Shown here piece by piece: positions 1 to 64,000 of a DNA stretch of 64,000 bases (its first letter is position 1; each line of letters starts with the position of its first letter). The notes under the pieces were generated by a model that was not told the DNA's origin, searched no databases, and was given only the letters and a program-made list of their open reading frames with translations. The DNA comes from Apteryx mantelli (taxonomy: Eukaryota; Chordata; Aves; Apterygiformes; Apterygidae), in NCBI RefSeq assembly GCF_036417845.1, contig NC_089979.1:24059958-24123957 (forward strand). Direction: 5' to 3'. The translations under genes were made by a program, and so were the position numbers.

Positions 1-48
1 TGATGACTGGGATCACAAAATCTACCAATTTGAAGGAAAAACATCAAG
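1..48 (+). CDS. Cadherin exon, 3' end only (window edge)
   Basis: Reads DDWDHKIYQFEGKTS plus two bases, then the donor AAG|GTATTT. Its phase (two bases over) fits the acceptor at 872, where one base completes an Arg codon before YFMLNDNSGLLTI. Together these make the end of a cadherin-like fold, with the common 'D.SGLLTI..GTPPG.Y' pattern. The start lies outside the window. Confidence 0.75.
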
Positions 49-871
49 GTATTTGGAAAGAAAAATGGAAGTTGTGTGAAATGAAAGAGAACCTTTCCCC
101 CTCCAAAAAATGTAGACCGTATTTAAACTATCTTTTTTTGGAGACAAGTGTGCAAAAACATTTGTTGATTAGAAGTTTGTGTGTAGCTCTCCAAAAGCCC
201 TCCTGAGTATGGTACCACAATAAATACTGCTGTATGCCAAACTTATCCGTTCCCTGCTGCTCAATGGGCCAGTGTTTTTTGATGTGCCTTGTCTGCTATA
301 ACACCACTTCAAATGCCTTGTTTGCAGTCATATCTGTAGGCAATATCAGTGAGCCGCTACAGAAAAAAAACCACACTAATTTCCATCCTCTCTCTTACAA
401 GCTCCTGGAGAGTTGGTATTGCTCAGTCAGCACTATTTTTAAGACCTTACTTGTACTGGATGTGTGTTGGCTGGATTGTGAGGAGAGCTGGGATGTACAT
501 GTGCCATTCAGAGGTTTTGACAGAGGTGGGTTATGCCTAGTGTGAGTCGCTCTCAGTGATGTATCTAAACTAGGAGTTTGCACTGTTTCCAAGGGAAGGG
601 TGTGGCTAGTAACCTGAGTCTTGCTAGCCAGTTTCTATGGCATTAGAGCAGGTAGAAACCTTCTCTATATACTGGTGTGGAGTCGCTTGGTGCCAAAAGA
701 ATACAAGTATAACCAAGTTTTATTCTGCCTTGTCCCTTTGTGAGGGAACGTATCAGCTGTCTCTGACAGCTTTCGCAAAATGAAGTGGATCAGAAAAACA
801 TCAATGATAATTATTACATCTTAGCTCTTTAACTTCTCGTATCTTTTTCCTTGCCTTAACTCCTGTTACAG

Positions 872-1054
872 GTACTTTATGCTTAATGATAACTCAGGAT
901 TGCTGACTATTAAAGAAGGAACCCCACCAGGAGCATACAATATAAGAGTTAGTCATTGATGGTGTCTGGCCAGATGTGGTCTCAACCGTAAAGGTTACAG
1001 TGAAGGAAATCAAAGGTGATGCCCTTTATAATGCTGGATCTATAAGAATAAAAG
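872..1054 (+). pseudogene. Cadherin membrane-proximal exon with a one-base frameshift
   Basis: The acceptor is TTACAG at 871 and the donor AAAG|GTAAGC. The first half reads YFMLNDNSGLLTIKEGTPPG and on to NIRV, then hits TGA at 957-959. The second half is open in the next frame, starting V-I-D-G-V-W-P-D at 952 and running to the donor. One surplus base near 951 explains the break. Removing it gives the phase (one base over) that the next exon at 1669 requires, so the ancestral exon was in frame. Confidence 0.8.
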
Positions 1055-1668
1055 GTAAGCAATGTGATGAAGTATATTTAGGATTGTAATGCTGAAACCT
1101 ACCTCTTTAACATTATTGCTCTGTTACTTAGAATTTTAATGCTGCTAAACTTATGATAAGAGTTAATAGCTTTCTACATGATGGTTTGAAAATGCGTCTT
1201 TGTTTGCATGGTCTTCTGATGCTGTATGTGGAGGCACATCCAGGAAGGAAAAAGGCAGCAGGAAATGCTAGTTTGATGCAAAAGTCACAAACGTGAAATT
1301 TCTACACCAACTTTGCAACAAAACAGCAGTTAATGTTTTTAAAAAAAATTATTTGAACAATCTGCCTGAAATTCATTGAATTACTTCAATCTTTGTGGAA
1401 AAGTAAAATCTTCTTAAACATGGTTCTGATTTAAAAGAATGAAAAAAAGACAAACACATAAGAGTCAAAAAGTTTCAGAACAAAAATCCTATGGCAGAAT
1501 CCAGCATGGAAAATTTCAGAGCCTGAAAATGAAAACATTGGTGAATTTGCAGCTGAGTGCTTTTTCTGCAGCGTTAATATTTTGTTCTGTGGTGCTCCTC
1601 TCTTTTATTGCTACAACAGTTGTAGCCTCCAACATATGTGTTTGTCAGGATTTAAAATTCTGTTACAG

Positions 1669-1901
1669 ATATCACTCCAGAGGAGTTCATATCCCAGTTC
1701 CCTGAAAAAGAGAGTAAATACTACCAAATGAAGAAGCTGCTTTCAGAAGTCATATCAGCCCAACTGGAAAATGTTCATATTTTCAGTGTATTAAAAAGCC
1801 CAAGTCGAACTCCAGGGGTTGACGTTTGGTTTGCAGTTTATGGTCCACCCTATTATAAGGCAGAAAAACTAAACGGCAATGTAGCAGTATCTAGAGCACA
1901 G
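1669..1901 (+). CDS. Cadherin membrane-proximal region exon
   Basis: This exon is 233 bp. It starts with two bases completing Asp, then reads ITPEEFISQFPEKES through WFAVYGPPYYKAEKL to AVSRAQ, ending on a codon boundary at CAG|GTAAGT. The acceptor is TTACAG. It is intact and matches the region between the last cadherin repeat and the first EGF in type III cadherins. Confidence 0.75.
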
Positions 1902-2929
1902 GTAAGTGTGTTTAATTCATATGAAAACACACCATCTTGTTATTGTGTCTTTTCAAACAATATCCATTGACTAGTGAACATGCATGTTTAGAATGACTGA
2001 TTGAGGGGGTTGTATGTGAGAAAAATGGACAATTTTATTCAGTAAAGTCAAATATTCCTTTAGTACTTTGATTAAAAGTTTCAAATATGAATGTTTTAAA
2101 AGCCAGCCTGTAAATGCATGTTGAGTCACACAGACACACTGAGCTAACTTTCAGGGATGTGAACATGTTTTTTTCTGTTGACTGTAAAAACCGGTTTAAA
2201 GGATGTGTTTGGCTGTTGCCTTTCTACATGCTGTCTTAATGTTTCGATTTATTTTCTTCTACACAGAAATGTTCTGTAAGCGAAACTCATAAGCCTGTGT
2301 TCAGTCAAAAGTTCCAGCTTTATGATTGAAGAAGGCAAAGTAGTAAAATAACCATTCCGCAGTAGAAAAACAGGCTGGAAATGTAAATTGAAAATTTAGT
2401 AAGGTTCCTGCCCCTTGTGCAAAAAAAGTTCTGCTAATAGCTAAACTACTTGCTCTGTTTGAAATGTGTCTATGGGTACACATAGATTGGAATACAGTAG
2501 TGTTTAAAATCATTACCTGCAGTAATAACTGACTGTTGCCAGAAAAGGTATTTCTGCGTTGCACAATGCCTGCCTTTCTTTCCCAAGCTTTTTAAGACAA
2601 AAGTCTAAATTAAAAACAGAACCCAGATCCTACATAGATAATCTCCCAAAGCTAAAAGTAATTAATTTATTCACTCTACTTATAATTAATTCCCCAATAT
2701 TTTTGTCTTTGAAATATTCACTCACACTATAACTGACTTAGGCTGAGGCTTTTGGCATAGCAGATACCAGGCTGACCTGCCTTTGGCTGGTTAGAGTGAG
2801 GTAGATGTTGGAAAGAAGTGGTACAGCGACCAGTTTTGAGAATAAATTAAGGCCATAGCTGTCATTTATAATCCATGAGCTTCCTCTCTGTGGAAAAGTC
2901 AGATGAATACAAATAATTGTTCTCCACAG

Positions 2930-3207
2930 CTGGAAAACATCTTGGATATAAATATCACCCAAATTGGCATTGATGAATGTGTGACTGCAAATTGCACTCA
3001 TAGCACTGGATGCATCAGCAAGTATGAACAGAGTCCTGTGCCCGCAATAACCATGGCTGGAAGCATTTCACTGGTGTCAGTGACAGTCCTGAGTAGTGCC
3101 CAGTGCAGCTGTGCAGCTCAGGAGAGCCCTCATCTCTCCTGCTCTTCGTACCGGACAAATCCTTGTCTCAATGGCGGCTCATGTGTGGATACTGATTTGG
3201 GCTACAG
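2930..3207 (+). CDS. Cadherin exon entering the first EGF module
   Basis: The acceptor is TCTCCACAG. The exon reads IDECVTANCTHSTGCIS, then a stretch ending SCSSYRTNPCLNGGSCVDTD, which is the start of an EGF domain (CxxNPCLNGGSC pattern). The donor TACAG|GTTGGT leaves two bases of an Arg codon, completed by the exon at 4683. It is open throughout. Confidence 0.8.
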
Positions 3208-4682
3208 GTTGGTAAAGCTTTGTCTGGCGTACAGGCAAAACGCTTCAAACGCCATCTGTAAGGAGGAGGATGGGAAGTGTGAGGAGATGGCATTGCGTGT
3301 CTTCTCACTGTGGTGATCTGGGTTTTGTTGTACTTCACGTGGGTCTTGCAAACAAATCTCTATTTTCAACCAGCTACTTAAGTTCGTTCATAGTCTCCAG
3401 GAGAGCCTTGGGAGGTTTGCAGGCTCCACTGGTTCCCTTAATGGCACCCTGCAAAATGTTCATGTTCTGTGCAGCCTACATTAATATTATTAAACACTTC
3501 AACTGTGTCACTTACTAGCCTCTTCCCCATGTTCCTTGCTTCCTCTTTTTTTCTCCAAAAAGGGCACCTCATAGACAAAAATAGTATGAAGATGAAACCA
3601 TGATGGGATTGTAGTAGCTCGGTATGAGCCTGGCACCCTTTTAGAAAGCATACCCTAAGCATGTTTGCTTCAGAACACACATCCCAACATAGGAGGGCAG
3701 AAACAGCTACCCAGAAGCTCTTGAGAACCCTTGATGGGGGTGATAGGACTCAGACTGAAGCTGCAGAAGTCCTGGATATGGTAAAGGTCTAAATGAGTCC
3801 CAAATTACTGCTCAGATGTAACCAACCAGGGAAGTTTAGCTGCCTGGAAATATTGTAACGCTTGACAGTGTTCTGCCACCTATCATTTGCTCAACTTTGA
3901 GACTTTTGCTCCATTTTCGGTATTTTTATGAGTAATCTTTTCTTCCCTGTCCTACTCCTCTTATTCTGCTCTCACTAGGTACTGGCAAACTGTGGGAAAT
4001 AGAAATAGGTGCCCAGCTGTTCTCCCTCTCTGTTCCCTTTCCCATTTCTGTTGCTCCTTTGGTTTCCCTCTTACAGTTTTTGTTATTGTCATGCTGTGAT
4101 TGCTCTTTGTTCATTCTTGAATCACTAGAGTGTTAACAAACAAAGAATGAACCCTGAACACCTATTTTTCCTAGTGTAAAGGAAATAAACCAGTAAGTGG
4201 CTTGCAATAAGAGTGAGATTATGAAGTTCTGTGACTGTCACCCCTTTGCTCGCTTTTTCTGCCAAACCAGAAAAGGTTTCTTTTGCCTTCTTGCACCCTT
4301 CCTTTGGTTTCCCTGTCAAGATTATAAAGTCTTTTTAACCAAGCTGGTAGCTAGGCCTAGTGAAATGTTGTTTTCTTCTTTTGCTAAAGAGATCAGAGGT
4401 TTTCGTGTGCTTTCTATATTACAAAGGCTCAATTATTTATTCACAAAATTATTCTTACATAGACATAGTGTGATTTAGAACTAAAGCTAAACTGTGTTTG
4501 TACAAAGAAATCAATAGCAAACATTTTGTGACAGAGGTGCTTTGCTACTGCTTGTTTAACTCATACTAGGGTCTGGGCAACATGGGCTCCTGTGGTTGGA
4601 GTGGGGAGTTCTGCTGTAGGAAAAGCCCTTAGTGAGTTCTGCTTGGATGGTGGATTTTTTTTTTTTTTTTTTTTTTGCACAG

Positions 4683-4897
4683 ATGCAAATGTCCTGCAAA
4701 TTTCCATGGACCAGATTGCCAGCAGACAAAACACAGCTTCAGAGGCCATGGTTATGCCTGATTCCCTCCTCTTAAGCCTTGCTTTGAGAGCCGTATCTCC
4801 TTAGAGTTTATCACTGAAGTGGCTGATGGCCTTCTGTTGTACCAGGGACCAGTAGCACGAGGGCAGCCTGGAGAAATGGAAAATTTCCTTGCATTAG
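4683..4897 (+). pseudogene. EGF end and laminin-G 1 start, with in-frame TGA
   Basis: The acceptor is GCACAG behind a 22-T tract. The exon reads CKCPANFHGPDCQQTKHSF (EGF end), then RGHGYA, a TGA at 4759-4761, then FPPLKPCFESRISLEFITEV and ADGLLLYQGPV, the first beta strands of laminin-G. Related proteins have Trp at this site (GYAWFPP), so the change is TGG to TGA. Both splice phases still match the neighbours. Confidence 0.85.
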
Positions 4898-5196
4898 GTT
4901 AAAAACTTAAGAAATATTTGTTCTTTGTGTTTGTCTGACTTGGGATTCTACTTACAGTTAATAGGTTTTTAAAATGGCTTGGAAAGTTATTCTCAAAAAA
5001 TAAGCAAAATGCAGAATAATTTGCCAGGATTCCCAGGCTGTATCTAGTCACTGTACTAGAAGCGGCATTTTTTTTAATTAAGTGTCTTCCACTGTCTAAA
5101 GAACTCCTCAAACTGAAATCTACCTGTGACATTGAGTTCACCTGGCTTAGTATGGGAATATGGCTAATGCTTATCCAATAAGTCTTTTCTTTGCAG

Positions 5197-5324
5197 AGCT
5201 CTTGGGTGGTGTCCCATCACTGACTGTGAGACACAGCTCTGGTGACCTTTTCCTGCAGCTGTCACGAAAAGTTAACGTTGCAGATTGCCACTGGCATAAT
5301 ATAAAAATTATACATGATGGAAAG
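5197..5324 (+). CDS. Cadherin laminin-G 1 middle exon, ending in a GC splice donor
   Basis: Two bases complete Glu, then LLGGVPSLTVRHSSGDLFLQ and, a little later, WHNIKIIHDGK, the W-H-x-I-x-I-x-x-D-G pattern of laminin-G. The donor is AAG|GCAAGT, a consensus GC-AG donor; reading through it would break the frame. It joins in phase 0 to the exon at 6072. Confidence 0.8.
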
Positions 5325-6071
5325 GCAAGTGTAAACAGAGACAATCCTGGGGAAGCACTATTTCATGTACCTAGTTATCCCTTCAGAGTACTTTCTCATT
5401 TCTTTAGAGCTCGCTCTTCAACCATTTCATCACTGCAGCAATGCGAATTAATGTTTGTCAGCTCAGATTTCCCCTTAGTCTTGAGGCAGTGAATCAGGAC
5501 AAGGCCTTGAGCAGTCTGATCTAACTTTGAAGTGAGCCCTGCTTTTTTTTTGTTTAATGGTCTTCTCTAGTGGTTAGACCACAGACTTGTGATAGCTCAG
5601 AGAGCTAAAGGCAAATTTGTTCCTGGACTGATGGAGTGAAATGTCCTTTATTTCTGTGAGCAGGAAACTCTGGCCCACCAAGTGAGTTTAGACAGATACA
5701 CTTCTGTATAGGGGGAATTTCTTGCTAATACAATACTGGTGAAGGCATCTGCTAGGTTGCCCCTTCCTCTACCCGATAAGACAAGTTGAGGGTATGTCAG
5801 GATCTGGGATGGGGAGCCTGCAGAAAACATCAAGAAAATCCTGTTTTCTCTTTACTGTGCCAGTGACTTGGCCTGCTCTGGTAGGTTCCTTAGTTATATG
5901 CCATGTGCAGTAACTTTCCAGATTAGTATGTGGTAGTGTTTTATTATTTTAATAAACTTCCCTACCTTTTAATTTCTAGTTACTATGCCCCCCCTTCTGC
6001 TTACTGAAATAAAATATGTAATTAAAATATATCACTATCTCCTGATGCAATTCAGTAATGCCTTTCTCCAG

Positions 6072-6199
6072 AAAGTGAAGCTGATTCTTGACCACTGCAT
6101 AAATGTCTCAGTCAGAGACAGTAGCAGTATCACTAAGAAGATCTCCCAAATGGATTTGACTGTCTGTGAAGCCTCTGAAGAGACTATGGGAACTCAGAG
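6072..6199 (+). CDS. Cadherin laminin-G 1 exon
   Basis: Reads KVKLILDHCINVSVRD to TMGTQ plus two bases, with donor CAGAG|GTAAGA. LxxDHC is the usual strand in type III cadherin laminin-G 1. It is intact, with phases 0 and 2. Confidence 0.75.
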
Positions 6200-6342
6200 G
6201 TAAGAAACATGAACAACATGAACTGGAAAAATAAGCACTGAAAAGAGCTAAGAAAAAAGGGGAGGGGAGATGAGGAAAAAAAATCAGCCAAGTTTTTGTA
6301 TTTACGTTCCACTAATTCTTTCTTTCCCTGTTTTCCCTTCAG

Positions 6343-6475
6343 CATGGGTGGGCTCTTCAGTGTTCACCAGCCCCTGCAGTTGGGTGGAGTTAAGAAGACT
6401 TTGCCTTATCACAATTCACAAAAGCACTTTAGAGGTTTTGTTGGCTGTGTACGCAGTGTCATTGTTGATAGTAAG
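6343..6475 (+). CDS. Cadherin laminin-G 1 C-terminal exon
   Basis: Reads MGGLFSVHQPLQLGGVKKTL then HFRGFVGCVRSVIVDSK. F-x-G-C-x-R is the closing laminin-G strand. It is intact, with acceptor CCTTCAG and donor AAG|GTAGGG, ending in phase 0. Confidence 0.8.
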
Positions 6476-6555
6476 GTAGGGCTGCTAAGACCAATCTTGG
6501 GTTTACTGATGCTAACTGTAGACACCTGATGTGGTGCTTTTGTTGCCTGTTCTAG

Positions 6556-6736
6556 GTCTATGATTTAGAGCACCCTGCAGAGTCCTTTAACAGCGCTCCC
6601 GGGTGTGTCCTGATGGATGAAACGTGTAAGAGTGCTGGGGTGGCCTCCTGTGGTGTTCATGGCAAGTGTGTTGGTGGTTGGGATTTCTTTCGCTGTGACT
6701 GTTCCCCAGGATATGCTGGACCAGCATGTGACAAAG
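6556..6736 (+). CDS. Cadherin second EGF exon
   Basis: Begins VYDLEHPAESFNSAPGC, then an EGF module with cysteines in CKSAGVASCGVHGKC and CDCSPGYAGPAC spacing. It is intact. It ends one base into a codon at AAAG|GTACTG, and the exon at 9692 fits that phase. Confidence 0.8.
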
Positions 6737-7139
6737 GTACTGTAAGTTCTGGGAGGAAATTAATGGTGAGAATCTGTGGGAACAGGCATCAAAACATACT
6801 GCTGTAAACTTGCCAGGACTTTGAACTAAGTAGCTCAATACCGTGCTGCACTCTGGGTGTGATTTAGACCTGCATCAATGTAAAGATCCTTCTAACTCTT
6901 GTTGAATAAAGATAATGTCACAGATGAGGCTCTTGATGAGGACTGCTTTACTTTGTGGAGGAAGCAAGTGGTCCGATGGGTTGTTTTGTATTGTTTTTAC
7001 ATCATCTTATTTGTCAGTAATGAAAGATGAAACATTTTGCGTTGGTATTCTTCCTCTGGCCATACAGATCATAAAATGAAATTTAATGAATGTGGTACTA
7101 TTTGTCATCCTGTGGTGGTCGTAAGAGTGACTAAATGCC

Positions 7140-7310
7140 AGCTTGGGACGTGGCAGATCTTGGTAGGTTCTCTCTGTGAAACCTGGGGACACATCCCTCA
7201 ATTCCCCCAGGCACAGTTTTCCATCTGTAAAAGGAGGATAATTGCACTTCCCTCTGTCCCTGAAGTGAACTCAAACTTGTGAAACACCTTTAGACCACGG
7301 CAGAGGGTTC
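7140..7310 (+). mobile_element. Possible MIR/CORE-type SINE relic
   Basis: The stretch ACAGTTTTCCATCTGTAAAA, GGAGGATAATTGCACTTCC and, later, GTGAAACACCTTTAGA has the order and wording of the 3' half of MIR-like SINEs. It lies in the cadherin intron 6737-9691, where I see no exon. Confidence 0.4.
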
Positions 7311-9691
7311 ATGTAAGGACGTAATACCAGGCTAGCTCCAGCAAATGTGTTATCCTGTACAAAATCAGCAGGAAACATGCATCAGAGAACAAAAACTTGC
7401 AAACAAGTGGATAATGAAAACAAGTGGATAATGAAAACCTCAGAGGCATTGTTAAAAAGTGCAAAATTTTAGCAATTCAGAAATTTAAGAAATACATTCT
7501 TTGATGTGTAAAGTGCTCCCAGCAGCCCAGGGCCATGTTCAGGACACAGGGGCATACACTTGAAGTTGGCTCTGTTCTTCCTAATGCAGTACATTCAGCA
7601 ACTCTCCACACAGACTCATAGCCACTGCTCTGAGGTACAAGTGAAATCAGATGTGCGCTACAGTAGTATGGGGACTTTACCTGCCCTGTGTCAGTCTTCT
7701 CCATCTACATACAAGGTACAAATGATGGGGTTGGTTGTAACAGTCTGTAATGAACACTTGTGCCCCATAAAATTTGGGGCTTTGTGCAGTGTTTGAAGAG
7801 AATTAGCCCCCTCAGTTCTGTAATTTGAATGAACTACAGACAAAGACGAGCAGCAGTGATCAGTTGGAAAGGGCCATGTGCCAGCTATTGTTGAATCAAT
7901 GTGTTGTGATCAGTAGACATGGCTGGTTGTGTGTTGTACATATCTTTTCAACTTAATGTGCTTAGTTTTCCTTCTTGTAGAGGGAGGAATAATACCTTAT
8001 ACAAGGAGCCATACTCACTCCTCCTTTCTCCATCTCTCACACAAGACTTAAAAGGTGACATTAAATTACTCAGAGAGAGCTCTGTCCAGTGTGGTGAGGA
8101 TTGAGAGGACCAGAATCATAATTGGCATACTCTGAGCCTGGAGCTTTCATTGTTTAAAGTGTTTATAGTGGCCACCTAAGTGGTTACTATTAGCTCAGTT
8201 ACTTGTACTGATGTTTTGCAGACAAGTGATAATGGTCTATAAAAGTCTGCCTAGCTTTAAGTCTTTTGTTTTGCATTTTCTTGGGGCTCTGGTTCACAAG
8301 CCCAACTGCTTATTTGGAACAGCTGTATTGGTTCCTACCCTACACCTTTGTGGTGGAAACCAGTTGCTCAGGAACCAATTAATCCACAAATCGCATCCTA
8401 ATGTATAAGGAGAACTTGGAGTAGTTCCAATTTCTTCTAATAAGTTGGGCTGTAAAATGCTGGTGTTCAGCTGATGCTTTATGAATGGCTGAGCCTTGCT
8501 TGCAGGAAGGAGCAGACAGCTGGGGACAGGAATCACTAGAACATCCCAAGAAAATTCCTCTCTTCTCATCAGCTAGAGCCTGTAGATGCAGAGATACTGA
8601 ACAAAAAAGAACAGTGGGCAAGGAAGAGTGTAAGGAGGTTAGCTAGAGGAGAATAAAATATGCTTTAAGAAAGAAAAGAGATAGGAAAAAGAGTGAGAGG
8701 AAGAGGGAGTGCAGAGATTAAGTCTTTTGGTCATTTGATATTTCATGTCTTGGGACCCAGACTAAGTGTCCCAGCACCTGTTGGGCACTTTTTGGACTTC
8801 TGCTTATGTGACACTGACCTCTGATTAGTTGTTGGTAACCCAGTTTTCTTCCTGTCCAGTCACTGCATGACTAGTTTGGAGTATATCTTTATTTGGTAAG
8901 AAGTTGTTCCTTTTTCTGAATAAATTGTGCCCGGAACAAGCAGATCTAGGATTGCTGTCAGAGAATGAGGCCAAAATGAGTATCTGCTGCACAAGAGCAC
9001 CAGGATCTTTTTGGTTTAGTGATATTTGGTTTACTGAAAGGGTGTAGAGCATCTTCATCCAGTTCTCTGCTGGACAACTCTCAGATGGAGTCCCCAGGAT
9101 GATGGGGAAGAGTGAATTTCAGTGTGTTTTCCTTAGTTAAGATAATAAACACTGACTTAATCTTTCTATAAACAAAAATTCTGTATTCTGACTTTTGACT
9201 CTGTGCCTGCCGCAGGGCTTTCTTTTGTTCCAACTGAAATGGAAAGAAAGGTGCATATTTTCTAGCAGTAAAGGTTATTAACCACAGGACTAAACTACTG
9301 AAGGAAATGTTAGATTCTAAGTCTTTTTGTCTTCAGATCAAAGCCAAATACTTTACTGGAAGATATGTTTCAGTTTAAAAAAAAAAAGTTATTGGGCTAG
9401 TGTAGGAGTGATTGGGTGAATGTGCAGCTTGTGGCAGGCAGAATATTAGAGACATTGTCAAATCTCCATGTATGCCTAAAGTCTATATTCTTGGTTTGTT
9501 CTTTTTCTCTTAATTCCCTTGGGGGGGATTTCCTGTTGGAGGCAGTGGGTGCTTCCCATGACATTTCATTACGTTAGGGTTTCTTAATAGCTAAAATTCT
9601 GACATTCGGAATTGGTAAGTTCTTAAACTGTGGAGATCTGTGGGAGCAGTAAGTACTGAGGATTTCCTGTTTGTTTGTGTGTTGTGTTTAG

Positions 9692-9783
9692 CACTTCCAG
9701 AATGGGCTTTTGGAAGGGACAGCTGGATCCATTATGAGCTGAGAAGCATTCTCAGTGCCCACAGCACTCACATCCAGCTGTGA
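9692..9783 (+). pseudogene. Laminin-G 2 N-terminal exon, decayed 3' half
   Basis: The acceptor TTTAG is followed by two bases completing Ala, then LPEWAFGRDSWIHYELRSIL and SAHSTHIQL, the start of the second laminin-G domain. TGA follows immediately at 9781-9783, with TAA seven codons-worth later. A one-base shift gives only MSQSSAIREKNAFSD before another stop, with no convincing donor. About 20 residues are expected before the next exon at 10458, so the distal half appears eroded or frameshifted. Confidence 0.65.
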
Positions 9784-10457
9784 TGTCACAGAGTAGTGCA
9801 ATAAGAGAAAAAAATGCATTTTCTGATTAAAGACAACTATTCTTCAGTGTAATAAAGACTAAGCATTTTTCATATGAGAATAACTGCTCTCATTTGTGTT
9901 GTCCTTCTCAGAAATAAAGCACAGCCAGAATAGTGTTTCTTGGCTGCAAGAGAATGTAGTAATAGCTTTTTGTAGCGCAAATTCTAGTTGCAAAAAGTGC
10001 AGGTCAGTGCATGTGATACATGTGGAGTGGGGAAGAGTGTTTTGTCTTGCTTGCCTTTCCCCTTTGCTTCTGTCTCTGGCTGTAAAACTTCTGCCTATGT
10101 TTTTTGTTTCTGTTGAAAAAAGCCATGTGGATTATTTTAGCCAAGTAGAGGCTAATTATTCCAACTATAATTGGAGGGTCAGCTAGGAAGACTTAGAGAT
10201 AGAGATCAATAGGGAGGAGACTGATGAAAAATCTCATCTTACTTAAAAAGAGGCCTGTAGGGAAGAAAACTGGTAATTCCTAGACCTGCAGTTTGTTCTT
10301 GTAACTTTTATCTTGAAATAAAGCACCTTATTGCACCTTTAAAAACAAGAGTGCCATTTGTATTTAAAACTGAGGTTCATTTCTTGAGGCAGCCCCCGTC
10401 ATAACATTCAGATGTGCATTTCTATTGTGAGTAAAGGTCTCTATCGTCGTCTTTTAG

Positions 10458-10722
10458 GTGTTTGGCGGTTCCTTCAGTGTAAACTTCAGCTTGGAGGACA
10501 AAAATTACTCTCTGAGGATGAGCACCTTATGTATAAACAACGGCCAGTGGGTTCTGCTGACCATGGAGCGCTACAACAATGAATTTACCCTGTGTGTTAA
10601 TGATGGGGGAGGTGATCAAGAAGTGACCTCTGTCTTGGGTACAAACAGATGGTTTGAAATGGATTGGACAAGCATTGTGCTAGGAAACCGCCTTCCCAAC
10701 CATTCAGAGAGTGATTTCCAAG
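10458..10722 (+). CDS. Cadherin laminin-G 2 C-terminal exon
   Basis: Reads VFGGSFSVNFSLEDKNYSLR, then CINNGQWVLLTMERYNNEF and so on to NHSESDFQ plus one base, donor CAAG|GTAAGT. The G-Q-W-x-x-L-x-x-x-R pattern is laminin-G. The exon is open, but its one-base overhang does not fit the next recognised exon at 12410. Confidence 0.75.
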
Positions 10723-11380
10723 GTAAGTGATATGATGAGTTTGCAAAAGGAGGGAGTTAAAATCTACAAGTGGAATCTTCAGAGATATTGAAGAGTCTAA
10801 AATCCAAGTAAGAATTCCCATGGAGACTGCTGTGCCCATCAAAGCCCACCTCCTCTACTGGGGAATTCAGGGCTAATATTCTGTTCTCCATTTGCCATTA
10901 TATTTAGTCCTAGTGAAGATGTGAGATTTCCTGTAAATATAGCACTTCAGGTTTTTATTTCACATGCTAGAGGCCCCCAGTGGGGAAGTCATGCTGGGAT
11001 CTTCACTCCCTTTTTGATTGGGAAAGGCTTAAGGAACAGACACAACATTTTCTGATAGGAGGGTAAAGATTTACAAGACATTTCATAGCTCTCCTTCTGT
11101 TTCATCCAGTGGGGGTGCTGGGACTTTGAGACTGTGGCTCAACAGAAGGCAACTTAATCTAGATTAATTTAATGAGGGTGTTCTGGTTCATAGCACAGTT
11201 CTGCTAAATCATTGCATTGGCACATCCAAGCTGTCCTGGAGAAGCACTGTAGATCTGTAAGTCAACCAGGGCACCCAGACACGTGTCCTGTAGCTCTTCT
11301 AAAGTAAAACTGATAAGGAGTATAAGGTCCTTTTTAAGTTTTTCAGCAGTGCAGCATGCTTTAAGGTCTCGTGCGTATGT

Positions 11381-11419
11381 GTATAAAATAAAGAGCTTGT
11401 TGTATAAAATAAAGAGCTT
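11381..11419. repeat. Two-copy 18-bp direct repeat, period 21
   Basis: GTATAAAATAAAGAGCTT occurs at 11381-11398 and again at 11402-11419, in the gap of the cadherin locus where an exon is missing. Confidence 0.85.
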
Positions 11420-12409
11420 TTCAAAATTAGACTGTCACAAAACCGGTTTCTAAAACTGGCTGCCCAAGATCAGAACCAGAGCCCCGCAGCCTGATACTGT
11501 GTTCAGTAAGTTTCTTGGAGAAGACCCAACATTTGACAAAAATTACTAACATATTAAAATATGCAAATGAAAATCCAGGCATTTTTGTTCAAAAAAGCAA
11601 TCATACAAGACTGGGAGAAGGTGCTTGTGCCTCTTAAATTCCTCCAGGTCAACCAGAATTAGATTAACTTGTGTCGTGGCTGGAGATAGGAATGTCATTT
11701 ACTTTTGGCACTTCTGAGGCCTACTGAATCATTAGTGAAAGAGGCTGTGAGATGGGAGAGTCTTAAACATGCCTCAGGACACTCCTCTCTTCAGTCCACT
11801 TGTGAAAGAACAATTGAAAGGGACTCTTCATTTATTCACTAGTACCAAAGTTTCTGCTCCTTGGAGAGCAGAAAGCAGATCTTGTACTCCTCAGAGTATT
11901 CCTGCATTGCCTCTCCAATTTCATATCAGAAGAAAACACTTTATTTGCAGGTTAAAGTCCTGAAAGACAAGATGGGTCATTCTCAGCAGGGCAATGACTT
12001 CTTTTTCCCAAAGGTCCAAATGAATGTTACCAAGCTTATACTAAGTGCTTGCTAGCCCTTTTTCCTTTGGTCTCAGTTATCCATTTCCTGTTAGGCCTTT
12101 CAGACCAATCTGTAAAAAGGGTTACTGCTCAGAAGCTGAGAGATCCTTTTTTTTAAGGAAGGAGTGAAACTTTTTCATATGTTACCTGGACAGGGAAAGC
12201 AGAACATATGTTCACATTTTCCTAAGCCTACAAGCTTGCTATGTTAGAGTTCACCTGTGTTTCATGTTATCAATGTGGATTTGTGATTTGCTTGAAAATA
12301 ATTGTTAGTTTTAAAGAAATAAATGAAAGCAACAAACTTCACACAAAGAAACACACAACTCCAGGTGCTTCTCCTGCCTAAAAAGTATCTTGTGCTTTCT
12401 TTTGTTCAG

Positions 12410-12663
12410 GTGTCCAGCTGGGAAAGTAGAAGTGACTGATAACCTTACAGGGCTCAGACATTGTACCTCATCACCTTGTGGACACTGGACCTGTAGAAAT
12501 GGGGGTAACTGTGTGGCCCAATCCCAAGACAAGACTATCTGCCAGTGCCCTGATGGTTACAAGGGAAGATGGTGTGAAATTAGCCAGGTGAAGGCAGGAA
12601 GACCAGTCGGACTCAGCTCTGGCTCTATTCTGGCAATCAGCATGTGCCTCCTAGTCTTCCTAG
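12410..12663 (+). CDS. Cadherin third EGF and transmembrane start exon
   Basis: One base completes a codon, then CPAGKVEVTDNLTGLRHC, an EGF module (CGHWTCRNGGNC, CQCPDGYKGRWC), and the transmembrane run GSILAISMCLLVFL, ending one base into a codon before GTAGGA. It is intact and fits the exon at 13612. Confidence 0.85.
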
Positions 12664-13611
12664 GTAGGAAAGCAAGTTTGTTGGCTTGTCTGTTTTTTTT
12701 TTTTTTCGTCTTGCACCTTCCTCCATTGAGTCAAGTCTGCTTTACTCCTTGGATACTGTGACCAGTGTTTCATCTTTTCTGGAGATCACCAGTTGGTGTT
12801 CATTTGAGGATGCTAAGAGACAGGCATCAGCACATGGTTACAGTTTATTTGCTTAAAGACAGTTCAAGCAAATTTAGAATTTCCCTCTTCCAGAATCACT
12901 TATTTTCGCTCCTTCTTAAATAGGGACTTTCCATCTGTGTGTGCAAATCTATGTGCATCCATTTTCATCTGAAACTTCCACCTGCCCTGAACCCTAACAT
13001 GAGTATTACATAGCACCTACAACGAGTATATGCTATTCACATATTAGGAAGGCAGAGAGCTTTCTCTAGAGAGTTTATGACCTCTATGGTTATGTGAATG
13101 AGGCAAGCCTCATTAAGAATGCAGGGCAAAAATAAATGTTCTGAATGTGTCCAGTTTTAGATGCACTTTGGTTGAAATAATAATATGATTGCCCGTTTCC
13201 CATATTGATAATGAAAAACTGCATACAAATCTCAGAATAGTAAAGATTCCAATGATTATATTACATTTGTAACCTTCATTAAAACGGTGTTTTACTTACT
13301 TTGGGTATCTTATTTACTTAGGATTGGTGAAAGGCCAGAGATTGGCCAAAATGCCTTCTATTTAAATGGATTCCTTTAGGTAAGTAAAATACCCTTTTAA
13401 TGAAGTTTATGATGTAATATATATATAGATGATTCTTTACCTTCCTGAAAATAACTTGTTTATACACTAACAATTATGCATTTCTTACCTGGGAATTTGC
13501 TTTTAAAATAAGAGTTGATTTTATATCTCAGGAGTCATATAACTATGTATTTGTCATATGTCATACTTTGTCGTATGTCATATAACAAATATGTATATTC
13601 ATTTTTTCCAG

Positions 13612-13766
13612 CTCTCTTGGTCTCCTACACAGTGTGGAGTCAGTGGGGAAGTTCAGGGTTTCGGAAAGGAGGAATTTACCACATTCCTGAAGAGCATGAA
13701 AGCTGGGAGGATGTTAGAGAAAACATCTTCAATTATAATGAAGGAGGAGGAGGAGAACGTGACCAG
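13612..13766 (+). CDS. Cadherin transmembrane end and juxtamembrane cytoplasmic exon
   Basis: Reads LLVSYTVWSQWGSSGFRKGG then IYHIPEEHESWEDVRENIFN and YNEGGGGERDQ, ending in phase 0 at CAG|GTATGA. The stretch N-Y-N-E-G-G-G-E-x-D-Q is a hallmark of the classical cadherin juxtamembrane region. It is intact. Confidence 0.9.
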
Positions 13767-14202
13767 GTATGATGCAGCTTCAGTTCAGTCTTTGCAAACC
13801 AAACATCTCCTTACCTTCCTTTTCTAGACCTTTATTTAACTTTTTTTATTGCCTTCACCCAATTGTTTGCATTTTTTTTAACATAAAAACTATTGAGTAT
13901 GAGGCTTTTATTACAATCTGATCTGTACTTTTCACACTGGTCAAATGAGGCCACCTTTTAGGGGGCCACCCTGGGGACAGCATAGTACTTTGTACATAGC
14001 ATTCTTGGTTTAGCTCAAGACTCTCAGTATTTAAAGGGATGTGGTATGATCTGAACTTGGCCCTCTGAACTAGCCCCACTCTCCTCCTCAGTTAGTAGAA
14101 GACTCACAGAATCTGTTTTTGTGTTGCATTGGTTTTTAAAATATTTTTGGGAACATGTTTTCTTTCATGTTTTTTTCTGATATTTGTATTCTTTTTTTCC
14201 AG

Positions 14203-14604
14203 AATGCATATGATATAGATGAACTGAAGAAACCTGTCCAAAACATTCCCCACTTCTCCTTGAGGGCAGCTGCTCTGCGCTCCATGACACCCAACGGCCC
14301 AAAGAGAGACTCGCTGCCAAAACGTGCACGTCAAAAACAGTCAACAACAGCTGTTACCAGTGTTCCAGATTTCAAGGAATATGTGTCTCAAATTGTCTGG
14401 GATGCAGACAATGATCTACGAAGTCTTCCAGCTGACACTATTCATCATTACTGCTTAGAAGGGCAATGCTCTCTAGCAGGGTGCCTTAGTTCCTTAGACT
14501 CCGTTAGTGGTGATGAAGATCTAAATTATGATTGCCTCCAAGAGTGGGGGCCAAAGTTTGACAGGCTTAAAGAACCCTATGAGCTCTCAAATGAACATTT
14601 GTGA
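14203..14604 (+). CDS. Cadherin catenin-binding tail, last coding exon
   Basis: Begins NAYDIDELKKPVQ and ends with TGA at 14602-14604. The distal part carries DNDLRSLPADTIHHYCLEGQ, then LSSLDSVSGDEDLNYDCLQE and WGPKFDRLKEPYEL, the beta-catenin-binding block of classical cadherins. All 133 codons are open, in contrast to the broken extracellular exons. This intactness could mean recent loss, or selection on a partial product. Confidence 0.9.
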   Translation, partial: NAYDIDELKKPVQNIPHFSLRAAALRSMTPNGPKRDSLPKRARQKQSTTAVTSVPDFKEYVSQIVWDADNDLRSLPADTIHHYCLEGQCSLAGCLSSLDSVSGDEDLNYDCLQEWGPKFDRLKEPYELSNEHL

Positions 14605-14855
14605 CTGGAGCTAAAGGGACTCAAAACATTGCCATGACATATGGACACTTCTTTTAAATTAAAATATGGGGGTTTTTTATATTTAAGCTAAATCAATTAA
14701 GTTATTTGATGCAAACTTTTAGTAACAATAGTATGAAATGTTCACTTTTCCCAGAAGTGACAATCTGAACAGTCTTTTTATATGCCCTGTATAAATAGTT
14801 ATTCAAAGATAGAACTGCAAAGGCTTTTAACATATGAGTTTTCTTGAAAACTTTG

Positions 14856-14915
14856 AAGTGTAGGATTTGTATCAAATAGTATCAAATCAAGTGTAGGATT
14901 TGTATCAAATAGTAT
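14856..14915. repeat. Two-copy 27-bp tandem duplication, period 33
   Basis: The same 27 bases, beginning AAGTGTAGGATTTG and ending ATAGTAT, occur at 14856-14882 and 14889-14915 with no mismatch. The lack of divergence suggests a recent duplication, in the likely cadherin 3' UTR. Confidence 0.85.
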
Positions 14916-17900
14916 AATAATATCCCTTTTTATTTGTGTAGACCACAGTGAATTACTAGAACTGTCCTGGATGCAAGAACTTGAATTATTTTCTCCCTAG
15001 TATAAATATGATTCCCATCATGTGGATAGCAATGGGTGGGGCATTTTTTAAATTGCATTCATTTTAGACTGTGAACTCACAATTACAAATATTAAATATA
15101 AAACATTTTAAATTTCTGTTTCTCTTCTGAGCTTTTGTCTTCTAACTCTAATCTCTCCCAACATTGCATACACTTGCTCACTCTTACAGGCTGCCCAACC
15201 CTGTGAGACTTTTTCTCTACAACCCCTTTCTCTAATTACCTGTGAAATGGGGAAAAAAGCAGAAAGATCAAATTATCATAGCTGTGAGTAGCACTTTGCT
15301 GTTGTGACAGTTTTACACTCTTAGAAGTGGTGGTAAGACTTGGAAAACATTTCTATTCAGTAAGCTTTTATTTCTAACTTTCCATCACACCTACAACCCT
15401 TCTTCAAAGTCTGCTGTTGGAAAAGAAGAGCTGATAGCAGGCATGAAGAGAACTTAGAAGGGAATCCAGGCAAAAGATGGAACTGAACTCTTTCAGTCAG
15501 GACAGTTATTGTAGAAATTGGAGTCCTCAAAATATAAAGCATAGGAAACCTGCCCTGTCCCCCTTTGCCTCCTCCTTCCCATCCCCTCTTCCCCAAAAGT
15601 GGGGTTTGAGCATGGGATGGAAGGGGAGTCAGACTTATGAAATCTAATGTTGACTCATCTCTATGGCCACGGGTAAGTCACTTTAAAATGTTCTTTCTCA
15701 TTCCGTCTCCCTTGTCCTCTCCTTCTCTCCCTTAAATAAGGACAATTCCCAGTGCAGAGGGTGATGTGTGAATGTTAGTGCTTACAGAGTGCTTAAAAGC
15801 TCTTAAATGCCAAGGTTTTTTAAATTTTTTTTCCACTTAGTAGTTTTTAATTACTAGTACACCATGATACTGCAAGTTTGTTTTTTTGTTGAAATCTTGA
15901 CAGTTCCTTTGATTTATAAATACTGTTTTAAATTTAGGCCTTTCATTACTGTTGCCATTTTGCTTGGTGTAAGAAATGCAAATGTATCTTAGTTTTGTAC
16001 ATAGAAGGAAGATTTTGAGATACTGTTAAAAAAAATATAATTTGCACTGAAAAGTGAACAAAAACACCAGATGAACTGAATTAAAAAATCTGTATTCATT
16101 CCATAAAATGATTTACATAAATGACATTAAAACACCAATATTTATCAAAGATTTGGACCAAAAGAGTGACTAGGACTTCTTTGTGCCAAATGGGCATTGA
16201 TTTGTTCTTATGAAGTCATAAAAAATAAATAGGGTAGCTATCTAACATATTACCACATCTCGCTTAATGTACATTTTCCCTGCTTTCTAAAGATGTATGA
16301 TCTTCTCGTAAGAAATTATAAAATCTGTTACATTCTGGGACATTACATATATTGTGCTGCAAATGAAATCTGCTGAGCTTCAGATCATCAGTAAGGCAAT
16401 TGTTCTGAGTCTTGAACTCCTAGAAAATTTTCATTAAATGCCTATGCATTTTTATCACTCTTTATTAAATTGTCTCCTCTCGACTTGGTATCAAGTAAAG
16501 CTTATCATAATTACCCTATTGGTAAACTCTCTCTCTTCCGAAAGAAAATAATTTGAACAATGTGCTACAAATGATGCTTGAGACAGGCTAACTATTATCA
16601 TTCAGAGGATTATTTTTTATTATTAGTCTTCTGAAGCCTGCCATTTTATATATGAATGCATATTAAACATTAACTTAGGAAAGCTGAAGCAGCAGTTGAT
16701 TTTTCCCTCAAATAGCTGAAAACACAAAGTAACCTGGCAGGACGGAAGCTAAGAAATTACTGTAGTCTGGACACTTAATGGACTTCTGTCCTCATGATAG
16801 GTGAGAAAGAGGAAAGCTTTTCTGCCTTATTAGGTCACTTACTGCAAAATACAGAACATTTCCGCACAGTAGATAACTGTCTAGTTAGAGAGTTGAATAT
16901 AATGGATGTCGTCTTTTTGATAAAAAGGAATTTTGTACCACAAGGGACATATCGAGTGTCAAGAGATTGGGACAGAACAGCTAATGGTGTTTATGAAGAT
17001 GTGATTCTGTGTGTGAGAATGATATGACAGACTATGTCATTTACTTCTTCCCCCTGCAGTATCATTGTGTACTGAGAGTGCTTGCTAAATGAAGACTGAG
17101 AAAGGGCCATTCGGGCACTCATTTGAGACAATATGTCTTGTTCCACTTGCAACAGAAGTTGTGGCTGGTTCGAAAATGAGTAAGTCCTGCAGGAAAGGAA
17201 AAACAGCCCTGTCACTTGATGCAATGACTGGAGCAAAAGAGATTTGCATTCTGTCTTCACTGAAAACTTGCTGTACAGCCTTTGAGAACTCTTTTCTTGG
17301 TAAAGTATTTGAGAAATTCAACCAAATGGCTGAAGTAGTTGAAACCTTCAGCTATCCATTCTGCTTCTCTCCCAGACATTTTCATCCTAGGAACAGGGAT
17401 ATCTGAAAACCTTGAGAATTGGGTCTTGGCTAGTGGCAGCTTAGAGCCTGCCATAAACAGACATGGACTATGTAAATGGAGAGTACTTTAATATCAAACA
17501 GTGGAAGTTACTGCTGACAGGCAGTAGCTGCTTCTGCCACTTACCTTGAATCTGCCTATGTTTAGGGATCAAGGCCTTATTTTCTTTGCCTTATGGAAAG
17601 AAGGCACTGAGGTGTACATGGGAAGAAGGAGGATGTATGATTAGCCATTTCCTTACTTCTTATTTAAACCAGCAAATAAAAGTAATTTAGGTAAAAAATA
17701 TTAATTTTGCATGTTTGGGGGAGGGCTGTTTTGCTAAAAAGCCTGATTCTCATTGGTAGCATCTTTCTTCTCAACTGTTCATAACCCTTACATAATGCCT
17801 TCACTGATTTTTCTTCACCAGGAGACACTACATACACATTTATTTCAGCAACTATCACTTAACATTCACAAATCAGATGAAACACATGTGGCTAGCGGAG

Positions 17901-18514
17901 AACTCACCATGATTTTTTTTCCTCATACGCTTTCCTCATCTCTTCCTTTACCCACCCTCCCCAAATGCCTGCTTTCTGCCAAAAGTAATTCAAAAGACAT
18001 TCTAATCGGAACCTGGGTGAAACAACGTTATTTTTCTTTTTCATCAAATTTTCAGGAAGCGGAGGGGTCATTCTAATTTTATAGCTGAAAAAATGCCTGA
18101 ATTAAGGTCACCTATGTACTTTCATTTTGTCTCCTAGGGCAAATATATTACAATGAATTGTGACCATGCATTTATAGATACTGTTTTCACACTTTTAATT
18201 CCTCGACTTAGAAAGTTTACATTATTGATGTTTAGCTTCACGGAGCTTTCCAACAAACTACTTCAGCATGAAGGAAGAGTTTTAGTAGTGATCCTTTCAG
18301 CTACTAGGGTATCTAAAGTGCTGCCAAGTGCTGGAGATAAAATCTCTCTGGCAATAAGCTGAGGATACCTTTAATGACCCAAACTTATTACTATATGTTT
18401 TATCTTCTGACACAAGGTGATGAAAGCCTCATCTATTGAAGCCAAAGGGGAAGGAGTTGTGAAGATTTTGCCTTATCTCTAGAGATGCATCTTTAATCTC
18501 ATAGCAAGGCATGT

Positions 18515-18697
18515 GAGGGTGGTTGAACACAGAAACAGGTTGCCCAGAGAGGTTGTGAAGTCTCCATCCTTGGAGATACTCAGAACCCAACTGGACACAG
18601 TCCTGGGCAACCTGCTTTAGCTGACACTGCTTGAGCAGGGGCATTGGACCAGGTGGTCTCCAAAGACCTCTTCCAACCCCAGCTATTCTATGATTCT
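18515..18697 (+). mobile_element. CR1 LINE 3' fragment
   Basis: Contains the diagnostic CR1 3' segments CAGGTTGCCCAGAGAGGTTG, a CTTGGAGATACTCAGAACCC block, GGACCAGGTGGTCTCC and the terminus ATTCTATGATTCT. The 5' end fades around 18515. It is 5'-truncated, as most CR1 copies are, and carries no intact reverse transcriptase. Confidence 0.9.
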
Positions 18698-19799
18698 TCC
18701 AGGAGAAAGAGATGCACTGCTTTCGGGATCACAGATACTTTGGTTTCCCTGCAATTACTGTTCCCATTCATTTGGGGAGATGTTATACTAGAATACTGGC
18801 ACAGTATGATATTTTTCATCTAAGTAATCGCAGGTCTTCTCATGGATGATTACTGGACTGAACCTCTTTGCGTCAGTTGACCTCAAGTCATTCTATATAT
18901 GTTTCTTTGTAGTGGTTGAGTGTTCAACCTCCAAAGGGGAAATTAGTATTATCTTACGGTAGTGGGATCATATGTCCCTACCTTTTTGGAAGAGAATTTT
19001 GCTGATTTAAACTGGACTGCTGCAATTAGTAATGCTAAAAGCTTTCTTAAGTAACCTGCTCTGGAGTTTCTACTACCTCAGGTAGATTCATTTTTATACC
19101 AAATTAATCTGATCATTCTTTACTCTTTATTTCCCTCAGCACAAAGACCTGAGAGTGAGCACTTTTGTACATAAAACATCAACACTTTAGAAAAATACAT
19201 TTTCTTAACTTCCCTTCCTTTGTATGTGACAGGAAAGAAATGAGGAACTCTTTGGTTTTCTCTTGGCAGTCATTAAATGCATGCAGTCGACTCTCCTGAT
19301 CATTAGGATAGTAACACTGTTCAAATGCAGAACTTCACTGTTGGGTTTTGTTTCTTCACTACTGGAAGTGTGAATGTGGGAAACACTAAAAAACATGATC
19401 AAGGGGCTGAAGCAGGGCAGTAGGATTTGGCACACCTTAGCAGGACCATCTAGCTAGCAAGCTGTGAGTAAGTTACTTCACCCTTTCCCTCCAACTCAGT
19501 CTCCAAGATGGTTCCTGCTGTTTTTTTGCCATGTTGGTGAACCCCGCTCAGGTGGGCCCTGAAGGTCCATGACGCATAGTAAGTGTGGTGTTGTGGTCTT
19601 GCCCCTACCTGCCAGCAGTCGCCCCCCTGCCCTTCTGCTGCTGTGCCCGCGGCAGAGCCTGGTGGGAGGCTTGGCCAAGCCGCGGGAGCGCGCTGGCATC
19701 GCTGCAAGCGCTAAGCGCTCCATCCTGATCCTCTTCTCTAGCTGCCTGCTAGTCACTGCCAGCTGAAACGTCTATTTACCATGATTGACCTGAGACGCA

Positions 19800-20500
19800 G
19801 CAGGGGAAAGGAGGAAGGCAAGGCGATGTAAGGTGGCGGGGGCAAGGCGGGGAGGGGGCCTGCAGGGTGGCGAGGGCAGGGCGGCAGGAGGCACCGCTGC
19901 GGGCGGGGCTGGGCCTCCCGGCGCGGTAGTTGTGAGGACAGGCCCCCCTGGGGGAAAGCCCGGCCCCGGCCCCCACGGGCGCCATCTTGCCGCCCTACAC
20001 CGCCCGGCGGCGCCGCGCTGAGGGGTGGAGCCCTGCGCGGCCCCGGCCCCGCCGGCTCGGCTCGGCTCGGCGCGAGAGTGGCCGCCATCTTGTTGCGGCA
20101 GCTGGCCGCGCCGCGGGAGGGCGCGGCGGCGCTCGGCTCGGCGCGGCGGCGCAGCGATGAGCGCGGAAGCGGCGGACCGCGAGGCCGCCACGTCCAGCCG
20201 GCCCTGCACGCCGCCGCAGACCTCCTGGTTCGAGTTCCTGCTGGAGGAGGCGCTGCTGGAGCAGCACCTGCGGAAGCCCTCGCCCGGTGCGTGCGGCGCG
20301 GCCCCGGCGGCGGCCCCTGCCCCGCGGCGGCCCGGCGGCGCTCCCGGGCCCTCCCGCGGCCCCGGCGGGCGCAGCGCTCGCTCGTTGCCCGCCGGCCCCT
20401 GCGGCCCGAGCCCGCGTGCCGCGGCGTGACCTGGCTCGAAGGGCGGGCTGGGGGCGGGGGCCGGGGGTGAGGGTGCGGACTGGCCGTGGTCCGGGTGGGG
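19800..20500. promoter_or_regulatory. INTS8 CpG-island promoter with two YY1-type motifs
   Basis: Dense CpG sequence surrounds the first INTS8 exon. On the minus strand, CAAGATGGC motifs (YY1 consensus AAGATGGCGGC) lie at about 19978-19989 and 20081-20092, the second with the full GCCGCCATCTTG. YY1 sites just downstream of the start site are common in TATA-less housekeeping promoters. I see no TATA box. The transcription start is not determined. Confidence 0.65.
20157..20286 (+). CDS. INTS8: INTS8 exon 1, start and PP2A-binding motif
   Basis: ATG at 20157 is the first in-frame start in the known N-terminus. The exon encodes [14 protein letters not shown] then [20 protein letters not shown], including the WFEF motif. 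It ends one base into Asp at CCCG|GTGCGT. It is extremely GC-rich, unlike the later exons, because it lies inside the CpG island. Confidence 0.97.
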
Positions 20501-23500
20501 AGGAAATCAGGGAGGCAGGTGGGTCAAAAAGGGACGCGAGAGCTAGTGTTAACAGTTATAACGATGCGGCATTAGTTAGAGCAAGTGAGAATGTGTTTTT
20601 CTTTTCTGCATTAAATTTCCTATTTGGGAATGTAATTTCTCTGTCTTTCCCGTGTGGTAGATCGTTTTCCTTTTGCAATATGAATTTTCTTTGGAGAAGT
20701 GCCGCAAGAAGTTGTCAGCGCTTCATGTGAAAGCGCTGTTTGTAAAACATTACAGTTGGCATCTGAATTTTCCCCCTTGAGTCTTGCTAGCTTCAAGAGC
20801 TAGAGCCCTCCTGAAGGTTCAGTGCTGAACTTGCTCCATCTACTTAAAAACTGGAATGAATAAAAATCTGTATCAGAAATAAATAAAAATGTATTATAAG
20901 AAACTTGCCCTATTTACATGAAATCTGAAGAGTGACTGTATTTTCTGCAGATCCACCACCTGTACAGCTGATTGTCCAGTTCTTGGAACAGGCTTCCAAG
21001 CCATCAGTGAACGAACAGAACCAAGTCCAGCCGCCACCTGATAACAAAAGAAACCGCATTTTAAAACTCCTTGCTCTTAAAGTTGCTGCTCATCTGAAGT
21101 GGGATTTGGATGTGTTAGAGAAAAGGTATGGGCTGTATGTTTCATGCTGAAGTTGTTAAACTAGGAAGTGGCACAAGTTCTTTATTTTAACAAGCAGGAA
21201 TCAGTCTTACTCCCTGTTCTGACAGTATCTTTCTTAGATTAAGAAGAGTCCTGGGTCTGACAATTGGAATCAAGTTCAATTTCCTCTGCAGGTTAGAAAA
21301 GCTTTGATAGAAGATTTATAAAAGCAATGTCTGTGAGCAAATCAATACTGTTAATAAGTTAAAGAAGAAAAATGGTGGGACTTAGGCATTGCGATTTGCA
21401 TGTGCCTAAACTTGGTTAAGGATGAGGTTTAGGTTAGGTTTTCTCCTGTGACAAAGCCAGCATAAGTTTCCACACCCTGACATGCTTTTTCTTTAAAAAA
21501 AAAAAAAAAAAAAAAAGAACTTTTACCACAGTTTACTATTGTTCCAGTTTTGTAGATGAAGGTGCTCTACATCAATCTGTGAGCTAGGTCACTGAACTGA
21601 GTATGGTTGAAAAAACTCCTTTTTTACCCCCAATTTTACTGGTTGACCTTGCCAGTAGTTAGATAGGCGTAGATACAACAGAAGGTAGGAGAGCCCGGAA
21701 CTTCTTTATTCTGGCAGTGCTAAGCATATCAGGGAACTGCCCTTCAGCAGTGTAAAAGCTTAATGGGGTAAGACTTGTTCTCCTGCACCTTTTCATTTCG
21801 TGTTACAGTTGTCAGACACAGGACTGCAAACTTCTTGAAAGAAGAAAGTTTTAAGTTCCATAAAAGTTGCATTGACTCTGAGTGTGTGATAAAAGAGTTA
21901 AAAAAAAAAAATCACATTATAGCATCGTATTTCTCCTGAGTTGATCTGAAAATTATATGTTCTTTATAATGTTATATAGAAATTTTCTAACTTCAGAAAT
22001 ATTTTGAAAAACTTTATTCCTTCAAATTACTGGTAGGGTTTGTCTCTTCCTAGATACTTTTCTTTTTGTATTCTTCTTACTACGTGAACACTATAATATT
22101 TTTTTTCCTCCAAGTGTATGCTACAGTGAGCAGTAAAAGGATTTGGAATGAGATATCCTTGGTTGTTCTGCCTACCAAGTTCTCTTTTTTTCTAATATCC
22201 TACGAGATGGCAAAAATACTATGTCATATTTATCTACCTTATTGAAGCATTATGAGGCTGAATTACTGATTGTCAAAGTACCTTTGCAAGATGCTGCACA
22301 TTGGCAGGCAATGTAGTGAAGTCTTTATTGTGGTTAATTATGAAAATATTGTATGGACACATGTTTTTTATATACAATAAGGTTTTTTTTATAGTTTAGT
22401 TTTGAAAGTTGCTATATAAGAACATGTAAGTGAGGGCTTTTCTTAAGACTGCTTCAATTTTTGCAGGAATTTGTATCTGTTCTTGGCATATTTTATGTCA
22501 ATTAATATCTTTACTTTTTGAAATACAAGTATAATCCTGATTAATCCTGATTTTATAAATCAGTCCTACTGTATGACAATATTGGACTGATTCTGGGATT
22601 CTGTAGGATTGTTTTGTCCTTTTTTTTTTTTTTTTGAGAGAGCGAGCGAGCAAGACAGTCTGAAGTGCTTTCAACTACTGATTCGACGCATCTCTGTAGT
22701 AGTAAGAGTTCTTGTTCTTCTAGCTTATGAAGCCTAAGGTTGTTCTTAAATAAGAACTGTACTGTTTGTCTTTTTAACTGTTTATACCCAGATATTCAGT
22801 CATGCTAGTTTAAAAAAAGAATAAAATAACAGCTTGAGCTCAGCCTTTTTCTACAGCTTCTGCTGTTAAAGTTACTTAAATGATATTCTACTGATGCCAA
22901 TGAAAACAAGATTCTTGGACCTCACATAGTAAAAATAGCGTTCATGAGCTTTGTTAGTTTGAAACAATAGCTTGATAACATACCTGGAGTCTGACGTGAC
23001 GCAGGGCCTAAAATTCACTCAGTGGGAATTCTGGTGTTGGTTAATAAAAGTGTAGTCTCAAACGGTTGTTTTCGATGCTGGTTGCAAAGCAGGGTGTGTG
23101 TTTTTTTGTTTTTTTCCTCTCAATGTTGAAGGTACTTTGGCAGCAGCTGATTGCTTCTAATTTCAAACCTCTCTGATAAAAATGTCTAAATTAGTAATAG
23201 TGTTTCAGTTGTGTTAAATTATTCATCAGAAGCCTAGAGTGGTGCAGTCCTGCCCACATGGCTTCTCTTTTTATCAAGAAAGGCTCTGTCCCAACTGATG
23301 TATGGGTTTACATATTACAGCTTACAATGAAGCATGGTCTATTCCAGTTCCCAGTGTTAAATTCACTGTGTGCTGGCAGATGCTGCAGAATGGGAGACAA
23401 GGCATGATAACAGAGATGTCCCCTTTACCGGAGGGTAATCTGGTAATCCACTTGCAATGGAAGCATTGTTTACCTTCTGGAAGTACGGTCTGGGACTGTC

Positions 23501-26500
23501 TTGAGAAGAATTTCTTACTGGTTGGGACCTGTTGTTACAGATGGCTGGATTACTTTTGGGGTATGTCTGTGCAGACTAATGCAGTGGTGCATAGAAGTAG
23601 TTCAGCTATGTTAGGGCAACCCTTCACCTGGGCTGACCTGCACTACTAGTATTGCGGACTGCTTCACATACCTACTTTTAAAAACCATCTGATCCAGAGT
23701 CTTTTGTTATGCTAAAAGGATGTAATACCCTATGGAAGTAAGGGTAATAAATAATAATACAGTACTGATTAGCTGTGTATATTATCTAAATATTCCAGAA
23801 GCAGGATTACTGTATGAAATATCTGATTCTCTATTTTTTTAATAGCTTATCTGTTCCTGTATTGAACATGCTGCTGAATGAACTTCTGTGCATCAGCAAA
23901 GTTCCCCCAGGAACTAAACATGTGGATGTAGACCTGTCCAGCTTACCCCCCACCACTGCAATGGCTATACTACTCTACAACAGATGGTAAACAACCTTAA
24001 GGCAATAATCTTTTTCTTCTTTCTGTGCACTTTTACATAGAGAGAGAGAGAGAGAGAATTTCAGAGTCTGTATTTAGTAATAATAATTTGTGATCTGTAG
24101 ATATGTGATAGCAAGTGGCTGACTCTGAAAAGAAGTTCTAAAGCAGTTTCTGTTCCCTAACAAATTATTCAAGGTAGTGCTTTGAACTGTCACCTTTATA
24201 AAGATAAAAATCTTGCTGTCTTACAACTTCTTATGGACATAAAAATTTCTTGCATCTTGCACTCGAGCATATCTAATATTTATTCAAATTGAGTATAGTA
24301 TCTGAAATCATAAATTGCTATTTTTAAGAGGCAAGTGAGCTGCTTATTACACTTCTGAGGCTAACACCACTCTTCACTTAATTTTCTCCTCTTTGTAGGG
24401 CCATAAGGACCATTGTTCAAAGTAGTTTTCCTGTAAAGCAAGTGAAGCCTGGGCCACCTCAGTTAAATGTGTAAGTTACAAATATAATTAATTTGGATTT
24501 CACGTTTGTTTTGTAATCAGAAACCACATTTGTACTTGGATTAAAGCATGTTAATATGCCATGGTTGCTTAAAATGGCTAATTGTAACATGGAAAACTTG
24601 CATTTATTTTAAGTATATTCTTATTTTCCTGTCAGACATACTTCATACATATCTGTATGTTTGTATGGTTCCACTTGTTTAAGATGTTATAATCTCTTAT
24701 CACTTCACAGAGGCAAGAAAAATCACAAAAGAAAAGGAGATGGCTATTTCTCCTGGGGAGAATACTTTTTCTCTAGTCTAGTTTAAACAGGGTACATTTC
24801 TTGCATCCTGTCATAACTTTCACCAGCTTGCCTAATATAATTGTCATCTTATAGCAATTCACCAGATTATTTATCTGATAACCTGAGAAATAGTATTTTC
24901 ATCTGTTTCATTAGGCAATAATTTGTAATTTAAAGTCAAGATCCAAGTCACATTCTAGAAGTTGTGTGGCTTTGGTTGCAACCTATGCTTGGAATTGACT
25001 TTTACACTATAAATTTCTCTGGAAAGTGTCCCTGAAGTGCTTTCAACTTAAAAATGAACATGAATATCAGGTATACTCTAGCATTAGATGAATAGAACTC
25101 ATATCTGTTTAGGAGGGTGTATTAGGTATGATGATTAAAAATACTACTGCTACTAATAATTTTTCTGTAAATCTTGTATTGTCTCCTCTATATCTGAGTG
25201 TGATCCTGAATGGGAAGATTCTGTATGGGGAAATAAGTTAAATAATTCTCATTTTTGCGTGATCACATGAACCCTCACCCTGACAAATGTTCATGAAGTT
25301 TGTAATGGAGAAGCTTCAGAAGAATGAGTCTGTGGAAACTGATTTCTTCCTGATAGTTTTGCTAATGTTAACCGTTTGCCATGATAAGTCTGGTTTTAAA
25401 AAAAATTGGCATTGGAAACTTTGAAACTTCCATTTTTTTTAAACCACTTTCACAGTCTAAACTCTCCATTGTAATTCTGTATTTCAGAAAAAGATAGATA
25501 AGAACATTCAATGATCCTGCATAAGTGCTTTTAAAATGTAGTTATGTGAAACTTATTCAAAAATTAATCATTGTGGTCTAGAACATGAAGTAAAATAACA
25601 TGCTAGTTTGCTTTATAATTGAGATCTTGCTCTCTTCTCCTAATATATTTTTCCAGGATGAATCAGATGCAACAAGAAAAGGAACTAACTGAAAACATTT
25701 TGAAAGTGGTGAGATTTTTTGCTTTATATTTGCTTGAATTTCAGACATAAATACGAATGCACAGGAAATCACCAATAGCAGCACAATACTGTTAATACAG
25801 TACACTTTTTACATATTTGTGTATACACCTCTGTCTTTTATGAATTGTAGTTAATAAGCTTGTTCACCAATGTCAGTATCTGCTACTATTCCAGTATGCT
25901 TGTATCGGGCAGTGTTATTTCTGCTTTGTGTGTTGTCTGTGATCAAAATGTTCTTTTGTCAGTCTGTCCTTGAAGCCATGTGGATTGAGCAAGCATCTAC
26001 CCAATCAGCATGTGATTAAGAATTAAGACCATAACATATTTGAGGTGTAAAATCATATGGCAGCAAAATGGAGCGTTTATGACTTTTGTTAAAGGATTTA
26101 GTAGTTGTGTATTTTATGTTTGTAGCTTTCAACAGAATGCTAGTTGTGCCTGAAGTGTTTCTTTTTGTGAGAAGCAGGAAAGAGGAGGAACAAACCCTCT
26201 ACTTCCATAAGTAGCCTAGCTCAATTTCCTGCTCTTGAGCTTCTCAGAATCAGTTGATGTGTAACTGTTTTTCCACTTCATCATAAGTTGTGAGAAAATC
26301 TTGCTACAAATCTTTTAATTCAAACAGAAGCTGTTTTTGTTTTAGCTGTGAAATAGTAACTTAGAATTTACAACCCAACTATTGCAGAACTTGCTAATGC
26401 TCAGAAAATTGACAGCAAGGGGTAGGTGAAAGTGACAAAAAATCGTCTGTTTGTTTGATTCAACGGAAATACAGAAGTTAGAGAGCGCTTCATGGAAAGT

Positions 26501-29500
26501 AAGGATCCGATACTGTTTCTCTGAGTAGCTGAAACTGAACTGGAAGTCACAAATTTCTTTATTGTACAAGAAATACAGGAGCAGATTCTACAAAGCAATA
26601 AGATAGGTGTATCACAGTTAAGGACATTTTTACTATCCTCTTACTTTATTGTGACATTTTTAGTGTAAATTTTAAACCCAAAGCTAAACTCAAAGCCAAG
26701 AGAATAATTTTTTTAATGCGTTTGAACTATTATAGTTGAAAGAGCAGGCTGCTGATTCCATCCTGGTGCTAGAAGGAGCACTTAAATTAAACAAAGATCT
26801 TTATGTCCACACTATAAGAACTCTGGATTTATTGGCCATGGAGCCTGGTATGGTGAATGGAGAAACAGAGAGTTCCACAGCTGGACTGAAAATCAGCGCG
26901 GAGGAGATAGAGTGCCAGGTACTTTACATTCTAAACTAAAGCTTTCAGGTTATTTGTTTCTTTAGACATAGTAACAAGTAATATTTTGAGATAAACTACA
27001 GTATTTTTCTATTGATCTTTGTGTCCTGTCTTTAATGCAATAAGATTATGTTATTGATTTTGCATTTTTAATTATTAAAACTTGTTTCTACATTGTAAAT
27101 ATTGTTGCTCACACTTTTTTTCCCCACAATGCCTCACTTTTTTACCCCTTTGCAGTAAACCACTATATGACAAGGGCTGTTTATTGCACTGTTTGTAGGA
27201 TTACATGCAAATCATAGTATGTGTAATTTCAAAATGCCCATGCAAAATTATTTGTACTGAGATCACAGTTTAAAAGAAAGAATCTACTGAAGTATGTGAG
27301 GTATATGTCAGCACACTAGATAAAACTTGAAATAGTTTAAAGTGTGTGTAAGGATTGACCTGAAATAGTTAATGTTGTGTTAAATGTATTTTTACATAAA
27401 TTTCAAGACAGTATATTTTATATCAATGATGTTTGCAGGTTTGCTATGATTTGGGTGCAATCTACTTTCAACAAGGTTCTACAAATGCAGCTGTTCATGA
27501 AAATGCTAAAGAAAAGTTTTTCAGAACAAAGGAGCTGATTGCAAAGGTACTGAGAGTTTTGTTACGATGTGTATTCAACTTTTCTAAAAACAGTTTGTTT
27601 CAAAAATATTGCTTATTTCTTTAACATAAGAACTGTTATAGTATGGGTGGTTTTTTTTTTTAAAGTAGGTTCATGGGATTTTGACAGCAATCTTTGCTGT
27701 ATTCCTTTTAGCATTGTGCCTGTTTAAAATTAGACTTCTCTTCATCAGCTGCAATGCATTCCTGCTTTGTTCTAAATTTTGTAATGAATATTCTCTTATG
27801 GAAATTGTATTGATACAAGAATTGCAAAAATAACATCTCCACTGTTAGTATTAACCTCACTGAACAGCATGTTCTGTGTGCTTTGTAGTATTTTAACAGT
27901 GATGCTACCTTTATGAGGAATATGAACAAGAATAGGAAATGCTGTAAGGGTAGTTCTTCCTTGGAAATCAGATTTTCTGTACTGACTTTAAAACAATGGT
28001 ATCATTTTTATTTACTATTAAAATATTCTTCCTTTTTTATTTTGTTTCATATTTCTATTTACAAAATTGCAAGACTCGGGTTTTTATTTAAACAGACAAA
28101 ACAAAACATAGTCTAAATTCTAAAAAGCATGCATAAAAGCATGCTTTTTGGAGATGCATGTATGCACATACACACACGTGCATTATTTTACTGTTTTGTT
28201 GTTACTTGGGGAATTTGTGGGTTTTCATTTATGTCTTAGAATTAAGTTTATGTTTCATAATATCTTGGCCACTAAGATTTGATCAACTCTTACCTTTCAG
28301 ACTGGTTCATCATCGCTTCATTGTACCATAGATGAAGAACGGTTAGCTGGGTACTGTCAAGCTTGTGGAGTTCTTACTTCATCTTCTGATGATTCATCCC
28401 AACAGGCTACTCCTTATAGTCAAATCCATAGCTGTATGAAATCTGGCAACTATCAGGTAGTATACTTAAAAACAAACAAACAAACAAAAAACCCCACCAC
28501 CAACAAAAAAACCCTTATTTTGAAGTGCTGATGATTCTACCTGATCTGATTTGGATTTTAAGTCCTATTTAAGTGTTCCGGTTAACCATTAATATACCCT
28601 TTTGGAACACTCTCTTCTATATTAGTTATGTTATATTTTTGTATAGTAGATCAAAATATTTTGGATTTCAAATAATGTAAATAATTCCTACTAGTTAATA
28701 TATGAAACTTTGAGGTAAACTAATGCTCTGGATTTCAGGGAATGTTGCTGCTGAGATGTGCAAGTTGTTTGTTTGTATTCTTTAACTCTGATTCTCTGAT
28801 GCTAGAAAAAGTACTTCTTTTGGTCCTTTGATTTGTGAAGCGGTTATAATGTTGTCATAAAGTTATGTCTAGTTGTTTGTAATGCCTTTTTAAAATTACA
28901 TATGAGTGCGAGCTGCTTCTCTCAGTTTGATCATTTTCACCTTCAGCAAATCACTTTGTCTGCACCTTTTGAATTATCCATTGAATATTCCAACTGTGTT
29001 TGTGTTGTAGGACTTAGTGAAGATATTCCTTGAAGATAATCTAGCCCTCAGTTTACCTGTTCAGTTCAGGCAATCAGTGCTAAGAGAACTCTTCCAAAAA
29101 GCTCAACAAGGGTGAGACATTAAATAATGAACTGTACAATGATGGTGAAAAGCAATTTTCATTAGCTGTGTTTTCCATGGATAGTATACAAAGTCTTCTA
29201 AGAACAAGTTATTTATATCCAAGGAACTTCAGCTGTTATTTCTGTTAGCGATAGTCTAAACCGTATCTTCCAACTAAGGAACTGGGCTGTGGTGTATCTT
29301 GCTGTGGCCTCATAACGGAAAATTTTATAAGTATTAACACTTACATGTATGAAAAATTGAAATAGTGAAAAACATAGTTAATCATGTGTGTATATATATA
29401 TATTTATTTTTAATGTGTAACTACGTTAATGCCTCTTGAGAGCTCTTCTAAAACCTGTAGTCAAGGCTGGTCATGCTAACCATGTTAAACAGCGATATTG

Positions 29501-32500
29501 TAGGAGACGTGTACTTCTTTAGGAAAACCGACAGTGTAGTTATCTGTGACAAGGCACCTCACGCGCTGCAGAACCAGCCCAAGGCTGGAGGGCTAGGGTG
29601 CTACCTGTATAGTACACAGAGAGAACTAGGTACATGACAAGGGCAACCCATGGATAGCTCTCAACTGGGAAATGCTGAACACATGGCCGCACCCAAACTT
29701 CAGCCTCTTCTCTGGAGCCTAGGGACTCTAAACCAGGCTACATGGAAAGCATTTCCATATAGCTGAGATAAAAATTATTCTCTGAAGGGAAGGCACTTAA
29801 GAGTATTTCAGTTAAAGAGTGAGTAAGGCTCAGTTTAAAAAACACATCTGTGAGAAAAAAGAAATGTCAGTGGCAGCTTCTTATGTAAGAGCTTAGCCGT
29901 TACTGAATTCAACTTTCTGTTCAGCTAGAGAAGAGTCAAATCTATCTCACCCAGAAGAGGATCTTAGAAGAGGCTGTAGCTTAGGCTACATAGGGGTGTC
30001 TTCTGTCTCTCTGGCTGAAACGGAGTACCTTCAGCGATCGGTGTTAGACTGGTAGAGGAGCATGACTTCACAGTCTAGTTGTTAAGACACCCAGCCTAAG
30101 GGAGTTCTGGTTTTGTTTTGCTTTTGTCCAGTGATTAGGTATTGTGAGCTGCATAAAGGCTCCTGGAGTCCTTTGAGCTGTGCCAGCCGTGCCCAGGGCA
30201 TGGCAGCCAAGAAGAGACTCACCTTTGTGCCAGTCACGTGGCTTCGCTTAGAGTCCCAGTGGTGCTTAGGCTGAAGCAATAATGAAGCCTGCAGGTGAAA
30301 CATCAGGAAGAGAATTTTCAGTCAAAAAGTGAGATCCTAGGTAAACTTAGGTAGATCCTAAGCACATTTTTTCAGATTGTAGTCTTGGACAGAAGCATGT
30401 GGCCCAAACTTGTCTGGGGATCTGGCATCTGGAGCTTTGTCTTGGTACCAGCTATATGTCTGTCAGAGAAGTTCTGTGATCTTGGGTTTTGTATTCATGC
30501 AGGAATGATGCTCTGGATGAAATTTGTTTCAAAGTCTGTGCGTGCAACACTGTCTGCGATGTGATGCAAGGTCGAACAATTGATATCCAGTTTTGTCAGC
30601 TGTTTCTGAAACCCAGCAAAGAGAAAATAGATTTCCTCCTTGAGGTAAGAAATTACTGTCTGAAAGGGATACAGTATTCGGTGAGATTCCCTCCACCCCC
30701 ACATACACACATTTAACTGCATTGCTGTTGCAAGTAATGCTCTCAGTTTTCTAAAACAGAGAAAAATATTTCATGAGATAGTTTCTCAAACTTTAGTCAA
30801 TCTTTTTGCACTTAACACAAATAAACTCTATGAAATCAGTCTTGCATCTATATTAATAGTTCCATTTCCTTCTGGAGGAACCCATGTCAACCTGTTGCTT
30901 CAGCCTGGTTTTGAAACTGCTGCTCTTCCTGATTTCATTGTATTATGTATAGATACTATTGAATGTTTTCAAGGAACAAACAAACAAATTCTCCAAGACA
31001 GGGAGATACTGAAAAAACAAAAATCTGTCCAAGACAACCAGTTTCTCTTACCAGCTCTGTTGTAAAAGCTAGGTGTCACAAAATGATCCTCAGCTACAGT
31101 GTGTGTGTGTGTGAGACTTAAAGCTGCTCCTCTCAGTGGAGCTTTTAGGAAATGATTATTGCCCAAACTAAACTTTTCTTTGTTGCTTTGCTGTTATTTT
31201 TGTATTGTCTTTTGCCTAATTTGAGTCTTTTGCTTTGCTTGTCAGCTGCAGCTGGCCTATTTAAGCATGTGGCAAGAATTTTAGGGGACTGGAGCATCTC
31301 TCCTATGAGGAAAGGCTGAGAGAGCTGGGCCTGTTTAGCTTGGAGAAGAGAAGACTGAGAGGGGATCTTGTTAATGTGTACAAGTATCTGAAGGGAGGGT
31401 GTCAAGAGGATGGGGCCAGACTCTTCTCAGTGGTGCCCAGTGACAGGACGCGAGGCAACGGGCACAAACTGAAACACAGGAAGTTCCATGTGAACATGAG
31501 GAAAAACTTCTTCACTGGGAGGGTGACAGAGCACTAGAAGAGGTTGCCCAGAGAGGTTGTGGACTCTCCTTCTCCGGAGATATTCAAAACCCGCCTGGAT
31601 GCGATCCTGTACAAGCTCTAGGTGCTTGAGCAGGGGGGTTGGACTAGATGATCTCCAGAGGTCCCTTCCAACCTCAACCATTCTGTGAATCAACTGAAAG
31701 TGCTCTGTGTTTCAGACCCACTGCTCACATTAGGTCTTGAACTTGTTTCTTAAAAGAACAGATTTGTTAATTTTTTTGTAAGCTGACAGTTAAGTTCAGT
31801 TATCTAGCTATCCTTAAACTAGTACAAAAATTGAAAAAAAATTATTAATCCTAGAGGATCTTACAGTTTTGCACTTAAAAATGTTAGTTCTTTTTTTTAA
31901 ACTTACATGAAAGAGCTTAAGGTCTGGTGAAACTTGGTAATACTGAGGCACTTGAGCATGAAAAAGGAATGTGGAATGTATCTGAGGGAAGATTAGTCTT
32001 TTGAAACAGAGTTTCTCCTGTACATGTTTAAAGAAACTCTGATCCGTCTGTGATGGCTACAGTGTTTATTAGATAACTTTGTTACCTCCTTGAGAAAGAG
32101 GGTCACTACATGATACTAATTGTGACTCAGAAAATTGGGGAATAACACTGTCTGTAACTAAATATTTAAAAAGTTTCTAAGGGCTGCTTAATTTTTTACT
32201 GCTTGCTTTTCCCAGGTTTGTTCAAGATCAATAAACTTAGAAAGTGCTTCGGAATCTTTGAAAAGAAAAATGGCAGCATTTCTCAAGTATGTACTGGTAT
32301 GAAGATATCGTGAATTCACAGTTCATAAGCAATGTAATACAACATTATAAGTGTTTTGAGAACTTGCAACTGAAAAAAAATGAGTCAAAGTTGCTTTTTT
32401 TGTTGTTTTGTGGGTTTTTTTTAACCTTTCTTATATCCCTTCTCTGAGAAAACCCTGGCTTTTGTACATCTCCCTAAACTGTTTTTGCTGCTTCTGTTCT

Positions 32501-35500
32501 CTTACTTCCATTCTTGTGATTCTGCCCAATTGCTTTACAATTTACAGGCATTGATAGCATTGGTGGGTAAGACAGAGTATGAACTGATATTTTAGCTTTG
32601 TTTCGTCTTCCTGATGATGTGTTAATTTTAATTTATTCAGAAACTTGTGCTTGGGTTTGGAAGATCTTCAGCTTGTCTTCATGATTTCATCTCATGAGCT
32701 GTTCATAAAACTACTGAAAGATGATGAACGGAAGCTGCTCATTGATCAAATGCGGAAGAGATCTCCTCGAATCAACCTGTGTACAAAACCTGTGACTTCT
32801 TTTTATGATATACCAGGTAATCTTATCAGCATTTCCATTATTTTATATGCAGGCAATATTTATTCTCATGCCTAAAGTTGCTGTGTGCAGATCTGTCTTC
32901 AGAAGAAGTTTAGAGAGAATATATCCTGTATTTAGTCTGTGAATGTCATACTTTTTTAAGAAGGTCATTTTTCTTCAAATTTTTGCTGGCATCTCAACTG
33001 AGTATACCAGGTATGTTCAAATGAGCGTGTGCTAGCTGCCTGAATGAAGGAGAGGTGTGGCGGTTAGTCTGAACTGCATCTGGCTCTGGCTGCTGTTCCC
33101 AGAAGGGTCGTCCTGCCTCTGCTCTTACACCAGCACCAATGCTTGTGTGGCTTTGTGGTGAGCTGGACCGGGCATGTCATCTGGATGGAGTTTTAAACCT
33201 GCTAAGGAGAAACCCAGATTTTTCAGGCAGCTTATTTCCCAGATATGTCTGGCTTACCATGCAGCTGAGTCAAAGCTGGCATAAGAGAAGAGGTGCAAGC
33301 TGGTGATTGGAGCTGGGAAGAACTAACCCTTTCAGCCATAATGCAGACTTGCATGGACTTAAGTCAGTTGTGAAAAATTGCATATTTTTCCATAAGACAG
33401 TACAGAGACACTTTTTGGTGCTGATCTTGACCCTAACATTTACTGTGGCAAAGAAAAGGGAATACTCAGAGCTGCTGCTCTGAGAGGAGGGATCATTGCA
33501 AGCAGTTCTTCAGGTAAGAGGAGCTGGGAAACTAGCACGAGATGTTTCTGGAGGGCTACAAAAGGATGTACAGGACCTGTAAAAGCATTGGTGTATTTGC
33601 CATTCTAGTGTGTTATGTTTAAAATGTCATATCCTAAGGAACTGTAAGGATCTGTGTTATGAAGGAGTGCCCTAGAAGCCTGACTGTTTTTCTTCTAGCT
33701 TCAGCAAGTGTTAATATCGGCCAGCTTGAACATCAACTCATATTGTCAGTAGATCCTTGGAGGATTCGCCAGATCTTAATCGAATTGCATGGTATGACTT
33801 CAGAACGCCAGTTCTGGACAATTTCAAATAAGGTAAATTATTTTGTATGGTCATGAGATACAGTATTTCAAGGACTGGTTAGGTATCACACTGTGATGAA
33901 TGGGGTTTTTTTGCCACAGATTTTCAATGGGTTTTTTTAATTATTTTTTTTAAAAACGGCTTGACTTTTTCTCCCTATATAGTGGGAATGAAGATAACTT
34001 GTCTAAACTCACTTTCCATATGAAAAGTGTTGCAACAAAATGTATAACTTTTTAAAGAAATTAACGGCTGTAATGCAAACTTCTAAGAAAATAAATTGCT
34101 CTAGCTTTTACTTTAAATGTTTTGCCCAGTTAGTGATATCCTTTTAGTTTAAATTCCTGTCATTAATAGTAGCTGGGAGCAGGGAATAGTGACTTTTTTT
34201 TGGTGGAGTAAGGATTTACTACTGATTTTTCTCTTCCAATTATTACATGTTCAAAGTATGAATGAAGTTGGGTGGGTAGACGTTTTTGATGTAATCCATA
34301 CATCTGAGCCATGCATGTGATGTGAATTCTAAAACCTCTTTCTTATAAATTAGTTTTATATATTTTTCTTTCAGTGGGAAGTACCAAATGTTTATGGTAA
34401 TGTTATTTTGGGAATTAAAGATAATCTGACTAGGGATTTGGTCTACATCCTCATGGCAAAGGGATTACACTGCAGTGCAATTAAGGTGAGCAAGCCATCT
34501 GAATTTACTGGTGCGTTTGTTTGGACACTTGAGGTGTAACAACACTGAAAGTATGGAATGCCCCTTCTAAGGAAAAGTATCAAAGAGTTGGGAGATGTGG
34601 AATATCTAGTAACACAATAACAATGTAATAGAATAACAGGTTAATATTTCTGTCTTGCAAAGTTCCATTAGTAAAATGAGGATAATGGCTTTCCAGTGAG
34701 TTGAACCTGGATATAAATTTATTTATATGAAGCTTGATTAGGATGTACTAAATCATGTTGTATCTGACCCTAGCAGTGATTTAAGGCATTAATACAGCTT
34801 GTTATTCTTTTAGCTAAGAGTTTCCCATATGGGATTTATTGCAATAATGTTTCATTTGCCTTAAAGTATAGTTGACTATTCTGTAGTTTGCTAAACTACA
34901 GGATAAAACTGAATTATCTACTTAATAAGCCTTTAGTTAATCTTGGTATGTTTTTTTTCTTAAATGTCTTGTTTTGTTTGAAAACTCCGGAATGGGGGAA
35001 CTGTTAACTTTACTGTTAAGTCCAAAGGACTCCAAAATGTAAAAGGTAATTGTGGGGCTCTTAAGTAGGACTAACAATGCTGGATGCCAAGGCTGGTCCA
35101 ACCAGGATGCTGCTGTACAGCATTCCAACTCTGGTTTTCTTTTTCCTTATGAATCTATTAGGAATCATTAGTGCATGTCATATGAATCCTCTTTATTACA
35201 GGACTTTGTCCATGCAAAGCAGCTTTTTGCTGCTTGCTTGGAGCTTGTGACAGAGTTTTCTCCAAAACTGCGTCAAGTCATGCTGAATGAAATGCTGCTT
35301 TTGGACATTTACACTCATGAAGCTGGAGCTGGTGTTTCTGGAGAACGTCCCCCTTCTGATCTTATAAGCAGAGTCCGAGGATATTTGGAAATGAGGGTAC
35401 CTGGTAAGAACTTTTGCTGTCTTTCCTGAGACCCAGTAAAGCACAAAGCTTATAAGGAATGAAAAAGCAACAGCTCTGTATTCCAAATCTACTGTTGGAA

Positions 35501-38500
35501 ACAAAACAGTGAAGTTGATGACTTTTTGGTGAGTTTTTAGAAGCATGAAATGAGAACAGCAGCATCATGATACCCAAACATTGCTAAACACAGTCTGAGT
35601 GCCACACTTAAATGAGTTGAATAGAAAAAGTGTCTGCATTTTATCTGAAAGGTTTTATTAGCTGTTAATGAAGTCCACGTAGTTTTACACTGAGGGAATA
35701 ATGCACTATTATTGCAGTTGGAAGAAGCTGTTGTTCCTCATAATTTACAAAAGTGAACTTTTTTATAGGGCTAAGCATGATATTTTTCTGCAATAGAAGA
35801 TATGGAGTAGAAATAGCTAATTAGAGGGAATTGTCTCTGCTTATTTTCATATAATGCTGTTTTTCTCAAAATTTTTTAAATAAAAAGCGCCTTTTCTTCC
35901 AGATATTCCTCTTCGGCAAGTTATAGCTGAAGAATGTGTTGCCTTCTTGTTAAACTGGCGTGAAAACGAGTACTTGACAATGCAAGTTCCATTGCCTCTG
36001 GTTCAGACTAATCCTTATGTGAAGGTAAGCTGTGTTCAGTCTTAGTGTTAACAGTCAGACTGTAACCAACTCTGCCCTGTTTAGGCATTTGTACTTTTTT
36101 AAAAGCATGTACTTTTGTCTCTCACAAGTGCCAGTTTTTGTTACGGTAATGAGTGAAGCTAGTGTGGTAAACAAGAAGACATACCAGGGCTAGGCACCAG
36201 GTATGTTTGACTGTTGACGAAAGATTTAACTTGTACTGCAAGATCAGTTGAAACAAACTGCGTTTTAGCACTTGTTACCTGCTGACTGAGTTTGGCCTCA
36301 TAAGCATGAGGCCTAAGTGTGGTAAAAATTATGAACCCTAATCTGTTCAAAACATTGTAATACTTCAGTAAATTAGTCTCCTCTCAGCTGGAATTTAGCT
36401 TAGATGTGGGAGGTATGAGAAGTATGGTGATCTCAGGCTTCGTGTCTAGTCATCTTTGTTCTAAAGAGACTTGTACTCCAAATGCACTGTAGTAGTTCCA
36501 TTTTTGAACCTGATAAGGGTGTCTGTTTTCTAGGGACATTCAAGCTCAGCCCTTTTTGAAACTTAGCTTTCAAAATGGTTTTATAGCAATGTTGTTTTTA
36601 CTTCAAAGTCAGGTGGCAGAATTGCAGATCATATTATGTGACAAATTTTTTTGGCCTGCTCTGCTTCCCTTGTGATATTCCTAATTTCTGTCTTGAGCTT
36701 TGGATTTTCTCTGTATAGCAGAGGGTGCCAGTGCAACTTTAATTTTACTTCTAGCTCAGATTAATTATCATATGAAAGTCATGGGTATTCTAGGGATCCA
36801 ATATTTAAGTAGAATAAAGCTTGTTTTATGGAGCCTGTAGTAAGGAAATACAGCATAAGGAAACTAATACAGGGCAAAGTGCTCTGTCATTTAATTTCTG
36901 CTTTCCAGCCCCCACTGTTCTCTGTCACAAAGTTTAGTCACTCTGCTCTGTAGTTTGTATTTTAAAATTGCTTGTTTAGCTGTTTTAAAACACATGCCAA
37001 TAACTCCTTTGCTCTAGTCAATATTCAGAGAAGCTCTAGCTGCTCTGTTTCTTCTTCTGTGTTGCATAGCTGGGACAGTTGTTGGCTGCTACATGCAAAG
37101 AACTTCCAGGTCCCAAAGAAAGTAGACGAACAGCTAAAGATCTCTGGGAAGTTGTTGTACAGATCTGCAGTGTATCCAACCAGCACAAACGGGGAAATGA
37201 TGGCAGAGTCAGTTTGATAAAACACAGGGAGTCTACACTAGGCATTATGTACAGGTATGTCCTTTTAGGTTATTTCTAAAGGTGGTTTGAATTGTACATT
37301 TGACCCCATGTTCCCTTCCAGAATTGTCTGGATTTGGCTGTCGAAGTGGCTGCAGCAGCTGAAGAAGTCTAAGTGAGAAAGCTGCACGCTGGCGATGTTA
37401 GATATTAGTGGTGACGTATGACTGTTTTTTTTCAGAACGAGAGGAGGAGTGGTGGTCAGTATTCAGAGAGCAAAGTGTATGTGCCTGTGCTTCCATTAGC
37501 ATCAGCGTCGGTCTGCCAGTAAAGTCAATGAAGCCTAGAGGGCAGCTGAGCTGAGCAAGTGGAGGTGTCTGCTTTACATTGAGTAGAATTGCTCTGTAGA
37601 CTCCTTTTATAACTATATCAAACACCTAGCTCACAATGTAGGTCTCTCCACCTAGCTTTGGGTTTCTGAATCTGAAGCTAAATATTTCACAATTTTTAAA
37701 TGAAATCCCAGTTCAGCTGAACCCTTGAGGAGAGGGAGAAGAGAAAATATTGTTGACTGGAGTAGATTTCACTGTCAGTTCCCTAACCCCTGCCAGCCTT
37801 AACGAATTCATTTAGGACTCTGATTTGTCCAAACAGTAAATGTTTTCAGCCTGTTCCAGAGTCCAAGACTGATATAAGCTGCTTCCTATGTTAAATTCTG
37901 GAATATGTGGTTATGTAGAACAGCTTTCCATACTGAAACTTGGAAAAGGTGCCTCTGTCAAACTTGGACTGTTCCTGTGCCGCTCTTGGCTAATCGGGTT
38001 AATGTGTATCTAAAGGTCAGCTGCTCTTGCTTACACTGCTGTGGAATGGGTGGAAGAAGGTGCGTGCTTGCTTTATGTTTCAGTTGTATACTCCTGCCAG
38101 AAAAAGGAAGCAGTCTAGGTCTACTCTAGGTTACTGAACTCTTCTGACCCCTCTAATTCAAACAGTAAAGGGCAGTGGCTCTGTTCTTATTATGGAAAAG
38201 AAATAATGAAACCTTTTCCAAACAAACTGTGCTTGTCTGGATTGTTTGGTGATGACAGTTTCTACTGTGGCATCACAAGGAACTCCATGTACATTATAAA
38301 TGATCCCAGTGTACCCTCCCTCTTCTGTAAACCTGTAGCTCGTTGATATAGTCTTGGCTTGGAGAATTGCAATTTCTTTCGTTCCCTTTCAGATTTTATG
38401 GCTGACTTACTGCAAAGTAGTTTTTATGCCTTTTATGGCATGATGCAATAGGAGGTGATTCTTATTTAATATAGTCACTGGAAAATCTTATTTTTTGTAA

Positions 38501-41500
38501 ATGAAAAAGGTTAAAAGTAAATGATCTGCTATAGCATTCTCATTTATATACCCTGTGTTTGTAAACTTAGAACTAAAGGAGCATTTTGGCAGATGAAGAA
38601 ATTGCTTTACTTCCTGTTCTCATTTCCAATGAGTTAAGCTTATGTATATTCTTAGTTGTGGACGATTACTTACACAGATATTTGTGTCTCTAATTTAGGA
38701 GTGAATTGCTGTCTTTTATCAAAAAGCTGCGGGTAAGTTATAGTGGACTTCACAATGTGTTTGTAACCAGACCTCTGTTTTGGTATAACAGTTTTCTGGA
38801 CTTTTCCTGTTAAATTCCAGAAAAACTAATAGCTATATAGATGTTTTGTATGGCTGAAGCACTTTTAAATTTACCTTACGTGCCATAGAGCAATGTTTAA
38901 AAGCTTATTTAAAATCATCCTTAATTCTGACAGTGGAGATCTGCTAATATTAGGATTATGCAAGAACATAGATTTTGCTAAACATACAGTTTAGTAAAGA
39001 AACCTTATTCTGGTTATCATGAAGGTCTGTGTTTTTGGATATTAGCAAGGTATTCCTTGTGGAGGGAAGAAGCTGCTACTTGGATCATAATTAAGAAGCA
39101 GAAGTGAGGGGAAAAAAGTGTAAGTGTGCGTGTGTAAATGCATAGAAAATCTTAATATATACCATGTTGAAGTTTAAGGTTAGACAGTAGCAATGGAAAG
39201 AAAATAAAGATGTACAAAGCTTAAATAAAGATCATTTCCAGGCAGTTATTTGGGAAGATGTGAAATAAAGATTTCTTACAGAAATTTTTTCAATGTTTCT
39301 GTGTTGTAGGCTTCCTAACAGAATAATGCCTTATTTAGAAAAGAAATAATATTTTAAGTTTCTTACATAACTTTAAAACTTAAGGAAGAAAGTAAAATTT
39401 TATGCTATTTTGTGAAAATACTTTTTTTTCTTATAGGAACCATTGGTTTTAACTACAATATTGTCCTTGTTTGTCAAGCTTCATAATGTCCGGGTTAGTA
39501 TCTATCATAAACATCACATTTGGATTTTTTATAATGTATTTGCCTTTGTAATTTCTTCTACTATGTTTCTTGTCTTAGGAAGATATTGTGAATGATATTG
39601 CAGCAGAGCACATTTCCATCTGGCCCTCATCCATCCCCAAGTAAGATGATAACCCATTCAAAGTATTTTCAAAATACTTGTTGATGTAATTGATTTGGTT
39701 CCCATTACTCAGTATTAGTGTGCTTTCTGCCATGAAATGTTGTCACTGACACGCACACGCGCACACACGTTCTTCTGGGGACAGATTGGTCTGACTGCAT
39801 GGAGTTTTTGTTCCTGATTTGATGCTCCTGACGGAGATGCAAACACAAGAAGTGGAGGCTTTTTTGTGTGCTTTATTGAGCTATACGTAACTATGTGAAC
39901 TATTTAATATTTTAATACAGAATAACTAATATTAATTACTAATATTTTTTGCTTTGAGAGGTATATTTAAATAACTGCCAAATATTAAGTGGCATATGGT
40001 ATGTATTGATTTGTCCTGGCTGGATAGCACAGTGCTCATTAATACTTTTAATTATTTCTTATAATTATTAAGTTTAGAGGCTCTGTGGGCCTAGAACTTC
40101 TGTTCTAGACTCTGAATATGCAATATACCTGTGAGCATAAAGAGAGCAAGTGTGCGAAGTTTAGTGTCGTTAATGTGTCTTAATTGGTCTGCTTGGATAG
40201 TTTTGTTGTTATTGGTTCAGACTTCCATGTATATTGTAAACCCAATTAGAAGATGGTTTTCTGTCTGTTACCAGAATTTCTCAACGGGGTGAGAAAGACT
40301 GTATTTTTAAAAATGGAGAATTCACATGGGCCATGATAAAGGCTGTCCAAGCAATGTGCCAAGCTACTACCAGCCTGCCTTTCCAAGTTAGTTACTCAAG
40401 TTTCCTGCCTCTAGAGGCTGCTGTCTGTGGCCATTCATGCAGATGCTGTAATAAATCTGTAGCAGTTTCTGGTGTGTATTTTCATCCTTCTTGAAACTGA
40501 GAACATATATTCTTGCACGAAACCCTTTTGTGGTGTCAGTCACAGAAAAATTCTAACTTTGTGTCCAAGTCTGTGAATGATGTATTTGTCCTGTCATATT
40601 TACCATATTAAAACATTTCAACAGTAGTTGTAGTAATATTAAATCTTTACTGGAGTTATCTTTGCCTCATATTTGATGCAAATTGCTTTGTACTTGAACT
40701 AGATATGAAATCAAATTACTGTAAAAATGCTCATTTAGGAATTATTTCTTCCTTTTTCCCCTTTAGCCTTCAGTCAGTGGATTTTGAAGCTGTGGCTGTT
40801 ACAGTAAAAGAGCTAGTCAGCTATGCATTGACTATCAACTCAAACAACCACTTCTGGTTGATTATCCAGGCAGATATTTATTTTGGTAAGTGAAACAAAC
40901 ATCTGTTTTTAGCATATGTGTGGGGACACCTTGTTTCTTTCTCAGACTTGCCTACACTCCTAACACTTCTTATATTTCCTGTACTTCTTTTTATGAAAAG
41001 AAGCTGAAGCGGTATATGAGTTTAAAAGGTTTCTTCAGATGCAGTAGTGTAAGTGAATTTCTCTGGGAGGACTTTTAAGCCCAGAGAGAGACTGAGCTTC
41101 CAACAGGTCCTGCAGACTTGCTTTTAGGGTAAAGGAAACTTTACAGTAAGGGTTGCTGTTAACTTTGCTTTTTTAATGGGGGCAGTTGGTCCCTGAGTGG
41201 AAAAATTATGCATATGTGTAGCATTGGAGTTTCTAAGTGAGAGAAAAGTTGTGTGGGTAGTACTTGCTTTTAAAAGAGGCGATCAATCAGCTTCACTGGG
41301 GTCGAAGATGAGCAGAATCAAGAGGATCTGCTATATTTTATATAGGGAAGTATCTAGGATTTGTAAATGAGGGAGCATGAGCTCCTGATTCAGTATTGGT
41401 TGGGGTGGGAAGCTCTTCCTAGTCTTTCAGCCCTCATCTGCCACTTCCCCATTGCTTATCCTTGCTCATCAGCTGGGAGCAGCCAGCAGGACCAGGCCAT

Positions 41501-44500
41501 AAAGCAGTGCAAATTCTGGGCACTGTGAAATGCAGCCAAACTGGTCCAGGTGTTCGGGGAAATCTTGCACAGCCTATATGATTATTAGGCTTTGTTAAAC
41601 TTGATCCCCAGCCTGGAGTTAGTCCCTGAGGCTCACTTTATAGTTTGTGGAGAGAGTTAGGTGCTGAAGAATGGGATAGTTGGAAACCAGCCAGACAAGC
41701 ATGGCACTACCTGGTGTATGCGCTAAAGAGAGGGATATGGTCATAGCAGTCCTCAAAAGTAGATGAGCTTAACTTCTTGTGCTTAACTTCTCTGTTAAGA
41801 CCATTCTAGTGGAATGTAGCATCTAAGCCAAATTGTTCCTTTCCGGCAATAAACCAGGGCATGTGCTGTGTCTCAGCCATCCATCTGTGGATGCTTTAGT
41901 CTCTCTCAGGAGGAGACATACATTTCCAAGCCTGTGTTCTGGACTGTAAAGTTGTCTGTGTTGTGCAGTGAGATGCAGTGCGGAAATTCTAGCCTGTTGC
42001 TTCAAAAAGAGACAGATTTGTTTAGAACATGCTTTATAGTCCCGGGGGGGGGGGGGGGGGAGGAGTCTGTGTAGTCCAGTGTTTAGGGCTCTCACCTTGG
42101 ATATAGCAAAGTTGATTCAAGGTCATGAACTGATAGCATTTACTTGTACAAAGTGGAACAACTTCCGGAAGGGAGTCGTATGCGTGGGGAGCCTCAGAGG
42201 CTAATACCAGAAAGCGCCACAATTAGAGCACTCGTAGCGTATGGCAGGTCTGTATTTAAGCACCTATGGGAACAGGCAGACTGCTGTAACTCTGCAGAGC
42301 CCCTGAAGGCTGCCCGAGGGTTGGTTTGGTAAGAACTTGCTGGGAGTAAAGCTGGTGCTGAGCCATGAGATCTATGTGGTGGCATCAACGGGCCCTCTCT
42401 AACTCAAACCAACCAAACTCCTTCACTACCATCCATGTGCTAAGTTCAGTGAAAACAAACTTCTTTTAAATCTGTCAACCTTAGAGTGGAAGATCAAGTA
42501 CCTGAAAAGTTACAAACAAACAATACAAAAGGTAGTTCTCAAAAGTCCCAGCTTCACTTTTATTACTAGTTTTCCTGATTGATTGTGTAGTTGTGTATCA
42601 CAGTTTTACCATCTCCTGTGTGTGTGTACTTTTTAAAATATGCAAGTCATTTTCCAAGCAGAATTCAACTGTGAGGTGTTTGGATCTGAATAATTCTATA
42701 AATAATTCATCTGAGTCCTAGAAATAACTACTGTGTTTACTCTTAAATCTTTGTTTTGCTTTTTTCCACTACAGCCACAAATCAGTATTCAGCAGCCCTT
42801 CACTATTATCTACAGGCAGGAGCTGTATGCTCAGATTTCTTTAATAAAATGGTACCACCAGATGTATACACAGACCAGGTAAGATCTGTTAAATGTGATT
42901 TAGATGTACAAAAATATCCTTCAGATTCATTCCTAATGCACTGTAGGTGTAAAACTGCTAAACAAAGGTGAGTTTTTTTGTTTTTGTTTTGTTTTTTAAG
43001 TCTTACAAGCTACAGGAATGTGTATATTTAACTGATGCGTTTAAGGACATGAATCCACACAGATCTGTTTTCTTTATTGCTTGGAAGTCATGGAGAATCC
43101 ACAGCTTCTACTTTGCTGAAGCACAGAAGGCTTTTGTATTAACTTGTAGAGATAGAGTGTGCAGAGCTACCAACTGAGAAATAACTGATAATGGACTTTG
43201 GTGTGATAGTGAGCAAGTCAAAAAGCCAAGAGCGTGTGTATATCCTGTGGAATGAAACATGGTGGGGTGGTCCCTGAGCTTGTTCCTGTGGTGCTGCACC
43301 AAGCTGTGAAGTGCCGGGTGGGCAGACCAGCCCGGGACAGCACAACTGTGCCCGCTGTTCCTTGCCAAGTGCGCTGTAGGGCTCACGTGCCCGTGCCCAC
43401 CTGCCCGTGCAGCCCGCTGAGATGTCAGCTCTGGGTTTCCCACTGCGCTTCTGGTGCTGGCATCACATGGATGGAGCCTGCTTGTTTGCACCCGTGAGGC
43501 AGACAAACAGCAGTGTTTCCTAAATGTGTTGTCTAAGCATTTCTACAACACTGCCTGCTGTAGCCAGCACAAACGAGGGGTGCAGATTGCATCAGTAGTG
43601 AGGTCTGGACAGCGCTGGCTCCCAGTGTGATGCTTAGCATAACCGTAACTTTCTCTCTTAAATATCACGTAGTTCCCACGGACAGACACCCTTGTATCTT
43701 TTTTCCAGACTGTGATGGTGAACAGAGCTGTGTTGCAGCATTGTGTAGGGTTGTTCAGATATACGTAGGATTGTAACTTGCCCCTGTCGGAGTGTGACAG
43801 AGATACGGCACTCTGAATAGCATGTTCCTATGACTTTGCATCTGGCTCCATTAAAGCTGGTATAACAAATGATTTGTCAGTTGTCTTATTCATCAGGAAG
43901 CCATAGTATTACTTGTAGACAGCATTTCAGTAGGAAATCACTGCTTGTCAACGACTGTGTAGACACAGGGAAAGAGGTTGTTTTCTTACCCTTTCCGATT
44001 GTTTCTTCTTGTCTGCTTGTGTCCCTGTGAAAAGTGAGAGCTTCAGCCATTTCATCTGGGATTTTGAACGTTCGGGGCCCAGTGTGAGCTGTGCTTTCTG
44101 GCAGGCTGTGGAAATCCAGGAATGCCGAGCGGCCCCGGGCCTCATGTATCGGCTCTGCCGCTTGCCAGCATGCGTTTGACTCGGTGCTAGGGCGTTTGTC
44201 CGAAGGCCTTTGCTGTGCTTTTCTGACATGAGTCAGGCTGTTGGCTTTTTGGTGCATGGGAGGAAGTAAAGGCAAAGCTTTTTATTGGGCCACAGTGCTG
44301 CTCTTTTACCAGAAATGACATCTGTAAAGGCTTGTTCCGTAAAACACCTATCATGCTCTTTTGTATTTTCCCAAAGTGATAAAAGCTCAGTTAATAAATC
44401 TACTGTGCTAAAAAAAAATAATAATTTTTTTTCCAGTTGTTAAGAGAATGTAGATTCAGTTATTTAGTTGGCCCCTTTAAAAAAAAAAAAGGGAAAAAAT

Positions 44501-46221
44501 GTTGCTGTTTGTTTGTGTTCCAATACTAGCATTTTTAAAGTTGCTTTTCTTTTAACTGCTCTATAGGTGATAAAGAGAATGATAAAGTGTTGCTCTTTAC
44601 TCAACTGTCACACCCAGGTAAGAGCTGAAACATAGCATTAAATAAAACGTTAGTCTTCAAATATTTTTGACTTTAAAAGGGAATTTTTTTAAAAAAAGTA
44701 AAACTGAATCTACCTTGCTGTCTAAATCCAATCTGCAATTAAAAAATATATAAAGGTTTTTTTTGTTGTTATTGTTGCTTCTAGGGCACTAATTTGACCT
44801 GAATTAACAAGAAAAACTCGTGTCTGGAAATGTCGTAAAAGTAGTAGTAGTCCATTCTTTTTTTATGTATGTCATGTTCTCTACAAAAGAAATTTCATCC
44901 TAAAAGTTGAGAGAGAATGCTGCATCTCTGGGGTGTTGTTGGGGATCTGGCTTTATTCAGCTTGATAACCACATGTGATAATTTTATTCAGTGGGATTCC
45001 CCAAGAAGGAGCAAGGTTTGCATTAAATCAGAGCCTAATAATTATTTGGAAATCTGGGAGCTGGGTCAGTCTCTTCACATTTGAGTGAAACTTTCCCCTT
45101 TTTTTTAGCTAATGCAATTATTTTAGAATGAGTTACATATGCTCTTGAAGTTTGGATACTTAAAAGTTGCTGAGTCTAGAAACTGGAATTACTGATGCAT
45201 TTGGTGGCAAATTTAGGTTTGTGGGGAGCTAAGCCTGTGAAAATCAGCTGGAGTCTTTCCTTGTAGGTAGCTATTTTATGCCAGTTCCTCAGAGAAGTAG
45301 ACTATAAAACTGCATTTAAGGCACTGCAGGAACAAAACAGGTAAATACTACAACAAAAATTATTATACAGATGTACATTTATTGTGTACATTATCTGCAT
45401 GTTATGTACATATTATATACATAATGCTTATATGTAAACATGTGTTAAATAATCTAACCAGTATTCTCTTTCAGTCATGATGCTATGGATTCTTATTATG
45501 ACTATATCTGGGATGTCACCATTTTGGAGTATTTGACATGTATCCTTTCATTAGCAATTACTGAAGAAACAATATATATGGGATGTTCAGGTTTGGAAAA
45601 AGTCAGTTTTACCTGTTGTCAACTGCATTTCATACTAGAGTCAGACTTCCTGCCACAGCAACTACTTTGCTTAAGGAAACATTTCTACACAATATTTATA
45701 AATGAGGTAGGATCCCAAAGTTAGGTGCTATTGTTTTCCTACACATGCATCTTTTCTTGACTTTCCTTCAGATCTCCACCATAAGAGAGGTGAGACAGAC
45801 AAAAGACAAATAGCAGTAAGTTAAAACAATGCTTAAGGGGTAGGGGGATCTTTTTAGTGTTTCTTTCCCTTCCTGAAGCCATTCTCTTTGAAAAGAATTG
45901 CCACTTCATTTTACATTTTTGTGTAATTTTTACTAGACCCTGGATGCTGATGTAAACTTGTAATCAGATGGTTTTGGGATAGGATAGCGTAGTATGTTAT
46001 GGAAATAAAATCACCTCTCCTTGAACTAATGCTGAAAAAGTCTTGTAATGGGCTAGCTTTACTGGAATGACTTCTGCTAGTGATGTCTCCTTTCTCATTT
46101 CCAGATTAAAGCTATTGGCCAGACAGAGCTGAATGCTAGTAATCCTGAGGAAGTCCTACAACTTGCTGCACAGAGAAGAAAAAAGAAATTTCTTCAAGCA
46201 ATGGCAAAGCTTTACTTTTAA
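20157..46221 (+). CDS. INTS8: Integrator complex subunit 8
   Basis: Coding exons: 20157-20286, 20951-21125, 23846-23986, 24399-24470, 25657-25708, 26736-26918, 27439-27546, 28301-28456, 29011-29111, 30503-30644, 32216-32286, 32641-32816, 33699-33832, 34375-34485, 35202-35403, 35903-36024, 37070-37254, 38699-38732, 39437-39493, 39579-39640, 40767-40885, 42775-42878, 44567-44617, 45267-45340, 45475-45539, 45772-45815, 46105-46221. They sum to 2988 bp, that is 995 codons plus TAA, the same length as human INTS8, and every junction is in phase. The start [14 protein letters not shown] matches the vertebrate N-terminus. The WFEF motif (residues 24-27) is known in fly IntS8 to be needed for PP2A binding. 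The rest is an all-helical solenoid, with [14 protein letters not shown] and the end [13 protein letters not shown] nearly identical to mammals. It works in the nucleus in the Integrator-PP2A module that attenuates paused Pol II and supports snRNA processing. No lesion seen. Confidence 0.98.
24039..24057. repeat. (AG)n microsatellite
   Basis: An uninterrupted AG dinucleotide run of 19 bases in INTS8 intron 3, about 50 bp after the exon. Confidence 0.9.
28122..28149. repeat. Perfect 11-bp inverted repeat, 6-nt loop
   Basis: AAAAAGCATGC at 28122-28132, loop ATAAAA, then GCATGCTTTTT at 28139-28149, in INTS8 intron 7, about 150 bp before the exon at 28301. The transcript could fold as a short hairpin. 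The stem is too short for a typical microRNA precursor. Confidence 0.8.
30070..30165 (+). mobile_element. Possible ancient tRNA-derived SINE relic
   Basis: CACAGTCTAGTTGTTAAGAC resembles the A-box head of old amniote tRNA-derived SINEs, followed by a loosely similar body. The sequence is heavily diverged and no family can be named. Confidence 0.3.
31283..31690 (+). mobile_element. CR1 LINE 3' end in INTS8 intron 10
   Basis: Recognisable CR1 blocks occur in order: CTCCTATGAGGAAAGGCTGA, GGCCTGTTTAGCTTGGAGAA, AGTGACAGGACGCGAGGCAA, AGGTTGCCCAGAGAGGTTGT, GGACTAGATGATCTCCAGAG and the terminus CATTCTGTGAAT. It is about 400 bp, 5'-truncated, sense to INTS8, and preserved better than the copy at 18515, so probably younger. 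Confidence 0.95.
38699..38732 (+). CDS. INTS8: INTS8 34-nt exon
   Basis: A very short exon encoding [11 protein letters not shown] (the Ser codon is shared with the previous exon), between TAATTTAG and CGG|GTAAGT. Without it the frame of the exons at 37070 and 39437 would not join, so it is constitutive for the full-length protein. Confidence 0.95.
42064..42150 (+). mobile_element. Possible ancient tRNA-derived SINE relic next to a poly-G run
   Basis: GTAGTCCAGTGTTTAGGGCT resembles an A box, and GTTGATTCAAGGTC, about 35 bp later, resembles a Pol III B box. It lies directly after 17 consecutive G residues (42044-42060). It is diverged; the call is tentative. Confidence 0.35.
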
Positions 46222-46277
46222 GCTAATGGTGGAAAACTCTTATAAAATGGGTGGAAGTGGAAAAATCTTTCAATGCT

Positions 46278-46283
46278 TTTATT
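46278..46283 (-). terminator. CCNE2: CCNE2 poly(A) signal
   Basis: TTTATT on the plus strand is AATAAA on the minus strand. It lies about 1.3 kb after the CCNE2 stop, and I found no earlier canonical hexamer in the inferred 3' UTR. It is only 57 bp beyond the INTS8 stop codon on the other strand. Confidence 0.6.
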
Positions 46284-46354
46284 TTTAAAATTCATTTAAA
46301 TTTTTATACAACATTTACAGCGTATCTTTCTTTTAGAAATAGATGAAATATTAT

Positions 46355-46360
46355 AATAAA
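46355..46360 (+). terminator. INTS8: INTS8 poly(A) signal
   Basis: AATAAA lies 134 bp after the TAA stop and is the first canonical hexamer downstream. Cleavage would fall near 46375. Confidence 0.75.
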
Positions 46361-47009
46361 ACCCTTATTTTTACAAACTGTACAGAAGGCCTTAAACAAC
46401 TTCAGCTAGTTCCACAATGCATTGTTCAAAGAAGCAATGAATTCAAGTTTGCTAAAAGTTAGAGTGAAAGAGCTCAAGTTTAATATAACAAAAAAAAAGA
46501 CACTGGTATCATTTGAAGCTCAAGTGCAGTTTCATGAACTGCTCAAGGTCATACAAAACTGTTACTGCTAGAAGGGAGACGCAGGTAGGAGCATACTGTC
46601 CCCTTCAGCAGAAGTTAAGCACCTCAGAGGTTAGAGGTAGTGAATATTCCAAGGAAAACAGTAGTTAATGCTGCTTATAAACACTGATAAAATACAGCTC
46701 CACAGTTGCTTTTTAAAAATACTGTTCATACTACTTGAGTGGTTGTATAGCGTACCAGCAATTCAGATTTTTTTTTTCCATACCCTCTCCAGTTCTAGCT
46801 CTGTTTTTGTCTTTTGAAAGTTGATGGTTGGCTCTTATCAGCTTGATCGCCTTCCTTTAAGGACTGTACTTCTTCCAGTTAAGGTTACTTCAGCAGCACA
46901 TTCTTTACTTGTACTCTTATTACCTGAGGTCAGTACTGCACTTTAAGAATTAATTTAAGGATAAGTTTACAGCAGCCCTAAAGCTATCTTAAATTCATCA
47001 GCCTCATGT

Positions 47010-47100
47010 AGAGCTAGAATTTGATCCAGGGCTGGCTATACCTTAATGCAGTGGCAGAGTGGTTTTAGAAGGGTAAACTGCTTAACCACTGACCTCTGTA
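47010..47100 (-). mobile_element. Probable ancient tRNA-derived SINE in the CCNE2 3' UTR
   Basis: On the minus strand, GAGGTCAGTGGTTAAGCAG (A-box-like) is followed by GGATCAAATTCTAGCTC, which is close to a Pol III B box (GGTTCAAATCC). It is diverged, so old. It lies sense to CCNE2 and would be transcribed in its 3' UTR. Confidence 0.45.
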
Positions 47101-47598
47101 ATCCTCTACCTGAGCTCACAGGGTGAATAAGTTTAGACATTAAGCTCTGCCCATACCAAGAAAATAAGAGTCAAGAATAGGTAATATGTACAAACTCATC
47201 AAGTTCTCCTGTATGGCTATCCCAAATTAAAGCAAGTTTGACGTGAGTTGAGTGGACAAGCTTTGCCACTCAGCCACTTCAAAACAAGTTCTTGAAATCC
47301 ATAATTCATAATTTAAATTAGGAATGTTCAGAGTTGAATTAGTGCTGTCTGAGAATGGACAAGAGTAGTCCAACCTCATGCACTAACACAGGAAAGGACA
47401 CTGGGCCTAAAAATTCTTTTGGCAAGTCTGTAGGAGGAGGTCTTAATTTCCTTCCATTGCTCAGGATAACATGTCTTTTACTGCCCAAGTCTTGAATAGC
47501 AGAACAGAGCATTAGAGGAAGTCAACTTCAGTATGATCTTGTTCTGAAGCACCAAGTCCTGCTCTGGAACTGTTCATGATGGTTGTTGCTCAGTTTTT

Positions 47599-47700
47599 TC
47601 ATTTCTTCTCTGTACTTTTGGGAGGTGTTATTATTCCTCCTGTAGACACAGGAGATAACTGACCTGGGGCTGTAGATGCTGCTCCACTATTAACTTCTTC
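47599..47700 (-). CDS. CCNE2: CCNE2 last coding exon with phosphodegron
   Basis: Reads [33 protein letters not shown], stop. LSPV and TPPKS are conserved with mammals. The segment after EEVN (SGAASTAPG) is unlike the human YINTFRKGG, and the final residues are shorter. Confidence 0.9.
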   Translation of the reverse strand, partial: EEVNSGAASTAPGQLSPVSTGGIITPPKSTEKK

Positions 47701-50700
47701 CTGTGGTGGAGGGGAGGAAGACAAGAGTTAACACATAGTACCAATTTCTACTTTTTAGTTTTACAAGCATTTCAGAAGCTTCTCTCATACTGCCAGTACA
47801 ATTCAAGTACTCCTTAGTTAAAGGGTTGTTACCTGACAAAGTTACTATCTTTTAAACACTCCCCCTGTAATTCTTATCCAAGCCTTTGCTAATGACTTGT
47901 GTTATGGTAAAGCACATTGTTTCTCCCAAACATTTAAGGCTGTGCAAACCCTTACCTGCCAGCGCCTGGCCTTGCTCACTTGAGCCAACACAACTGAGCT
48001 CATTGCAGTCAGCAGCCTGTAACCTTTTGCTTTTCACTCATGCTTGATGATATAGATTAGAAGAGGTGTATAACGCACTATCAAATGCCTGAACTGCAAA
48101 TACACAAACCACATACCAGCATGTCCAAGTAACTTGTGTGTGTCTGAATATTATGTCGATCTTCTACTGCAACCTTCTTAAAATTCTTCAGTTTCACAGG
48201 GACCTTTCTTGTCACGTTTGCAAAAGGAACCATCCATTCTACACATTCGGAAATGCTGTCCCAGTCTAAGCCTAAAGGGCAAAACACAGTGGTACATTTA
48301 TAGATCATGAAGGAGTTGTACAATCTTTATTAGACAGAATTCCAATAGGGTCATAAATTAAAACAAACAAACCACCACACATGCATGTAAAAGAACAGAA
48401 GCATTCTCCAAAAAATAAAAATAAAAAAAAATCCACCCATGTTTCTTTGTGCTTATGTCAAAATGTTGGGGCAGAGCAGAGGGCAGTGACCACAGGCCTC
48501 CTGAAAAAAAGCAGCTCTTTGGCAGTTAAGACTCTCCTTGCTTACCAGGAAAGGGGAAAGTAACAGTTACCCTGCTGTGACTTTTTTCCAACTGGAGCCC
48601 TAGATTTAGATGCACACTATAAAACTGTACATTATGCTGCAATCTTAAGTTTATCTTGAGCAACACACAAGTGCTGAATTTAGTTATGTGATTTTGCTCT
48701 TAGTAAGAGACAGGCTTGTAGGCATTAGCACCAAAGTTAATTGAATGCTGCTGACAGCCAGGGATGACTGGTTGCAAACATCACTTCAGGAAGAAAAGAA
48801 GCCAAATAATGAACTGCTAATGATCCTCAAAACAACTGGAATTCACAGGGCACTGGTATTAGCCCAAAAGCAAGAACATGCTTAGTTCCCCTAGATAAGG
48901 CTATGCTTCTGAAAGTGTTTCCTTCTTTTTCAAGCCTTCGTAATGTTTGAAACAGTGGTAGGAAGGAAGTGAAACGAGGAAAACACACAAAACAGAAGAA
49001 CAAACTTAATATCCATGTAGTTTTTGTTCTTTTGCAGCATTACAGCAGCATTGATAAACCAATACGCTTTTAAGCAGTTTCAGGCCTATAATAACTTTCA
49101 GAAGTCGCTGCCTAACAATGCCAAGACCTACAAAGGCTTCTTCTAGACTTACCTGAAGCTTTCTTAACTACTTCGATTGAGGTATAGTGGCAGAGTGCAG
49201 CAGCAGCTAGTGTTCTGTACTGGAAGTCCAAAGAATTCACATCCAGAATACACAGGTCTAAGAGCTGAGGAAACAAGAGTTACAAATTTTAACAAGAAGA
49301 TACTTTAGTATAATCCTGCCTGAGAAACTGCTATGCATATGCTAGTTCTCTTACAGTCTAGTCTGTAGCACATACATGGCTGTACTTTTTACTATCGGTG
49401 ACATGCATCTGGTTTATCTTTGGCACCAATTTTAGTTAAAGTTGGTCTCACAGAATTATGATGCAAAACAATTTGCTCTTCTACCATTAACATGCAGAAT
49501 ACTGCAAATTTAAGTACACCTTTAAGCTTTTAGCAGAGCTCTGGAAGGTCTTATTAATAAAAATACTTAGGAGTTCAGTGAATTAGACCAGTCTTCTCTT
49601 TAGCAAGACTCTCCAAGGCTGGATACAATACGCACCCACAAAAATTGAACTATCCTAGTTTCAGGATAGTCAAACGTTTCTCAGACTGTATTCTAGACAA
49701 ATACACAGAAACATTGTTACAGATGATACAGCTAGACACCATTACCTGTCCATAAACAGTCTTATATTATCATCCTACTCTCAAAAGCTGTTGCTATTGC
49801 CTGTTGTTTGCAGAACTATAGCGCGTAGCAACCAGATTTGTATTTTTCCAGTGTAGAGTCAAGTCTTAAAATAGCTGAGAGCAGGGAAACAAAATACACA
49901 TGGGTACTTCTCCTCAAAACTTCAGTATAAAGTTCTCTGGGAGGGTCAAATTTGCACATTCCTTTACAAAGCAATAGATGAGGTGAAACAAGGAAAAGCA
50001 TTCTTTAAAGCCTTTCCGAGTATAATGTATAGTTGTGCTTGTAATCGCTTCCAAATGGTGTATTCCTATACAGCTTACTACCTACCTGTGCTATCTGAAT
50101 GAATTTTTCCTGAGAATACTGAGGTAGCAGCACTTTTGGAACATCCTTCAGAGCATCCACTTGAAGATAAAGGTTCAGCCAAGAGATGATGGTCACCGGA
50201 CAGAGTTCCCATTTTAAAGCCTGTAAATATTAAACATTTAAGTACCTTAAGCCATGCAAAGATAGTTTGGTGCTCTGATCTCTTTTCCCAAACCTCCCCT
50301 TCTGAGTTAGCTCGTCTTACTGCACAGGTCCTTGAAAGACATTAAAGAGTTGCTACAATTTCAAGTACAAATGTTCTTTTCAGATTGCATTCTTACTACT
50401 TTTTGAAAAGGCTGGATTACAATCAGCGCAAAAGCACATTTATCTCAATCCCTTTACTATACCCATGCAGTTGAATCTAACATCTCTTTCCCATTCAGAA
50501 ATTGGGAAAGTAGAATATTTCCCTCAGAATGTCTGAACCTGCAGCTAGCATCTACTGCTAAGGAAGAATAAGCGCATAAGAAATTCTGCAACAGTAAAGA
50601 CAGATCCTTTCCAATACAAGGAGCATTGAGCTGTGTGTGTCAGTTCTTTGCCTACTTCTTCTAGAGGCTCCAGTTCATGGACAGCGAGGGACCTTAGCAA

Positions 50701-53700
50701 GCGCAGCACATTTCAGCAATAGCCTTGCGGTTTATCCTGTAGCTGGCCTCACTTGCTAAGAGCCTCCTTTCCATGCAAGCTTGGGAAACCTGTCCTTTTC
50801 CAGCAGAGCACAAACAGTGACTTCAGCCCAGCCATGGCCTTTGTTGATACAATGTTGATACAATGAACATGAAGGTTTCATTGTTTTGCAGAAAGAGGGA
50901 CGTACTAGAGATGTTTCATCTGTAAGCAAGTAAACCGCATTAAAACACAAGGCTCAGCTGACACTCATTCAGCCAGCCCTTACAAGTATAGTGAAGTTAT
51001 TACCTTTAACATAATAAGTTCCATTCTTATTATATCATCTTCACTGCAAGCACCATCAGTGACATATGCAAATTCTTGAATTTTAGGAGCATAGATTTCC
51101 TTTCAAGAGAGAAGCAGAAAAAAATGTCAAGATCAGAGTGGCTTAGGATTCCAGGAAAGCTTGAGAAGATACTGGCAAATACTTCTAGTCCATAACATTT
51201 CTTATGCTAGAATAGTGTTTTCCTGGTTATATATAGTGACTTGAAAACTTATAGGATAGGAGATATTGAAAACTGTTGTGTAACATGTGACAGATTTATT
51301 GCAACCCGTTTAGCTTTGGGGGAAATAAGTATTGACCAAACAATCAGAACAACTTTTCGCTCATTTTGCTTTCTACTCAGCTGTTCTATTTGGTGTAAAA
51401 GCATACACCATCCCATTCTTGGAGCACATCGCTGTATTGGAAAAGGCTTGCTGATAAGAATTTAGGCACAATGTCAGTTAGCACTGGCATACTCACATAG
51501 ATAAAAATAACTGGAAAAAGATGGGAGAAAAATCCCACTGTATCTGGCAAAGCCATGGCACAGAGACAGTTAACAAGAAGTTTCTGCTGACCTAGTTCAC
51601 ACCAGTTCAGGCCATGTTTAGGTGTGTTGGCAGAAAAGCCAACTTGCCAGCAGAACTGCTTCTGCCCCAACTGGCTCCACAGCCAGGCTGTGCCACACGC
51701 TTCCTTAGGACAGATGCATGCTTATAGGGTCAGCACCTTGCTTTTGGTGCACCAGCTAGATCAAGGGTTTTGAAAGTATTAAGAATTAATATTCCAAATT
51801 TTCATCTCAGTCGAGCCTATCGTGCATCGGGTATTCAGAGGAAACACATGAAAATATGCTGTTGCCTCATAACTAGTGTGCAATGTAATGCATCACCACC
51901 AATGCATTCATTTCATTACTTTTGAAAGGAAACAACTCCACTAAACTGGTTTAGAGGGGTATCAGCTTGTTGAACAGGCAGTCTGAGACTTAGGCTTGCT
52001 TTTGTTTAAGTCTCACCCCCAATTCCTGAGATTGTTTGCCAATTGCTGTATATTTGGAAAAAGACAAAACAGAACTACTCCTAGCACATCTGCATACCTT
52101 TTCAGTTTATGTGGTCTCCTTCTCCGCTGCTGAGGAAAGGGAGGACAAAGACTACACTCCAAGAGATTGATTTATTAACAACTGTTTTGCTGAAGGAAAA
52201 GACTAAAGTTTCCCCTTCTGGCCTTCAGTATTATACGTACACCACCAGGTTCAAGAGATTCATACAGAAGAAACAAACATTATCATTGTCTTTTTAGTTA
52301 TTTCAAACTTACTACCCTCCTCCTGTAACAGAGCTTCTTACCTCAAGTTTGGAGGCAATGAATAACGAGGTAATTCCTATGAGCTGAAGCATACTCTTGT
52401 TAATGTTCTTTTGTGTCAACATGAATCTATCAAAAAAGTCTTGAGCTAGGTAGAAGGTTTCCCTGTGGAGTGCATACACCTCGCATACCTAAAACAGGAG
52501 AAAAAAATAAATGTATTCTGCACTGCATTCCATTATAAAAATTGATGCATGCATATCGGAGTATTCGCATTTTAACAGCAAACCATTGTATGCACAATTT
52601 TATCTTTTGCACAGATATAAACCATCACATATCTAAATGTGTTAGGTAGCACTGAATAATATGGAACTGGGAGAAGTATTTCTCACACTCCCACCCAAAA
52701 CACCAGTTATCCATGGGGCAGTAACATATTTCCAAAGTGCACATTTCCAAGGGCACAGAGAATCTAAATATCATCCAATTTCCTTAAAATGAGTACCAGC
52801 AAATAGCCAGAAGTTTTCCAACAAAATAAGAAAATGAAAAATGAAAATAAAAACAAGCCAAGCACTCCTTCGATTCATCAAAAATACTTTGGGCTTAAAC
52901 TTTAAGCTGTATCTTTCCCATATTCCAAGGGGAACAGCCATCTACCTCCAGCAGCAGGTTTCCTTGGCAGGGGTCTTTAAAAAATTTGCACAGAATCAAA
53001 GTGGTTCCAATTCAGTTCAGCAAAAAAGGAAAGGAGACTTCTCTGACCTGGAAATCTTATACAGGAGCCCTACTTTCTCCTTTTATCTCTAATTGAATTA
53101 GGGCAGATCTACCACAACTCCACCTTATCAATGACTTTGCATCCCTTCCACAAGTAGAAGTTAGATATCTAGAAATTACTTTAAATCTACTTAAGAGTCA
53201 GTAGGGGTAAAAAATATCCAATGTATAGTTCCCAAGCAGGTCTGAGCTTCCTGCTCCACTTGACTATTTCACTTGCATGCAAAGTCAGAATAATATCACT
53301 ACTTCTAGCTATTTCATAAGAGAAGGCTGAAAGCCTGTTTGTGGATTACATCCCTTCCCGGTGTTCAAAAATGCAGCTAGCTGACAATAATGTCACAGCT
53401 CATTCTTTTAGAGCTGATCTAATATATGTCAACTAATGTGCTAACATGACATGATTAACTACTGCTCCAAACAAGACTCAGAACTAAAAAAAGGTAGAGA
53501 CCAGAGTCACCCATGAATAAGCGAGTACTGTTTCTATAAAAGTATACGTGCCAAATGTAAATAATGATGCCTGGTCATGTTTAGAAAAGTATTAGTTATA
53601 AAGTCACATAAGACAAAATTAAGAGCTACTGGAGGATTCTTAAAGTTGCCATGATTTTATTCCACTGTGGCATGTAGTGTTACTGAACTAGACAATGATA

Positions 53701-56700
53701 ATGAGGTCCATTTTGATGTTTATGTTTGGAAGATGGATGATTTCCCAACAGTTCTCCAGATTAAAAATATATGTATATGCCCAATTCAAAGGTGGTAAGC
53801 AAGTCAGACATTAGAAGAATTAGCAAAGTGTCACTATTTGAATCACTTTAATATTCAGACTGTTAAAAAATAAAATAAAATAAAATAAACCCTTCCCTTG
53901 AAGTTCCCTGCTATTAGTCCTCTTCCACCAAGACAGAGAAAGCAGGAGTGCCAGTGTAACATTTGCTTCCATGGAGAACTTGACATGGAACTGATAAACT
54001 TTGCAAGATCCCCTCTGCAGATGGACAAGGATTGCATGATTCAAAGGTTGCTTTTGGCAGCAGCAATTAAATATCCTTAATACAAAGTTCTTGGAAATGA
54101 CTGTAGAGCATAGCTCTCTATTTACAACATTAATATTCCTCCACATAGAGTTGGCTGCCAGATTCAAATTATTCCAGTTTTTAAGTTCTCAAACTCAGTC
54201 GAAGTACAGTAATTAGACAGGAACATGGATATGGTTTATTTGTAATCCTTTTCAAACAAAAACCTGTTTACATCAACAGCCTTTAGATGCTTGCCACTAA
54301 TGTACTACTTGTTTCTGCTCTCTTCACAGGATACAAATAAAGATTTTAATATTAAGTCAGGGAAGAACAGTGTCAGTGGCTGACATTTAAAGGCTCTTGA
54401 TACAGACAAGGCCAGGGTGGTAACTCAAGTCCTCAAACCAGATGCAGTTGTCTCAAGAGCTGGATACATTCTAACATGGTTAAAGCCCCATAAATAATCT
54501 CACTTTAGCAATTTCAGTACATTGTCTTGAAATTAGATTTAATTAGATTGCTCCTCTTCCCAATAAGTAATATTAAAAGAACTAAAATTCAGAACTATTA
54601 TTTTCTGTGCTGTCTGGAGGGTTCAACGTCTCCTGCCAGGAAAGACTGAATGTAACTCACCAACAGGATCAAGAGTAGTAACTTGTAACCCTTTTGTTGC
54701 AAACTGTTTTTGTCATTTACCATTACAGTACATTTTGCTATTAGATCTTTTATGTAAAAGCTTTGCTTTTATCTGCCTCCTTTATAGGCATAACACATGG
54801 TAAAACAACTTAGAAGACACACCTCTAGGAGCCAGTCTAGCAGTATTGATCTCATGTGTGGTTGCAAGCTAGAATGCAGTGATGTGAAATGCTTGCAGTG
54901 AGCATATCTGTTCTCCTTCTTCAGGATGTTGAGCCAGACATCTTTGGAATTTCCCCAGCTGTGGAATGAAGTTGCACAGAGCATTGTAAGCATACATACA
55001 CCTTCGCAAAGGGTATAAAAACATTTATTGTTTACAGATATTCAGGAACAAACAAACAAACAAAAAGCCTGCACACTAAAAGATCCTTTTAGTAATTAGA
55101 AAGCTGCATGCATACTTTGAACACTTTACATTACCACAACAGCAGCTTGCCAAGATTATCTGCCAGTCCAGTTTTTAAAGAAGAGCCAGTAAAACGCAGC
55201 ATGTGCATCAAAGTTGCACATACAACCAAGCAAAGTTTCCTATTTTGTTAGTTATGTGGCCATTAACAAGTATAGTGCAGGCAGCCATTTTAAAATTTGA
55301 CTTTCTAGGGAGTAAGGTAAAAAACAAAATGCTTCCACCCCTCCCCCCCCAAACATAGTCCAGTTTAGTGTAAAAAGTAGTTACAGCTGGTGTTTAAAAT
55401 TCACTCATCTTTCCTTTTCCTGTCCAGTCTACCTTAAGGCTCAGAAACATGCTATTCCGACAAAAATTGAGTTCTTGTTTATTGCTAATCTACAATTTAT
55501 TAGCACTTAAGTTTACTTGGGAAAGAAAAAGTGGATGCCTGTATCACTACTATGGTTTGGTTTTAATTTGGGATTATTGTTATTATCGATTGATGTGTTT
55601 TTTTTGTTGTTGTTTTTTTTTCTTAAATATACTTCTCATCCTACAGTTACTAAGGAGGACAGCATGTTAACCAACGCAATGTTGATTTCCTACTGTTATT
55701 TTTGGACTTAAATATTTACTTTTCCCCAAGTAAAAGCAGAGAGAAATTTACAGAGCTGGTCACATTGTCCCACAAGTTCTAACTCAAATCAGTTCCACTC
55801 TACTGCCATTGTAAATAAACAAACAAACAAGCTGAAGAAGTACTTTCTTGTTTAATACACAAGCCAAAGCAGGCAGGCATGAAGAACTCCCTTATCACCA
55901 TCTTCCTGCAGCAGCTAGAAAATCATGTAGAAGGCAAGAGAGTAAATGACCCCCTCATTTGGCTAATTGGAAAGGATGGAGCTCAGCTTTAACAGATGCC
56001 TATCAACAAGAGGCAAGTACGGAGGATGCAACCCCACGCATGGAATTCCCTATCAGAACATATCTTTGGGATCCAACAGTTTACAGCAGCTTCCTAAAGC
56101 AGTACAGGAGAGTCTCCTACCTACCATCTTTTTCACTACTTTGGACTAAGCTTTCCAACAACAACAACAACAAAAGAAAAAAAAAAAGAGAGAAAAGTGA
56201 TTTGCTAGGTATAGAGAAGAGTACACTGTTCTTTAAAGCACAGTTCAGCAACCTACAGCAGGCTTGGGAGTAATACTGAGAGAGAGCAGTTGAGTTTGCA
56301 ACTTGGTAAAAAAGAGTGTGAGAGACCTATTGCTTTGCACTGAGGCAAAAAATGTCACCAAACAAAAACATGGCTTCATGTTCTGGTTCTTTTCCCATTC
56401 ACCTCAGCAGTTCTCCATAAAGCCTCCACAACTTTATATGCACGACAAACAATTTTATTTCATTAAATATTAGGTTGAAACAAACAGCAACCAAGAAACC
56501 TATTAACACACCTGAATGTCCCAGACATTCAAAAACTGCAGAATCTTATTTAGTCATCTAGTCTATCCCTCTGCAGGAGAGAAACTGTTTCCATCGATAT
56601 ATTTAGTCTACCAATTAAAGATTTGCAAGAAAAGTCTGGTCTACAGTGCGATTACCCTTTCCTCTTCAGCAACATCTTCATCTTCTCTGCAATACTGTCC

Positions 56701-59700
56701 ACTGGTCTAAAAAGACTAGAACTGCAACTGCACCAAACATATTGCATTAGTAAGCTACCTGCAAAGTGATAGCACCACAAAGTTATTTGTGTTTTTAAAT
56801 ATTTAAGTTCATAAAGAAAACATAGCTTAGTACTTTGGCTGGTTTTTTGGTTGCTCAGTTTCAACAGCTCTGAAAGAAGTTTAGTTTTAACAACTGTGTT
56901 CATGAATCTTAAGGCCGGCCCTTAGCATCAAGTTACAAGAAAATGGCTCTGAAAGACAAAAATTCTCTCTCCGTTCTCACTGCATTTATAAGAGCAGTGA
57001 AAAAGTAGAATTTTTGTCTTTTTTGGGGCAAGCATTGAATTGTTTGTGGGACAAAGAGACAAGCAGAGGAATGGGTTGATTACTGCCTGTTGTTATACGA
57101 ACACTATACAGCAACAGATTCTACTGTGGTGATTCAATATACTTCAAAAAGACATCAAGAACTGCAGCATCTGGAAAACTTACTTGAGTTCAGGCAAAGG
57201 CGATGGATTTATGAAGAAGTTTCTGAACCTGTATTTTTTGAACCTGGAGAAGTCAGTGGTTACCGATTCTTTATGAGGTGTTTCAATAATTATGCAAGGT
57301 GAGATGCCTCCTGTTATCGTGGGCGGCCAACAACTCTACAACATAAACAAGATATCTTTTAAATGTTGATTTTACTACGATAGCAAGAGGGGTGAATTCT
57401 AGATTATAGCAACAACAAGAATATACATAACATGCATTAGCCTTTTTGGACTTCAGCATCGATTCAGAAGCACAGGAAAAGTGAAAGATTAAATGCCAGC
57501 AAAGCCTTTCGTAGCCAAGAGTACCCAAACATACACTTTTGACAAGTTCAGGGAACTCAGCTTTGAGGAAGAGAATCACCTTTGTGAAGCCATGCATAAT
57601 CAAATCCATTGCTAGAGCTGTTCAGTTACAGCACATAAGGAAAAGGCTCTCACTGCTGCTAGAGAAAGGGATGTTAGGTTCATTAGGTTACTGGCCCTAC
57701 TATCTACTTATTTATTCAGCGGGAAAAGAAAGGAGGTGGTGGAGGTTCTACTGTCACTCAGTGGAAATTCAGCAACTCGTTATCTTCCAATTAAGGACTC
57801 CAGGGAGGAACCACCCATCTCAGCTCCAGAGCTAGATACTCACTGAGTGAGCAGCAGCTGTCAACTATCTTTCAGCCTGCCAAAGCCAAATATGGGATGC
57901 AATGACTCAAAAAGGAGAGGAACCCAAAGTTATTCAGGCAGAAAACTTCAAAGAAGGAATTCCAAATTACTTTAGTTAACTAGGTAACTTGTTTCACTAT
58001 TACTTATCGGTTGTACATAACCAATACAAGTGAAGAGACATCAAACGCATGGAGCGTATGCAACACTGTAATGGTTGACAGCCTTTAAAATGGTGACACA
58101 GAACATAAGTTACATTCTGGAGAATTAGGTGGGACACTATTCACAAAGAATGGAAACACCTGTCCCTGAACACTGACTTTTCCTGTAGAGCTGTTTTGCA
58201 AAAAAGTAAACTACATATGATTTCCTTAGTATATCCAAACCTATTTAGCCAGATTAAAGTACCCAAGGATGAAGTTGCATAGCCTAGCTGAGCTGATCCA
58301 ATAGCATACAGCCACCAGAAAATGGAGATCCTGCTGCTGCTTCTCTCCTGTCTCACTCCTTCCTTTTCAAACATCTTTGATGCTTGCCAGACCCTCTGCT
58401 GGGTTGATTCAACTCACTAATTTGGTAGAACATTACTCACTTCTTAGTGCCAAATTATCAAGTTGAACCTGCATACTGCATCATTTAAAGAGCATCAAAA
58501 AATGAGGGCAAGGCAGGGGAAGGAGTGAATGGCTGGACATCAAGGAGTGGAAGATGGGGGGAGCAGGACCTCCCCCTTTCAGCAAAGGTGAGATGTGACA
58601 TGCAATTTCATCCCAAGTACAAACTTGGGCAGTGTTTTCCCATGCAAAGCTTTCAAGTAAAACTTCATTCAGAAGAGCTTAACTACACAGATTTCCTTCA
58701 CCAGTTAACTGTTCGTCTCATTTGGTTTAAGAGCAGATCAACAGCATAACTGCAAATGAGATTTTATTTGCAAGAGGAAGTTATATTACTAATTCATTTT
58801 AAAGTGCTGTAATCCCCCTCATTTGGTTTAATAGTGGCCTATTTCAGCTACAGCAGATTCCCAAATTGATCTAAATAATTTAAAGAATTGTTAAATGAAA
58901 GTAAAGGGCACCCATATGGTCGTGAATATCAAGGTGTGACTTCAAGCCCGTTTAGTTAAACAAGTGCAATAGTCCTGTTTAGACTTGCCTCTAGGCCTCA
59001 CCTGATTTGCATATGGTGTTATTCTGGAATATCTGTTTTTGTTCTAATTTTTTACACCTAACCTTACTCTGCAGTGGTTTTCACACTGAAGGACCCTCTA
59101 TCTGCAGCAAAACTGGGCATAAAAAGCAGAAACAAATAAAGAGAAACTAAGGTGTAGAGCACCTATACTTTCTACCTCTGAAGGTAGAAACTTCCCCTAT
59201 CCGATACTTTCTGGTGTGGAATGCATGACTTCACACCCACCAATATAAACCAGATGGACTCCCTCACCTAGTTTGGTATTCAGGATTGAATTACCTTAAT
59301 CTCATATTGATGTTTCTTAGCAATTTTCCCATCTTCTCTTTTCTTTATCTCCTGCTGAGAGAAAAGATGCACATCAACAGACAGACACTCCGATCAGCAC
59401 GCCCACCTCCACAGCTAAAGCAAAGCATCAGTGTCCTGGCCCCGCTTTGGAAAGTGGGAACTCAGCAGAGGGAAGACTCCCCCATTCAGGTGCATTGGTG
59501 GGCTTGCAGTATTATTAAGTTTCTCAAGTCTTTCAAATTGTTCACCTCTGCTGTCCTCCTTTTCCTGGTCTGGAGGTGTTCTGGGGCCTGCAGCTCTTGT
59601 GGAGACTCTTCTTGACATGACAGCGGCTGCTGCTGCTTGGCTTGCAAACGGCTACTGCGAGGGGCAAAAAGACACGCGACATCAGGAGAACGGCAGTCGC

Positions 59701-59761
59701 TAAGTGGACACAGATCTGCTCAGTATATTAGGATGCTGACAGCTTACCTGCGCCTTGACAT
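47599..59761 (-). CDS. CCNE2: Cyclin E2
   Basis: Coding exons in transcript order: 59761-59748, 59654-59546, 59351-59295, 57335-57184, 54958-54823, 52488-52342, 51099-51004, 50220-50086, 49264-49153, 48271-48117, 47700-47599. They total 1215 bp, 404 codons plus TGA, equal to human cyclin E2, and all phases agree. The protein starts [14 protein letters not shown]. The cyclin box begins at [20 protein letters not shown] (exon at 54823 into 52342) and includes [14 protein letters not shown] and [15 protein letters not shown]. The second fold contains [21 protein letters not shown] motif at residues 396-400 matches the Fbw7 phosphodegron position of E-type cyclins. It activates CDK2 in the nucleus for entry into S phase. 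The tail differs from mammals after LDML, and ends STEKK. No lesion seen. Confidence 0.97.
53865..53889. repeat. (AAAAT)n simple repeat
   Basis: A short run of TAAAA units in the CCNE2 intron 52489-54822. Confidence 0.85.
54823..54958 (-). CDS. CCNE2: CCNE2 exon opening the cyclin box
   Basis: Reads [20 protein letters not shown] then [11 protein letters not shown], the MRxxLxDWLxE signature of the cyclin N-terminal fold. The donor is GAG|GTGTGT. It joins in phase 0 to [19 protein letters not shown] in the next exon. Confidence 0.95.
56156..56187. repeat. (CAA)n followed by an A-rich tract
   Basis: Six CAA units, then a purine-rich A run, in the CCNE2 intron 54959-57183. Neither this intron nor 57336-59294 shows another gene. 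Confidence 0.8.
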
Positions 59762-59786
59762 CTTCTTTGGGTTGCCAGATCTCCAC
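59748..59786 (-). CDS. CCNE2: CCNE2 first coding exon (14 coding bases)
   Basis: The acceptor GGTCCAG is followed by 25 bases of 5' UTR, then ATG TCA AGG CGC AG and the donor GTAAGC. The two leftover bases join T at 59654 to give Ser, producing MSRRSSRLQ. A nearby M-S-R-R in the wrong frame (59618) is a coincidence inside the next exon. Confidence 0.9.
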
Positions 59787-60039
59787 CTGGACCAGAGAAA
59801 CAACATAAACTCGGTTCAGGCCTCCGCAGAAAGTTATGACACAGCAGGACGCTCAGTCCGAGGGCGACCTACGCAGCGGGCGAGGCAGCGCGATTTGCCC
59901 AACCGTTAAATGGAAGAACACAAGCGTTTTACTGGCGCAAAGACCCCCAGGGCACGCAGCGCCTCTGGGTCGCAGTCACACACGGCCCCGCACCCCGTAG
60001 CGCCCCGTCGGAGACCGGCCCGTTAACCGGGGGGGGAGG

Positions 60040-60180
60040 GGGGGGCGGGGCGCAGCCGGGCGCCCCACGGCGGCCCCCCCGGGGCAGCCCCGCACCTGCG
60101 GGGGGGGGGGGGGGCACAGCCGGGCGCCCCACGCCGCGGCCCCCCCCGAGCCGCCCCCACACCTGACGGGGGGGGGCGGC
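60040..60180. repeat. Diverged tandem duplication with G-runs in CCNE2 intron 1
   Basis: CAGCCGGGCGCCCCACG occurs near 60053 and again near 60117, each followed by a C-run, a GCACCTG- or ACACCTGA-type motif and a long G-run, giving units of about 64 bp. The plus strand has strong G-quadruplex potential. Confidence 0.6.
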
Positions 60181-61116
60181 GCCGCCCGCGCTCCGCGGCC
60201 CCGCGCGGCCGGTTCCGCGCCAATTTGCAGAGAGCGCGGAGGCGGCGCCCGCGCCGCGCCGCGCCGGGCCAAGGGGGCCGCCCGGGCCAGCCGGCCGCCG
60301 GCGGGCCCTGCGGGTGGGGGGGGGGGGGGCACCGCCGCCCCCCTCCCCCGGGGCGCGGCAGCACCCACGGCCGGGCCCCCCCGCTCCCGCCCTGAGGCGG
60401 CCGCGGCCCCTCTCCGGCCGGGGGGGGGGGTGTCCCGCCAGGTCCCCCCCGGGGCGCCTCGGGGGGCTCGGCAGCGGGCCGGGGCGAGACCCCGCCGGGG
60501 CGGCGATGGCCAAACGGGGTCAGCCCGCCAACGGCCCGGCCCGGCGCCCCCGCCCCCACCGCGCTCCCTCCAAAACCCGAGCGGGGGGGGGGGTTGGCCC
60601 GGCCCCCCTGCGCCCCCCCGGGGCACCCCGCCGGCGGCAGCGGCGCGGGGGGGGCGCTATGGCGGGCTCCCGCCTACCCCCCCCTCCCGCTGCCCCGCTC
60701 CCGCCGGCAGGGAGCGGCCCGCCCGGCCCCCGGCGCGCCCCCCCCCCCCGGCGCCCCCCCCCCCCCCCGGCGCGCCCCCGTCCCGGGGCGGGAGGGCTCC
60801 GGCAGGGCCGGATGGGCCCCGCTCGGCCGGGCCCCCCCCGCCTCTCCTCAGCCGCTCTCCCTCCAAAACGGTGCCCGGGCGGCATCCCGCCTCGCCGCTC
60901 CCGCGCGCCGCCGCGCATCGCCCCCTCCCCCCCGGCCACCCCCCTCACACCGGCACCGCGTCCGCCAGCCGGCGGCACCGGCACCACCGCCATCGCCCCG
61001 CCGGTGCCGGGACCGCCGCCCCGGCTCCCGCCGCCCCCAGCGCCGCCGCCCGCTCCCAGGGGGAAGAGGGGCCGGGGAAGGGGGGCGCCCCGCCCGCGGC
61101 GCCCCGCGCACCTCAC

Positions 61117-61174
61117 CGCCCGCCGCTGCCCGGGCCGCGCTGCTCAGCTGGCGCCGGCGCCAAGCGCCTATATA
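61117..61174 (-). promoter_or_regulatory. CCNE2: Probable CCNE2 core promoter and non-coding exon 1
   Basis: On the minus strand, CTATATAGG at 61167-61174 is followed by CGCTTGGCGCCGGCGCCAG, giving TTGGCGCC E2F-like elements just downstream of a TATA box. Counting about 30 bp puts the start near 61144. A donor GGCG|GTGAGG at 61117/61116 would end a short non-coding exon that splices to the acceptor before 59786. Human CCNE2 also has a non-coding first exon and is E2F-regulated. The CTATATAG core is palindromic, so direction rests on context. Confidence 0.6.
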
Positions 61175-61316
61175 GCGCGGGCCGGGCGCGGCGCTGCGCA
61201 TGTGCGAGCGCCGCCGACAGCTCCCCCGCCCGCCATCCGCCCGCCGCGCGCCCGCCTCGCCCCGGCACCGCCCCCTCGCCCGGCGCCCGCCGGCCAGCGG
61301 CCCCCGCCGCGCCCGC

Positions 61317-61350
61317 CCGGCCCGGCCCGGCCCGGCCCCGGCCCCGGCCG
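61317..61350. repeat. (CCCGG)n-like short tandem repeat
   Basis: Runs of GGCCC units, turning into CCCCGG units, upstream of the CCNE2 promoter. Confidence 0.7.
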
Positions 61351-61825
61351 CAGGCAGCGCCGCGCCGACAGGCCAAGAGGACGCTGCCGCCCCGCACGGA
61401 GCCGCCGCGGGCGCCCGCCGCCCCGGCGCCCTGTTCCCGCACCGCACCCCGCGCCCGGTCCCGCCGGTGGGGCACCCCGGCACCGCCATCCCGATCCGCC
61501 GCCCTCCTCCTCGCCGCGCCGGGGCCGCGGCCGGGGCCGGGCCGGGCGCTGCCCGCCGGGCGCTCCACGCGCCGCGGGGCCCGGCAGGGCAGCCAGCCCC
61601 GCCCCGGGGCGGGGCCGCCGCGAGCCCCCGCCAATGGGAGCCCCGCGCTCCGCAACAACGTGGAGCGGGCGGCAGAATGTAAACAGAGCGCGGCGGCCGC
61701 GCGCGCCCTGCGCAGCCCCGCCCCGCCCCGCCCGCCAGCGCCGAGCGCGTTCGTGGGGGGGGGGGGGGGGGGCCTCGGTCCCCCTGCGCTGCCCCAGGGG
61801 CAGCCCCACCTGGCGGCGGGAGCGG

Positions 61826-62160
61826 CTCAGCCCGCTGCCCCCCATGGCACCCCATTTCTGTGTAGGATCGGCCGGGTGCCCCACCACTGGCACCCCCTTT
61901 CTGTGCGGGATCAGCCCGCTGCCCCCACAGGCACCACAGTGCTGTGGGGCCAGTCTGCCACCCCCCACCTCCCAGCTCCCTGTGGGGCCAGGCCTGCCCA
62001 CTGCCCCCCACTGACACTCCCTTTCTGGGTGAGATCCCATCGGCCCACTGACACCCCATTGCCATGTGGGATCAGCTTGTGGCCTCCCCACAGACACCCC
62101 CTTTCCCTGTGGGATCGGCCCACTGCCCCCCAAAGACATCCCATTGCTGTGGGGCCAGTC
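61826..62160. repeat. Minisatellite, about 8 diverged units of about 43 bp
   Basis: Units share the pattern ACTGGCACCCCCTTTCTGT, GGGATCGGCC, CACTGCCCCC. Recurrences start near 61852, 61887, 61930, 61972, 62010, 62047, 62092 and 62133. Copies differ by substitutions and small indels, so the array is not recent throughout. It makes open frames on both strands, and I regard these as artefacts. Confidence 0.8.
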
Positions 62161-64000
62161 CTTGTCCACACACCCCCACACTGCGGCAGGTTTTGCCCCC
62201 ACCCGAGGCCCCCCCACACACCCTGAGTCCCCAGTGCCACCGCGGGGGGAGCAGCCACCAGCTCTGCTCCCAGGCCTCCCCGATGCACCACCCCTCTCCC
62301 AAGTTTTGCCGTGTGTTTAACCGCAGAGGCATCGCGCCCGCTAGGAAAGGGATGCCCCCAGGCGCGAGGCCAGTGGTCTCCCGCCACACTCCCTTGGGGC
62401 CCTGCAGCCCCGGCAGGGGTGCCCGGTGTGGGGGCACCACAGCCATGGGGCAGCGCCTCGGCCCCCCGGCGCCCCCCGCCCCCAGGAGACCGTACCCAAG
62501 GGCCAAGTCTCCCCTCCGTGCCGGGGACTCCTCTACATCACAACACTGCTGGAAGGTGGTTTTCCTTTTTCTGTTGGTTTGTTAAATGCTACAGGCTTGA
62601 CACGGCCCAAAAGCGTGGAGCGGGCATGGCAGGGCAAGCAAGGGCCCCTGCAGCACGACAGCACCCGGTGTTTTCAGAGCACCATCAAATACATCCTGCC
62701 CCGACACCGTCGCTTGCCTTCCTCCTCCCCTTCAGCACCACAGACCCCTTCACACACAGCTCTCATCCCTTTGAAATCGCTCAAAAATACAGTGGACGAG
62801 TCCAGCAGGGACAGTCCCTGCCTGGGTTAAGAGCCAATTCTGTTAGGAACCAACAATTACGTATAAACGGCTTGTTTAACTCTTGTCTAGTCCTTGCTTA
62901 CCAAAACAACATCTTTCCTCCCCAGTACCCTCAGCGAAGGGTGTGCATGGAGGCCAGGCCTCCAGCTGGGGGCTGCGCGCAGCCACTTTGCTGATGGGAA
63001 GCGACTGGTGCCGCCTCGCTCCTCGCCACGAGGAACGTGAACGAAACACACGGTCCCACCAGCCCTGCGAGAAGATACAGCTGCCTCCAAGTGCATCTAC
63101 CTCATCGACACTGGCCTCACTTCCGCTTTTTCTTTTCCCCAGTGTAATACTATTAAGCAGTAAACAGTTTTCACCTTCATACATTAAAATACAAATTACT
63201 AGTCATGATAGCCACATTTTGGCGCTCACCTTCTCATAGCTTTGACATTTTAAAAGAAAGAAAGAAAACAAAAAACCCACACAACACACTCCACCAAAGG
63301 CAAAGATGTTACAACAGGGTCACTAACGGTGGCTCAACAGATCACAGGTTTTGGGCTGTAAGGGCCGTGTCTCAATTGCAGGTGCTTATAGCACCTAACA
63401 GAGTGGGCACCTTGATTTCTGCCAACTTCAAGCAAAGCACCATGCATGACAATAGCTTAAGCTGGATGTTGCTGGCATCCAGTCTCCTCAGCTCTGCAAA
63501 ATGCCTATTTTCTAGTCCTCACCACAAAGAAAGTCTTCTAGTTGTGAATCAAAGGGAAAGAAAAACACAGAGTATCCTCTGCTCATGCCTACTGGCATTT
63601 GGAAACAATCTTTGTGAACTCTCTATATTGCACCAGTTCATCTCAAGAAATGTAATTCCTTGTCACAATCCATAACTTCCTTTATTATTTATAGAAGAAT
63701 TCAGTCCTTGTGATTTCTGCACTAACTGCGGGAAAGGGTTAAATTTACCTATGCAAAAATACACTGCAGTATTCATAGTGTGTATTAATAACTATCATGT
63801 TCTACCTGTCCACTATAGACAGCCAGTCCAGGTTTTATACATCTTGTCTACAGTCAACTTTTAAAATATCTGTATCAACTAGCAGTTATCAGCTAAGAAG
63901 AGCTAACATCAGCCACAAGGGGAAGAAAACTAATTAAAGTAAAATGAGCACTCAGGTTCATTGCACTTAACACCACCCATTTTCACGATGCCTAAAGCAG
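62160..64000. other. Non-coding flank upstream of CCNE2
   Basis: GC content falls from the minisatellite to about 62600 and AT-richer sequence follows. Open frames here show no family signature. A minus-strand AATAAA (63681-63686) could mark the 3' end of a further minus-strand gene, but nothing else supports one. In mammals TP53INP1 and NDUFAF6 lie in this direction; I do not see exons of either. Confidence 0.5.

Follow-up and report, generated by a model that had tools for sequence, protein, structure and literature searches.

Type III cadherins are single-pass homophilic adhesion receptors that are linked to actin by catenins through their cytoplasmic tail, and they are not known from mammals. 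The chicken member, cHz-cadherin, is reportedly expressed in retinal horizontal cells, as the title of Tanabe et al. 2004 has it. The class has been described as the ancestral classical cadherins (PMC8325961), and horizontal cell cadherin has been attributed to nonmammalian animals (PMC2811116). In the relevant passages of PMC3648530, cHz-cadherin is placed on chromosome 2 in chicken and zebra finch (GGA2/TGU2) and an orthologue is reported in chicken, zebra finch and macaw. The literature naming Hz-cadherin, in the passages concerned, mentions neither a second type III gene nor a loss in birds, and no report of any bird losing the gene is among the literature matches listed.

Here we describe a type III cadherin locus in Apteryx mantelli. 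The window is the whole 64,000-nucleotide stretch analysed (NC_089979.1, positions 24,059,958 to 24,123,957); coordinates are those of the window unless prefixed by C2 or C10, negative positions lie upstream of it, and all features are on the + strand. The gene is very probably a unitary pseudogene: the type III (nonchordate-type) classical cadherin known in chicken as Hz-cadherin, present here as a degraded orthologue.

Position and organization of the gene

The gene sits between a Dpy19 gene and INTS8/cyclin E2, and the first INTS8 coding exon (20157..20286, its end placed by eye) lies downstream, in agreement with the earlier claim that the cadherin adjoins INTS8. INTS8 is presumably on chicken chromosome GGA2. 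The locus would then occupy the chromosome-2 equivalent, matching the published position of cHz-cadherin, and this match, together with the presumed synteny, makes the cHz-cadherin orthologue its most likely identity.

There are 31 recognisable exons at C2:24,032,896-24,074,561, and the window holds just the last third of the gene. The original prediction confined it to 1..14604, with fourteen exons in order. That count is right with inclusion of the exon that the window's edge cuts (-45 to 48), but the interval is incomplete, as the gene reaches 27 kb upstream of the window with 17 further exons between -27061 and -2051. The order is kept throughout, an AG directly precedes each of the 31 exons, and intron phases fit at every testable junction except at a missing exon. 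No first coding exon was recognised among the frames looked at upstream of -27061. Exons and lesions were read from the genome assembly sequence, and N is absent from the 164 kb of joined sequence (window plus flanking stretches).

The conceptual product is, as read from these exons, a type III classical cadherin, as originally predicted. Pfam Cadherin matches have E values of 2.9e-134 and 4.8e-56; about 15 EC-like units can be counted by eye, and nine plus three separate stretches pass as PF00028 on their own. The last EC repeat is encoded by exon U18, whose 3' part is at 1..48 (full exon C2:24059912-24060005, starting at -45), and ends in exon A (872..1054). Exon B (1669..1901) encodes the NC (DE-cadherin Ig-like) domain and exon C (2930..3207) its end and the first EGF; both frames are open, and PF24811 (Ig_Shg) matches across the two (E 1e-20, residues 538-680 of part 2) and is also above cut-off on the C2 DNA. 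Exon D (4683..4897, weak donor GTTAAA) carries the end of the EGF and the start of LamG1, which continues through exons E (5197..5324, GC donor), F (6072..6199) and G (6343..6475) and ends in exon H (6556..6736) with the second EGF. By eye, exons I (9692..9780) and J (10458..10722) hold the start and middle of LamG2. Exon K (12410..12663) encodes an EGF, the juxtamembrane region and the first half of the transmembrane (TM) segment, exon L (13612..13766) the remaining TM and the juxtamembrane cytoplasmic region, and exon M (14203..14604) the catenin-binding cytoplasmic tail and the native stop.

One LamG stretch matches Laminin_G_2 (E 6.2e-22) and the EGF model also matches (E 2.1e-10); in the EGF/LamG alternation, LamG1 and the EGF are recognised by Pfam, and LamG2 is broken, seen by eye, and lies in part in the missing exon. 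The tail matches PF01049 (E 1.7e-18) and the E-cadherin tail of 1i7w (E 5.5e-13). The raw frame of window positions 1-3000 gave no match against PDB. Of the features that mark a type III cadherin, the product shows many EC repeats (about 15, with 14 or more expected), the NC domain and a classical catenin-binding tail.

Lesions and age of the loss

Ten clear lesions are spread across about 42 kb: four nonsense codons, three frameshifts, a dead donor, a truncated exon and a lost exon. All four faults noted originally are present in the sequence. Exon A has a frameshift near 951 (about 950-952), with two bases fewer than a paralogue on C10; exon D contains a TGA at 4759..4761; exon I (9692..9780) is eroded and ends abruptly after HIQL, with a stop and without a donor; and at least one exon, which would have encoded the end of LamG2 and the start of the next EGF, is missing from the interval 10723..12409. 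Its absence follows from a phase 1 to phase 2 mismatch, since exon J leaves one overhanging base and exon K needs two. Nothing recognisable as this exon was seen within 10723-12409, and comparison of the translated C2 introns with the C10 locus gave nothing convincing for either the missing exon or the end that exon I has lost. The six other lesions lie upstream of the window: TGA codons at -26252, -2405 and -2336, two frameshifts in exons U6 and U7 (at about -19745 and -19257), and the donor of exon U17 at -2050, which is AT here vs GT in the C10 paralogue.

The C10 paralogue backs five of the ten lesions, namely TGA -2405 and TGA 4759, opposite both of which it has Trp, the U6 and A frameshifts, and the U17 donor. 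The other five (TGA -26252, TGA -2336, the U7 frameshift, the exon I end and the missing exon) are without such support; opposite TGA -2336 the paralogue has Pro. No lesion falls in exons K, L or M. All four nonsense codons are TGA, and recoding or A-to-I editing was considered as an explanation for them, which is idle given the frameshifts, the dead donor and the lost exon.

The earlier statement that the splice sites and the remaining exons are in good condition holds for most donors: on a weight matrix, 25 score 3.8 to 12.6 log2 units, leaving out the dead U17 donor and the exon I end. It does not hold for three weak donors (2.0 after -18559, a GC; 0.9 after -8902; 1.5 after 4897) or for the parts of the gene with the six upstream lesions.

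Neutral divergence since the loss, calculated from the four nonsense codons, is 1.5-1.8% with limits of 0.4-4.5% under four mutation models. Within these wide limits the number of nonsense codons agrees with a recent loss, and the description of a young pseudogene stands. That of a gene partly decayed and caught during loss does not, as with ten lesions over some 42 kb it appears already thoroughly dead, not caught half-way. A plausible scenario is that the ancestral gene encoded an adhesion receptor with about 15 EC repeats, NC, EGF and LamG domains and a catenin-binding tail, that purifying selection was lost perhaps a few million years ago, that the ten lesions built up neutrally afterwards, and that the genome would now be left without any working type III cadherin. 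Confinement of the loss to some bird lineage rests on the literature, where the relevant part of PMC3648530 reports that chicken, zebra finch and macaw have the orthologue.

A second type III cadherin gene

The paralogue on C10 lies beside another Dpy19 gene, with a cyclin E gene 1.5 Mb away, and is a new finding here. It too is a pseudogene, with at least seven nonsense codons and at least six frameshifts counted by eye in about 1,800 aligned codons. Stops lying outside the aligned pieces (the U11 start, F and M) do not enter these counts, nor does exon G, whose frame is broken. For U1-U5, U7, I and K no counterpart turned up within C10:12,770,001-12,890,000, and first exons lying upstream of C10:12,770,001 would escape this comparison. 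The lesion density is 2.5-fold that of the C2 copy (95% range 0.94-7.5, p 0.067), which together with the lost exons suggests that the C10 copy died before the C2 copy. The readable C10 relic beside Dpy19 shows, on our reading of the two loci, that the bird line would once have carried a pair of type III genes, one in each of the duplicated blocks.

Alternative explanations

Assembly or sequencing errors could mimic a dead gene at a locus that is truly intact. This is highly improbable, as the lesions differ in nature (substitutions, indels, an altered splice site and a lost exon) and are scattered over 42 kb of sequence within the N-free 164 kb. The neighbouring INTS8 serves as a control: 12 exon pieces read open and align, in order, with about 530 of the 995 residues of human INTS8 (PDB 7cun_H, E 1.7e-270), which speaks for the soundness of those stretches only, the pieces having been picked by eye as open frames. 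It is also improbable, though slightly less so, that exon skipping or an internal promoter still lets the gene yield a shorter product, for instance from the TM and catenin-binding exons. Nothing is broken in K, L and M, PF01049 still recognises the tail, and U1 can be joined to M in one reading frame. However, this path, the longest continuous frame that starts at U1, uses recognised exons and sites and reaches the native stop, keeps just 2,930 of 7,338 nt (40%) and requires 17 of the 31 exons to be skipped together. Among the parts it loses are U17, the NC-domain exon B and half of the TM segment. By a hand estimate, ten random lesions over 7.3 kb would miss the 0.8 kb of K-M in about 3 of 10 cases, and the cleanness of these exons is therefore no evidence of selection.

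An equally improbable reading is that the C2 locus is the relic of an old duplicate, with the working type III cadherin at another place in the genome. A paralogue does exist, the contigs could still miss a copy, and the family search is not exhaustive, since PF24811 misses the decayed C10 copy. But the C10 copy is itself broken, and PF24811 is above cut-off at one place in the genome, the C2 locus. Our own-genome searches, which score best candidates only, found two type III-like loci, C2 and C10, both broken. PF01049 has 21 matches, of which the 19 outside these two loci presumably lie in clusters of type I/II and desmosomal cadherins. Five further places came up: one on C12 and two on C21, which by eye we take to be CELSR and Crumbs genes, and C44 and C2:146.9 Mb, where nothing clear was seen in the sequence. 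No intact type III cadherin was found among the best candidates of these profile searches.

The unitary pseudogene reading is thus preferred, with several independent lesions at the gene's own locus and no intact copy found elsewhere by these searches. As the C10 copy is also broken, it is probably the class as a whole that has been lost, and type III cadherins have probably disappeared from Apteryx mantelli. It is likely that this lineage lost both paralogues of an old block duplication, the C10 copy probably earlier.

Comparison with known systems

If true, this would be a natural knock-out of a protein thought to shape the horizontal cells of the bird retina, and a second loss of the type III class, beside that in mammals. 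It opens the question of what replaces a type III cadherin in horizontal-cell wiring, for which relatives with an intact gene would provide controls. Mammals are not known to have any member of the class, which is probably absent here too; the difference is that here the relics are readable and the C2 loss looks recent.

Chicken cHz-cadherin resembles the C2 gene in its type III domain complex, named in the title of the work describing it, and in its location on chromosome 2 (PMC3648530). It is reported to be expressed in retinal horizontal cells, whereas the copy described here cannot encode the full protein. Pn-cadherin of the fish Pundamilia (PMC5473995) is likewise a type III cadherin of a vertebrate, in which as many as 14 EC repeats are placed, and is treated, in the relevant part of that paper, as a full-length protein, whereas the C2 gene is broken. 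A parallel for the loss itself is offered by the unitary pseudogene STK33 of neognaths (PMC4509753), where a single group of birds likewise had a conserved gene inactivated. The STK33 loss dates back some 100 million years according to the title of that paper, and that of the C2 cadherin looks far younger.

Structure of the C2 gene

The type III cadherin pseudogene upstream of INTS8 (the C2 gene) has only its last third within the window, which covers C2:24,059,958-24,123,957. With a home-made EC profile, followed by reading by eye, over the window and 100 kb upstream, cadherin-like exons were found from -27061 onwards (negative values lie upstream of the window start), and the final table contains 31 exons totalling 7,338 nt, designated U1-U18 upstream and A-M within the window. 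The fourteen exons of the original prediction correspond to the edge exon U18 (-45 to 48) and the thirteen exons A-M. In this table an AG acceptor precedes all 31 exons; comparison with a paralogue on C10 indicates that U6 starts 6 bases further upstream, at -19785. Phases were tracked manually along the series of exons, allowing one shift within each of the three frameshifted ones, and agree at the testable junctions except 10722/12410; the junction after truncated exon I is outside this test. The intron after exon E is of the GC-AG type with an otherwise good donor, GCAAGT (5325-5330), and this GC donor is probably ancestral rather than a lesion.

Lesions and age of the loss

The four nonsense codons of the C2 gene are all TGA, and are located at -26252 (where the C10 paralogue has no counterpart), -2405 (Trp in the paralogue), -2336 (Pro) and 4759 (Trp). 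Frameshifts are present in U6 at about -19745 (about 8 extra bases relative to the paralogue), in U7 at about -19257 (no C10 counterpart) and in exon A at about 951 (where the paralogue has 2 more bases). The splice donor of U17 at -2050 reads AT and is dead, and the GT donor of the counterpart exon on C10 is normal. Exon I is cut short after 9780, and the interval between 10722 and 12410 lacks an exon, both without C10 counterparts. Three further donors are doubtful, at -18558 (GC, score 2.0), -8901 (0.9) and 4898 (1.5), as scored with a weight matrix. The original prediction of a pseudogene is correct but understated the decay, as the upstream two thirds add six further clear lesions; these, a rough age and a second dead paralogue are new.

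Rescue by splicing was evaluated over in-order combinations of the recognised exons that run from U1 to the native stop. The longest stop-free path uses 14 of the 31 exons and 2,930 of 7,338 nt (40%), is unchanged if U17 is allowed to splice, and falls to 2,615 nt if the weak U8 and U13 are left out. This longest path drops U17, one exon (B) of the NC (DE-cadherin Ig-like) domain, and exon K, which carries half of the transmembrane segment. Neutral divergence since the loss is estimated at 1.5-1.8% over four mutation models (joint 95% limits 0.4-4.5%), based on the four nonsense codons among 7,326 sites and assuming neutral decay from an intact gene. Taking 1.9e-9 per site and year as the rate for birds, and on the same assumption, the loss would date very roughly to 8-9 million years ago (2-24).

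A second decayed copy on C10

Searching the entire genome (1.50 Gb, 408 contigs) at the protein level with the NC/EGF exons of the C2 gene revealed a second collinear gene on C10. Within the stretch compared (C10:12,770,001-12,890,000) this copy spans 12,826,443 to about 12,865,240 and has counterparts of 23 of the 31 C2 exons in the same order (F and G weakly), with identities of roughly 33-70%; no counterparts of U1-U5, U7, I or K were found in that stretch. The C10 copy is itself dead, with stops in exons U9, U11, U14, U17, C, E and H, and frameshifts in U13, U15, U17 (two), C and M. As for the order in which the two copies died, lesion density in the C10 copy is 2.5-fold that of the C2 gene, with a range of 0.94-7.5 that includes no difference.

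No third type III copy was found in genome searches with PF24811, PF01049 and the NC/EGF exons. PF24811 gives one match above cut-off, the C2 locus; since it failed to pick up the decayed C10 copy, this search is not exhaustive. Of the 21 PF01049 matches, two are the type III loci and the other 19 are clustered at C2 48-86 Mb (11), C10 1.5-10.7 Mb (6) and C18 (2), which we take to be type I/II and desmosomal cadherins. The NC/EGF search gives 11 matches: three in the C2 gene, three in the C10 copy and five others, three of which resemble CELSR or Crumbs and two of which are short and EGF-like.

Gene neighbourhood and orthology

INTS8 starts at 20157, and 12 chosen exon pieces are collinear with human INTS8; a repeat fragment upstream of it, at 18490-18710, is CR1-like, a type typical of birds. 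Minus-strand exons resembling cyclin E2 lie at 52,342-52,503 and 54,796-54,876. Between these and the window's right end is a very GC-rich island (60001-62500; 87% in 60001-61000, 84% in 61001-62000) with long overlapping open frames. A Dpy19 gene (C2:23,981,384-24,005,909) is directly upstream of the C2 cadherin, another adjoins the C10 copy (12,875,145-12,899,134), and a cyclin E-like gene is 1.5 Mb from that copy at 14,397,856. Going by mammalian synteny, the C2 Dpy19 gene would be DPY19L4 and the C10 one DPY19L3. That C2 and C10 each carry a Dpy19 gene, a type III cadherin and a cyclin E-like gene points to duplicated blocks, most simply derived from early vertebrate genome duplications. 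Relative to the cadherin, Dpy19 lies 5' and shares its strand on C2, whereas on C10 it lies 3' on the opposite strand, which argues that one block was rearranged after duplication.

One report describes a scarlet macaw gene predicted to be the orthologue of cHz-cadherin from chicken (AAQ82055.1) and zebra finch (XP_002196034.1), with four macaw contigs aligning where expected on chromosome 2 of chicken and finch (PMC3648530). From this published position and from synteny, the C2 locus is most likely the orthologue of cHz-cadherin. Another report lists the chicken transcript among data from trachea (PMC5424241).

Probable loss of the type III class

With a second dead paralogue on C10, the loss of one gene becomes the likely loss of the whole type III cadherin class in Apteryx mantelli. 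Lineage-specific gene loss is a familiar kind of event, and this case is relevant to cadherin evolution and to retina research.

The conceptual read-through product of the C2 gene has 2,448 codons, in which Pfam identifies Cadherin repeats, the NC domain, EGF, one LamG stretch and a cadherin tail, and its cytoplasmic tail aligns to that of E-cadherin. Among solved structures, the second half matches CELSR1 best (8vy2, E 9.1e-121), which fits a protein combining EC repeats with EGF and LamG. Together, the NC domain and classical tail bear out the original identification, and the predicted product is a type III classical cadherin, this combination setting it apart from CELSR, FAT and the type I/II cadherins.
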